Assembly (NCBI GenBank): GCA_020152595.1
Contig: JAIGNY010004516.1
Location: forward strand, 309,501-373,500
Direction of reading: 5' to 3'
DNA length: 64,000 bases
DNA from: Chiridota heheva
Lineage: Eukaryota; Echinodermata; Holothuroidea; Apodida; Chiridotidae
Shown here piece after piece: positions 1-64,000 of this stretch (positions are counted from its first letter, which is position 1; the number at the start of each line of letters is the position of its first letter). The notes beneath the pieces are model-generated. The model worked only from the letters and a program-made list of their open reading frames with translations. It did not search any database and was not told the origin of the DNA. A program made the position numbers and the translations under genes.

Positions 1-174
1 TCAAATCCCTCTGCCTATGTGGATGCAATAATGATATGATCTTCCTATAGGCCCTGCATGTTTCTACTGAGCCTAAAAGTACAATATCCCAAAGGCAATA
101 TTCGTGCTAGCTGGCAAGGTTACAATATAAACAAAATTCATGTGTTTTTATAGCAAAGTTAGGGCTTGAAAATG

Positions 175-445
175 AAAAATCCTGCTTGGCTTTCAAAAAT
201 CTGGCTAGGGCTTCAAAACTTCTGCTAGGGCTGCAAAAATCTTCTGCTAGGGCTGCAAAAATCTTCTGCTAGGGCTGCAAAAATCTTCTGCTAGGGCTTC
301 AAAAATCCTGATAGGGCTTCAAAAATCCTGCTAGGGCTGCAAAAATCCTGCTAGGACTTCAAAAATCCTCCGCTAGGGCTTCAAAAATCCTGCTAGGGCT
401 GTAAAATTCTTTCGCTAAGGCTTCAAAAATCCTGCTCTTCAAAAA
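175..445. repeat. 20-22 bp minisatellite (GGGCTTCAAAAATCCTGCTA)
   Basis: About twelve imperfect copies of a 20-22 bp unit; some carry TTCTG in place of CCTG and GGCTGC in place of GGCTTC. The same unit occurs once per copy in the longer repeat that follows, so it probably arose from that repeat. Confidence 0.85.
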
Positions 446-960
446 TTTGCAGGGCTCTGTTCAGAAAGAAATTTCTCACTATAGGTTGAATGAAATGTCA
501 TGGGTTTTGTAGCAGAGTGAGGACTTGTGAACTTAGGTTTTGGTTGAAAAAAACAAAACAAAAAAATCCCCAAAAAGCTTCACATTTTGCAGGGCTCTGT
601 GCAGAAAGCAATTTCTGGCCAGGTTATAATAAAATAGCATGTGCTTTATAGCTGAGTTAGGGCTTGAGAACTTAAAGCTCGGTGAAAAAATCTTCCCAGG
701 ACTTCAAAAATGTACAGGGCTTTGTCCAAGAAGCAATATTCTGCTAGATTTTAATGAAATACCATGTGGCGAGACAGCAGGGGCTTGAGAACTTAAATTT
801 AGATTGAAAAAATCTTGTTAGAATTCCAAATTTGCAGGGCTTTGTCCAAAAAGCAATATCCCCTAGGTTTTAATGAAATATCATGTTTTTTATTGCAGAG
901 TTAAGGGCTTGAGAAATTAAATTTAGGTTGAAAAAATCTGGTAGGGCTTCAAGATTGTAC
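446..960. repeat. Four tandem copies of a 120-137 bp repeat
   Basis: GCAGGGCTCTGTxCAGAAAGCAAT-like starts recur near 449, 586, 713 and 834. Each copy also holds AATGAAATAxCATGT, GGGCTTGAGAACTTAAA and AGGACTTCAAAAAT. The copies are diverged, so the array is old. Confidence 0.7.
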
Positions 961-1699
961 TTTCAAATGGTCAATAATTCTGAATAATATTGAATAGATT
1001 TTCCAAAATAATTTAATACTATTGATGAACTTGATGACATGGAAATTAAAACTTTCATTGAATCCATTTATGTACATCATTTTTGCAGTTCATGTGACAC
1101 ACACCCACAAATCATTTTGTAATGTAGGTATCTTTGCTTACAGTGTCTGTTTTGTAGATTGTAATGCTAATGGTATGGTACACCCAGGGGCATTGTACAA
1201 TGTCTAGGATCCTTTGTGTATTATGAAATGTTCACACCTTTGTGTATTGTGAAATGTACAGAAGTGTTGCATGTGTATGTCATAAACAATCTCATCACTA
1301 GTTTTGAGAGCCTGAACAGAATTTTGTCACAGAAGAGGTTTTGGAAATTAATTGCTACACTGTATCAATCATACAAACCATAAGATGTAAATAGCTTTAA
1401 TGAGGTGTTTGACTAGGAAAATTGTATCTGTAAAAACCATTAAAATTACTGCTTTGCAGTTAATCAAACTTACCTCAAGAATTCAATCTTATTTAGAAGA
1501 TAAATATTCAAAAACAAAAATTGCAATCATAATGGCATGGTTTTATTATTGACCAATTTACAGCTTATTGAATTGTAATATATTCAAAGTTGTGATGAAT
1601 TAACATGCGTTTCTCTGTTTTCATGTTTAAATCCTTTATTAATCCTGTACCACAGTTGGTCAAAACAGCATACCTGATTCTTTCACAAAGTGTTTGAAT
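961..1699. other. AT-rich non-coding stretch
   Basis: AT-rich sequence with a short imperfect direct repeat (CCTTTGTGTATTxTGAAATGT near 1210 and 1238). No exon, domain or clear element is visible. Confidence 0.4.
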
Positions 1700-3115
1700 C
1701 AAACCATAGACCGTTTCAAATATGAATCGGCAATTTCCAGAAAACTGATTAAAATAATGTCACTTGGCCAAAATTATGGGTCCACCATAATATACCAATC
1801 CTATGGTGGGGAAATCTTATCGACCAATCAAATAATGGGGATTCTTGGCTGTCTGCACAATCCATGCATGGTATGGGACCAAGCGTATGAAAAAAATGCT
1901 TTTAAATGCTCATTATACGTGTGTTATACATGAAGGTAATACTAATTCATCATACGTACATTGTAGTGTACATGAAGGAAATACTCATGCATCTTACGTG
2001 CATTGTACATGAAGATTATACTTGTTCATCATACGTGTGTTGTACATAAAGTAATACTCATTCATGATACGTGCGTTGTACATGAAGGTAATACTCATGC
2101 ATCATACGTGCATTATTCCTGAAGGTAAAATTCATGCATCAAACGTGCGTTGTACATGAAGGTAATACTCATTCATCACACATGCTTTGTACATAAAAGT
2201 AATACTCATTCATCATATGTGCGTTGTACATGAAGGTAATACTCATGCATCATACGTGCGTTATACATGAAGGTAATACTCATTCATTATATGTGCGTTG
2301 TACATAAAGGTAATACTCATGCATCATAAGTGCGTTGTACATAAAGGTAATACTCATGCATCATAAGTGCATTATACCTAAAGGTAAAATTCATGCATTA
2401 TACGTGCGTTTTACATGAAGGTAATACTCATTCATCACATGTGCTTTGTACATGAAGGTAATTCTCATTCATCATACGTGCATTGTACATGAAGGTAATA
2501 CTCATGCATCATAGGTGTGTTGTACATGAGGGTAATACTCAATCATCACACTTGCTTTGTACATAAAGGTAATACTCATTCATCATACGTACGTTGTACA
2601 TGAAGGTAATACTCTTGCATTGTACGTGCGTTATACATATAAAGGTAATACTCATTCATCACACGTGCTTTGTACATGAAGGTAATACTCATTCATCATA
2701 CGTGCATTGTACATGAAGGTAATACTTATTCATCACACGTGCTTTGTACATGAAGGTAATACTCATTCATCATACGTGCATTGTACATGAAGGTAATACT
2801 CATTCATCACACGTGCTTTGTACATGAAGGTAATACTCATTCATCATACGTGCATTGTACATGAAGGTAATACTCATTCATCACACGTGCTTTGTACATG
2901 AAGGTAATACTCATTAATCATGTGTGCGTTGTACATGAAGGTAATACTCATGCATCATACGTGCATTGTACATGAAGGTAATACTCATGCATCATACATG
3001 CATTGTACATGAAGGTAATACTCATGCATCATACGTGCTTTGTCCAACCACTGCAGCAGATTGGTTGGGTAACAAAAGGAAAATCCCTTGAAAGACCACC
3101 TCATTATTTAAAGGA
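1700..3115 (-). mobile_element. MITE family A copy, expanded internally by a 37-bp satellite
   Basis: 1700-1915 is a diverged reverse-complement copy of the right part of the element at 9752-10130; shared landmarks include ATAGACCxTTTCAAAT, CGGCAATTTCC, the CCAATCAAATAAT/TTGGTCAATAAGAT stretch and CCAAGCxTATGAAAAA. 3041-3090 resembles the other part of that element (ATTGGTTGG followed by ACAAAAGGAAAA). The 37-bp array sits between these two parts. The outer right end is not clear. Confidence 0.6.
1916..3040. repeat. 37-bp tandem array inside a MITE
   Basis: About 30 copies of a 37-bp unit that reads CATCATACGTGCxTTGTACA then TGAAGGTAATACTCATx. Between about 2650 and 2900 the array alternates two variants (CATACGTGCATT and CACACGTGCTTT), giving a 74-bp higher unit. 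The unit resembles internal MITE sequence (reverse complement of about 9895-9935), its likely source. Confidence 0.85.
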
Positions 3116-3568
3116 AAGAAGTATGAAGAATTACATTAGGATTTTTAATCTGCCTTTTGTTCATACATCACCAATTTTGCCTTGTCAAAACATCCTCAAA
3201 CTTTGATCAGACATAAATTGAAAACCAAACTTGCTATTTACATATTTAAAGAATTTTGTACTGAAAAATCTTTGCTCTTTGTAATGAGACTTATGTATGT
3301 TGTGGCTGTCCATATACCTTTTTCATGCATAAAAAAAGCCCACTCCTTTACCGTGCCAAATTTGAACTACTATTCCTAAGAAATCAGTAGGGGTCTGGGC
3401 GAGGAACCCCCACTTTCAAAGGCAAATCTTGGTTATGTACGAGGAAATATTTTGTATCCTTTGCAGCCCCTGTGAGTGAATAAAGTAAATCAATTTTTTT
3501 ACAATATTAACCATGAAATTACAACATTTTTTTTAATGAAAGTGAATCAAATCTCGTTGTTTTGACAG
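3116..3568. other. Non-coding sequence before kinase exon A
   Basis: AT-rich sequence with a polypyrimidine stretch and acceptor just before 3569. The short open frames have no recognisable domain. Confidence 0.4.
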
Positions 3569-3656
3569 GTATCACCGTCGAACCATTGAAGAAGTTTCCA
3601 ATCAAGAAAGATGTCAAAGTTGAAGACGAATATGAGATTTTAGATGAATTAGGCAG
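3569..3656 (+). CDS. Kinase exon A: linker and start of the glycine loop
   Basis: This 88-nt exon lies between a TTTTGACAG acceptor and a GTAAGTG donor. It enters in phase 1 (first two bases complete a split codon) and leaves with two bases of the Arg codon of the glycine loop. It encodes about 29 residues: a basic linker (EPLKKFPIKKDVKVED) followed by EYEILDELG, the first strand of a kinase N-lobe. The rest of the nucleotide loop is in the next exon. No Ig or FnIII exon is visible in the 3.5 kb upstream, which is filled by tandem repeats. Confidence 0.85.
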
Positions 3657-4189
3657 GTAAGTGTGTGTAGTGTTCATTTATACCACAGTGCTCTAAAGTA
3701 CTTGAAAATCTGAGGGACCTGACCCTTTGGCCCCTTCCACACTCACTCCTGTTATTGTAATAAATCCTGCCAGACCAAGTCATAATCCTGTTGGTCAGGT
3801 AGTAGTAAACTTGGACTTATCAGTACAAAATCTATGCACTTACAACATATCTGGGTTCATACAAAATGGAAGTATACTGGCATTGCCATTGTATTTCATT
3901 GTAATTCCAAATTCCTTTTAAGTTCAGAATTAACTTGAGCTCCACGTGGAATTTACATGTACCAGTGTAAAAAATGAAGATTGAAATTGCTTTTGGTAAA
4001 CTTATTAAGTTGGTATTAAGTGAATTGCCCTTTGATGTAGAAAATGATTCAGTAGCTTTACAGATGGCAAATAAATATAGCTTTTATTGGTTTTCACAGA
4101 GCCATGCTTTTAACGTTTGTCTTTATTTCCCAAAATAGCTGTGCAGAAGATTTCTGCACTCCTTGAATGTCAAACGTATGGTGAGTTAA
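3657..4189. other. Intron A-B, first part
   Basis: Intron sequence with no recognisable element. The open frame at 3727-3921 has no domain and atypical composition. Confidence 0.4.
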
Positions 4190-5305
4190 ATTAAAAGTTA
4201 AATCCATGCTCAAGCCATGAAGGTCCATCAGTGCTTATTTCTGGTTTTCTTGGTGTAAGCAGATAAATGGGGAGGGAGGGGGTTGGGGAGCACACCTGGA
4301 TAGGATGTCAGTCAATCACAGATTAACTCCCAAGTAGTGCTGGAGCTCATTTTATAGTTGAGTTGGCTGGAGCAGGTAAAGTGTCTCTTCTCAGACTCCT
4401 TACTTCTTTGCTTAAATCTTAAATGGGATAACCTCACGTCCCACCTCCTCCTCCATAAACTCCCTTTGCCACCCTCTGCAGGAAAAGTATTATTTTCTTT
4501 TGGATACCCAGCCATGTTGGCATTCCCTGGCAGTGACAGTGCTGATGCAGCCACTTAGCTTGCCCTCAACCTACCCCCTTACCCAAAACCCTTTCTCCCT
4601 TTCTGACATCATACCGCTTATAGCTTCCCTTGTTCGTGTCCACTGACAAACCTCATGGGACTTCCAAATTAATAACAAACTCCACGTCATCCAGCCCACC
4701 ATTCAGATCAAACCTACAGTCCACAATCTCTCCTGTGTCAACAACATTCACATTACCCATCTTAGAATAGGTCACACCCACCTCACTCACTCCCACCTCC
4801 TTATTGGCTCCCCTGACCCCTCTGCAACAATTGCCATTGCACCCTCACTGTCCACCACGTCCTCCTTGCCTGCACTCTGTACTACCTTCCCAGAGCTTCC
4901 CTCGCCCCCCCACAACTCAATTGCTGAGCTTTTCCAAAAACACTCCAGATAAAATTATCTCCTTCCTTCATCATCCGTCTACAACCATATTTAGTCCTCC
5001 TCTCCCACCCCTTTCTCTACTTTTGCCCCTTTTTTGCATCCATGCACTTCCTCTCGAGATCTCTGCTTCCTGGATTTTAGTCCTCGTGTGTCCCCCTACT
5101 TTCTTTTCTTCCTACCTCTGGAATGATCTAACCTCTCAGGCTCAATTTGTCCCTCGCTGTCATAGTGCCGTTAAGCCCTCATCAAACAAACAAACAAACA
5201 AACTTGCTCAAACACATAATGCAGTGCTCTTGAAGTGAGTCGAAAGCAGTACCTTTTGCGTACGACCATGAGTCTTTAACCATTGAGCCACTGCACTGCC
5301 AAATG
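4190..5305 (-). mobile_element. tRNA-type SINE (antisense) split by a LINE insertion
   Basis: 4190-4386 corresponds to the reverse complement of the body of the SINE at 38531-38775 (CAAGCCATGAAGG, GTGCTTATTTCTGG, GAGTTGGCTGGAGCAGGTAA). 5203-5300 corresponds to the rest, including TTGCTCAAACACATAATGCA and the antisense A box TTAACCATTGAGCCACTGCA. A LINE 3' fragment lies between the two halves. The promoter half is degenerate. Confidence 0.7.
4387..5202 (+). mobile_element. 5'-truncated LINE with RNase H remnant and (CAAA)n tail
   Basis: The beginning matches the RNase H region of the LINE at 24.0-25.35 kb (LNLKWDNLT, then a decayed form of WIPSHVGIPGNDRAD). Stop codons and frameshifts break it. 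It ends in TAAGCCCTCATCAAACAAAC with a CAAA repeat, the same 3' end as the two other copies in the window. It appears inserted into the antisense SINE. The 144-codon frame at 4804-5238 is the 3' part in a wrong frame and is not a gene. Confidence 0.75.
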
Positions 5306-5362
5306 CATGATGTGTGAAATAAGACAATTATGACACTCATTATTTTAACTTTTCTTCATCAG

Positions 5363-5575
5363 GGGAGCTTACGGTATTGTAAAGAAAGCAATCGACAAGA
5401 AGACTGGAGAAGAAAGAGCAGCTAAATTCATCACCATTAAAGCTGGTATGTGGGATGAGGTCAGAAATGAGATCAGGGTTATGGGCATGCTCAACCACAA
5501 GCGCCTGATTGGTTTATATGATGCCTATGAAACCAATGAGAACAACAAGAAGGAAATTAACATGGTCATGGAGTT
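5363..5575 (+). CDS. Kinase exon B: ATP-binding N-lobe
   Basis: This 213-nt exon has acceptor CTTCATCAG and donor GTATCC, the weakest donor in the gene. It completes the glycine loop (RGAYGIV), then gives the ATP-anchoring lysine in RAAKFITIK, the C-helix with its glutamate in DEVRNEIRVM, MLNHKRLIGLYDAYE, and the strand toward the hinge, INMVMEL. An open frame runs past the donor into intronic sequence, but the kinase frame resumes only at exon C, which supplies the last base of the Leu codon. The following intron is about 30.7 kb, the largest in the window, and is mostly repeats. Confidence 0.93.
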
Positions 5576-5790
5576 GTATCCTTTTTTATTTCATTTTAAT
5601 TATTCGTCTTCGAATTGTCTTTCATATTGTTATTTTTATTGTCTTTAATGTAATTGGCGATTTTACCAAATTATATTTCAGTTAGTAGGACTTTGCATTT
5701 TATAGAAAATTGCCTTCAATTTGTATTGCGTGGCAGAGTAAGTGGTAAGTGACAAAGTGGTTCTTGTGTGGTTTTGATGATAATACAAAT
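5576..5790. other. Start of the 30.7-kb intron B-C
   Basis: AT-rich intron sequence directly after the exon B donor; nothing recognised. Confidence 0.4.
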
Positions 5791-5799
5791 TTCAATCCA

Positions 5800-6010
5800 G
5801 TAATTCAACTAGTTATTGATCACATAAAAGTTAAATCCACCCAAGCCATGAGGGATGCTTATCCCCAGTTTTCATGGCGCAAGATGATGAGAGCACATAA
5901 CTCCCCCAGTCCATCGCAGGTTCAATGTTGGTACTCAATTTACAGCTGTGTGGACTGGAACAAGTAGATTAAAAGATTTTGCTCAAGGACACAATGCAGC
6001 ACTCACAGAT
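5800..6010 (-). mobile_element. tRNA-type SINE, antisense, body part
   Basis: Reverse-complement counterpart of the SINE body at 38600-38775: CAAGCCATGAGGGATGCTTA, TTTTCATGGCGCAAGATGAT, ACAGCTGTGTGGACTGGAAC, TTTGCTCAAGGACACAATGC. Its promoter end runs into the 44-bp array that follows. Confidence 0.75.
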
Positions 6011-6315
6011 ACCTTCTTTTTACATAAGAGCAAGGCTCCTTAACCACTGCACCGTTTACATACGAGCAAGACTCGATCCTTAACCACTGAGCCACTGCAC
6101 CTTTTACATACAAGCAAGACTCCTTAACCACTGAGCCACTGCACCTTTTACATATGAGCAAGACTCCTTAACCACTGAGCCACTGCACCTTTTACATACA
6201 AGCAAGACTCCTTAACCACTGCACCTTTTACATACGAGCAAGACTCCTTAACCACTGCACCTTTTACATACGAGCAAGACTCCTTAACCACTGAGCCACT
6301 GCACCTCTTAAATCA
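6011..6315 (-). repeat. 44-bp array made of the SINE promoter end
   Basis: About seven copies of a 44-bp unit (some shortened to about 34-36 bp by loss of the GAGCCACT part). Each contains antisense CTTAACCACTGAGCCACTGC, the A-box region of the tRNA-type SINE, followed by ACCTTTTACATACGAGCAAG. On the minus strand each full unit carries a TGGCTCAGTGG A box. Confidence 0.8.
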
Positions 6316-6515
6316 CATACAGGTTCCTCCAAACTCCAAGGAGCTAATTGAAAGCTTGTAAGAGCAATGCAAGCTTAGAAAATGTTTTAAGGGTAGAATG
6401 CCAACACAGGCATGGAAATTAAAATTGGGGGTCTCTGAAAATTCATGGCATGTGGTCTGTTCATACATGTGTTAACCCTAATAGTGTATTATGTTGCCCT
6501 TAATGTATTTAGGAG

Positions 6516-7033
6516 CAGTGGCATAGCTAAACTTTTTTCCAGGATGGGGATAGGGGGGGGGGGGGCATACAAACTTTTTAATTCAAGCTACCCCTCCCAT
6601 TACCCAATTTTTTTGGAAATGTTGAGGGCAAAGTAAGATATTTTGAGGGAAAATTAGGAAATTCGTCAATTTAGAAATTTGGTTTCCACAAATTTTGTGA
6701 TCCTTTGCTCATGGTTGGTACATCTGAACTTGACTAAGACCGATTGCTTTTACCAGAATTACCAAAAAACATTCTGAGCTATTTTGCAAATTAGAATCTT
6801 CACAAGTTGCACAAATTTGGATTTTTGGCCAGACAGGGAAAATTTCCCCTTTCCCTTTTAGCTATGCCACTGGTCACTAGTATTCATAAGATTTAATACT
6901 GATGTGTCTTATTCATTTTTTAAACAATATTTCAGATTTTCTGTGTACAAAAGCATGTATATAAGGAAATAGGCCACTTTTCCTCACTTCTTAAATTTCA
7001 ACCCCCCCTCCCCTCCCCATTTATATGCCACTG
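6516..7033. mobile_element. hAT-like non-autonomous element, 518 bp, with 8-bp target duplication
   Basis: Starts CAGTGGCATAGCTAAA and ends TATGCCACTG, flanked on both sides by TTTAGGAG (6508-6515 and 7034-7041), a perfect 8-bp target-site duplication as hAT elements make. A further complete end, TTTAGCTATGCCACTG, lies inside at 6857-6872 and is the perfect complement of the left 16 bp. No transposase is visible. A 13-G run lies near the left end. Confidence 0.85.
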
Positions 7034-7041
7034 TTTAGGAG

Positions 7042-8344
7042 CATGGTATTTAGGAACAGGAGGGAAAGTCATTTTCAAACTTGAATGTCATTTGTATCAG
7101 AAAATGACATCATCACATGAGTAGAGAGTAGACTTTTGATGGTATCACCATCAATCATAAATGACACTTAAGATCATACAACACTGAGATTTTAAATTCC
7201 TACATATTTAACTATTTCCTGTGACCTACTTAAATGACTACAAATTGGCTGTGGGAAGTGGTCACTGGTACATAGCTGAACAAATAATATGACCATTTTG
7301 CTGAAGCTTTCACATTTTGATCCTAGATTTTACACCATTTAGTACACCCTAAGATCATTCATGTTTTTTGCCACGCAATGTAATGTTTGTGACTATTTGA
7401 TATAGGAATTTGTTCATACTGTCCATAACAGATGCTGTAATGAAATGTAATTGTATCAACAAACCAGCTTTAAAACTTGAATTGGCATTTTTATTCTCAA
7501 AAGGCATTTTAATGTTCACCTATGCAACAGTTGTGTAGATCTGAAGTATGAACTGTATTCATTGGAATAGTGTTAGATTCTTTTCCATAGAACAAAGCCA
7601 TAAAAAATGTGGAAATATGGAGAAATTTGAACCCTGTAAATGTTTTTATGGAAATCCCATTTTAGGGTTTGAGGGATAAAGCTGCAATCTTGGACAAAAT
7701 TATTTGTCGTGTTCTTAAGCTCCTGACAATTTTGTCGGGGTAAAAATGGAGGGGAGGGGGTAAAAACATTGCATTGGATCTATTTTAGGTAAGATGTTGA
7801 ATGTTTCAAATATTTAACCATTGCGAATGAAGTATGCAAATTCAAATCATAAACAATGATACCATTACCCACAAGTGTTTCAATATCTAATCCTTCTCAA
7901 ACATAAACAAATTGTAGATTATGTACGGACGCACCACTCCATGCACTACAGATATGAAGTGTATTCTCTCTGTACCCATGACCGGTGATCCCAAATATAA
8001 TAATTAAAAATTGATGTCACTTAGTCTTGAATCTGTTTTTTGTGTAACACCGTGAACTAAAACATATTTTGTACAGATCGCTTTTGTGCAACTTTTTTAT
8101 AAATGTGTTCATTTTATATTGAGAGGCATTTCTGAATTGTTTGCAATGACAGTGTATGATATTGAAAAATTGTCAATTACACACAGATACCTGAATTAGT
8201 AAAGAAAAACATTAAAGTTCTATTGAAGATTATGAATATCAACCTGCATGAATGTTTTGTTCAATGTGCTTTGGCGTGATTTCTACAAACCCCTCCTTTC
8301 ACATGCTCCACATGTTTGAAGCCGTGATGAATTAATTACCACTT
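7042..8344. other. Intron sequence with a MITE fragment
   Basis: AT-rich. 7685-7740 (GCAATCTTGGACAAAATTAT, GTGTTCTTAAGC) is one arm of the fold-back MITE found complete at 8783-8939. No exon or other element recognised. Confidence 0.5.
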
Positions 8345-8690
8345 ACTGAATTAATATCTTTGATCCTTCATTGCTCCCCCGCCCTCCTCACCCAGGTGTC
8401 CAGGCAAAACATGCAGAGATTATAGTTCATCAGAACTTCTTCAATACACTCCATTTAAAATGTCTACAACCATATTTACTCCTCCTCTCCCACCCTCTTC
8501 TCTCTACTTTGTTTTTGTCTTCACCCATGCACTTCCTCTCTTGATCCCAGCATTCTGACTTTTGTATTTCTCTCAATCTCCCTATTTTCTTTCCTTCCTA
8601 CCTCTAGAATGATCCAACTTCTCAGGCACAATTTGACCCTCGTTATTGTGGTGTCGTTAAGCCCTCATCAAACAAACCAATTGTTTTGTA
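8345..8690 (+). mobile_element. LINE 3'-end fragment
   Basis: Matches the 3' part of the 4387-5202 LINE (TCTACAACCATATTTACTCC, TGCACTTCCTCTC, TTTCCTTCCTACCTCTAGAA) and ends TAAGCCCTCATCAAACAAAC. It contains no intact frame. Confidence 0.75.
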
Positions 8691-8782
8691 TTTCCTGTTC
8701 TTTCAAAATAAAGCAACTTTGTACATACAATTTGACATTCTATTAACCTTTACTTTCTTTCCAGTCGAAAACATACACTCAG

Positions 8783-8939
8783 ACAATCTTTGACAAAATT
8801 AGTTGTCACGTTCTTAAGCCCCTTGTACCCCGCCTCATTGTTGGGCTTGAAGAGGATCATTCCAGGGCACTTTCGTTGTAAGCAACATTGAAATGGGGTA
8901 CAAGGGGAAAAGTGTGACAACAATTTTGCCCAAGATTGT
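8783..8939. mobile_element. Fold-back MITE with about 45-bp inverted ends
   Basis: The left arm starts ACAATCTTTGACAAAATT and ends CCTTGTACCCC; the right arm is its approximate reverse complement, starting GGGGTACAAGGGG and ending TTTTGCCCAAGATTGT. A spacer of about 65 bp separates them. No target duplication was found by eye. Confidence 0.75.
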
Positions 8940-9751
8940 AGGTATGAAATTGTAGTTCAAATCATACATCGTCAAATTTTCTGAAAAAGTTTTATGCTTT
9001 GTGACTTTTATTTTTCATTGAGAATTGAATATAATCCCACTACAACAGAACTATAAATTGCTGGTTTTTATTTGAAAAATATCCAGTAATACTCTGAAAT
9101 ACTGCTGGGATCAATATTTACAATAATTAGATTTATAATCTGTTCCAAGTTTTAGGCCATTCAATAACTGAGTTACTGGCTAAGTGTGCTTTTACTTACC
9201 ACTGATTGTCAGCAACTTTCAAAAGATTGAAAATAGACACTAGAACTTATTTCAATCAGTAGTGGTTGCAAAAATATTAAAGTATTAGTCCAGGGATCAA
9301 GAATGTTCATCTAATATGAAAGAGGACTTCAAAAGAAACAGATTGGTGAAAAAAACATTTAAAAATCTTATTCCGTTTAGGAGATAATTAACTTTAAAGT
9401 TTGGTATTATTTGTGTGGCAAACATCAGAAACCTAATGTGAATTATGAGTTATAAAACTTGAAAAATTTGATATTATTATCTGGAAAAATCAGAATTAGA
9501 TTGTTTGAGCCAAAGAATAGGCTATGATTCAGAAAACCTAATGTGCTTTCCTTGCAAAAGAATTCTAGCATCACTGTTCACATAAATAATAGAAAACTTC
9601 TGTTTCACATGTGTGAAATATTAGTCATGTGACTGTAGTCTCGGATACTTACAAAGAACTTTATAAGAATGTTGTGTTGTACATTTAAAGAAAATGAATG
9701 AGGAAATGCATTTCTTTCACATGCTTTCAAGTTTGCCATTGGGACATGTCT
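8940..9751. other. Intron sequence with a copy of a dispersed repeat
   Basis: 9280-9400 (TTAGTCCAGGGATCAAGAAT, AAATCTTATTCCGTTTAGGA) resembles the sequence on both sides of the MITE at 31440-31668 and lacks that MITE, so it serves as an empty-site relative. Nothing coding seen. Confidence 0.5.
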
Positions 9752-10130
9752 TATAGACCTTTTCAAACAAGAGTTTAGCTTAATGTGATTTCTTCAGTAC
9801 TTCGACAAATCATATGCTGGGGGAACTTTTCCTTTGTTTTCCAACCAATTAGGTGCGGTTTGAGGAAAAAAATGTAAGCAGCAATACCTGCGCATATTTC
9901 ATTCATGTATAACGCTTGTATGATACGTGCGCTTGAATCATTTTTTCATATGCTTGGTCCGATACCGTGCGTGAATTGTGCAGACGGCCAAGATTCCTCC
10001 AGTATTTTGTTGGTCAATAAGATACCTGCAGTATACGATTGGTTCATTATGGACACGTGAATCTCGGCCATGTGACATTATTTAAATAAGTTTTTTGGAA
10101 ATTGCCGATTCAGATTTGAAAAAGTCTATA
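9752..10130 (+). mobile_element. MITE family A, reference copy (379 bp)
   Basis: Begins TATAGACCTTTTCAAA and ends TTTGAAAAAGTCTATA, an approximately 16-bp terminal inverted repeat with one mismatch. No coding capacity. Related copies lie at 1700-3115 (inverted, expanded) and 39972-41020. TA-bounded ends would fit a Tc1/mariner-type origin, but that is inference. Confidence 0.75.
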
Positions 10131-10330
10131 GATGACAACAAACATTTAAAATATGCTAGTTCTAGCTAGGTATTAGAAATGTCATCCACTAGCCTTAGTG
10201 AAGTTAAAATGGCATGCCACAAAGATTATGTAAGGATTAGCAGATAATCCATAGGAGAAGGTGTTACCAAATGTCATCCTTGATGTAGATATTGTTTTGA
10301 AGGTATTGGAGCTTGGGAGAAGTTTGAGCT

Positions 10331-13300
10331 GTAAGTCAGGACATTGACGGCAGAGGATAGTCTGTGTAGTGGAGAGGAGTGCCATAAGTCAGGACATTGT
10401 TGGCAGAGGATAATCTGCATAGTGGGGAGGAGTGCCGTAAGTCAGGACATTGATGGCAGAGGATAGTCTGTGTAGTGGGGAGGAGTGCCGTAAGTCAGGA
10501 CATCGATGGCAGAGGATAGTCTGCATAGTGGGGAGGAGTGCCGTAAGTCAGGACATTGATGGCAGAGGATAGTCTGCATAGTGGGGAGGAGTGCCGTAAG
10601 TCAGGACATTGATGGCAGAGGATAGTCTGCATAGTGGGGAGGAGTGCCGTAAGTCAGGACATTGATGGCAGAGGATAGTCTGCATAGTGGGGAGGAGTGC
10701 CGTAAGTCAGGACATTGATGGCAGAGGATAGTCTGCATAGTGGGAGGAGTGCCGTAAGTCAGGACATTGATGGCAGAGGATAGTCTGCATAGTGGGGAGG
10801 AGTGCCGTAAGTCAGGACATTGATGGTAGAGGATAGTCTGTATAGTGGGGAGGAGTGCCGTAAGTCAGGACATTGATGGCAGAGGATAGTCTGCATAGTG
10901 GGGAGGAGTGCCGTCAGTCAGGACATTGATGGCAGAGGATAGTCTGCATAGTGGGGAGGAGTGCCGTAAGTCAGGACATTGATGGTAGAGGATAGTCTGT
11001 ATAGTGGGGAGGAGTGCCGTAAGTCAGGACATTGATGGCAGAGGATAATCTGCATAGTGGGAAGGAGTGCTGTAAGTCGGGACATTGATGGCAGAGGATA
11101 GTCTGCATAGTGGGGAGGAGTGCCGTAAGTCAGGAAATTGATGGCAGAGGATAGTCTGCATAGTGGGGAGGAGTGCCGTAAGTCAGGACATTGATGGCAG
11201 AGGATAGTCTGTGTAGTGGGGAGGAGTGCCGTAAGTCAGGACATTGATGGCAGAGGATAGTCTGCATAGTGGGGAGGAGTGCCGTAAGTCAGGACATTGA
11301 TGGCAGAGGATAGTCTGTGTAGTGGGGAGAATTGCTATAAGTCAGGACATTGATGGCAGAGGATAGTCTGCATAGTGTGGAGGAGTGCCGTAAGTCAGGA
11401 CATTGATGGCAGAGGATAGTCTGTGTAGTGGGGAGAAGTGCCGTGAGTCAGGACATTGATGGCAGAGGAAAGTCTGTGTAGTGGGGAGAAGTGCCGTAAA
11501 TCAGGACATTGATGGCAGAGGATAGTCTGTGTAGTGGGGAGAAGTGCCGTGAGTCAGGACATTGATGGCAGAGGATAGTCTGTGTAGTGGGGAGAATTGC
11601 TATAAGTCAGGACATTGATGGCAGAGGATAGTCTGCATAGTGTGGAGGAGTGCCGTAAGTCAGGACATTGATGGCAGAGGATAGTCTGTGTAGTGGGGAG
11701 AAGTGCCGTGAGTCAGGACATTGATGGCAGAGGAAAGTCTGTGTAGTGGGGAGAAGTGCCGTAAATCAGGACATTGATGGCAGAGGATAGTCTGTGTAGT
11801 GGGGAGAAGTGCCGTGAGTCAGGACATTGATGGCAGAGGATAGTCTGCATAGTGGGGAGGAGTGCCGTAAGTCAGGACATTGATGGCAGAGGATAGTCTG
11901 CATAGTGGGAGGAGTGCCGTAAGTCAGGACATTGATGGCAGAGGATAGTCTGTGTAGTGGGGAGGAGTGCCGTAAGTCAGGACATTGATGGCAGAGGATA
12001 GTCTGCATAGTGGGGAGGAGTGCCGTAAGTCAGGACATTGATGGCAGAGGATAGTCTGTGTAGTGGGAGGAGTGCCGTAAGTCAGGACATTGATGGCAGA
12101 GGATAGTCTGTGTAGTGGGGAGGAGTGCCGTAAGTCAGGACATTGATGGCAGAGGATAGTCTGCATAGTGGGGAGGAGTGCCGTAAGTCAGGACATTGAT
12201 GGCAGAGGATAGTCTGCATAGTTGGGAGGAGTGCCGTAAGTCAGGACATTGATGGCAGAGGATAGTCTGCATAGTGGGGAGGAGTGCCGTAAGTCAGGAC
12301 ATTGATGGTAGAGGATAGTCTGTATAGTGGGGAGGAGTGCCGTAAGTCAGGACATTGATGGCAGAGGATAGTCTGCATAGTGGGGAGGAGTGCCGTCAGT
12401 CAGGACATTGATGGCAGAGGATAGTCTGCATAGTGGGAGGAGTGCCGTAAGTCAGGACATTGATGGTAGAGGATAGTCTGTATAGTGGGGAGGAGTGCCG
12501 TAAGTCAGGACATTGATGGCAGAGGATAATCTGCATAGTGGGAAGGAGTGCTGTAAGTCGGGACATTGATGGCAGAGGATAGTCTGCATAGTGGGGAGGA
12601 GTGCCGTAAGTCAGGAAATTGATGGCAGAGGATAGTCTGCATAGTGGGGAGGAGTGCCGTAAGTCAGGACATTGATGGCAGAGGATAGTCTGTGTGGTGG
12701 GAGGAGTGCCGTAAGTCAGGACATTGATGGCAGAGGATAGTCTGCATAGTGGGGAGGAGTGCCGTAAGTCAGGACATTGATGGCAGAGGATAGTCTGTGT
12801 AGTGGGGAGAATTGCTATAAGTCAGGACATTGATGGCAGAGGATAGTCTGCATAGTGTGGAGGAGTGCCGTAAGTCAGGACATTGATGGCAGAGGATAGT
12901 CTGTGTAGTGGGGAGAAGTGCCGTGAGTCAGGACATTGATGGCAGAGGAAAGTCTGTGTAGTGGGGAGAAGTGCCGTAAATCAGGACATTGATGGCAGAG
13001 GATAGTCTGTGTAGTGGGGAGAAGTGCCGTGAGTCAGGACATTGATGGCAGAGGATAGTCTGCATAGTGGGGAGGAGTGCCGTAAGTCAGGACATTGATG
13101 GCAGAGGATAGTCTGCATAGTGGGGAGGAGTGCCGTAAGTCAGGACATTGATGGCAGAGGATAGTCTGTGTAGTGGGAGGAGTGCCGTAAGTCAGGACAT
13201 TGATGGCAGAGGATAGTCTGCATAGTGGGGAGGAGTGCCGTAAGTCAGGACATTGATGGCAGAGGATAGTCTGTGTAGTGGGGAGGAGTGCCGTAAGTCA

Positions 13301-14152
13301 GGACATTGATGGCAGAGGATAGTCTGTGTAGTGGGGAGGAGTGCCGTAAGTCAGGACATTGATGGCAGAGGATAGTCTGCATAGTGGGGAGGAGTGCCGT
13401 AAGTCAGGACATTGATGGCAGAGGATAGTCTGTGTAGTGGGGAGATGTGCCGTGAGTCAGGACATTGATGGCAGAGGATAGTTTGCATAGTGGGGAGGAG
13501 TGCCGTAAGTCAGGACATTGATGGCAGAGGATAGTCTGTGTAGTGGGGAGAAGTGCCGTGAGTCAGGACATTGATGGCAGAGGATAGTCTGCATAGTGGG
13601 GAGGAGTGCTGTAAGTCAGGACATTGATGGCAGAGGATAGTCTGCATAGTGGGGAGGAGTGCCGTAAGTGGGGAGGAGTGCTGTAAGTCAGGACATTGAT
13701 GGCAGAGGATAGTCTGCATAGTGGGGAGGAGTGCCGTAAGTCAGGACATTGATGGCAGGGATAGTCTGTGTAGTGGGAGGAGTGCCGTAAGTCAGGACAT
13801 TGATGGCAGAGGATAGTCTGTGTAGTGGGGAGAAGTGCCATAAGTCAGGACATTGATGGCAGAGGATAGTCTGCATAGTGGGGAGGAGTGCCGTAAGTCA
13901 GGACATTGATGGCAGAGGATAGTCTGCATAGTGGGGAGGAGTGCCGTAAGTCAGGACATTGATGGCAGAGGATAGTCTGTGTAGTGGGGAGAAGTGCCGT
14001 GAGTCAGGACATTGATGGCAGAGGATAGTCTGTGTAGTGGGGAGAAGTGCCATAAGTCAGGACATTGATGGCAGAGGATAGTCTGCATAGTGGGGAGAAG
14101 TGCCGTAAGTCAGGACATTGATGGCAGGGAATAGTCTGCATAATGGGGAGAT
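10331..14152. repeat. 53-bp minisatellite, about 72 copies
   Basis: Unit of 53 bp containing GTAAGTCAGGACATTGATGG, CAGAGGATAGTCTGCATAGT and GGGGAGGAGTGCC. Common variants are TGTGTAG for TGCATAG and GAGAAGTGCCGTG for GAGGAGTGCCGTA. A block of about 1.48 kb is duplicated inside the array and a 265-bp (5-unit) block is duplicated locally. Because 53 is not a multiple of three, the many minus-strand frames only cycle through three readings and are not genes. Confidence 0.97.
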
Positions 14153-14801
14153 GTGGCCTGGTATGTGTAACCACCATCAACAAAGTTGGATAAGATGATG
14201 CTTCGTATGTGTTTCAGTTTTATTAGAAACATATTCTGAGAATTAATTCATGGATTTTGATTTGATTAGTGTCTTCGGCAGTGCCCAGGGGAATTGATGA
14301 ACTTTTGTGTGTTTGTACGTTTGTGAAGAGTATTACAGAAGTTTCCGCTCTGCTGAGTGCATGCCCTGTAGATGAACGTAAGACACGTCCTATTTTGAAG
14401 TCATTGAGCCCATTCCAAGTTTTGAGTTGATATCAACATGTTTACAGTCTCACTTCACCTCCCATATCTGCTTTGTGCCAAGTGGTGTAAAAAGCCTCAA
14501 CAGAATGTCTCCCATCTGTCCCTGTCAGCTGTACTGCCTATTCCCCAAGAATTCCACCCAGCGTTGGTCCTCTCTTTCTGCACCATTTGTTGCCACATTA
14601 TTTTTGGGCATCCACGCTTTCTCTGTCCCTCCGGGGCCCAGGTATGTGTTCTGCTCAGTGCCCTGTAGATGAACATAATATTTGCTGTCCTGTCATGTTT
14701 TGAAGTCTTTGAACCCAATCCAAGTTTTGAGATGATAATAATATGCCAAGCTTCAGATATCTTCAGGATTCTCTGAAGTGAAATGTCTCCCTCTGTGGTT
14801 A
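14153..14801. other. Intron sequence after the 53-bp array
   Basis: Contains a diverged direct repeat (TTTGAAGTC.TTGA.CCCA.TCCAAGTTTTGAG.TGAT near 14394 and 14698; CTGTAGATGAACxTAA near 14367 and 14661). The overlapping open frames at 14427-14718 on both strands have no recognisable domain. Confidence 0.45.
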
Positions 14802-14943
14802 GGAAAAGCTCACAATTCCAACTGCCCAGACATGGCTGATGATATTAAGCTTCAGTGCATATATACACAAATGTGCATAGTATAAACGCACTGAAGCATG
14901 ACATTACTGGCCATGTCTGGGCAGTTGGAATTGTGAGCCTTCC
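14802..14943. mobile_element. 142-bp palindromic fold-back element
   Basis: Left arm GGAAAAGCTCACAATTCCAA, then CTGCCCAGACATGG, and GCTTCAGTGC; right arm GCACTGAAGC, then CCATGTCTGGGCAG, and TTGGAATTGTGAGCCTTCC. The arms are about 55 bp with a loop of about 30 bp. No flanking duplication recognised. Confidence 0.8.
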
Positions 14944-15169
14944 CTCATATAAACCTAATATTTGATTCCATAGAATTCCAAGTTAAAAAAAATTGAATGA
15001 ATTTTTTTTCTGATAATCATATTTGTCATGAATTTTTTCATTGGATCAAATGAATTGTGGTGATTGTACTAAGTGTATTGCACAATATGAATTTGTAGAA
15101 TTCCAAACTAAAGAATTTGAATAACTTATTTCTGCGGATTTTGATATTTTTGATTTTTTCATTGGATTA

Positions 15170-15388
15170 AATGAATGCTGGTGATGTCATTGTGTGGACA
15201 TAAGCTATGAATGCTGGTGATGTCATTGTGTGGACATAAGCTATGAATGCTGGTGATGTCATTGTGTGGACATAAGCTATGAATGCTGGTGATGTCATTG
15301 TGTGGACATAAGCTATGAATGCTGGTGATGTCATTGTGTGGACATAAGCTATGAATGCTGGTGATGTCATTGTGTGGACATAAGCTAA
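15170..15388. repeat. 36-bp tandem repeat, 6 near-identical copies
   Basis: The unit ATGAATGCTGGTGATGTCAT followed by TGTGTGGACATAAGCT is repeated six times with no visible differences. 36 is a multiple of three, so the minus strand stays open (AYVHTMTSPAFI repeats), but nothing indicates translation. Confidence 0.95.
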
Positions 15389-15997
15389 ACCCATTTTAAT
15401 AGCAACCCGAGCTTGCACCTGAGATCACTAAACTTCAGTGCTATAAAGAATTACCCACAGGCCTCTCGCTCCTACACAACACATAACTTAATCTCCACAC
15501 TCTGACCTCTGTGTGATAAACTTTACAGTGAGTTTACAAGAAGTTACATATCTCAAAATATATTTTTGTGGGTGTAGATTTCAAGTATGGGAGAATGAAT
15601 TAGTTGTGTGGTTGTTTGGAGAATTTGTATTTTCCAAAAATAGTAACTGTCTTCTCCTAAGCAGTGTATAGGGAATGTCCATGTAATGTGATAACAATGT
15701 TTAAATTGCAACAAATTCTTCAGGTTTTCACATAGTGTCCATGGTTCCTAAAAGGGTTGATCAATACAATACCTTTGTGAAGTACAGTAAGCACGATACG
15801 AATTGAAGAATTTAAATGTAATACCCAATATCAATCAGTTTGGGTTGATATTCATGTTTATTACATAAAAGCTGAAGCATTTAAGATATCACACCCCAGA
15901 TGTTATATCATATAGACAGATGCCTTAAGCATTAACAAAAAAAAGTAGGGCAGGGTTTTACTTGGCACTTTGGCATTCCTGGGAAGAAAAAACCCCC
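15389..15997. other. Intron sequence
   Basis: AT-rich; no recognisable element or exon. Confidence 0.4.
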
Positions 15998-16113
15998 ATT
16001 CATGCCAGTATGCATGTGACTTCAATGTTAGCACAGTAAATAACATTGAAGTTCAATTCATGCCAGTATGCATGTGACTTCAATGTTAGCACAGTAAATA
16101 ACGTTGAAGTTCA
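15998..16113. repeat. 58-bp direct duplication
   Basis: ATTCATGCCAGTATGCATGT followed by GACTTCAATGTTAGCACAGT occurs twice in tandem with one visible difference (AACATTGAAG and AACGTTGAAG). Each copy also holds a CTTCAATGTT...AACATTGAAG inverted repeat that could form a hairpin. Confidence 0.85.
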
Positions 16114-16131
16114 ATGAAACAGTATAAACCA

Positions 16132-17550
16132 GGGTTGGTAGATTGTCCCAAGTGTAAAAAGCCAAATCAATTTAAGAACAAAAAAAAAATGCAGTTTGAA
16201 AAAAAAAGCCAAATCAGTTTGAAAAAAGCCAAATCAGTTTGAAAAAAGCCAAATCAGTTTGAAAAAAGCCAAATCAGTTTGACTGAAAAAAGCCACATCA
16301 GTTTGAAAAAAGCCAAATCAGTTTGAAAAAAGCCAAATCAGTTTGAAAAAAGCTAAATCAGTTTGAAAAAAGCTAAATCAGTTTGAAAAAGGCCAAATCA
16401 GTTTCAAAAAGCCAAATCAATTTGAAAAGGCCAAATCAGTTTGAAACATTTCAAATCAGTTTGAAAAAAGCCAAATCAGTTTGAAAAAACCCAAATCAGT
16501 TTAAAAAAAAGCCAAATCAGTTTGACTGAAAAAAGCCACATCAGTTTGAAAAAAGCTAAATCAGTTTGAAAAAAAAAGCTAAATCAGTTTGAAAAGGCCA
16601 AAACAGTTTGAAAAAAAGCCTAATCAATTTGTAAAAAAGCCAATTTAGTTTGGAAAAGGCCAAATCAGTTTGAAAGAAGTGCAATCAATTTGAAAAGATC
16701 CAAATCACTTTGAAAAAAAGCTTAATCAGTTTGAAACATTCCAAGTCAGTTTGAAAAATGACAAATCAGTTTCAAAAAAGCCAAATCAGTTTGGAAAAAA
16801 GCCAAATCAATTTGAAAAAAGCCAAATCAGTTTCAAAAAGGCCAAATCAGTTTGAAAAAAAGCCAAATCAGTTTGAAAAAAGCCTAATCAGTTTGAAAAA
16901 AGCCAAATCAGTTTGAAAAAGGCCAAATCAGTTTTAAAAAGGCCAAGTCAGTTTGAAAAAAAGCCAAATCAGATTGAAAAAAGCCAAATTAGTTTGAAAA
17001 AGGCCAAATCAGTTTCAAAAAGCCAAATCAATTTGAAAAGGCCAAATCAGTTTGAAACATTCCAAGTCAGTTTGAAAAAGCGAAATAAGTTTGAAAAAGC
17101 CAGCTCAGTTTGAAAAAAAAAGTCAAATCATTTTGAAAAAAGCGAAATCAGTTTAAAAAAAAAGCCAAATCAGTTTTAAAATAGGCCAAATCAGTTTGAA
17201 AAAAAGCCAAATCAGTTTGGAAAAATGTGAATTCAGTTTAAAAAAACCGTAGTTAGTTTGAGAAAAAGCCAAATCAGTTTAAAAGAAAAGCCAAATCAGT
17301 TTGAGAAAAAGCCAAATCAGTAAGAAAAAACCCCAAATAGGTTTGAAAAAAAGCCAAACCAGTTTGACAAAAAGCCCGATCAATTTAAAAAAACAAATCA
17401 CTTTAAAAAAAAAAGCTAAATTACTTTGAAAAAAGCCAAATCAGTCAAAATTTTAAAACGGATCGACTACTGGCAGGTCCAGACGCTCTTGTGGGAGGAG
17501 TAAAATGTACTGAAAGGCAAAAACATGTTATTTTGTATATCCAATAAGAT
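16132..17550. repeat. Dispersed repeat expanded by a 20-bp (GAAAAAAGCCAAATCAGTTT) array
   Basis: About 60 imperfect 20-bp units fill 16175-17455. The left flank (GGTTGGTAGATTGTCCCAAG) and right flank (CTGGCAGGTCCAGACGCTC, ATGTACTGAAAGGCAAAAAC) match the two sides of a short repeat at 57787-57990 that holds only about three such units. The frame at 16913-17113 is a by-product of the lysine-rich array. Confidence 0.85.
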
Positions 17551-18150
17551 TTTTAGGAGACTGTTTGGGCAAAGAGGAGCCACGTGATACGATTTGTTCG
17601 ATCAAGTGATCACTCTGTCCCCCTTGCTGCTCCATGTGCTTCAAACTTTTGATCAGATTTCAACCAAAGAGAAAAAATGTTGGTCATCAGTGTGATAACG
17701 TAGACCAGAAAAAGCGTTGTTCTTGTGTAGAGCGATTGCTATTAACTTCTTCATTTGCTTGGTGATGAGGAAGGTATCCTTACAAAGGTCCAAACTGGAA
17801 AACAAATACAAAATTCCGCCTCGCCCCTCACAATTTTCTACAATAAAGGGTAAACAAACAATTTTTTTGCTAGGCCTGATCATCAAGTACATGATTCCAA
17901 GAAGACTCCATATTTTGCATAAATATTCTGTTTTGGATAAGTGTACTGTACGATTGTGAAACATAAGATAGCAGTGAATCATATATTTGGTTAACTATTG
18001 ATACTTTATTTCAAGCTGTGGCAATCGTAGTGTGTGGGTATTACATCATGGTGAGGGTAAGGTGTGGTGGCATTGGGCAGGGGGGTTGTTCATAAAGTTT
18101 CCTTATAGTAGCTATCAACAGCTGCTGAAAGGTTATCTGTTTGATAATAC
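17551..18150. other. Intron sequence
   Basis: Open frames on both strands (17653-17982 minus, 17717-17959 plus) overlap and show no recognised domain. Nothing else seen. Confidence 0.35.
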
Positions 18151-18152
18151 CA

Positions 18153-19280
18153 TACTGTGTCAAATAAAACCAGTACATACAGTACTGTGTCAAATAAAAC
18201 CAGTACATACAGTACTGTGTCAAATAAAACCAGTACATACAGTACTGTGTCAAATAAAACCAGTACATACAGTACTGTGTCAAATAAAACCAGTACATAC
18301 AGTACTGTGTCAAATAAAACCAGTACATACAGTACTATGTAAAATAAAACCAGTACATACAGTAGCTGTGTCAAATAAAACCAGTACAAGATAAACAGTA
18401 CTATTGTAAAATAAAACCAGTACATACAGATAAAAATATTCATGCTGTGTCAAATAAAAAAAAAACCAGTACATACAGTATTATGTAAAATAAAACCATA
18501 CTGTATGCATACAGTACATGTGTCAAATAAAACCAGTACACACAGTACTGTGTCAAATAAAACCAGTACAAACAGTACATATGTAAAATAAAACCAAAAC
18601 CAGTACATAAAAACAGAACATAGTATGATAAAAAGCATAACATAAAACCATTACATACTGTGTAAAATAAAACCATTACATACTGTATAAGATAACAAAA
18701 ATAGTACATAGTGTATAAACTGAAACCAATACATACAGTACTGTGTAAAATAAGACCATTACATAATGTGCAAGGTAAACCCAGTACATACTGAACATAC
18801 TGAAAATAAAACCAGAACATAAAAACAGTACATACTGTATAAGATAAAAACAGTACATACTGTATAAGATAAAAAGCATAACATAGTGTGTAAACTAAAA
18901 CCAGTACATACTGTATAATAAAACCATTACATACTCTGTAAAATAAAACAATTGCACATTGTGTAAGATAAAACCATTACATATTGTGTAAGATAAAACC
19001 ATTACATACTGTATTAAAAAAATCCATTACATACTGTATAAGATAAAAACAATAGTTCATAGTGTATAACTAAAACCAGTACATACTGTCTAAAATAAAG
19101 CCATTACATACTGTGTGAATAAAACCAGTACATATTGAGGAAAAAAACCCATCACACACTGTAAAGTAAAACATTACTTAATGTGTAAGATAAAACAATT
19201 ACATACTGTGCAAAATAAAACCATTATATATGTGTAAGATAAAACTATTACATACTGTGTAAGATAAAACCATTAACAGA
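18153..19280. repeat. 30-bp tandem array (CAGTACTGTGTCAAATAAAA + CCAGTACATA)
   Basis: The first seven or so copies (18153-18360) are almost perfect 30-bp units; the rest decay, with many indels, to about 19280. The unit is a multiple of three, which keeps frames open on both strands (QIKPVHTVLC on plus, MYWFYLTQYC on minus). These are not genes. Confidence 0.95.
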
Positions 19281-19604
19281 TCAACAGATTGCATGAAAGA
19301 ATGTTGATGTGATTGATGCCCTTAGCAACTGATAATGTTTGCCAAATAAAAAGTTGTGTGGTTCTTGAGGTTCAGATACAGTATCAATATTCTTAATCAA
19401 GTGCAAATGTGTTCTACAAGTCCTTTGCCAAAACGATATATGCTTTACCCTCGGAAAGGAACTGAAGGTATGCTTGTAATGTGCCATCAGATTGCATTTG
19501 ATTTTGCTTAGTGTTTTCATTGGTATTATGAAGAACAGATGGAAAACCTTGATATTCAAACCGGTTGAACCCAGAGCCATCTTCCCATTGCGATTTCTGA
19601 CTTA

Positions 19605-20155
19605 CTAAAGCTTCAGAAACATAAACTTCAGTAGAAATGGAGAGATAAACTTCAGTAGAAAATGGAGACTGGTGGACTTACTATAATAAGCTTTAGGGAC
19701 ATTAACTTCAATAAAAAGGGAGAGATCAACTTCAGTAGAAAAGGAGAGTGGTGGACCTACTACAATAAGCTTCAGGGATAAATAAACTTCAGTTGAAATG
19801 GAGAAATCAACTTCAGTAGAAAAGGAGAGTGGTGGACTTACTACAATAAGCTTCAGGGACAGATAAACTTCTGTAGAAAGGGAGAGATAAACTTCAGTAG
19901 AAAAGGAGACTGGTGGACTTACTACAATAAGTTTCAGGGACATTAAGTTCTGTAAAAAGGGAGAGATCAACTTCAGTAGAAAAGGAGAGTGGTGGACCTA
20001 CTACAATAAGCTTGAGGGACATAAAATTTAGTAGAAAGGGAGAGATAAACTTCAGTAGAAAGGGAGACTGGTGGACTTACTACAATAAGCTTCAGGGACA
20101 TTAACTTCAGTAAAATGGGAGAGATAAACTTCAGTAGAAAGGGAGAGTGGTGGAT
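19605..20155. repeat. 80-bp tandem array
   Basis: The anchor ACTACAATAAGCTTCAGGGA recurs at an 80-bp period (starts near 19677, 19757, 19837, 19917, 19997, 20077). Each unit holds two copies of AACTTCAGTAGAAAxGGAGA, so the 80-bp unit is itself built from a shorter repeat. Confidence 0.9.
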
Positions 20156-21500
20156 ATTACTGTTTTTCTATCCTTACATCTATCTGTCTATCAGTCCATC
20201 CATCCAGTGGAGGCTGGATAGGGGAAAGGGGGTGCTTTTGCCTCCAAAGACTTGCAAATAACTTTTTTTATTTATTGAATTATATGTATAATAAAAAATA
20301 TGTTCGTTTTTTTCCCCACAGTCATGCTCCACTCTTCCAATTAAAATATCTTAATCTCTTACAGCCGCCCATTCATCCATTCATTTGTCTGTCCATCTTT
20401 TCATCTGTCATTCTAATTCTATCCATGCGTCTACCCATGCGTCTACCCATGTACATATATTTCGTTAAAAAAGAAGCTATTTCTATATTTTAAAATGTTT
20501 TGGGTGAATTTGTTAATTTCTTCATTAGTACAACAAATTGACTACAAAACTGGATGTTATTGATACCACTAAATTAGTGCATGTCTGTTGATTGACCAAT
20601 CAGACAATTCTTATCAAGGTATAGTCAGTTATTGATCCACCTGATCATCTATTTTGTGCATTGATTAATCAATTGATAAAATGATCAGTTGTGTGTAGAA
20701 AAACAATCGATTATCTATTGCATTTATTATAGCTTAATTGTGTCCACGCCAGGTCAATTCAAGGAAATGAAAAGGCCAAATATTGGACACCTAGTTCTTG
20801 AACTTGAAAGTTGAAGCCAGGAAGGAAATCTGGCTGTTTGTTTTTGTTCTGTGAATTAAATACCACAAGAGAGGAAGTAATGGGTGGAATCTGTCAAATA
20901 AGATTACAGAATATGATTAATTGCCCACATAACAACTGAATATTGAAGTGAAACAAAAAGGCTGTATAAATACGGTACATAGTTAAAGGCTTGTAGATGT
21001 TTTTTAGTTGAGATTGTGGTGAATACCATGGAGGTGTATGTTGATACCTAGCAATATAATGTGGTGTATATTTCTTGTAAGTTTGCCATGGTAGGTAACA
21101 TTGTAGGAATGATTTAGTATTGCCAGATGGGTTCAGGAATGGATTCAGAAAATTAGATGTGATGGTCAGAGCTACATGTTTTAATGTAGTTATTATGCAA
21201 GAATATGGTAAGGTCAGTTTGTATTGTATTTTTGTAATGACGATTATTATGTGGGTAATTCAACACCAATTTGATTGGCAAACTTGATGGTGGTATTTAA
21301 AAGAAAAACATGCCACAGAGAAAAGTTTTTGCTGTATAAACTTGTTTGCTAGAATCAATTTTATTTCACTTTACTGAATCATTGTTCATGCACAGCCTTT
21401 TTTATCAGTTGCATATATAACAACACAAAATTAGAGGGTGGGAGCACATGTGTTACAGACAAAGTAATGTCAGGTTACAAGCATTGTTGATAAATAGGTT
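20156..21500. other. Intron sequence, low complexity then unique
   Basis: 20180-20215 and 20365-20450 hold degenerate CCATCCAT/TCTATCTG/TCTACCCATGCG repeats. The rest is AT-rich with nothing recognised. Confidence 0.4.
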
Positions 21501-23045
21501 TTAGCTCACTATTCAAAGAATAGTAGAGCTATTCTATTTATTACCCACGGCGTCGGTGTCTGGTTAAGTTTATTAAGTTATGAATAGTGTACATTCATGT
21601 GACTTGGCATAGGAGTAGAGCACATTGGTACTGATCAATTGAGCATGAATGGAGGGCTGTTTATGCATACTAATTAGCTTATTTGCATAATAATGAAAAT
21701 ATTTGTCAGATTAAAGTTTTGGTTGAAGTTTTTGGTTCCAAGTTTTCAGTTCATGTTTTTGGTTCAAAGTTTTCATAACTTATGAATGGTGTACATTCAT
21801 GTGACTTAGCATAGGGGTAGAGAACATGGCCGGGTATTGTTCAAATGAGTATAATTAGGGGTTGTGTGTGCATACTAATTAGCTTATTTGCATAACAATG
21901 AAAATATTTGTCAGGTTAAAAGTTTTGGTTAAAGTTTTTGGTTCAAGTTTTCATTACTTAAGTTAGGAATGGTGTACATTCATGTAACTTGGCATAGGGG
22001 TACTATTCAAGTGAGCATGGTTAGGGTTGTGTGTGCATACTAATTAGCCTATTTGCATAACAATGAAATATTTGTATCTATGGTATCTCTTAAATTAAAG
22101 TGGATGTGGGGATTTTGTTTGCACAAATGATCATATATGTGAAGAGCATTGTCTACACTTAATGTTGAAGTGAAGTGTGCATATTAATTATGTTATTTGC
22201 ATAACAATAGACTTTTGTACAAAATGCTTAACACTCATGAGCTCATAACCTAAATTATGAATGATATACATTCATGTAACTTGGCACAGGGGTAGAGGAC
22301 ATGGGTACTATTCAAGTAAGCATGATTAGGGGATGGGGGTTGTGTGTGCATAATAATTAGCTTATTTGTATAACAATGAAAATATTTGTATCTATGATAT
22401 CTCTTAAATAAAAGTAGGAGTGGGGATTTTAATTACACAAATGATCATATATAGGAAGTCCATTGTCTACACTCAATGGTGAAGTGTACTATGAATATTA
22501 ATTAGGTTATTTGCATAAAATTAGAGTTGCATAAAATATTCAACCTAAGGTAATAACTTGGTACTTGTTACAGGTGTAGGGGACATGGGTACTGTTCAAA
22601 TGAGTATGATTTGGGGTTGTGTGTGCATACTAATTAGCTTATTTGCATTACAATGAAAATATTTGTATCTATGATATCTCTTAAATTAAAGTGGGAGTGG
22701 GGATTGTCTACACTAAATGGTGAGGTGTAGTGTGCATATTAAGTGGGTTATTTGCATAACAATAGACTTGCATACAAGATATTTAACCTGAGATAATAAC
22801 TTGCTATTTGGTTCAGTGGAGAGGGCATTGGTACTGTTCAGTTGAGCTTGGTTGGGGGATTGTGTGTGCATGATAATTAGCCTATTTGCATAGCAATGAA
22901 AATTTGGTATCTCTTAAATTAGGGTGGGTATAATGATTTTGCTTAAACAATTGATCATACAGTATAAATGAAGAGCATTGTTCACATTTAATGGTGAGGT
23001 ATAGTGTGCATTTGCTGCAATATGTTTGACCTGAGATCAAAAGTA
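21501..23045. repeat. Composite repeat array with POU-SOX-like motifs
   Basis: Opens with TTTTAGCTCACTATTCAAAG, then about six diverged units with variable spacing. Each holds TACATTCATGTxACTTGGCA, TGTGTGTGCATACTAATTAG, CTTATTTGCATAACAATGAA and TATGATATCTCTTAAATTAA. Eight positions carry ATTTGCATAACAATG exactly or with one mismatch. No coding capacity. Confidence 0.8.
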
Positions 23046-23264
23046 TATGGCTTATGACTTTCTAACTTCACATTTAGAGTTTTGTTATGATATTGACATT
23101 TCTGACATGAATAGCAATCAAAAAGTTTGTCTTGCCATGAATAAAGAAGCAAATAAAAGTATCCCCACTGCTAAAGAATGTTAAATTATGGGTTTGGGAA
23201 ATATAAACAATAAGACAATGTAGGGTAGAAGATGACATGATGATAAAGTAGCTGAAGGAATTAG

Positions 23265-23790
23265 GATGAGGTCATGTGGGACAGGGTGGAATTGTATGTA
23301 GCAGGGTGGGTGGGATGCAGGGTGATGCGTTGGCATGTTGGGGATGTTGGTGTTGGATGTATTGGCATGTTAGACAGGGTTTATTGGCATGTAGAACTGG
23401 GTGGGTGGGTTGGCAGGGTTGGTTGACATGTGGAACAGTGGGTTGGGACAGGGTGGAATGGCATGTGGTGAATTTCATCTGGGTGTGATGGTTGGTGGTG
23501 AAATGTAGGGAACAGGGTGGGAATTAGGATGAGGTCATGATATACGGTGGGATGTTGGTCAGGATGTATTGGGACAGGGTTTATTGGCATGTAGAACAGG
23601 GTGGGTTGCATGTTTGGTGGATGTCATCTGGATTTCAGTTGTGATGGTATGTGGGTCATGCAAGTGTTGGAATGACATACAGTACTGGTTTTCAGGTGTG
23701 ATTGCATGGAGTATAGTTGTGGGATGACTTTAGGGACAGGTTGGGATGGAATGTGGGACAGTCTGGAATATACATTGAAAGCTGGGGGAG
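23265..23790. repeat. Degenerate G-rich repeat (GGGACAGGGTGGAATGGCAT type)
   Basis: Short motifs GGGACAGGGT, TTGGCATGT, TGTAGAACxGGGTGGGT and GATGTCATCTGG/AATTTCATCTGG recur without a fixed period. The open frames on both strands come from this composition bias. Confidence 0.65.
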
Positions 23791-23984
23791 GTGATTTGTA
23801 TTGTTTCCAATGTCTAGTTTGTCATATATTAAGCAATATTGTTTCGCATAATTTTGCTTTAATGTTATTGTACATTTTTCATGCTGCTTGACTTTGTTTG
23901 ACACACATATTTCTGTAAATTGGAAGTCGTATTGCAATCGAAGATGTAGTTCTGGGAATGTGTAGGGGCTGGGGAGGGTACAGG

Positions 23985-25350
23985 TTGGAGCATCAAACGT
24001 ACCCTCTACGTGGATGACTTCACCATCTTCTACTCCTCCCTAGCTTTCCTATTGTTGAAAATAGGCTTCAAACCAGCCTCAATCAGCTGCAAGTCTGGAG
24101 CAACAATAACGGTTTTAGATTCTCCAAAGACAAGACAGTCTGCATGCACTTTTGTCATTTCAACAACCTCCACCCCAACCCGAACTTTGTGCTCAATGGG
24201 AATCGCATCCCTAAAGTTGAAAACACAAAGTTCCTTGGTCTAACTCTAGACCCCAAGCTCACCTACAAGCCACACATCACCAACCTGAAACTAAAAATGC
24301 AATAGCCCTCAACCTCCTCCGACTGCTCTCCAACACTACTTGGGGAGCGAACCGCTATGCTCTCCTCAAAATTTTCAGGCTCACCATTCGTGCCAAGCTT
24401 GACTATGGCAATATTGTTTACTGTGTCGCTCACAACTCATACCTCAACCACATTAACACCATCCAAAATGAAGCCCTCAGGCTTTGTCTAGGAGCCTACA
24501 GGACCTCCCCAATCACTAGCCTTCATGTTGAAGCCAACGAACCCCCTTTCTACTTAGATGTAAAAGCTTAGCCTCTCCTATGCTTTTAGAGTCCTCACCA
24601 ACACCCAGAACCCTGTTTACAACCTCATTAGGTACCCCAATTTCTCCTCCCTCTTTGATAGGACTAAAACCCTATCGCCCCCTTCAGCTTACGCATTAAA
24701 TCAGACCTCTTTCAACTTGGCATCAACCCCGCCACTCTCGGCACCTATTCCTGGCCCACTTTTCCGCCTTGGGCCACCCTCTTCCTTCTGTCCACCTAGA
24801 CCTCTCCACTTATAACAAATCTCAAACTCACCCTAATCTCTTCATCAATCTCCACAACCAAATCAAAGACCAACTCTCAAATTACACCTCCATCTATACT
24901 GATGGCTCCAAGGAAGGCAACAAGACAGCTGCTGCTGCCATCATCCAAGACATCACCCTCAGTAGCAGACTTCCTGACCACTCATCCATCTTTTCAGCCG
25001 AGGCTAAGGCCATTCTCCTCGCCTCAACTTTATTGAGTACTCTCCTCTTAGTCACTTTGCCATTTTCTCTGACTCCAAAGGCTGTTCTTACTTCATTACT
25101 CAATCTTAAATGGGATAACCTCACCTGCCACCTCCTCCTCCGGAAACTCTTTTCTCCCACCCTCTGCAGGAAAAGTGTTCTTTTCTTCTGGATACCCAGC
25201 CATGTTGGCATCCCTGGCAATGACAGGGCTGATACAGCCGCTAAGCTTGCCCTTAACCTCCTCCCTTCCCCTTTTCCCAAAACCCTCTCTGACATCAAAC
25301 CGCTTACAGGTTGGACCTCATCAAACAAACAAACAAACAGGTTGGGGTAC
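23985..25350 (+). pseudogene. LINE remnant: reverse transcriptase end plus RNase H domain
   Basis: Decayed copy of a non-LTR retrotransposon, truncated at its 5' end. LYVDDFTIF at about 24004-24030 is the reverse-transcriptase catalytic box (YVDD). Then come ENTKFLGLTLDPKLTYKPHI, typical of the region after the fingers/palm, and an RNase H domain at about 24890-25255 with YTDGSK, SAEAKAILLAS, a DSKG Asp and IPSHVGIPGNDRADTAAKLA. Frameshifts and stops separate the parts. The 3' end is CCTCATCAAACAAAC with a short CAAA run, shared with 4387-5202 and 8345-8690. RNase H after the RT places it with the I/R1/LOA/Tad-like groups. The final frame (24769-25488) extends past the element by chance. Confidence 0.88.
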
Positions 25351-25839
25351 TTTCTTTGTTATCAAATTGATAAAACTAAAAGAGGTGTCGTAGTTATGAA
25401 GACTGCTAGGTTTTACATGTTTTCTGAGTCACTGGATGAGGTAACCTTGAGCTTTTTTTTTGCTCTAAAATATCTGGGAAAACTCTAAAGATATTTCGAA
25501 GCTTGTAGCTAGTACAAATGAAAATATAAGTGCATCTTTCAAAGCTCAAGTAATTTGAAATCATCTGCCCCTGGTACCCAATTTCTTTATATACTTGCCC
25601 ATTTTTTATACTAGCTTGGAATAGTCGAGCGTACTGTCCTTCTGACAGTTCTGATTAGTTATGAGTTTGAGAATTACAGGGGTGGGGGAGGGGGTGGGGT
25701 AAAAGGCTAATTTACCATTTCTCCCTCACTGTTGGCTACGTTACTGATTTAGAAAATTGTTTTAAATGACATTTACTTTCAACGTCCAAACAGGGGGAAG
25801 GGAGGGGGGTGAGGGACCCAGATACTTAATATAGTAATC
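25351..25839. other. Intron sequence
   Basis: AT-rich with G-rich runs near 25680 and 25800; no element delimited. Confidence 0.4.
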
Positions 25840-26522
25840 AATAGCTCTGTGACCTTGACCTTTTGACTCCAGTTTACAGGACACAAATTCATGATTCATG
25901 TATCATGGTACAATATAGGGTTGGTATAGGTCTTGTGCTTTTTGAGTTTTAAATGGTGAAAAATGCATAAAAACATTTATTTGACTTTTGTACCATGACC
26001 TTTAACCTTTTGACCCCCAATTATTTTAATTTTTGTTAGTGTTAAACGCTACCCACCTATGCAATTTGTAAAGATACCAAGTAATTCCTTCAAAAGATAC
26101 AGCCATCACCAAAAACTTGTTTCATTTGACCTTTGACCTTTTGACTCCAGAGTTTACGGACGCAAGTTTATGTACCACAGTACAAACATAGGATTGGTAT
26201 AGGTCTTGCACTATCGGAATTTTTAGTGGCACAAAAATGTAAATTAGTACATAATTAATCCCTTAAAATCACATAATTGACCTGTGGCCTTCTGATCCTT
26301 GACCCTAATCAATCACTGAAACAACTTTTGAAATTTTTGACATTTATCGTACCCTACTGTATGACATCATGCTCACGTCATACTTACCATTCCATAACTA
26401 TAGGGGAAAGTGGTCAATAGCTCTGTGACCTTTGACCCCAGAGTCTACAGGATACAAATTCATGTACCAAGATATCATGGTACAACATAGGGTTGGTATA
26501 CATGTAGGTATTGTACTTTTTG
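25840..26522. repeat. TGACCTTTGACC-type dispersed repeat, left part
   Basis: Two to three tandem, diverged units of about 300 bp. Each has CTCTGTGACCTTTGACC-like starts, CATGGTACAACATAGGGTTG, ATACCAAGTAATTCCTTCAA and AGATACAGCCATCACCAAAA. The repeat is interrupted at 26522 by the minisatellite-core element and resumes at 29052. Confidence 0.8.
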
Positions 26523-27360
26523 GCTCGTATGCAAAGCATGATGCGAACCTATGTAATGGCGATTACGTTCCGTCTGGCTGTTCGGCCGCCGGCCGGCCGT
26601 CTACATTTTTTTACTGAGATTTCCTCAGAAATGTTAAAGTTTTTTGAGAATTCCTTAGAAAATGTTAAAGTTTCTTCAAAGTTCCTCAAAAAAATTTAAA
26701 AGTTTCTTCAGATATCCTTATGGAAGGTTAGAATTTCCTTACAAAATGTGAAAGTTTTTCAGAAACACTTAAGACAGGATTAAAGACTAGTTTTCTTAAA
26801 AAGTCTATAAAACATTTGCTATTTTCTTAAGAAGATAACTGTAAAATAATATAATTTTCCAATATTCTTCAGAGATCCTCAAGTGTCTCTCTTGTAGCAC
26901 TTGAGATTTAAAATCCTTAAAATTCTTTAAAATATTTGGGCACCAACAGTTGTATCAGGCATGATTATTAAACTCCACTTTTATTATTGTGTTTATTTGT
27001 ATAAAGTTGTTACAGTATATGAACTGACCAGACTTTTTTATTTAGTATGCTTAGTCAGGGAGTGTGACAGGATGTGATTGTATATGGACATAGGGAGGGA
27101 TGCCATGTGGGACATGGATGAGGGCCATGAGGGACATATGATATAATTATACCATGTGGTATACACCAAGGGCTATATCAGGCATAATTACTTGACTCCA
27201 CCTTTTTTTCTTATTCAACAACTCATTTGCATATAAATCATTATATGAACTAACACTTTCAAACATAGTATGCTTAATCATGGACTGTGATAGCTAAGAT
27301 AAGACTTCTTATGGAGCCTATGGGACGTCATGTGGGACATAGGGTGGGATGCCATGTGGG

Positions 27361-28015
27361 TTACCAATATTGGCAGCATCTGACACCTGACTCAAGAGAC
27401 GGCTTCAGTATTGGCAAGGTCATTAATCCTGTCACATCTTGATTATTGCAACAGTCTGCTTGTAGGTGCGTCACATGAGAACATCAAACGATTGCAGAGG
27501 ATACAAAACAAAGCTGCACGTATTGTCACTAAAACATAAATCGTGACAGTATTACAGCCGCATTAAAGCTTTTGCACTGGCTACCAGTTGAAGCTAGAAT
27601 CGAGTATAAAATATTGTGTTTAGCCTACCAGTGTATAGACAGATCAGCACCAGAATACCTCTGTGAGCTTCTGTCCATCTATCAGCCAAAAAAGTGTCTC
27701 AGGTCTATAGTGACAAGCAATTGCTGGATATCCAAAGTGAAGACTAAAAAATCTTTTGGTTACAGGTCTTTCACAATGGCAGCCGCCAGAAAATGGAACA
27801 ATATTCTAAAATCCATAAAAGACATTACATTTTTGAATGCATTTAAATCTCAGCTCAAAACATATTTGTTTAAGAAGTATTATTGATTTTTATTATAATT
27901 TAATTTAATCGTTTATTTACATTAACCTATCATTTTTATTGTATAAGCGCTTTGAGCATACTCCACAGTGTGGATTAAGCGCTATATGAATGTTCCTATT
28001 ATTATTATTATTATT
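27361..28015 (+). pseudogene. CR1/L2-like LINE 3' fragment with (ATT)n tail inside the minisatellite
   Basis: 5'-truncated end of a non-LTR retrotransposon ORF2. The open part (27572-27886, 104 codons) has the conserved C-terminal pattern of the CR1/L2/RTE groups: LHWLPVEARIEYKILCL, APEYLCELL, FGYRSFTMAAARKWN and FKSQLKTYLFKKYY. Upstream, LDYCNSLLVG-like and IQNKAARIVT-like remnants occur out of frame. It ends TGTGGATTAAGCGCTATATG and an ATT microsatellite, and it lies between ATGTGGG (27354-27360) and ATGTGGG (28016-28022), a possible target duplication, although the host array itself repeats this word. Confidence 0.85.
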
Positions 28016-28016
28016 A

Positions 28017-28950
28017 TGTGGGATGCCATGTGGGACATGGAGTGGGATGCTATGTGGAACAGGGTGGAATGCCATGTAGGATATATGGTTGAATGTCATG
28101 CAAGACATAGGGTGGAATGCCATGGGATGGAATGTCATGTGGGACATGGGATGGTATGGGATGTCATGTGGGACATGGGGTCTCACCCCATTTCAACAAG
28201 TCATTTGCATATAAGTTATTATATGAAGTGACACTTTCATACATAGTATGCTCAATCAGGGACTGTGATAGCTAGGATGAGACTTCTTATGTAGCCTATG
28301 GGATGTCATGTGGGACATGGGGTGGGATGCCATGTGGGACATGTGGTGGGATGCCATGTGGAACAGGGTAGAATGCCATGAGGGACATGGTGGGATGCCA
28401 CGAGTAACACAAGAGTGTGACAGGTTGGGATGCCATGTGTGGAATAAAGTAGGATGTTATTGGGACATTGGGAGGGATGTCATGTGGTACATATGTTGGA
28501 TTAATGTGGGACATACATGTAGGATGGGATCCATGTGGGTCATAGCGTGGGGTGCCATGTGGGACATATGGTAAAATGCCATGTGGGACATATGGTGGAA
28601 TGCCATGTAAGACACTATGGTGAAATGCCATGTGGGAGATATGGTGGAATGCCATGTGGAACAAGGCATGGGATGTCATGTGAGACATGAGGTGGGATGT
28701 CATTTGGACATGGGATGTGGGACATAGGGTGGAATGCCATGTGGATTATAGGATGGGATGCCCTGTGGGACATATAATGGAATGCCATGTGGGACAAGGA
28801 TGGGATGGGATATCATGTGGGACATGAGGTGGGATGCCATGTGGGAGATATGGTGGAATGCCATGTGGGACATGGGATGGGATGTCATGTGGGACATGGG
28901 ATGGGATGTCATGTGGGACATGGGATGGGATGTCATGTGGGACATGTGGG
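28017..28950. repeat. Degenerate 24-bp minisatellite (core of copy 1)
   Basis: Imperfect GGGATGCCATGTGGGACATG-type units, most regular at 28800-28945 (GGGATGTCATGTGGGACATG). A segment with CAxTTTGCATATAA and AGACTTCTTATG occurs at about 27230-27330 and again at about 28195-28300, an internal duplication. The open frames on both strands are by-products. Confidence 0.85.
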
Positions 28951-29051
28951 GCTTAGTGTGAGATTCCATTTCTATAATAGGCCAGGTTATGTGATATGGG
29001 TGTCCATTTGCATGGGCATGCGAACCATGATGGTATTTACCGTTCTAGTTT

Positions 29052-29450
29052 AGTTTAAAATGGCGCAAAATTTTGCATTAAAAAAAACAACACTTATTTG
29101 ACCCATGACCTTTGACCTCCAATTATTTTTGATTTTGTTAGAATGTTATACCTACCCAAGTATGCAATTTGTTAAGATACCGAGTAATCCTTCAAAAGAT
29201 ACAGCCGTCACCAAAAACTTGTTTCATTTGACCTTCGTACCCCAAAACCTTGGAGACAAAAGTTTCGGGCCAGGGGTCACAAAATTGTTGCATTGTTGCA
29301 TACGCACACTTGCACACACATAAACCCATGGACAGATGCTAAAATCACTCAATTTTGTCCCGTTCCCAAAACTTATGAACCTAACCTTTAATATGAGGTC
29401 ATCCATATGAGACCCCCTCGTGGGCCCCACCAGCCCCTAATATCAAGAGT
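29052..29450. repeat. TGACCTTTGACC-type dispersed repeat, right part
   Basis: Continues the repeat cut at 26522 (AGTTTAAAATGGCGCAAAAT, CATGACCTTTGACCTCC, ATACCGAGTAATCCTTCAAA, AGATACAGCCGTCACCAAAA). The end is not sharply defined. Confidence 0.75.
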
Positions 29451-31439
29451 TGTGGCCATGTAGTGTAAGAGGTTTAGACAGTTATTTACCTATACAAAAG
29501 TGACTACTATATCTCATCCCCACATATAAGCTGTTTTGTATAGATTATATGTGTGGGTCAAATGGTAATTCTAAGGTATTATCAAAGTGGTGGGAAATTA
29601 TATTTTGTCAGAAGAAAAAAAAAAGGTTCACACACAAAGTTCATCTTAGTGAGATCATGCATTCCATTACATTAATTTCTTGGAATAATAACGCAAGCAT
29701 ATCATTATTTCTAGTTATCTATTCTACATATGGAGCACTTTTCAAGCGAGCATCTATTTTTTTAATTGATGAATTAATAATTTATGCAAGGATGCATGGT
29801 ACCTAGATCCTGGCATTGATTCAAGCACTTTCAGGCGTGCATATGAAAGGTATCATCCAATCGGCCGACGAATGTATAATGTCACATGACCTCATGGAAA
29901 AATAGATATTCCCAGACAGATATATCCTTATGTGCAATATTGATAGTAGATAAATCCCCAGATAAGCTTAGCCCAGGGTCCTGGTAGCTGTTATTTCGAC
30001 AGCTCCATGCAAGCATGAGAATGAAACTGTTTCCCAGGTAGTAGGTGCTGAAATGCTTTTCACATGAAATGTGTACTGACATACTTTCAGCGGCCCATGT
30101 ATGATTGATTGCGGGCAATTGCGGGAAAAGAAAGATTTTTCATACTTAAAAGATATTTGTTACTAGGGATTTTACTCTTAGAACACATTTTATGAGCAGA
30201 AAACAATATATTGCAGGATGTTGCTATTTATTTGAGAAAAATACACTGTTTCATGGAACAGTGATATTTTAAAATTTACTGTTCCTGCTTGGAAAGCACT
30301 GTTCTCGGAACAGCAGGAATTTCGACCCTGACTAGTATAGATGTGTGGCGGGGAATAAAAAGATTTTCTCGATTTCCATCTGATCCTGATCGACGTTCGA
30401 AGTGAGTTTGAGTTTAAAAGATGATATATTATAAGATAATATGCTGTAGGATGCGATGTCTTTCAACCTACGGTTCACACTAGGATTTGCAGCGAGCACT
30501 TTATATCAGGTATGTAGGCTTTATCTGAGTATAGCAAACAATCATAGTGTAACAAACAAACATATGACATTCACGTAAAAGTTACTCTTCTTATTCCATG
30601 TTAAATATACAAAGCTTATGAAGTAAAATCGGAAGTGAACAAAAAACAATTGCAATCAGTCAAATTTGCTGAACTGGTAGGTAGGTTAGCATGCAGTATG
30701 TTTGTTGTACGTGTGATGTGACTGACCTGTGTGAAAACGCGTGAAACACAATGACACCCTGCCCTGCAAAATGGCTTCCAGTGGAGTTAAGAGTCACGTT
30801 GATGAAATCCCTACATAGACCTTTCTAAAAATTCAGATTTCTTGAATGCAACAAGAAACTAAAGTCATTTTGCACAGTACTTTTTGTCTTCTTGCCCTCT
30901 ATTATGTAAGTTAGAATGTCTGACCATGAATTATTTCTTTTAGCATCAATTCATTACATAAATGAAATGTAAGAGTAAAGTGCTCCCTCTATAAATAGAC
31001 ACTGACATGCATGCACTACCAATATACTGTAGATATAGATATTCATACCGGATAATATGCCCAGTGATTGATAATGCATGATCTCAAAGCATTAAGAATC
31101 ATTAGTTTGCTTGTTACTTGTTGAATTAAGGAAGTGCTAATAGTATTAAGCAAATGATAAAAGGTCAGAAGACATGTGTTTGCTGGTTGTATAGACTGTT
31201 AAGTGTGAGTAGCATTTGAAATTTGTTCTTTAATAACTGTGATATAAGGACAGTTTGCATTTCAACAATTGTTGATAAAACCAGGATTTCTTGGTTTCCT
31301 GTGGAATGTGTTTTGCAGCTGTTTGGTGTAAGTTGTTTTTGTGAATATATAGATGTTACAGTGCAACAAAAGTTATGAAATTTTGTGAAGAAACTTGAAG
31401 GATTAGTTCAGTAGTCAAGCATGTTAATCTTATTCCTAA
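29451..31439. other. Intron sequence, mostly unique
   Basis: AT-rich. 30245-30325 holds short palindromes built on CTGTTCC (CACTGTTTCATGGAACAGTG and CTGTTCTCGGAACAG). No exon or delimited element is seen; the frame at 29882-30118 (minus) has no recognisable domain. Confidence 0.4.
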
Positions 31440-31668
31440 ATTCACTTGGTTGGTGCCCGTCACATCCTGGAGATGACGTCATTTGCTGGAGTGAAAACAA
31501 ACCTTTGCGCGATACATGAGGGCAAGTCCGTATGCGTTTACTGTGTGCGGTACATATGGCATGTAAACAAACACAGGTGATCGTTTTGTTTTCACTCCAA
31601 TGTGGGGTGAATGCGCGCGGTTGCTATGCGGTCTGAGGACCTCAGGTCACATTTCCAACCAAGTGAAT
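31440..31668. mobile_element. MITE with 14-bp perfect inverted ends
   Basis: Begins ATTCACTTGGTTGG and ends CCAACCAAGTGAAT; subterminal TGGAGTGAAAACAAAC and GTTTTGTTTTCACTCCA are also complementary. GC-richer than its surroundings. The flanks resemble continuous sequence at about 9280-9400. Confidence 0.8.
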
Positions 31669-32189
31669 GGAATGTACCAGAAACAAAATGGTGAAGAAAA
31701 GTTTCAAAGCTCTTATTCCGTCAAGGAGGTGTCTAATTTTGAAGTCTTATCTGTTTTGTATAGAAACGACTGAAATGAGACAAGTATAGTCACATCACCG
31801 TGACATCATCACAACCCTGGAAATATTATACTCTATTTTGTTGAAATATTTTGTGAGATGTTGTAAATTAATTAACAACCATTGAATATGTCAGGGGAGC
31901 TTTAAAGCTGGTTCTAGTTACTTAGTGTGATTTACCATCAGAATCTATTTGGAAAACATATTTTCAAGTAGTCAAAAATGTAGATAAATTCTTAATAAAA
32001 ATCAATAAGAATTTTTGGTGTGACAAAACTTGTCTATAGTATACTGTTTAACCCAATCATTTTCATACATCATTTGGGACAACCAAAAAAAGCAATATCT
32101 CCTGAATGAAATGGGATTTTAAATTGTTTTTTTTCACAATTATTATCATCTATTAAATAAGATGGACATCACTGACCTCTCAACTATTC
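31669..32189. other. Intron sequence
   Basis: AT-rich; continues the dispersed repeat that the MITE interrupts (AAAGCTCTTATTCCGTCAAG). Nothing else seen. Confidence 0.4.
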
Positions 32190-32197
32190 CTGTAAAT

Positions 32198-32355
32198 CAG
32201 GGTCATAATTCCTGGGGACAAGGGGGACATGTCCACCCACTTTTTAGTAGAATATTAACAATTTAGTACATTTAAGGGAAAATGTGTTTCTTCTTTCCCC
32301 CACTTTTTTGATAAGAAGTCATGTTTCCCCTTTCTGGATGAGAATTACGGCCCTG
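32198..32355. mobile_element. hAT-like MITE, 158 bp, with 8-bp target duplication (7/8)
   Basis: Begins CAGGGTCATAATTC and ends GAATTACGGCCCTG (12 of 14 complementary). Flanked by CTGTAAAT (32190-32197) and TTGTAAAT (32356-32363). Confidence 0.8.
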
Positions 32356-32363
32356 TTGTAAAT

Positions 32364-32765
32364 AGATATAAATCTGTGGGGCAGAATTTTGAATTGGGGC
32401 AGAGAATCTCTCCCTTTATGATTTTATTTGTGGGGGCAGGGGGTGGACTTTGGAAAGCTTCAATACATATAGGTACTATATGCTTACTTTAATTCTTTGT
32501 AGGAACTTTCCTCCTAAAAATTTTTTGGGGGAGGGGAGGGGGAGAGGTAAAATGTTTTGCACAAATTTCGCAAAATACTATTATATTGAATGTATACTGC
32601 CAGGAAAATTAGTTATTCTGCAGCTATGAAAATTGAGTAAAACAGCAATGGGAGACTGGGAACGAATGAATACAATTTTGTATTCACTTTGAGGCTTTCT
32701 TCTAGTGATTAGTGTTGTCATAGTGAAACCAGATTCTTCAATTGATATTTTTACATGTGTTTTTG
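32364..32765. other. Intron sequence
   Basis: Contains a G-rich run (32520-32545). No element delimited. Confidence 0.35.
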
Positions 32766-33599
32766 GTGAGCATGCAAAGCATAATGCGAACCTATGTAAT
32801 GGTGATTTTGTCTGCCGGCTGTCCGTCTGGCCGTCCATAGTTTTTCCTGAGATTTCTTCAGAAATGTTAATTTTTTTTGAGAAATCCTTAGTCTGGTCGT
32901 CGATAGTTTTTTCTGAGATTTCTTCAGAAATGTTAAAGTTTTTTGAGAATTCCTCAGAAAATGTTAAAGTTTCTTCAGAGTTCCCCCCAAAAAGTTAAAG
33001 TTTCTTCAGATATCCTTATGGAAGGTTAGAATTTCCTTACAAAATGTTAGTTTTTCAGAGACACTTAAAACAGATAGAAGACTAGTTTCCTTAATAAGTC
33101 TACAAAACATTTGATATTTCCTTAGAAGATAACTGTAAAATGATATAATTTTCTAATATTCTTCAGAGATCCTCAAGCATCTCTCTCGTAGCACTTGAGG
33201 TTTAAAATGCCTAAAATTCTTCAAAATATTTGGGCAGCAACAGTTGTATCAGGCATGATTATTAAACTCCACCTTTATTAATGTGGTTATTTGCATAAAG
33301 TTGTTAAGGTATATGGACTAACCATTTTATTTAGTATGCTTAGGCAGTGAGTGTGATAGGATGTGACTGCATATGGACATAGGGAGGGATGTCATGTGGG
33401 ACATGGATGGGGGCCATGCAAGACATGATATATCATATACCATGTGGTATACACCAAGGGCTATACCAGGCATAATTATTTGACTCCGCCTTTTTTTCTT
33501 ATTCAACAACTCATTTGCATATAATTTATGATATGAACTGACAATTTCATACATAGTATACTCAATCGGAGACTGTAGCTAGGATGAGACTTCTTATGG

Positions 33600-34320
33600 A
33601 GCCTATGGGATGTCATGTGGGGCATGGGGTGGGATGCCATGTGGGACATGCGGTGGGATGCCATGTGGAACAGGGTGGAATACCATATAGGATATATGGT
33701 GGAATGCCATGAGGGACATAAGGTGGAATGCCATGGGATGGGATATCATGTGGGATATGGGATGTCATGTGGGACATGGTGTGAGATGCCATGTGGGACA
33801 TGGGTGGGATGCCATGTGTGACATTGGGTGGGATGCCATGTGGGACATGGGGTGGGATGCCATGTGGGACATGGGGTGGGATGCCATGTGGGACTTTGGG
33901 TGGGATGCCATGTGGGACATGGGTGGGATGCCATGTGGGACATGGAGTGGGATGTCATGTGGGACATGGGGTGGGATGCCATGTGGGAAATGGGGTGGGA
34001 TGCCATGTGGGACATGGGGTGGGTTGCCATGTGGGACATGGGGTGGAATGCCATGTGGGACATGGGGTGGGATGCTATGTGGGACATGGGGTGGGATGCC
34101 ATGTGGGACATGGGGTGGGATGCCATATGGGATATGTGGGAGGGATGCCATGTGGGACATGGGGTGGGATGCCATGTGGGACATGGGGTGGGATGCCATG
34201 TGGGACATGGAGTGGGATGCCATGTGAGACATGGGTGGGATGCCTTGTAGGACATGGGGTGGGATGCCATATGGGACATTGGGTGGGATGCCATGTGGGA
34301 CATTGGGTGGGATGCCACGA
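33600..34320. repeat. 24-bp minisatellite, about 30 copies
   Basis: The unit GGGATGCCATGTGGGACATG+GGGT is highly regular from about 33780 to 34320. As a multiple of three it leaves all six frames open (MWDMGWDA, CGTWGGMP, HVGHGVGC on plus; SHPMSHMA, PHGIPPHV, TWHPTPCP on minus). These frames of up to 234 codons are not genes. Confidence 0.95.
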
Positions 34321-34587
34321 GTAACACAGCATGACATAGGTTGGATTGCCATGTGTGACATAAAGTAGGATGTCATGGAGACATTGGGAGGGATACCATG
34401 TGAAACATATAAGGATACCATGTGGAACATAAGGTGGGATGCTTTGTGGAACATCAGGTGGGAAGCCACTGATGCGTGACATACAGTGGGATGCCATATG
34501 GGACACAGGGAGGGATGCCATGTGGGACATAGAGAGAGGTATCATGTAATACATATGGTTGGATTAATTTGGGACATACATGTAGGA

Positions 34588-34740
34588 TGGGATGCCATGT
34601 GGGACGTCATGGGATGCCATGTTGGACGTCATGGGATGCCATGTGGGACGTCATGGGTTGCCATGTTGGACGTCATGGGATGCTATGTGGGACGTCATGG
34701 GATGCCATGTGGGGCGTCATGGGATGCCATGTGGGACTTA
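34588..34740. repeat. 22-bp sub-array derived from the 24-bp unit
   Basis: Seven copies of GGGATGCCATGTGGGACGTC+AT. The CATGGGGT end of the 24-bp unit is replaced by CGTCAT. It lies within the right part of copy 2. Confidence 0.9.
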
Positions 34741-34833
34741 GTTTGAGATGCCATTTTTATAATTGGCTGGGTCATATGATATGGTTGTCAATTTGCATGG
34801 GCATGCAAACCATGATATTTACCGTTCTAGTTT

Positions 34834-36306
34834 CATAGTATTTTTTTTGTATACTTTTTAAGAAAAAAGTTGTTATTGGACAAGTATTGGTTGATAAAGT
34901 ATCGAAAGCTTGCTGAAATTTAATCTATAAATGCATCTTGAAAATGTTGAGGAATGACTTAGTAGCTGTTGATGTAATGATAAAGTATGTTAATTAAATC
35001 AGGTGGTTTTCAAAAAAGTTATATGTATTAGAGTTTGTAAGTACCTAAAATTTTGATCTATGCATATACATTTCAGCATTGGTATCATACAGTACTGCAT
35101 ATTAAGATTGGGTAAAAACTAAAGATCAACTGTATAACTGTCATTTATCAAAATAGTTTATAAAAACATTGCTATTTCAATATTTGTAAGTGTACAGTTT
35201 GGGCACTTTCCTCAAGTACTTTTCAATATTAGCTGATCAAAGGTTGAAGTTACTCTCTAGCATCCAGAAAATATTTCTTGATACAAGAACTTCAAGGAAC
35301 AGATTGTTGTAATGTTTACATTGGTATTATTGCAGTTCTTAATTGAATTGCCCTTGCCAATTAATTGTTGATGGAGAGAATATTCACTTGATGATTTAAA
35401 TATAATTCGCTCTATTTTTGGTTATATTTGCAGGGGACTGCCAAATTTGGTTATGAGTCAAAACAATTTTCTAAATTATTATAGGCTGTTTATTGTAAGT
35501 AAAGGTGGTATACTGATGAGGAGATCTCATTTGTCTAAAATACAGTAAGGAAAGTGATATATTGCCCAAGATACAGGAAGGTTTTTTAGGCACAACCTAA
35601 CCTAACCTGTTAGGGTGAAGATGACTGTACTTTAAAACTGTCAAACCTCCCTGTATGGTAAGCAAGTAATTACTTTCCGTACAGTAAGTGTTAAACAAGT
35701 ATTGCCGCCTATATGCCTGCATGATGTGCTTGGGTTTGGTGCATTGCATGCTGATTGATTGCAGGAAAGAATTGATGACTATTTCACAACATATTCATGT
35801 AACATCATACAACATTGGGAGGGGAACAGGGTGCTTCTGGGACATTACAGGGTGCCCCTGGGGCAATACTCAATGCATACCCCAGGTGAAGAGGGAAAAA
35901 AAAAATATGAGGTCAGCATAATTGAGCTATTGTAGGTTAAAACTGTGATCATCATACTTTGGCAGTAGCTTGAATTCTTGGGAGAGAGGGAAAGGAAAAA
36001 ATAACCTTATGAGGAAAATGCTCTGCGAGTGCCAGAACTGCTCATCCTGGAATTTTTGGATTTTTCTTTGACCTCACAATTTACTCATGCAGCCCTGGGT
36101 AAAACACAACCTATGTTGAGGTCAATGTCTTAAATTCAAGTCGAGCTCAGCTTTTCAAGAAAAGTCTTCAAAAGTTAACTGAATATCTAACTTGAGTCTT
36201 GATGTCCCTTAGAGAAGATGTGATGCTTTTTTAGTATTTATAGCAACAATTCATCTTCAATTGCAGATTTAAGACCTCTATTTTCCTTAACGTAAAAATT
36301 CCTCAG
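34834..36306. other. End of intron B-C
   Basis: AT-rich and mostly unique; AACCTAACCTAACC near 35590 is too short to be telomeric. A pyrimidine stretch and CAG lead into exon C. Nothing else recognised. Confidence 0.45.
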
Positions 36307-36445
36307 AGTGTCAGGCGGAGAGCTGTTTGAGCGCATCGTATCTCAAGACACCATCACAGAAGACGAAGCGGGATATTTTTTGAAGCAGGTGATAGAGGGC
36401 GTTGATCACATGCACGACAAAAATATTGTTCACCTCGATCTTAAG
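36307..36445 (+). CDS. Kinase exon C: hinge, helix E and HLDLK of the catalytic loop
   Basis: This 139-nt exon has acceptor AATTCCTCAG and donor GTAAGAA. It encodes VSGGELFERI, a helix around DEAGYFLKQVIEGVDHMH, and NIVHLDLK, with the catalytic Asp in HLD and the following Lys. The exon stops exactly after this Lys in phase 0, so the catalytic loop is divided by an intron before PEN. The HLD form in place of HRD fits the MLCK/titin/twitchin branch of the CaMK group. Confidence 0.93.
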
Positions 36446-38530
36446 GTAAGAAATTGTTGATGAGGGTCAGTGGTTTAGCTTTGGAGGGGAATGGCAGATG
36501 GGTGCCTGAATCCCTCTACTTTTTTCAAAGAAATGTTATCAAGGCCCACTTTTTGGATGCAAGTACATGTACATTATGCATGAATGTGAGCTGGCAGTCC
36601 AGCTTTAGATTATTTGCTCTCTGGAAGAAATTTGCAGACTGAGCCTGCTAGATGCTTGTACACATTCCGATAGTGTACAGGGGTGTAGCCAACCTTTTGA
36701 ATTGGGGGGAGGGGGGTTGCTGTGGGAAATATTTGGACCTCTAAGAATATTTTCTGGACCTTTTTACCATTACCATTTTACAGGCACAGATCGCATGTAA
36801 CCCCCTCTTCCCTTTCAGACCACATATACCCTCCACACTTAAGTCTCGTTTGCTAAAAGTTTGCATTCTAATTGAAATTATAATTGATATGTACATAAGT
36901 CTAGAGCTAGAGTGTGAGAAGAATAAAATCTTTGTCCAAATAGTATGAAACCTCATGCACAACAGAACAAATGTTAGTCAGAACTGATGTCCCGCACCCC
37001 CCCCCCTCCCCTCCCCTCTCGGGAAATTCCTGGATCCGTTCCTGTTTTACTTTTTTAAGGGGATGGGGGGTTGTACGACCCTGTCAACCCCCCTGGCTAT
37101 AACCACGTTATAGCATACACACATGCCTTCAGTTTGACCACAAGATGAATGTCAGTCAACATTCTGTGGTCAAAAGTCATACATATTCATCAACCTTCCT
37201 TTATTTCTATTTAGGGATTGGCATGTTGTACCAATTACATTCTAATTGACCTAATGTTATAGTGAATGATGTAATGTGCAAAATGGTAGTCCATAAGCTC
37301 ATTAATAAAAAGATAAACTAACTTCTAAAGGGAAAATGAAACCTTAAAAAGTGTTTGTTACCTCTATTGGTAAGCGAAGCAAAGTTGGTGTTTTCTTCCA
37401 TGCAAGTAATGACACAAAAATAACAAACAAAAGTTTTTGCCATTGTCAAGCGTGGGTTTTTGCCAATTTTCTGTCCTGCTGTTTAAATACACATTTTTCT
37501 TAGTTTTGATGGGCCCTTATGACCTGGTCTCCTAGGACAATGCCCCCGTTATTCTCCTTCTCGGCAGTATAGTATATACATTTTTTAGATACTAAATATT
37601 AAAACATAATTGTACAATTTCAATACCCAAACAATTTTCTTGTCTGTCTAAATTCATGACAGAAATCTGTGAGAGAATATCACAACGCTGGCATGCAGAA
37701 ATACACATTTCTCTTAAAATGTTTTGTTTTTCATTTCCTTCTTCCTCATTGAAAGTGTAAACAGAGCATTTTAGTTTCACTGTGTAGTTGAAGGATTACT
37801 TGAAGGAATATACATGTCTATATTGTATGATTAAAAACAAGCAGGCAAACAGCGATGAGGAAATTATTTATATATCCTGCACTGTATGGTTAGGTTTTGT
37901 AGTTATCACAATTTGTTTTGTGTGCAAATGACTGGTGTAGAAAGTCTACTGTAAAAGAATGACTTTTAATTTCAACCAATAAAAAGCCAGTCATTGTCTC
38001 CAACATCATGGTAGAGGTAAATAGATTTCAATTTGTGTGTTTTGATAGGTGGAAATACAATGGTCCAGTTTGCACTTATACTGATAGCTGAGCCATTCAG
38101 TAATCAGTTTTGGAGTATAATGTATGCCACCACTTTTTCACAATTGATATTTCTTAAAATTATCTGTTCATAATCGCAATTATTTGACTAGACCCTATTT
38201 TATTGTGCTCTTCCGACATGTATACAGATGGATTGTAAGATATGAAGTCTCAAAGGGTATTCCAATAAATTGTATATTGCCTGCATAGGGCCTCCCTGGG
38301 CTCTCCATAGGGCCTCAAATGTAAAGAAAAACAATTGCATACATCATATTGTCATCCATTGAGTTGTTTGGAGTGATGATTGATCATTCTGTTTAATCAA
38401 TATGAAGTACATTCTCTTCACATATCCTACCATTGAAGGTTTAGATATTTATTAATTATTGCCACAAAGCTTCCTCAATTGAAGGAAAAAAGTTGACAGA
38501 TATTGTTACCATACAAGTAATAAATAATAA
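36446..38530. other. Intron C-D, first part
   Basis: 36678-37110 has ends resembling the CAGGGGxGTAGCC inverted ends of hAT MITEs (CAGGGGTGTAGCC near 36678, GGCTATAACC near 37100) with G and C runs, but no clean inverted repeat. 37258-37310 (AGTGAATGATGTAATGTGCA, AAATGG) recurs at 59651-59700. The rest is unique. Confidence 0.4.
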
Positions 38531-38775
38531 GAGGTGCAGTGGCTCAGTGGTTAAGGGAGTCAAGCTCGTATTCCAAAGGTACAGGGTTCGATTTCTGTTC
38601 GGGAGGGCTGCATTGTGTCCTTGAGCAAGACACTTTACTTTACTTGCTTCAGTCCACTCAGCTGTGAAATGAGTACCATCACTAGGGGGGAGTCATGTAC
38701 ACTCTCATCCGCTTGCACCATGGAAACTAGGGATAAGCACCTGCTCAATGAGCCTAGTGGCTTGATGGAATTAGC
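38531..38775 (+). mobile_element. tRNA-derived SINE, near full length, sense
   Basis: Pol III promoter boxes are visible: A box TGGCTCAGTGG (38540-38550) and B box GGTTCGATTTC (38585-38595). A tRNA-unrelated body follows (TGCATTGTGTCCTTGAGCAA, CAGTCCACTCAGCTGTGAAA, GCACCTGCTCAATGAGCC). Antisense partial copies lie at 4190-5305 and 5800-6315. It has decayed from tRNA and is not a functional tRNA gene. Confidence 0.85.
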
Positions 38776-38889
38776 TTATTAATAAGTAATACATTAAGAA
38801 ATACAAATTTGTATATTTCTTTATAATCATTTAATGATTAATATGTGAAAATCGTTTTGTCCTCAACATCTTATTTGACTTCTTTACAG

Positions 38890-39089
38890 CCAGAGAATAT
38901 TCTTCTAGAGTCGGCAGACTCAGATCTGATCAAAGTGATCGACTTTGGCCTGGCGCAGATCTTGAAACCAGATGAGGAATTGAAATGTTCCTGCGGAACT
39001 GCTGAGTTTGTCGCTCCGGAGATTGTAAACAAGAGACCTGTCACGACTGCGTCCGACGTGTGGAGTATTGGAGTCATCGCGTATATTTT
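38890..39089 (+). CDS. Kinase exon D: PEN, DFG, activation segment and helix F
   Basis: This 200-nt exon has acceptor TTCTTTACAG and donor GTAAGTC. It starts with PENILLES, then VIDFGLAQ with the magnesium-binding Asp of DFG, a short activation segment ending in CGTAEFVAPEIV (APE motif), and helix F TASDVWSIGVIAYIL. All residues needed for an active kinase that are visible here are intact. The last two bases of a Leu codon pass to exon E. The activation segment carries no Thr at the usual phosphorylation site, as in MLCK-like kinases that are controlled by an autoinhibitory tail. Confidence 0.95.
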
Positions 39090-39971
39090 GTAAGTCAAGT
39101 GTGGTATACAGATCCATTGGTGATTATAGGAAGTAGTTACATGTGTCCCCCAATCTACAAATCATGAGTTGTACCTCCTCTTTCCGTTTAGTATGCACTG
39201 CAACCGCCGATTTTGGCCAAAATTGGCCGTTGCACATCACACGCCTCGCCAAAGCAAGGGCAACCTAATATGATATCATTATTTGCTTGTCCTTGCACAG
39301 CTAAGATCTAATTACATTGCCAATACGTGCGAGTGTAATATGATGCCTCTATCTGATGCACGTTGGGCATATTATTAATGCCCTTGTGATAGCTTACTGA
39401 AAGGAAAGAGCTTGCACTCTTAATGTTGGTTCAAAATTTATCTAAAAAGAGCCTTATATTTTCAGATCCAACTTTTTACTCAGTAGAAACTAATCACATG
39501 GTTTGTTGTAAAACTTGATCAATATGTACATGTACCTGATCTTAGGCAGTGGATCCCTGGTATATCTTGTGAGTCATGTTCCAGAGGAACAATCAAATTA
39601 CAATCAACAACTGTTCACTCTAGGAATTGAAATTTGAGGGGGAATTATTGGTTTTATCAACTAATTGATCAACTAATGCTGATTGCTGTACCAAATGTGC
39701 ATAAGTTGATGTTTTGAGTATTTTTCTGGTGTACAAGGAATAAGCAGATGATACTCTGTGGCTCACAATAACTGAGCAACAAGTCATTGTGGCTTACCAC
39801 CCTCAGTGAATCTTACCAAGAAGCACTGGTCTAGATTTAAATATCATGTTGTGTCCTGTAGTGGGGGTAGGGTCCATTACTAGTGTGGTACCAATGGGTG
39901 TGATTTACAGGAATGAAATGATGCAGTATTTGTGCTGGGAATCAAGCCTAGTTTTGCTCGTACCACTGAGC
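39090..39971. other. Intron D-E, first part
   Basis: Unique AT-rich sequence; no exon or element recognised. Confidence 0.4.
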
Positions 39972-41020
39972 TATAGATCTTTTCAAACCGATTTTAGTCA
40001 AACATGAAACATCAGGGTTACTCTAACCAATCAAATGCTGCTGGAATTTTCCCTTTTCCAATCAAGCAATTAGCTGCAGGAAACATTGTAAACAACAACA
40101 ATATGTGCACGTATTACCAACATTTGTTTGTACACACACACAAACAGTATGTACAGTAAGTCGATGCATACATTGCATACATACGTGCGTACGTACATTC
40201 GTGCAGTGTATTAAATGCATTAACGTTTTGTATGCACACGCAAGTACATTACAAACTGAAAACCTAATTTTGCGTCAAAGTTCAAACTGCTTTGCTTGTG
40301 AGGCCTAATACTGTTATGGGATTTTTTAGTTTTCAAAAAAGATTCGAACGATTTTCCCATCAGTTCATCGGAAGGAAGTAGACAAATAACCAGGTAAGAT
40401 TCAGTTGCAAATTGGGCCTCTCAAACTATTATGACAGCATACGTTCAGTGCAGGCTTAGAATATGTGAGCAAATTTGCTAATTTTGTGAATGTAACACTG
40501 TGTGTTCTTTGGGGTTCACATTCCTAAAATTGTAAGTCATTTGTACACAGGTTAAACACAAAATTAGGATGCAAATTGTCAATACTCGTTCAAATTTTAA
40601 ATCGGTGGTGTTTAGCAACAAGGGCCTTATGGTATGAAATTGTGCCATTGACCTGACAACACAAAAATAAGACAATTATCGAGTTGCTATCGACAGCCAA
40701 TTCCTTGTTATTTGTGTACAAGATGGCTGATTTTCCATATGGAGAAAACTTTCTGGAATTTAGAGAATACAGTGTATAGTTTTCAGTCTGGCATGGAATT
40801 TCATACCAAATCACGCTACAATTTAAACCTCTGAATGGTTCGGCAAAGTGCCCATATCTGCATGATTATACTATTAATTAGTGTGTGAAAACACATTTTT
40901 AATGGGCTGGAACTCCACCCCAGTAATTGCAGACAATCAGTATTCCCTCTGCATTTAATTGGTCCTTTATAGTCACGTAAAATTTGACCATGTGACCTGA
41001 TTTTAATAAGAAAAGGTCTA
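39972..41020 (+). mobile_element. MITE family A-related longer element (about 1.05 kb)
   Basis: The first 130 bp follow the family A left end (TATAGATCTTTTCAAACC; ACCAATCAAATGCTGCTGGA; TTTTCCCTTTTCCAATCAAG). The right end AAGAAAAGGTCTA is a partial complement of the left. The interior contains a palindromic CATACGTGCGTACGTAC stretch near 40180. No coding domain. Confidence 0.5.
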
Positions 41021-41251
41021 TTGCGCACACGTGTTTAGTCAATCCGATATGATGCATTAATGTTGCAAAGTTGATGGTTGTTGACAGATCTTTATCCGAC
41101 TGTGTATTAGTATACCACTATGGGCATGAATAATTTGTGAAGGTGGTATTTTTTATGAAGATATAAGTATTTTATACAACCTAGAGAACATTATATTAAA
41201 CTTATCTGAACAAAAGTGTATTGTGCAAACTGTGTGATGTATGAATGGATT

Positions 41252-41405
41252 GACATGCTAGAAGTTTCTGGTTTAATCCTCAGTGGCCAGGTTTTCAATC
41301 ACCAGTGCTTCATAACTGGTTTATCAAATGACCATGAACATCTTTATATGAACTTTAGCTGTTGAGAAAGGGATGTAAAATACCCATTCTCCCACCTACC
41401 TACTG
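41252..41405 (+). mobile_element. SINE family 2, truncated copy
   Basis: Matches the body and tail of 59935-60118: TTCTGGTTTAATCCTCAGTG, ACCAGTGCTTCATAACTGG, CATGAACATC, TGTTGAGAAAGGGATGTAAA. The A box is lost. Confidence 0.65.
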
Positions 41406-41631
41406 TTATATGGGTAGATGTTGTTTGGGGCTATGGTACAATTAAAGAGCTCTTCCTCAATATAGGCTACTCTCCTTCAAATAGGTTTAGCAGAGAATTA
41501 AGCAAATCTGCCCAACACACACATTTGTACATCCAGATCTGCAAATTCAAACTGATATGAAATGGTCCATCTTCAAACAATCTTGATGGGGTATTTGGCG
41601 TTTTGTATTTGTCATTTATTCCTCGATTTTT

Positions 41632-41705
41632 GAAGTCACCTCTGGTCTAATGGTCATAGCATCAGCTTGGCAAGCTAGAAGTTCAATTCCTGTTGGTTTT
41701 CTTTA
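41632..41705 (+). mobile_element. SINE family 2, head fragment
   Basis: CTCTGGTCTAATGGTCATAG, AGCTTGGCAAGCTAGAAG and AGTTCAATTCC match the tRNA-like head of 59935-60118. It abuts the left inverted arm. Confidence 0.6.
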
Positions 41706-42018
41706 GGCCAAGAATTTTAGCTTTAGCCTTGAAATAGCTGGTAACAAGCTGATTTTTTAAGAATAGGTCCAGAATCATGTGTAAAATAACATACTAAAAG
41801 TCCCTGGAAATCATCCTCTTTAAGCTTTTCCGTAAATCCAAGATTGCCCAAAATGGTTGCCATTTTCATTTTTTTATCATAAATTTTGCATCCAGAAAGG
41901 TTATAAGTAAGAAATATGTGTCTAAACATATGTATTTTAAGGACATGTAATCCACTGGAAGCATCACTAAGAGGTTATAACATCTAAAAATGACCAAAAC
42001 CAAGATGGCATCCAAAGA
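41706..42018 (+). repeat. Inverted arm, left (pairs with 54960-55268)
   Basis: About 310 bp, roughly 80% identical by eye to the reverse complement of 54960-55268. Landmarks: GGCCAAGAATTTTAG, AATAGCTGGTAACAAGCTGA, TTTGCATCCAGAAAGGT, GCATCACTAAGAxGTTATAA and CCAAGATGGC. 42120-42175 repeats the last part (AAGAGGTTACAAAACC, CCAAGATGGCATCCAAA). Confidence 0.85.
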
Positions 42019-42295
42019 GCTGCCATTTTTTATTTTCATGATATCATTTCAAACCTGACAAGTTCACAATACAAAAAAATGTCCAACAATATGGTCTAAT
42101 GAATAAAGATTCCAATACAAAAATGCTAAGAGGTTACAAAACCATAAGATACCAAAATGACCAAGATGGCATCCAAAATTCTGCCAATCGGGTCATAAAC
42201 TTTAGCATATGATCATCACAAAATCCCCTCATACACCTTTGTACACATCAAATATGTTTGTAACTATTATCTCATAATCTGTTAATTTACTTTAA

Positions 42296-42434
42296 GTTAT
42301 ACCTTACCTTCCATGCTATAATTATGCAATCTGGTCACATGACCTGATTCTAACGCACTTCTAACCGACCCTAAAAAACGTAGTAACCAGCCAAGCCCTG
42401 ACCTCCATAATACCTCTGTACCACCTCACTCTTT
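42296..42434 (+). repeat. DIRS-like left inverted terminal repeat
   Basis: Contains CTTACCTTCCATGCTATAAT, GCAATCTGGTCACATGACCT and CCATAATACCTCTGTACCAC. Only a handful of differences from the reverse complement of 50023-50158, which suggests a recent insertion. Confidence 0.9.
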
Positions 42435-44554
42435 TTTAGCGCGTTGTTGGCACTAACATCGCTGAAAACTGGTCATTTTTATTTTTTTTAATAATTAACC
42501 TTTTTAACTCTTTTCTCTTCAGCAGCATCTACCTGGAGGGTTTTTACGCTGCCCTTTCTCATCTGGCTCGCCTTTTCAAGTCTTCCGAGATAAGGGTGAG
42601 GTAGCCATGGGTCCGAGATTTCTTGGCCGACCTACACGACTTTACCCGTGTAGCCTACACTTAGGATAGCGGGTTTTGTCTCCATTCGTACAAAGCAGTG
42701 GCTAGTTCGAGAGCGTCCTACTCGTGGCGAGTGTTTTAGGTCCTAGAGCACCAGGTGTGCCTGTCTGGGGACCTCTTACCCGGGGTTTAGGTTTTCCACC
42801 CTTTGCCGCCCCACCACGAGGAACCTAGCGTTATAACTTTGCGTTAGGATTTCTCTGTACAAGTTCTCGTATGCATTAGGCCAATTTCTTTTTCTGATTT
42901 TGGCGCATGCGCATTAGTCGGCGTCTCCGTCGGGTGTTCGGGGAGTCGGCTCCGAGCTTCTCCAAGGAGCTACAGTTGTTACAAGAGAGCTTATTTTTGT
43001 ATTAACGTTACCAGCATATGAATATTTTCATTTTTCTTACATAAATTAAAGACAAAGTTTTTAATTTTCAAGCTTGTTTTTTGGGGGTTGGGAGAGACCG
43101 GATGGGGGTCTTTCCGATGTACCGTTTAAAGGATATTTAGTCTCTTCTTTTTATCTTTACAGACTCCGAGTACTCAGTAGTTTGTGTTTTCCATGCTACC
43201 CCAGCGCTTGTAAAGATTTTACGTTGGATGCGTTTTCTCGGGTTTATAAAAAAAATTCAGATAGAAAAAATTTTCTGTTAAATTATTTTTTGATGTGCTA
43301 CTTTGCTTTGCCTCGTCTCTCTTTTAACGTGATCGTACGCATTGATATATGTTCTTCTCTTTTCAGTAATGCTGTATTTGTATGTACGCATTGATATATG
43401 TTTTTCTCTTTTCAGTAATGCTGTATTTGTATGTACGCATTGATATATGTTCTTCTCTTTTCAGAAATGTTGAGAATGATTAACTCAGTGGCGTTGCACC
43501 TTAGGTTGTGTCCCTAGTGAACCACCTGCCAAAAACAGGTTGTGCTCCTAGTGGACCACCTAGAGTTAAGTAGGTTTAGAGAGAAAGAAGAGAAGATCTT
43601 AGTCCTCTTCGTGGCGTTGCGCCACTTAGAGTTGAAGAACTAAGAGAGAGAGAGAGAGAGAGAGATAAGCTATCCTCTTCGTGGCGTTGCGCCACCTAGA
43701 GTCGAAAAGGTAAGAGAGATAAGCTCTGACTAACTCAGTGGCGTTGCACCTTAGGTTGTGTCCCTAGTGAACCACCTGTCAAAAACAGGTTGTGCTCCTA
43801 GTGGACCACCTAGACTTAAGTAAGTTCAGAGAGAAAAAAGAGAAGATCTTAGTCCTCTTCATGGCGTTGCGCCACTTAGAGTTGAAGAGCTAAGAGAGAG
43901 AGATAAGCTCTGACTAACTCAGTGGCGTTGCGCCTTAGGTTGTGTGCCTAGTGAACCACCTGCCAAAAACAGGTTGTGCTCCTAGTGGACCACCTAGAGT
44001 TAAGTAAGTTCAGAGAGAAAGAAGATAACCTCTTAGGGGCGTTGCGCTAAGTTTAAAAGATAATTAAGAGCTATACGATTCCGCAGCCCGTTGTTACGGG
44101 GCGAACAGTTCCATTGGGCCGGTTCCATACGGTTCCACGGCCCGTTGTGGACGGGCGGGCCAGTTCCATTGGGCCGGTTCCATACGGTTCCGCGGCCTGT
44201 TGTTATGGGGTGAACGGTTCCATTGGGCGGTTCCATACGGTTCCGCGGCCCGTTGTTACGGGCGGACGGTTCCATTGGGCGGTTTCATCGGTTTCGCGGC
44301 CCGTGCTTACTGGTCCGTTTATAACAGGATAACGCATACACGTCACGGCTAATCGATCATACGCCCACTAGCTACCAAGCTACCTGGTCAGGTGACAGGT
44401 GACATTCTTGGCAAGAAGTATAGCATTGAGACAGCTATTTTTCTTCTTGGTCCCGTAGCCATTAGCTACGTAGTTCCACGGCTCGTGTGAACGCAATTAA
44501 GATGTCTACGTTGAACGTTACACTTCCGTATTTATTTTCACCAGTATCATAGAC
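42435..44554 (+). other. DIRS-like 5' leader with tandem modules
   Basis: 43330-43470 holds three copies of about 51 bp, each with TTCTCTTTTCAG, a splice-acceptor-like word. 43480-44040 holds three modules (starts near 43487, 43734, 43914) with CAGTGGCGTTGCxCCTTAGG, GAACCACCTGCCAAAAACAG and the hairpin GTGGCGTTGCGCCAC. 44085-44335 repeats GGTTCCATACGGTTCCxCGG and CCCGTTGTTACGGG. The open frames here have no recognisable domain. Confidence 0.6.
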
Positions 44555-44803
44555 ATGGAGGACAGGTCCCTGAGTGTCGATGTTTTACTCACCCAGGATG
44601 TCCCGCGATGCATAGCGTGCAAACGCTTCTTTAAATTTCGCTCAGGTGACATCCATCTCATGTGTTACGCGTGTAGATTATGCTGCGAGTCAAATCCTTG
44701 TACTCTTTGCAGCGATTGGGACCTAGCGGCGTGGTCGGAGCACAGACTCCACGCGACTGGTACTTTCAAGAGCGGCGGAGAAAGTGGAGAAGCGACGGTC
44801 TGA
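44555..44803 (+). pseudogene. DIRS-like ORF1 (gag-like) N-terminal cysteine-rich fragment, copy 1
   Basis: Starts MEDRSLSV and contains CIACKRFF, a GDIH step, CYACRLCCE and CTLCSDW with a following W, a C-x2-C/H/C-x2-C spacing. It then runs into sequence biased to Arg, Pro and Gly and stops. DIRS ORF1 products often start with a Cys/His-rich segment of this kind, so an ORF1 remnant is plausible but not proven. About 83 codons is far below a full ORF1. A diverged second copy lies about 850 bp downstream. Confidence 0.4.
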
Positions 44804-45401
44804 TAGGCCCTCTTCGTCTTCCCCCGCCGCCACCGCCACCCAGGCCTAAAGCCAGGAGGCGGGGCCGCCCTTACTCTCAGCGGGCGCCTCTTGAAAGACG
44901 TACACTGCACGGTTATTCCAAAAGTATAGCATTGAGACAGCTATTTTTCTTCTTGGTCACGTAGCCAAGGCTACGGCAGTTCCTGGTTCCATATGGTTCC
45001 ACGGCCCATGTTTACGGGTCCGTGCGGTTCCACGGTCCGTGTTTACAGGTCGTCGGTTCCATTGGGCGGTTCGCGGCCCGTATTTACGGGTCCATACGGT
45101 TCCATCACGATTCCACGGTCGGCGTTTACGGGTCCTTTCGGTTCCATTGGGCGGCTCCAGTGGCGGAACTTATTTTTAACGGGATAAGCGACACTATGCG
45201 GTTAACCCGTTATATGCCCACTAGCTACTACGCTAGGTGGTCAGGTGACAGATGACTTTCTTTACAAGAAGTATAGCATTACGACAGCTATTTCCTTTTT
45301 GGTCCCGTAGCCATTAGCTATGCAGTTCCACGACTCGTGCGAGCGCCAATTAAGATTGTCTCGTTGAACATTACAGTTCGGTAATTATTTTCACCAGTAT
45401 C

Positions 45402-45671
45402 ATGGACATGGAGGACAGGTCTCCGGTGTCGATGCTCTACACCCATGATGTCGGCGTGGCGTGCTTACGCTTCTTTGATTTACGCTCGGTCACATCCATC
45501 TCACGCGTTACGGCGTGCAGATTATGCTGCGAGTCCATTCTTTGTACTCTTTGCAGCGATTGGGTTCAGCGGCGTGGTCGGAGCATGGACTCCACCGCGA
45601 CCGGTATTTCAGGTGCGACCGAGAGAGTGCGGCTCCGGTGTTCGGATGCGTGCGGCTCCGTAGTTTTGTAG
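45402..45671 (+). pseudogene. DIRS-like ORF1 N-terminal cysteine-rich fragment, copy 2
   Basis: Starts MDMEDRSP and contains ACLRFFDLRS, CRLCCES and CTLCSDW, aligned with copy 1 but lacking the first Cys pair. Shorter traces of the same module (ATGGAGGACAGG-like, GCGTGCAAACGCTTCT) recur near 45905, 46250 and 46795. The 5' gag region appears to have been amplified in tandem and to be decaying. Confidence 0.4.
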
Positions 45672-48600
45672 CGGGATATCGTACACGTCACGATTTACCT
45701 GGATATGCACCCACTAGCTACGAGCTATGTGGCCAGGTGACAAGTGATAATCTTCACAAGAAGTATAGCACCGTGAGAGCTATTCTCTTCATGGTTCCGT
45801 AGCCATTAGCTACGCGGTTCCCACGATCATGTGAACACCATTAATCCCGATTATCCGCGTTGAGCGTTACAGTTTCGCAATTACTTTCACCAGTATCATA
45901 GGCACGGAGGACAGGCCTCTGAGCATCAGTGCGTTACGCACCTAAGAGGTCCCGCTATGCATAGCGTGCAAACGCTTCTCTAGACCCGTGCGGGCCTGTG
46001 CGACTTCAGAGTTTTTGCAGCGGGATAACGCGTACACTGTCGATGAACCCGAATTGAGTCCGCTAGCTAGGAAGCTACTTGGTCAGGGGATAGGTGACAA
46101 TCTTCACGAGAAGTATAGTATCACGAGAGCTATTTTCTTCCCGTCTCTGTAGCCATTAGCTACGCTGTTCCACGGCCGTGTGAGCTGCCTCTGTAGGATT
46201 TTCTGTGTTGAACGTTACAGTTCCGCGATGTTTTGCACCTATATCATCGACATGAAGGGCAGGTCTCTAGTGTCGGTGCGTTACGTGCCTTGAATGTCCT
46301 GCGATGCGTCGCATGTAAATGCTTCTTAGGTTGCGCTTTGGTGTTATCGACATGTTCAAACCCGTGTACACCGCTGTGGTCCTCGGTTCCGCGATGGGAC
46401 CGGTAGGTCCACTAGAGGCGGCGCCCTACAGGGTCATACGTGAGTTAGTACCCTTTTTTTATGGCTAGTTGTAGAGCCATTGGATTTACTTGCACAGGTC
46501 CATTAGGGTGCGTACGGCTCCGGTGATCGGTTCCATGCGGCCCACGGCTTGTTTCCACGGCCCGTAAGGGTCCGGGCTCCGTGCGGGGCATGGGATGACC
46601 GAGTGCGAGGGCTGCATAATTCTGCAGCAAGGTAGCATTACAACGACGTCACCTGATAGTATACCCTTTAGCTTTTTAGCTACATGGTTGGGGATAGTAA
46701 CAATCTTAGGAGATCTCCACGTCGGGTGAGCTGACTTGGTGAGTTTTTGGCGTTGAGCGTCTCGGTTCCGCATAGTTTTCACCAGTTTCTTGGACACTAG
46801 GGCGAGTCCCGTTTGTCGATGCGTCACGCTCCCAGGATGCGTTGCGTGTTAGCGCTGCTCGGGTTTCGAGGCCTAAGCGCTTGGGTGATAGAAATTCCTT
46901 CTTTCACGGAAGGCATACCATCACGAGCTATTCTCTCCGTGTTACGTAGTTTCACGACCCGTTTAAACTACTCTGAATATGGTTCTTGCGTCGAACGAGA
47001 CCTTGGCTCACATTCTACAGATATTAAGCGGTTTCGTACCACGTCGATAAACCCGGGTAACGGAACCGGGATAATGCGACCGTTAGCGCGTATTGCAGTG
47101 TTCGCTGGTCGTTTTCTTGCTGGGGCGCTTTTAGCGTTCGACGGCAGTCCCCCCAGCGTAGCCGCCCGGCTCGCGGCTCCGTAGAGTGATTATATACAAA
47201 GCGGAGTTAACGGCCACCACCAGCAGCGGCTGTGTGGTAGAGGACCAGTAGCCATGAACTACAGAGTTCGCGGCCGTTTCTCTTACCGGGACACGTACTG
47301 AGTCACGCACGGTAGTCCCCTCTTCCCCAGGTAGCTACGGTTTCGTAGCTCCGTGATGAAACAAACTAAGTTTCGACTCGTATAGCTTGCGTAGCACTTG
47401 AACTCCTCCGTATTTCTTACAGCCCCAGTATATTTTAGCTATTCTCAACGGAACAGCGTACTGAGTACATCTTCCCTACGCGTAGCCACTTACCGGTGGC
47501 CCGTGGTGAATAGAAGTATACTGAGATAGCGACTCACGTTACAGATGTTGTGCGTTAACGCTATCGTGAGACCTAGGCGGTTCTTTTGTACTGATAGCTA
47601 CTACGTTCGGGACACGTACCAGTACCAGTTGTCCCCCTCGTGTAGCCCACGAGCTTTTTGCTCCGTGGTGCACAGAGACAAAGTTGGCGGATGACTAGTG
47701 GTTTTACTTGTCATGCTGACGCCTTTGTAGACCCATAACGGATCCATAATACTTAACGGGTTGCATACTTTTATGCGGCGTAAGTCCCCTGTAGCCACGC
47801 GCTTCTCAGCTCCGTGGTGCAGGGTGTTTAACGGAATTAACGGTCCGTGTAGTATACACAGGGCGTCAACTCTTTCGTGATTTCTACCCCAGTGCTGGGG
47901 TTTATGACTCATACGGTTGGCGTAGACGTTACACCCCCTTGTCAATATTAACTCCATGAAGGATATTTTTTCTTGACAATAGGTGGCCTTTTGATAGACA
48001 ACCTCAGGTTTGGGGTAGCTATTCCCAACAACGGCGCGTATGGTTCATTTCATACTTTAACAACTTCTTAATGCTGTTTCCATGCGGTTTTACGGCCTGT
48101 CACTTAACTGCCCGTACAGACATACGGTATTAGTTTTCTCCACACCCGTAGCCGTAGGCTCCGCGGTTTCAAGGTTGTTACTATAGGTAGTACGTTAACA
48201 CTTTTTCCAGTCAACTTCTTAGACAAGTTTCGCTGTTGATAGGTGTGGCCTGGAGCTACGCGGTTCCGCAACTGCTAGTTTTCAGACCCTGCTTGGGTGC
48301 CGTCAACTATGTTCTACGGCTCCGCGGTCTTACGACCCATACCGTCTCACAGCTACATAGCCTTACACGGTTGGCAGCCCTTCTTGTATACGTTTTATAT
48401 TAACGGCCTGCCTTTTTATTTCGCTAGCCTTTGATTTTTGGTCAGTAGGTTTAAACAACCTTTGCTCAGGGTCGGCAGTCTTTTCTGGACTGCAGGTGGT
48501 GTCGTTCCGTACCTCAGCTTTACACGTTCAGTCGGTGGCCACCCCCTTTGGTGGTGGTTGGAGTGCTCCCACCTGGTGTAAGGAACGAGGTTTTCACCCC

Positions 48601-49863
48601 TCAGATTTCACCGTTGGTGCCGACGGAGGCTTCTTGATCGAGGTAGGGGCACTTTTCTTTGTGACCCCTTATGACGGAAACTTGGACGGGTACTAAACCT
48701 TTTTTGACAGGCAGAATGCCGGGGCTTTTCGTTCACCTATTTACCGCTAGTGCTGAGCGAGGCTTTTCAGTTTCCCGCCGTTTTTGCACCACTGTTGTGG
48801 TCTCTTTTTCGGACAGAGCGTGCGGACTCCAAGAGTTCTGGAATCGTTCCTCGTCTCGGCGCAGGGACGAACTTTGGCTGCTCAAGACCTTGCAGGCTTC
48901 ACGTCACGAGCCTCGGGTCAGTGACAATTTTTGTCTCTTTCCGGGCTCCGGCGGACTGCATCTCCGTCCCGGGCGCCGTTTGATGGTGTGGCCTTAGCCC
49001 GCCTTTCCTCGGCGTAGCATGGCCTTTCTGAGAGGTTGTTCACCCCCTCCCCGTTGTGGGAGGTGGGCCCCTCTCCAGCTTGGTTCAGTCATGAGCTCTG
49101 GGATAACTTGCAGCTATCCACCGGGGTTTTTCCAGTGGGGTCTCACGGTCTCTGACTCGCGATCACTGGAAAGTTACATGGCGATCTCTTCGTAGTGTGT
49201 CATGTGACATTTTCCTCCGATAGATCGTCCAGTGACTTTCTTTTAAAGTAGTCTGCACTGTTCATAGAACGGCCGCGGTATGCACTCGGGTTGGGCATCA
49301 CCTCTTTCACGGGATCTCGTGCTGCGTGCGTGAAAACGCTTTTCAGCGGTTTTTCTCTTGTTTTTGGTCTGACTCACTTTTCGGCGTTCGTGTTCCCCGC
49401 TAGCTTTTTTGCTCTTACGTGATTCTGGCGCTAACGAATTTTTCCCTTGTCTGGGATTTCTTCAATTCGTTTTTGTTGGTACACGCCGTTCCCGATCGTA
49501 GTTTTCCTCGCGGTTCCGTCCGTGGACGAATCCGGTGTGGTTTAATGGCGTTTTTGTGGACACTTTGCTGTAATTGTGTCCCAACACTCTTCCGGTTGGC
49601 TTGTTTTTCTGGGCTTTTTGCTCAGGTTCGTTCGATGTTTGCCTCCGTTATTGTCAGCGAATGGTGCTTTGTTCGGTTTGACTGTACCTCGACGTGGTTT
49701 ACTATGTTTTAGTTCTTCCCACTCTTGAGGTCTTTTATCCCTCAGAGGAGAAGGAATTTCGTCCTTTAAACGGGATTCGATTCGTGTGAGTTTTCGTACC
49801 AGCCATTTAAAAAAAAAAAAAAATGTGCTTCGGTCTGTACTCCCTTCCTTCCCCTCCTCGGTT
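45672..49863 (+). other. DIRS-like interior, GC-rich, hairpin-rich, no intact ORF
   Basis: Repeated modules with GTAGCCATTAGCTAC-type hairpins, AGAAGTATAGCAxxxxGAGA, GTTCCACGGCCCGT and ACGTTAAC words. The frames at 46813, 47601 (minus), 48671 and 49419 (97-123 codons) show no RT, RNase H or recombinase motif. In a full DIRS element this position would hold RT/RNase H and the tyrosine recombinase. Confidence 0.6.
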
Positions 49864-49981
49864 GCAATCTGATTGCATAATTATAGCATGGAAGGTAAGG
49901 GATAACTTGAAGAAAATTTACCCCGCTAAGCGTATAGCGTAGCGGGGATATTTACGAGAGTTATACTTACCTTCCATGCAT
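49864..49981 (-). repeat. DIRS-like internal complementary region
   Basis: Left half (CTGATTGCATAATTATAGCA, TGGAAGGTAAGGGATAACTT) complements the left end of the element. Right half (TTTACCCCGCTAAG, GATATTTACGAGAGTTATAC, TTACCTTCCATGC) complements the right end. The two halves meet at AAATTT, the word shared by both ends. Confidence 0.88.
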
Positions 49982-50022
49982 CCCGCCCGCCTCCCCTCTC
50001 GTTCAGGCCTCGGTGGAATGTT

Positions 50023-50195
50023 GAGTGAGGTGGCACAGAGGTATTATGGAGGTCAGGGCTTGGCTGGTTACTACGTTTTTTAGGGTCGGTTTAAAGTGCG
50101 TTAGAATCAGGTCATGTGACCAGATTGCATAATTATAGCATGGAAGGTAAGTATAACTCTCGTAAATATCCCCGCTATGCTTAGCGGGGTAAATT
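50023..50195 (-). repeat. DIRS-like right inverted terminal repeat and terminal hairpin
   Basis: Reverse complement of the left repeat to about 50158, then a right-end extension with CCCCGCTATGCTTAGCGGGG (50170-50189), a perfect hairpin with an 8-bp stem, followed by TAAATTT. The extension is found again only in the internal region, as the DIRS model predicts. Confidence 0.88.
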
Positions 50196-50540
50196 TATAG
50201 AAACTGTTACTCACCATACCTAAATGAAGTGATTTTTTGAAAAGTGAAACTTTTGCAATGGATAGAAGGAGATTTTATTTGTGACATGTCAGATTTTTTT
50301 GTCCCTATGGACTTTTCCTTTTGTTCAAAGATTGGAAGATATGAATCGGTCTCAGAACATTCACAATAAGAATTTTCACCATTTCATTTCCACTTGCAAT
50401 TTAATTGAAAACCATGATTTGAAATGTTCCTGTGTAATTCATTAAAACATTGAGGAACTAATTCATGAAGAGCTTGCTATTCTTCCGTCTTTATCATCAT
50501 GTGCAGTATCTTCAACAGTTATGTCCAGTGATGTTGGCAC
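50196..50540. other. Sequence between the DIRS-like right end and the CXC-type pseudogene
   Basis: Probably 3' flank of the minus-strand gene, and part of the older element that the DIRS-like copy split. Nothing recognised. Confidence 0.4.
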
Positions 50541-50544
50541 ATCA

Positions 50545-53500
50545 TCATTGACATCTAGCTGTGTGGGTGCATTGATGTTGCAGTTTGACCTGTGCATTTG
50601 CTGCACATGGAGGTGCATGAAGTCCAATTTTTTTGCAACTACATGTCATGTTGACACAACCTTCAGCTTTACCCCACATGATACCATGTTGAGCAATGAG
50701 TCTGGGGCAACAGGTATGTTTGTTTCTACTGGTGCAAGAGTTCCATCCCGTCATCGCCATTCCCAGTCATGTTGGAGGCAGGATTTCCCATCCATTGTTG
50801 AACTGTGAGGTAAAGTGCAGTAGGAATGTTGCCTTGCTGCAGCATGAGTTGGGGGTAAGCTTGCCAGCTGGAATGATGAACTAAGGGGACTCCTACCAAT
50901 CTCCTTTTATATGTTATCAGTATTCATCCAGAGATTTAAAGTTGCTCGCTCCATACAACTTGAGAATGAAATTTCTCCTGCTTTATTCACCTCTGCAAGT
51001 GTACATTCAGCCTTTTTGAATGTGTCCAACTGAACATAGTCCTATTTTTGTGCACAAGATTAAATGCCATGCATTTGCTCTGCCGATAGATGGCAGAAAC
51101 AGTATCACATCCTGTTATAGCATGTATAACCATCAAGTGCTTGGCTGTCACAGTCTTTGATTGCCTGTTGAATTTCATGAATGTTGTACAAAGGTTGTCA
51201 GGTTGCTGTGGCATAAAGTACACATTTGTAGAAGTAGTTGCCCGACCCACTAGCATGACCCATAAGTCAGCATCTGTTCCTACAACAACGACTGGCAGCT
51301 CTGCTGACTCTGCTACAGCAAGGGCTGTGGACACAGTTAGTGAATCTGCACCTGCATCTGCCTGCTTAACGCGTATGCCAACCATTTGCATCTTTTCCCA
51401 CAGATTTTGAATCAAGTCTTTTCTTGTTAATACTGTTTGTCAAGAATGCCGATTGAGGAGTGGTAGTTGGTGTCCTATTATTATTAAATATGACCTCAAT
51501 GGATGTACACTTCTGAGCTCTCCGCCTCTGCTCACCTACCTTTGTCGAAGTGGTCCTGATATAACCATCAAAAACCACTGTTGATTTAATACCATAATGC
51601 TTCAGGATGTACGAAATATATGACTGACATACATCACCATAAGTTGACAGCTGATGCCAAATGAATGTTTAAAGTAGGTGCCCACCATCTGTGAAAAGGT
51701 ACTGTAAGTCTCTGGTACGTTGGACTGCTGTATAACAAATGATTTCAAAGGACACCAAGAGAACTGTTTGCAGGCTTCCGCATTACATCATCACGGAAGA
51801 GGTGGTTGAGGAGCAAGCTCGTAAGCCAAGAACGCCTCCATCTCAGAACTTTGGTTAAGAACACGCATGATTCTGTAGAATAACAAACTTTGGTTGATGT
51901 CTGAGTTCTGTCCTCTTATTTTGACAGTCTTGTTTTTGGTACTGATTGTATCCACCTTGTCATTGCGACGCAGTGTAACTTCTGTCAATTTCTTGCCATC
52001 CATTTGTGAGGCAGCTGCCAGACCAATATTTACCGCATCATTGCAGTTGACTAATGCATCTGCAACAATTCTAGTTGGTATGGAAACTAGGTGATCTGGT
52101 TTGTATCCAGCAAATGGTGAATGTGCCTGCAGCCACTGTGTAAAAGTCACACGATGTCTGTTGTCCCTTAACTGGGTGCTAGAATGGAGGTCTCTGTGTT
52201 GCTCAGATATGGCAGTGTGCACCCCAGTAAACCGCTCCAGTGCCTGACAGACAGGAACGCAGCGAGGTAATGCATTGACCCAATTTGTTAATGTACTATC
52301 TGTGATACCCTGGCCATGCGTCATTCCTTGAGATATTTTCAGCATTCGCATTAAGAACTGCCCGGTGGTCTGGTCTGAGATGGTTTCACTCCAGAATTTA
52401 TCAAGGCGACGGATAGTGTAAGTATCCCTTCCCTGTAAAGAGTTTGTAATCATCAATTGACACTGTCTCTCTACTCTAAAGCTTCTATTTGTTGTTGATA
52501 CAGTCTTTGCATAATGAAGGTGATCTGCAGCATGGAAATGTGGAATCATTTTCTCAGGCAGTAGGAGTAAAGTTTTCGTTTACCCGTCCTTTCAGCATGA
52601 ATGAAGTGTTGCATGAGTGCCGCTTGCCAGATATGCTGCACGCAGAGTTTTCCAGTCCTGGTCTAACTTGCTGTTTTGTCAAGTAGTATTGATGTGAGTT
52701 GGTGAAACACTTTGATATACTCCTTCTCAGCTACTTCAGTGGCATTGTGTGTTGGTTTAATAAGAAGGCCTTCGTAAAGGTTCTCTAAACATTCTTTATC
52801 AATGTTGCCCAAGGAACCAGGTGTATACCATTAAAACACAGATGAGGGCTGCTGATGTAAGAACGTGAGCACAGAGTGCACGAGCAAATAGTAAACATGT
52901 GTACAACGGATCCTTTTGCGTACACCGTCTCTCAAAGCTCCACTATTCCACTTCCTGACATAATCTGCCCAATGCTGCCGAAATAAGACAGGAGATGGAA
53001 TCCACCAAGGTGCACAACGACTTTGTGTGGATCTTCTACAGTCTTTGGTTTGTTCTGTAAAGCGCAGAGAACCTTGGGATTTTGCGCTACATAATCACCG
53101 AGGAAGTAAGAAGTAAGTAAGCTACAATCTCTGCAGCTTTAATGTATAAAGGTTGGTCAAATGTAACTGGGCATACCCGCAAGTCATGTTTTTCACACTG
53201 TTTTGAGCAAAGCATAAAGCAGTGTATAGTGCTTAAATTGGTTGGATTCAGATTGATGAAGGGAAGGGTTATGATTCTGCTTCTCTCGTACTGATCATTC
53301 GTCATAGCAATTCTCATAAGGCCACTCCATGAGGGGCATAGGCATATATCTAGAATGCAGCCAGTGCCAGCCACACACCCACAGGGTGTCCAGGGCAATT
53401 GCTGATCCTAGGCATGATGGTTCCTGGCTAGGAATCTAGAGGGGCTCCATTGTAACAGCCTGTAGACCTGGAACAGCTGGCTTGCTATACGTCTTTATGG

Positions 53501-54791
53501 GAATTTGTTTAAAGGCACCAGTGATTTCAGCAGACTGCAGCTTTACTTCACAAATGATAGTTGAGCTATTCATAATACTAGATGGTGTTTCACAAGCTAT
53601 GCCACCCATACTATGAAAAGTGTTGTGTCCTGTAACTGTAGCTACATTGAAGTCAGCGTTATCAAACATGAAGTGTGTGAAACCATTCAGGTCATATGAC
53701 AACTTACCACATGACATAAAGGCTTGCTCAAAGCGCTGCACCTCTTTGTAGTTATCTGCAAAGCAGTGAAGCAAATGCTGCTAAGAATGTCAATCAGTTC
53801 ACGGGAGGCATAATTGTGGTGTATACACACAGCTATTCTAAGCAATAGTGGTGAGATAAAGGATATGGGTCTGCTTGGCATTATGGCATGCACTATGGCT
53901 GTGCATTTCCTATCTGAAACAGTACTGCTTTAACCCTTACCTTCCACCAATTTGTGTGTAGGAAACGCTTAAGGGAAGTGGGAATCAATGTGTCTCCATT
54001 TTCTGTTCCTTCCAATGTTGTGTACTCATCACAGTCACACACTGCCAATCTGATATTGTTCATCTCTGGAATGATAGAAGCAGCCATATCTATTAGCAGT
54101 TTACTTTGATTATTCACATCAATCCCCTTATCAGTAATCCACTTTCCATGGAGGATCCTGTGTGCTGAGTCACGGAAACTTACGGTACTTGGTTTTCCAG
54201 TAATACTGGTTACAACTATATCATCACCGTAATGTTCCTTCAGTTAGGCTAGGCCTTGAATTGTTTCACTGAGTATCCTTCAGGTCCATCCAATAACGTC
54301 CTTATGTATTCTAAAAGCTCCTGCACTGAGTATAAACACTAACATTATTACTTAGAAACTCGCAGTGCTTCTTAAATGCTTCCTCCCACAAATTCTCATT
54401 TGGCCTTTCCTTTCTCTGTTTAAGAAATAATTAGGCACCTTTTTGATGATATTTAACCTCCACTGCTACAAGGTCATTTGACTATTGTACATATTCTGCA
54501 ACAACATTGTCCCACTGGTCCTGTCTTTCTTTAGCACATTTTAATACCATTGCTTGAAAGTCCAAGGTCTCCACACTGCTTTACTCTCCTTCTTTTATAT
54601 GGTTTCTTAATGTCTAGTTTGACAGGTTCCGAACAAAACATACAATATTTGTTTATGTCAAATGTCCGAGAAATACTTGACCACAGTTGAGGTACTTCTT
54701 CTTTTTGTTCAAGATTGAAAGACCTTTTTTCAGCCACTATGGAAATTTTGTGTGTGTATTTTTTTGCCACAATGAATTGTTTTCCTGTCAA
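50545..54791 (-). pseudogene. Decayed gene of a metazoan PIN/FEN-like plus CXC-type family
   Basis: Read on the minus strand, collinear pieces of one protein appear in order. N-terminus (54791-54531) has CMFCSEPV and KKPYKRRR; then ETLDFQAMVLKCAKERQD and VAVEVKYHQ (about 54570-54440); NWWKVRVKA (53900s); HFMFDNADFNVATVTGHNTF (about 53670); LPFINLNPTN and CPVTFDQPLYIKA (53280-53120); SIGQIMSGSGI (about 52970); RRLDKFWSE and GMTHGQGITDS (52430-52290); QADAGADS, VVVVGTDADLWVML and HAITGCDTVSAI (51360-51090); and a C-terminal cysteine-rich CSCKKIGLH segment (about 50640). The family is known to me as large uncharacterised proteins in cnidarians, molluscs and fishes. The acidic TDAD/GCD motifs resemble a PIN/FEN nuclease fold; function is not established. 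Several frameshifts and stops make this copy inactive. Confidence 0.75.
53035..53115 (+). mobile_element. Short SINE/LINE tail-like insertion in the pseudogene
   Basis: TGTAAAGCGCAGAGAACCTT and TTTTGCGCTACATAATCACC resemble the 3' tails of invertebrate SINE/LINEs that end with a small hairpin and short repeat (here GAAGTAA). It breaks the alignment of the minus-strand protein family. Confidence 0.45.
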
Positions 54792-54959
54792 GGTTATATG
54801 ATTATAGGTTTGGGGTAATGATTTGTGGTAGTGTTATGATTTATGATTGGATGGTTCGGGACCATTTTAACTAAATAATTTATTGGATTCCTTCTGCCAA
54901 GTTAGATTCCGCCAAGTTAGATTACATTCCGCAGTTATAGTAAAAATATATCAAATTGC

Positions 54960-55268
54960 GGCCATTTTAGACGCCATCTTGGTTTTAATTTGGGATGTTA
55001 TAACATCTTAGTGATGCTTTCAATGGATTACTTGTCCCTTAAAACATATGTTCAGACACTTATTTTTTCTTTATCACCTTTCTGGATGCAAAGTTACAAT
55101 ACAAATTTAAAATGGCTGCCATTTTGAATTTTCGGGAAAGTTCAAGGAGGATTTTGGGGACTTTTAGAATGTTATTCTACACAAAATTTAGGACCTATTT
55201 GGAAAAAATCAGCTTGTTACCAGCTATTTTAGTTTTGGGCCTTTTGAGATCTAAAATTCTTGGCCTAT
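54960..55268 (-). repeat. Inverted arm, right (pairs with 41706-42018)
   Basis: Reverse complement of the left arm: GCCATCTTGGTTTTAATTTG, GTTATAACATCTTAGTGATG, CAGCTTGTTACCAGCTATTT and CTAAAATTCTTGGCC. The frame at 55112-55339 is a by-product. Confidence 0.85.
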
Positions 55269-55512
55269 TAGGATTGGTTACATTTTTACTAGTTTTACTT
55301 TTTTGTGTTTATTATTATTGTTATTATTTTCAACCTTGATTAGGTCTTTTTCTTTCTATGCCATTTGTATAACTTATTCTGTTGTTTCATTTATTTCACT
55401 TATATTTTTGAATTTGTACTGTTTTTTTATTGCTCAGGGCCCTGTGTAAGATCAGTCCTCGGACTGAACAGGCCACCGTGAAAAGAACTGAAATAAATAA
55501 ATAAATAATATA
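55269..55512 (+). mobile_element. LINE 3'-tail-like fragment with (AAATA)n
   Basis: T-rich, then GGGCCCTGTGTAAGATCAGT, CCTCGGACTGAACAGGCCAC and GAACTGAAATAAATAAATAA, the typical 3' end of CR1/L2/RTE-like LINEs with a short repeat tail. No coding part. Confidence 0.55.
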
Positions 55513-55560
55513 AACCTTCGCTGTTGATAAAGGGATGTAAAGTACCCAACCTACCTATGT
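55513..55560 (+). mobile_element. SINE family 2 tail fragment
   Basis: GCTGTTGATAAAGGGATGTA and AAGTACCCAACCTACCTATG match the 3' end of 59935-60118. It ends about 25 bp before exon E. Confidence 0.55.
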
Positions 55561-55584
55561 GCCGTTTATTCTTTCTTTATACAG

Positions 55585-55737
55585 ACTTAGTGGATGTTCC
55601 CCATTCATGGGGGACGACGATCGGCAGACATTGATGAATGTCAAAGAAGGCCAGTGGGATTTTGAGGAGGATATTTGGGACGAAATTTCGGGAGACGCCA
55701 AAGATTTTATTTCAAATTTACTAGAGATTGATGTTAT
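55585..55737 (+). CDS. Kinase exon E: helices G and H of the C-lobe
   Basis: This 153-nt exon has acceptor TTTATACAG and donor GTGAGT. It encodes LSGCSPFMGDDDRQTL, a stretch with WDFEEDIWDEIS, and DAKDFISNLLEID, which closely follow the MLCK/twitchin C-lobe pattern (SPFMGD..., W.F.., AKDFI..LL). It joins exon D in frame across a 16.5-kb intron that carries the nested transposon cluster. It leaves with two bases (AT) over, so the next exon must begin in phase 2. Confidence 0.92.
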
Positions 55738-57786
55738 GTGAGTAGTTTTGATATTCTATCCTTTTTACGCCCTTAAAATGAACCATTTTTTTTCTTCTTA
55801 TATTGTTTAATATGATTTAAACATTGTAGAAGTATTTGACCTTTACTTTTGACAAGCTAAAAAAATTTATCAATCAATCAAAGCAGGGAGTATAGTTTTT
55901 ATGTTGTGCCTTTTGTGTGTGTGTGGGATGGGGAGGGGGGGGGGTGATTAAACGGGTTCCCCTGCCCTAAAAGTTACAAGTTATAATTTTTACTGTCATA
56001 CCTGGATCTTTATATTGGTTTTGATTCATGTAGAAAAGGCCGAAAATCAAACACAAAAGATCATTAGCAGTATATGTGGCCAAATGAAGTTATTAATAAG
56101 TTTTAGAATTTCTTGACTGATAAGTGAAAAGTGTTTTGGGATTCTGGATTAGTCTTGATGTCTGCCTCAAAATTTGACCCTCAGAAATGTCACTGCATAT
56201 CTTCTGCAGATTAAAACTTCTTTGTCAGAGTCTGCTGCTCTATATTGAAATATACCATTATACATACAGGTCGTATCAATTATTGTACAGTCTACTTGTC
56301 CTACTACAAGAGCAGATCAGGGAGGCTTTACCTATAAATATTGTACTTAATTCCACCCCAATGTTACTGCAGGCTCTATTAGTCTGCTTTTATTGATAAG
56401 ACTTTGCTCAGTCAAGAAATAGGGGGAATTTTTTCCCATATGTATTTTTTCTTCATATATATGTAAGTTTTCTGCCGGTCTCTTTATTCGGTTGAACTGG
56501 GGTCTGCTTTGTAAGAGCAACAGCTTGTTCAGACCTCCACCAATCATATTTTTTTTTTGTATGTACCATAGAGCTTTGTTATATTAGTGTGGAAATCAAT
56601 TAATCAAATCAATTGGATACACTTATGTAGGTATAGCCTATCCCATCTGCTTATATTGCAGATTGGATATGTAAATTTATTACAAAAATGTCATTACAAA
56701 AGATGTAATGATACTCAATGAAAAGAGACAAAACTCTCTAAGTCACATAAAAGTAACAATTAAACTGGTTTTAATTGATGTGTAGTAACAAATTCTCAAA
56801 AAATTAAGAGAGAAAACACTTAAGTCATATGAAATTAATAATTAAATGGTTTTAGTCTGGCAGTTTTTGGCCAATATTTGGGAAGTTTTGGCCACTTTTC
56901 AGTGAGTTTTTACCAAAATATCTAGAAATGTTACCACATTTTTTGATTTTATGTTAATGATTTCTCAATTTCATCTCCCAACTGGGAAGAAAGCATGCAA
57001 CCAAGAAGGTAAAATCCTCTTTGGGGGGCAGTGTCCTCCCTGCCCCCTACACTTCTGACTTTATGGATTTTGTTGCTCAGTTTTATCTTGGTAACATTTT
57101 ATATTCATCAAAAATCAATGAGAGATTAAATGTTTGAAAATCTTCCAACCATTTTAGACAGTCATGTACAAATTTTTTGTTTTTAAAAGAAGATGTTATT
57201 ACTCAAAGCATTTTTCTGCAGAAGAAAAACTTCTAACCCTGGAAATTCTGGGAAACAGTCCTCCCCTACTATTTGTAGATGTTTTGTCAGTCTTTATGAC
57301 AACAGTGGCAGCCAGTAAAGATTAAAATGGGGTTATTCCGAGGTAATTGCACTAAATTGATTTCATTCGTCTTAAAGTAGTTTGATGAATGAAGTGTATG
57401 GCTTTGTTTTTTTAATTGTCTATCGTAGTTCATGAAAGAGCTACAGCAAAATTCTGACCAAAAGATTTTGAGTCTTTGCCATGCCCCCAAAAGGTTCTAG
57501 TAGGTATAATAAATTCAAAGAAATAAAAATTTACATATAAATTTTGAGCTGTTTCTCCCAGTCATCAAAAATCCAAAGCATTTTCTGGAGGAGAAAAATA
57601 CAAACCCTGGAAATTACAGGAAATTAGATTCCTCCCCACTTGACAGATGTTTTGTCGATCTTTTGACAACAGTGACAGTCAGTAAAGAATAAAAAGGGTT
57701 AATGAAAGGTAAGCTGACCGCAAAAGTCATTAAATATCATTGAGATAAGACATGACTAAATGCTAGAACAAATTCATTTAGAGTGT
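55738..57786. other. Intron after exon E
   Basis: AT-rich. A G-run lies near 55930. Two diverged copies of a segment of about 100 bp lie near 57215-57310 and 57580-57680 (AGAAAAACTTCTAACCCTGG and AGAAAAATACAAACCCTGG; ACAACAGTGxCAG). No exon recognised. Confidence 0.45.
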
Positions 57787-57990
57787 TAAGCAGGTTTGGT
57801 AGATTCTCCCAAGCGCAAAAAGCCAAGTCAGTTTAAAAAAAAAAAAGTCAAATTAAGCTAAATAAAGCCAAACTAATTAAGTCAAGAAAATTCCAAATTT
57901 TGAATGGGACTGGCCCATGGCAGGTTCAGTGGATTTTCTGGGAAGGGTAAATGTATTGAAAAGCAACAAAAAATGTTATTTTGATTTTAG
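57787..57990. repeat. Unexpanded relative of the 20-bp array repeat
   Basis: Left part TTTGGTAGATTCTCCCAAGC, middle with only about three GCCAAxTCAGTTT-like units, right part CATGGCAGGTTCAGTGGATT and ATGTATTGAAAAGCAAC. Same order as 16132-17550. Confidence 0.8.
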
Positions 57991-59090
57991 GGTAATACAT
58001 CCAGAATTATTACTTGGTCCGAATGTCTTCAAAAAATTATTTTTTACTTCTTTTGTATAAAAAAAAAAATTGAGAAAGGCCAGAGTTAGGCCAATTATAA
58101 TATTTCACAGCCAAGCAAGTCTCTAAAAAGTGAAAAAATAAATAAAAAAGTCAAAGTATCAAATTCAGTATTAAAAAAGCTGAATAAAGTCTTTTGTGAC
58201 TGCACAATTATGTCTCAAAAAAGTCAAATAATTTTGTTTGTGGCCAAACGTGAGGTAAATACACCAATTGAGGTCTTTTGGGGTGTTATATACCTTGGTA
58301 AACTAACCAAAAAGTCTCAAAAAGCAATTTTTTTTAAATTTGGCTTCTAAATAACCAATATACCAACCATACAACCATACAAGATTGCATCATTCTAACA
58401 ATAAATATTCTAAAGTGATTTAAAGGCAATGGGTGAATGAACTTTACATGTGATGACCTCATTGGTCATGTGACATTTGAGTTATAACAGTAATAACATA
58501 TATTACATGCTCAAGTTTTGACTCAACAGAAGTAAGGAGGCCTGAGAAAAGGTCTGCATTGGACTCACATTGAAAAACAAACAGCAGATCACCACATGAC
58601 ATCACTCATTCGGAAGGTTTAAGGTCTTGATAAAGTTATGTGAGATGTTTGGGGTAATATTATGTTTTTATAAAAGTGTTACAGAGCATGCAAGACAATT
58701 ATTTGCCTGGTGAAATACTGTACTTAAAAACCTACACCTCACTTTTATAGATTGTTTTAAAAGGTTTAATTTACATAATAAAATGGACAAAAATTTGTCA
58801 GGAAAAATATAGAAAATATATTTTAAATAACAAAATGGTGTATATTATATGTAGCAATGTAACTCTGCCAAATGGTGCAACATTTGACATGTTAGGTTGC
58901 ACAAAGGGTTCATTTTGTCTTTTCCTCCTACGTTTTCATTGTAAAGTGCTTGTGAGCTGACTTGGTTTGAATTGAGCACTTAAAAATATGCAGTATAATA
59001 ATAATGATAAGGGTAAAAGTGATTGCTATAGGTGTCAATCATTACAGTGCTAAATGACTGATTTTAAGTGTAAATTCTTGTAATTTTCAG
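57991..59090. other. Intron before candidate exon F
   Basis: AT-rich with AAAAAGTC-rich stretches near 58120-58330. Nothing coding recognised. Confidence 0.4.
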
Positions 59091-59142
59091 TGAAAGAAGC
59101 TCTTGCTTATCAGCAGAACACTTTTCCTTGTACCTGGCATGA
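59091..59142 (+). CDS. Candidate kinase exon F (end of C-lobe)
   Basis: After the acceptor AATTTTCAG the sequence, read in the phase required by exon E, gives ERSSCLSAEHFS. This resembles the (R)xR(L/M)(T/S)AxxAL stretch before helix I of this kinase family, at the expected place and distance. It then runs LYLA and a TGA at 59140-59142. Either the reading ends there, which would lose the usual HPWL motif, or a donor near 59130 (GTACCT, weak) continues the gene. The match is only about a dozen residues and could be chance. Confidence 0.4.
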
Positions 59143-59934
59143 TCATAAAAACCTTCTGCTTGTCACATGCTATCCTTTGAAAAATTCTATATCAGCTACT
59201 AAACTGTATCATTTTCACCTATTTTGCACACTTAATTAACCGTCTCATCCCTATGACACCATAATGATACCTCATGCATAGGTACCACCAGGGAGTTCTT
59301 AGCAGCTCCCTGGTACCATCATCGTGGAGATAATGTGCCTCGTTTAAATTAAGGCCCATCTCCACCATCTATGCCGAAGCCATCGTTGAAATTATTTCTT
59401 CTAGTGTACTTATATATATTTTCTTCCCTAGTGGTGCCACCCAAAAGTGCACTCTTTTGGACTTGATTTTTGGTCCATACTAGATGCGCCTTAAGCCATT
59501 CCATATGCTGCAGCGTTTAATTGAATCATCAGATGTACATGCTCCTTGTTATGAAGACCCCCATGGTCTAGGTTCATATTATCAGCCTGGCAAGCTAGAC
59601 TCTGTTAAGGGCCTATTGTATCAACAACATTATCATTTAATTAATGTTATAGTGAATGACATAATGCACAAAATGGCATTCCATACGCTCATAAATAATG
59701 AAATAACGCCCTACTTATAGGGGTATAATATCTGGAAAATGGGGCTTCTCAATATACTGGAAAAGAGAAGCAAAGTATATTGCCCAAAGGTAGTGAATAA
59801 AAATTGTTATTTAGGGTTAAAAGAACCCTAATTATTGCAGTTCACATGCCCATTGATGACACTATAAGCTATTAAAAGTAATAGATATTTTAAGGTATTT
59901 CCTCATTCCAATCTATATGCTAAATAGATTCTTT
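59143..59934. other. Non-coding stretch
   Basis: 59545-59610 resembles a decayed head of SINE family 2 (GACCCCCATGGTCTAGGTTC, GGCAAGCTAGACTCTGTTA). 59651-59700 repeats 37258-37310. The rest is unique. Confidence 0.4.
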
Positions 59935-60118
59935 GACCTCCGTGGTCTAGCAGTCATATCATTAGCTTGGCAAGCTAGAGGTCCCTGGTTTGAATCCTGG
60001 TGGGCCTTCATTCACCAGTGTTTCACAAAGTTCTGGTTTATGAAATGGCTGTGAACATCATCTATATAATCTTATCTGTTGAGAAAGGGATGTAACATAC
60101 CTAATCTACATACCTGCC
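59935..60118 (+). mobile_element. SINE family 2, best copy
   Basis: tRNA-like head with A box TGGTCTAGCAG (59943-59953) and B box GGTTTGAATCC (59987-59997), then a body ending TGTTGAGAAAGGGATGTAAC. Partial copies lie at 41252, 41632 and 55513. Distinct from the SINE at 38531. Confidence 0.75.
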
Positions 60119-60484
60119 ATGCCATCTTTTCATAGTGTTTCTATCATGCTTTGGTTGTTGAAAATGTTTGAAATATTAATTGTGGTATTACATGAGTTAC
60201 AGTAGACAACACATAACATGCCAAGTATATCACACAAATGTGAGGAAATGATTCTAATCTGTATATTATCTGCATATATAATAAATACAAAAAATTGTCT
60301 TGCTTCTGCAAGTTTGATATCACACTGTATACTGCACTGGTCACGTTTAAACACATTGGTGAAATATTTAAAATGTAATAACTCCTAAACAGAATAAGAT
60401 ATCAACATGTTTTTTTCACATTTGTTTCTTTATTATTCAACTACCGTCTAAATGAAAGTGAAAATACCATCTCAAATAATTTAC
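60119..60484. other. Non-coding stretch before the second DIRS-like copy
   Basis: AT-rich; overlapping minus-strand open frames with no recognised domain. Confidence 0.4.
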
Positions 60485-63400
60485 ATATTTACTTTAAGTT
60501 ATATTTTACCTTCCATGCTATAGATATGCAATCTGGTCCAACGACCTGATTCTAATGCACTTCTAATTGACCTTAAAAGCGTAGTTACCAACCAGCCCAG
60601 CCCCAACCCCCATAATACCTCTAACATCCCTCATTTCTTTTCAGCGTATTGCTGTGACAACATCGATGGAACTGGCCGAAAAATTTCTGTTAACTTTCGC
60701 CTTTTCTGACAATTTTCTTCCTTGCAGATCCTACCATGCAGGTTTTTACGTTGTTTGACATTTTCTTCTAGCCTTTTCAAGTCACCTGATTTAAGATGGG
60801 GTGGCCATAGGACCGAGAGATATTCAGTTTGACTCACAGGACTTTCCCTATTAAGCTTACACTTAAGTTCGAGTGTTTTTGCTTCCATCCTTACGAAACG
60901 GGTGGCTAGAACGAGAGATTCCCACTCTTGCGGCAGGTGTTATTAGTCCCTAGAGCACCTGGTGTGCTAGTTTAGAGGACCCCATTCCCTTGGGTTGATG
61001 TGTTTTTCACCCCAGGCCCCTGCCTTACCACGAGTATAGCCTATAGCGTTATACTGTGCATTGGTATTAACTTGTTAGGATGTCTTCAGTACAGTTCTCA
61101 TATGCATTAGGCCAACTTCTTGTTTCGATGTTGGCGCATGCACATGAGATTGATGTCACCACAGGGTGAGTGAGAAGTCGGCTTTAGCCAGCTTCAAGGA
61201 GCTACAGTTATTACAAGAGAGCCTATATTTTATTTTTGCGTTAACATACACATTGGGAGTTCACTTTTCTTACCTATAATTAAGACAGTTTTTCATTTAT
61301 TATCTCGGGGTGCTGGGGGGACTCTGAAGGGGTCTCCCTTGCACCTCCTTTCTAAAGGAATTCACCTTTTCTTTTTATCTCCACAGACACCAAATTCACA
61401 GAGGTTTGTGATTTCTACGCTACCCCTGCACATATAAAGAATTTACATTTTGTGCATTTTCTCAGGTTTTAAAAATTGTCAGATTTAAGTCTTATCTGAT
61501 TCATTTTTCTGGTGTACTGAATTGCTGTGGCTTGCCTCATACCATGTTTGACGTCTTCCACAGTTCTGTCTCACCCGGCTAAGGTGTTTACTTATGCCAT
61601 GACCCACGGCTCGGTGATACTGAGCCGCAGAGGTCTGAGGCAGTAGTCTACTTTGTTAACTTAAACTGACTTACCCCCCAAGGCCTCCGACTCGACGCTA
61701 TTGAGTCAGCAGGAACACTGGCAGAGGTCTGTCGGAAGTAAGTTATTTCTGAAACTATATTGATTAGCTACATGTAAGTTGCGTCTTAACAACATAACTT
61801 AGAATAATCCACATAATACTAGTGCCCACATCTCGACGATACTGAGTCGGTGGGGTGCAAGTAGTGATGAGTGACTTGTTATAACACCGCTGTGGACCTC
61901 CGTTTCGTGTAGGGACTGGTAGGGCCATAAGGGGCGGCATCTAAGCTAAAAGTAGTTTTACGGCTCGCTGTAGAGCCATTAGATTACTTCCACGGGTCCA
62001 CATGGCTCCGATGCACAGGTCCATATGCCTCCACAGCATGGGCCCATGGCTCCATACGGGTCTGTGACACGGCTTTACGGCTCCATACGGGTCCATTGCA
62101 CGGTTCCGTACATGTCCATACGGCTCCGTATTCAATCTTATGGGTCCACACGGCTCCGTATCCAAGCTTTACAGGTCCATACGGCTCAGGTGAATGGCTC
62201 CGTACAGGTCCTTATGGCCCCACGGCTCCACACAGGTCTGTGATAAACGGCTTGTATAGCTTATGCAGCTCGTGAACTCAACCGTATATCCATACGGCTC
62301 CATTGTACTTTTTGCTAGTCCAACAGGGACGTGTACTTAGTAGGGCAATAGTCCCCCACATGTAGTCACTAGCTTCGTGGCTCCGTGGTGAATAGAAATA
62401 TACTGAGGTAACGACTCGTATAACTTACACAGTATGTTAATGCTATTGTAGATCCAGGCGGTTCACTATTACTGATAGCTATTCCGATAGGGACGCGAAC
62501 CGAATATGGCAGTAGCCCCCCTCACGTAGCCACTAGCTTTGTAGCTCCGTGGTGAACAGAGGTAAACTGGGTAGAAGGCTCGTAGAGCATACGTAGTATG
62601 TTGATGCCATCGTAGATCCATGAGGTTCTATGATGCTTAACAGGGACGTGTACTGAGTACATCGGTATTCCTCCCACATAGCCACTAGCTCCATGGCTAT
62701 GTGGTGAATCGAATTTAACTGAGTTAACGACTCGTATAGTATACACAATACGTTAACACAATTGTGAATTCAACCCTAGTGATTGGGTTAATGGCTCGTA
62801 TGGTATGCATAGTTTTAACTCCCTTTTAAAACTAACCTAAGTTAGTTTTTTGGCATTGGTGGCCGCTTGATAGACAGTGCCATAATCGGAGTAGCTATTA
62901 AAGACAGCGGCACGTATAGTTTACGCTATACGTTAATGCCTTCATTAAGCAGTTTCACGTGGCTTGCGGCTCCATGGCTTGTTACTTAACTACCTGTACA
63001 GCGTACGGTATTAGTTTTCTCCACATCCGTAGCCATCAGTCCCAAGGTTGTTACAACCCTCTGAAGTATAGCATACGCTGTACGTTAATTAATGCCATAT
63101 CTAATCAACTTAACACAAGTTAAGATGCTGATATAAGTAACCAGCAGCAATGCAGTTCCACAATTACAACAGCCTGTTCCAAGTTGACTGCGCCTATAGT
63201 ATACGCAGGACGTTAACATCTTTTTACAATAACTTACTAAGGTTATGACCTATGTCTAGCATACGCGGTACGTTAACTAGACACTAAAACAAGTAAACGA
63301 AGTCTATAACTGGAGAAACTATAGCCACCGGCTACACAGTTCTACGGTTCTAACAACCGGTCCAACATTGACGGCCCGTATAGTATACGCTGCACGTTAA

Positions 63401-64000
63401 CTCTATATCGGAACGGTTGTAGCTTCTTTACGTTAACGACCCGTAAAGTATACGATATATGTTGAAGAGATATTAAAATACCTTAACTAAGTTCATAATT
63501 GGACAGGGCATAGCCATCGGCCCCACGCTTTATTGTAACGGCCCGTATTGCTTCCAGTGCGCGTTATAACACCATTTTGATTAACCTTTCCAGGCAAATG
63601 GACTTTAATTAGTTAACGGCCCGTCCTGCCTATGGTGCTAGTTATCTCCAGGGCCATAGCCAATGGCTTACAGCTCTGCAGTCTTGCAAGCCATAACCGT
63701 CTTATGGCTCAAAGCCTTACGTGGTTATAACAGCCCATTTAGTATAAGGCTTACGCTAACGACATGCCTTTTAACTTGTTAACCAGGATTAATAGTGCCA
63801 GTCAGACCCACAATGTTGTGTTGTCTGTCGAGAATGAAGCAGGAAGCACTAAAGGAGAGGACAGTTTCCGTCCTTCCCTTACTTTTCACTTCCTGGAGTA
63901 AATCCATGGTAAGATGTTTCCTACCTACATGGATGGACTCCTTAATATCCAGGCTTCTGTCTTGGGTCATACAGGCTGTGGAGGAGAGGCTGCCTCCTCC
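60485..64000 (+). mobile_element. DIRS-like element, second diverged copy, runs off the window
   Basis: Begins TTTACTTTAAGTTATATTTT, then ACCTTCCATGCTATAGATAT and CCATAATACCTCTAAC, a diverged match to the left inverted repeat of 42285-50195. The leader follows the first copy too (CTAGAGCACCTGGTGTGCTA against CTAGAGCACCAGGTGTGCCT). 61975-62300 is a field of CCATACGGCTCC/CACGGGTCCA repeats and 62330-63700 repeats GTAGCCACTAGCT and GTATAGTATACGC with ACGTTAAC. No RT or recombinase is visible; the minus frame at 63779-63970 is unassigned. The right end is outside the window. Confidence 0.7.

Follow-up and report, generated by a model that had tools for sequence, protein, structure and literature searches.

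The 64-kb window (the whole stretch of DNA analysed here) contains a long broken gene between two inverted arms, interrupted by a second repeat-bounded segment, and the question is whether these parts form one mobile element and, if so, of which type. The sequence-only reading had proposed an undescribed transposon with terminal inverted repeats (TIRs), encoding a PIN/FEN plus CXC-type protein and split by a DIRS-like insertion. With a probability of roughly two in three (about 0.68), we regard 41704–55267 as a single copy, old and dead, of an autonomous cut-and-paste transposon, most likely of AcademX type, which adjoins a host exon and was later split by a second mobile element of 7.9 kb.

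The inverted arms proved to be real. Pairwise alignment and blastn place the left TIR of the outer transposon at 41704–42036 (plus strand, starting TAGGCCAAGAATTTTAG) and the right one at 54943–55267 (minus strand), with 41704–42036 aligned to 55267–54943. Within the window, blastn gave 76% identity over 323 columns (41704–42016 versus 55267–54966, E about 2.5e-60), and the alignment score was 271 versus a maximum of 30 among 200 random pairs drawn from the window. The outermost 17 bp are identical, and each arm breaks off sharply, the left at 41704 and the right at 55267. The left subterminal part (42037–42284) includes a second copy (42126–42186) of the arm stretch 41967–42025; apart from this internal 62-column repeat, blastn found no third arm copy in the 64-kb window at E ≤ 1e-3. 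ATGGC-type motifs are common to both ends and run on into the left subterminal part: of 17 such octamers in the window, 8 fall within the two ends, which together span 906 bp and where 0.24 were expected, the motif having been picked post hoc after inspection of the ends. The plan of a DNA transposon therefore holds as had been proposed, given inverted arms that enclose one long gene and end motifs that both sides share, and the arms are most likely the outer element's own ends rather than a stray dispersed repeat.

The outer unit is split by a younger element of about 7.9 kb (about 42285–50203) with inverted ends of 137 bp that are 97% identical (42295–42431 and 50023–50158). Without it, the outer unit measures about 5,645 bp, a figure uncertain by some bases, as are the exact ends of the insert, and the earlier description of a 7.9-kb insert within a unit of about 5.6 kb stands. 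The 6-bp repeat CTGTTA flanking 42285–50203 was tried as the insert's target duplication and rejected; four 6-bp matches occur among the breakpoints scanned, and the repeat is therefore no evidence for the insert ends. The "DIRS-like" label is unsupported, because no reverse transcriptase, RNase H or tyrosine recombinase was found in the insert's six frames, or in ten of its open frames. The only matches were to DUF6821 (six frames, E 0.66) and DUF4059 (ten open frames, E 0.13). As a control, the same reading picked up RNase_H (E 1e-4) and RVT_1 (E 0.027) in a decayed LINE at 20–26 kb, although neither match passed the Pfam cut-off. A DIRS element that has lost internal parts or decayed very far is still conceivable. 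The relative at 60 kb likewise showed no transposon domain in six frames; all that matched were AP5B1_middle (E 0.15) and RACo_C_ter (E 0.17).

The broken transposase gene lies on the minus strand at 50558–54818, where 18 pieces read by eye yield about 1,336 amino acids, with 14 frame changes and two stops within pieces. Between 50204 and 55000 the minus strand holds seven stop-free runs of at least 90 codons, the longest of 262, and the plus strand two. None of 500 dinucleotide shuffles reached a 262-codon run, and shuffles averaged 1.35 runs of at least 90 codons (maximum 6). This excess of open frames, and the presence of every motif that had been quoted for it, bear out the minus-strand pseudogene. 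Three minus-strand pieces contain candidate residues, proposed by eye, for a DDD/E triad: the first catalytic Asp may lie in FDNADFN...TFHSMGG (53439–53780; sole Pfam match DPOA2_OB, E 0.06), the second in the piece with CPVTFDQPLYIKAAEIV (53090–53305), and the last catalytic Glu in LGGFHLL...GSGIVEL (52935–53087). Among the gene pieces scanned, none exceeded a Pfam cut-off or matched NCBIfam at E ≤ 1, and no paralogue of the seven pieces was found in the window at E ≤ 0.1. AlphaFold2 models of two single open frames were useless (mean pLDDT 36.5 and 31.6).

The downstream part of the gene probably encodes an XPG/FEN-like nuclease region, as judged from motifs and from matches that are sub-threshold. 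The piece resembling the XPG/FEN N-terminal part (YISYILKHYGIKSTVVFDGY, 51435–51668, minus strand) matches Pfam XPG_N and Exo1, both weakly. XPG_N is the only Pfam model listed for 51366–51668; its E-value of 0.072 is below cut-off and no stronger than chance-like matches elsewhere (DPOA2_OB 0.06, DOT1 0.11, E7 0.15). The piece resembling the internal part (QADAGADS, VVGTDADLWVML, HAITGCDTVSAI; 50990–51436, minus strand) was assigned by motif order, and its sole Pfam match is DOT1 (E 0.11). When the two pieces were joined, the XPG_N match disappeared and DOT1 alone remained (E 0.022). The joined pieces match residues 55–97 of Exo1 at E 1.9–2.0 in three of the six PDB sequences listed, below two malate dehydrogenases (E 0.18 and 0.24) and SpaA (E 1.2). 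The acidic motifs follow the order FDG, ADAGAD, TDAD, GCDT, which we take to be that of FEN1. The region thus resembles the XPG/FEN/Exo1 nucleases in its weak XPG_N and Exo1 matches and in the like order of FDG, ADA, TDAD and GCD motifs; unlike them, it would be one domain at most of a far larger protein, and its matches stay below threshold. At the C-terminal end, a Cys-rich, CXC-like stretch was recognized by its cysteine pattern in two frames (50558–50748, minus strand); no CXC model matched it, and only Fibrillin_U_N did (E 0.02). Of the proposed PIN/FEN plus CXC protein, the PIN/FEN part is therefore plausible but sub-threshold, and the CXC part comes down to the cysteine pattern.

Relatives were also sought outside the window. 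Three of the seven main open frames, used as queries against viral contigs, gave 10, 4 and 3 peptide-pattern stretches and no relatives. The motif HAITGCDT occurs at three loci in genome contigs and at none in viral contigs, where the variant HAFxGCDT occurs at one locus. These four loci were rejected as relatives and judged to be chance, because the best tblastn match reached only E 0.016 over 17 residues; the open frame that holds it presumably encodes a nucleotide-sugar epimerase. Tblastn of one gene piece against plasmids and of another against phages gave no match.

The nuclease of AcademX transposons is of the XPG type, and AcademH and the Academ lineages were reportedly the subject of a study by Kojima in 2020. 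According to the accessible part of PMC10045372, Academ comprises a helicase-encoding lineage, AcademH, with target site duplications (TSDs) of 9–10 bp, and a nuclease-encoding lineage, AcademX, with TSDs of 3 or 4 bp. In bivalves, 100 curated Academ consensuses, accepted once their TIRs, TSDs and DDE/D profile hits had been checked, average 5,565 bp (PMC10294476, accessible part). The element at 41704–55267 has terminal inverted repeats, and its outer unit lies near the Academ length of 5.6 kb, which is a bivalve mean and not a defining feature. It resembles AcademX in its inverted ends, in a single large protein whose probable nuclease region accompanies a presumed DDD/E core, and in its length of about 5.6 kb; it differs in that a 3–4 bp TSD is not demonstrable and that this copy is dead and split, the two being set side by side by description. 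AcademH would belong to the same superfamily, but helicase and 9–10 bp TSDs characterize that lineage (PMC10045372, as far as its accessible text goes), whereas the pieces here have no helicase match in seven open frames, three joined pieces and two of the three minus-strand frames, which cover the decayed gene in part. The assignment to Academ rests on architecture, length and general background rather than on alignment, and the outer element is most likely a dead, ordinary transposon of Academ type. The suggestion of an "undescribed" element of "unassigned type" is probably wrong, because the nuclease-encoding AcademX is already in print (PMC10045372) and Academ elements of matching length have been described (PMC10294476), as the accessible parts of both indicate. 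Among the papers searched by word, none pairs the whole words Academ and XPG, and the accessible parts of PMC10799480, PMC5714489, PMC9783078 and PMC12730594 added nothing on an Academ nuclease.

In such an element, an RNase H-fold DDD/E core of the encoded protein would cut and join the element ends, the XPG/FEN-like domain may aid strand processing during excision or integration, and the Cys-rich domains could bind DNA. This is a single dead copy and otherwise ordinary; it ties a protein that lacks annotation (pieces scanned: no Pfam above cut-off, no NCBIfam) to a transposon whose ends are defined. Should this be confirmed, PIN/CXC-like animal genes of the same "uncharacterised" kind would be transposases, and one could then test what a flap-type nuclease does alongside a DDD/E transposase.

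It is quite unlikely that an unrelated dispersed repeat supplied both arms, its two copies having come to lie in opposite orientation around a pseudogene by chance. In the 64-kb window neither the arms nor the gene turned up a second time, no gene-linked pair beyond this one was seen, and a clear TSD is absent, as that explanation would have it; yet the arms stop sharply at the gene's two edges with the same 17 bp, neither recurs in 64 kb at E ≤ 1e-3, and the end motifs extend into the left subterminal part. A genuine TIR element of another known superfamily seems hardly more credible. KDZ proteins carry Cys-rich CxC zinc domains, and the C-terminus here is Cys-rich, but an XPG/FEN-like region is also present. 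Moreover, as far as the accessible parts of PMC10045372 and PMC10294476 go, no superfamily lineage but AcademX is both set apart by a nuclease and of fitting length.

A TIR transposon of an unnamed superfamily, with the PIN/FEN-like nuclease itself as the transposase, would be consistent with the pieces given having no Pfam match above cut-off and no NCBIfam match at E ≤ 1, and with the DDD/E triad having been proposed by eye only; we hold it to be unlikely. It is similarly improbable that the element represents an unnamed transposon group with a FEN/PIN-like nuclease acting directly in transposition and with a protein family that is, as we presume, scattered among animals. An unnamed superfamily is opposed by the published Academ lineage of DDD/E transposons that encode a nuclease and by the Academ-like length of the unit (PMC10045372 and PMC10294476, accessible parts), and we retain an AcademX-type element as the preferred reading.

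No target duplication above chance was found at the flanks of the outer element. The best, TTAGG (5 bp), requires unequal ends, and 236 of 2,000 random trials reached at least 5 bp; TTA, TTAG or TAGG are possible, also with unequal ends, and are not above chance. The left flank (about 41636–41703) looks like the head of a tRNA-type SINE, named by eye, and the right flank is another repeat. A tail of the same SINE-like repeat, recognized by comparison with another copy (about 59930–60118), lies at 55508. Rejoining the flanks by eye gave no intact SINE and hence no clean empty site, because about 57 bp are lacking and 240 bp with a terminal (AATA)n lie in between. ARAGORN found no tRNA gene in the window, and nothing reached Rfam's gathering scores. 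About 320 bp past the right arm lies a host gene exon (55585–55737, plus strand, splice sites read by eye) encoding part of a kinase domain of obscurin/twitchin/MLCK type. The nest immediately precedes this exon, and the outer element apparently occupies an intron of a muscle-type kinase gene.

The outer unit at 41704-55267, in which inverted arms enclose a broken minus-strand gene, is probably a member of AcademX, the nuclease lineage of the Academ transposons (probability about 0.68). Its plan fits that of the lineage, and the comparison is one of descriptions rather than of aligned Academ sequences. Academ is among the 20 DDD/E superfamilies counted by Repbase (PMC9587614).

The inverted arms are real. 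Pairwise alignment places the left arm at 41704-42036 and the right one at 55267-54943, and blastn finds their outer parts 76% identical over 323 columns (41704-42016 with 55267-54966; E about 2.5e-60). Their alignment scores 271, and 200 random pairs drawn from the window score 30 at most; this confirms the arms that the sequence-only reading had placed around the gene. Both arms have the same outermost 17 bases, TAGGCCAAGAATTTTAG, beyond which similarity ceases. Except for one internal repeat on the left side (62 columns), blastn at E ≤ 1e-3 found no third copy of the arms anywhere in the 64 kb. Counting complements, the window has 17 occurrences of the octamers AAGATGGC and AAAATGGC, four of them in 41704-42284 and another four in 54943-55267; 0.24 are expected for both ends combined, a figure that is descriptive and no test, as the motif was picked after inspecting the ends. 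These octamers may represent transposase binding sites close to both ends.

The broken gene occupies the right-hand part between the arms. Its minus-strand reading joins 18 pieces, changes frame 14 times and meets two stops within pieces; it uses 4,008 of 4,261 bases and yields about 1,336 residues. The pieces were selected by eye, with known relatives as a guide, and their exact borders are therefore not evidence. On the minus strand of 50204-55000, seven stretches of 90 codons or more are free of stops (the longest has 262 codons), compared with two on the plus strand. In 500 dinucleotide-preserving shuffles the length of 262 was never reached, and stretches of 90 or more codons averaged 1.35 (maximum 6). 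This excess, together with the recovery of all motifs quoted beforehand, bears out the gene.

AcademX nucleases are of the XPG type. An XPG/FEN-like domain is likely present in the encoded protein: minus-strand stretches within 50990-51668 carry the acidic motifs FDG, ADAGAD, TDAD and GCDT, in the succession known from FEN1, and XPG_N is the sole Pfam model listed for 51366-51668 (E 0.072). However, this match is below the cut-off, and when the two nuclease pieces were joined XPG_N dropped off the Pfam list and DOT1 stayed (E 0.022). Other gene pieces match unrelated models at similar strength (DPOA2_OB 0.06, DOT1 0.11, E7 0.15, Zn_ribbon_Nudix 0.18). In a PDB search, the joined pieces matched two malate dehydrogenases (E 0.18 and 0.24), then SpaA (1.2), then Exo1, which accounts for three of the six listed sequences (E 1.9-2.0, aligned at Exo1 residues 55-97). 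The proposed CXC-type terminus stands as a Cys-rich end, seen in two frames at 50558-50748, but without a CXC model match in Pfam, where Fibrillin_U_N was the sole match (E 0.02). By their position, FDNADFN, VTFDQPLY and GSGIVEL are candidates for the DDD/E residues; the joined stretch carrying them has no Pfam match. The seven main open frames gave nothing above Pfam cut-offs and no NCBIfam match at E ≤ 1, and the gene pieces and motifs tried found no relative in prokaryote, phage, plasmid and viral-contig collections.

The outer unit is split by an insert at about 42285-50203, a separate element with its own inverted ends (42295-42431 and 50023-50158). These are 97% identical, against 76% for the outer arms, and the insert is therefore the younger. 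Taking it out leaves about 5,645 bp for the outer unit, in agreement with the 5.6 kb proposed earlier; the mean length of 100 curated Academ consensuses from bivalves is 5,565 bp (PMC10294476). The insert had been called DIRS-like, a label that we dropped, because neither six-frame translation (sole match DUF6821, E 0.66) nor ten open frames (just DUF4059, E 0.13) contained reverse transcriptase, RNase H or tyrosine recombinase, while the same reading method detected sub-cut-off Pfam matches to RVT_1 (E 0.027) and RNase_H (E 1e-4) in a decayed plus-strand LINE at 20000-26000. It may still be an internally deleted or strongly decayed DIRS-like element. A diverged second copy starts at about 60487 and extends towards the window end (60487-64000), with blocks 71% identical over 1,023 columns and 69% over 809, and no transposon domain. 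In its first half, at 43335-46330, the insert contains nested tandem and dispersed repeats with units of 49 bp, 177 bp and the GGTTCCATACGGTTCC type.

The two lineages of Academ differ in their target duplications, which measure 9-10 bp in AcademH and 3-4 bp in AcademX, a difference tied to the encoded helicase and nuclease, respectively (PMC10045372). The longest duplication at the ends of the outer unit is 5 bp (TTAGG); it needs unequal ends, and 236 of 2,000 random trials also gave at least 5 bp. By eye, an apparent tRNA-type SINE head lies left of the left arm, and past the right arm, at 55508, the tail of that repeat follows. Judged against another copy at about 59930-60118, these flanks form no clean empty site: 240 bp with (AATA)n at their end separate the right arm from the tail, and some 57 bp are absent. 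Copies or fragments of what appears to be a single SINE family lie at 41240-41401, 41636-41703, 55508-55555, 59543-59618 and 59930-60118, and the two parts bordering the transposon do not rejoin cleanly.

About 320 bp past the right arm, a plus-strand exon at 55585-55737, flanked by ACAG and GTGAGT, encodes LSGCSPFMGDDDRQTLMNVKEGQWDFEEDIWDEISGDAKDFISNLLEIDVM, the final residue spanning the splice. It is of the obscurin/twitchin/MLCK kinase type, with obscurin (E 1e-13) and twitchin (2.3e-12) as top matches among the 60 listed of 93 PDB sequences. The nest of mobile elements seems to sit in an intron of this kinase gene. The ORF list has several mutually overlapping frames at 33690-34560, on either strand, in which peptides recur (e.g. 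GMPCGTW and ASHPMSHM), and these point to a tandem array.
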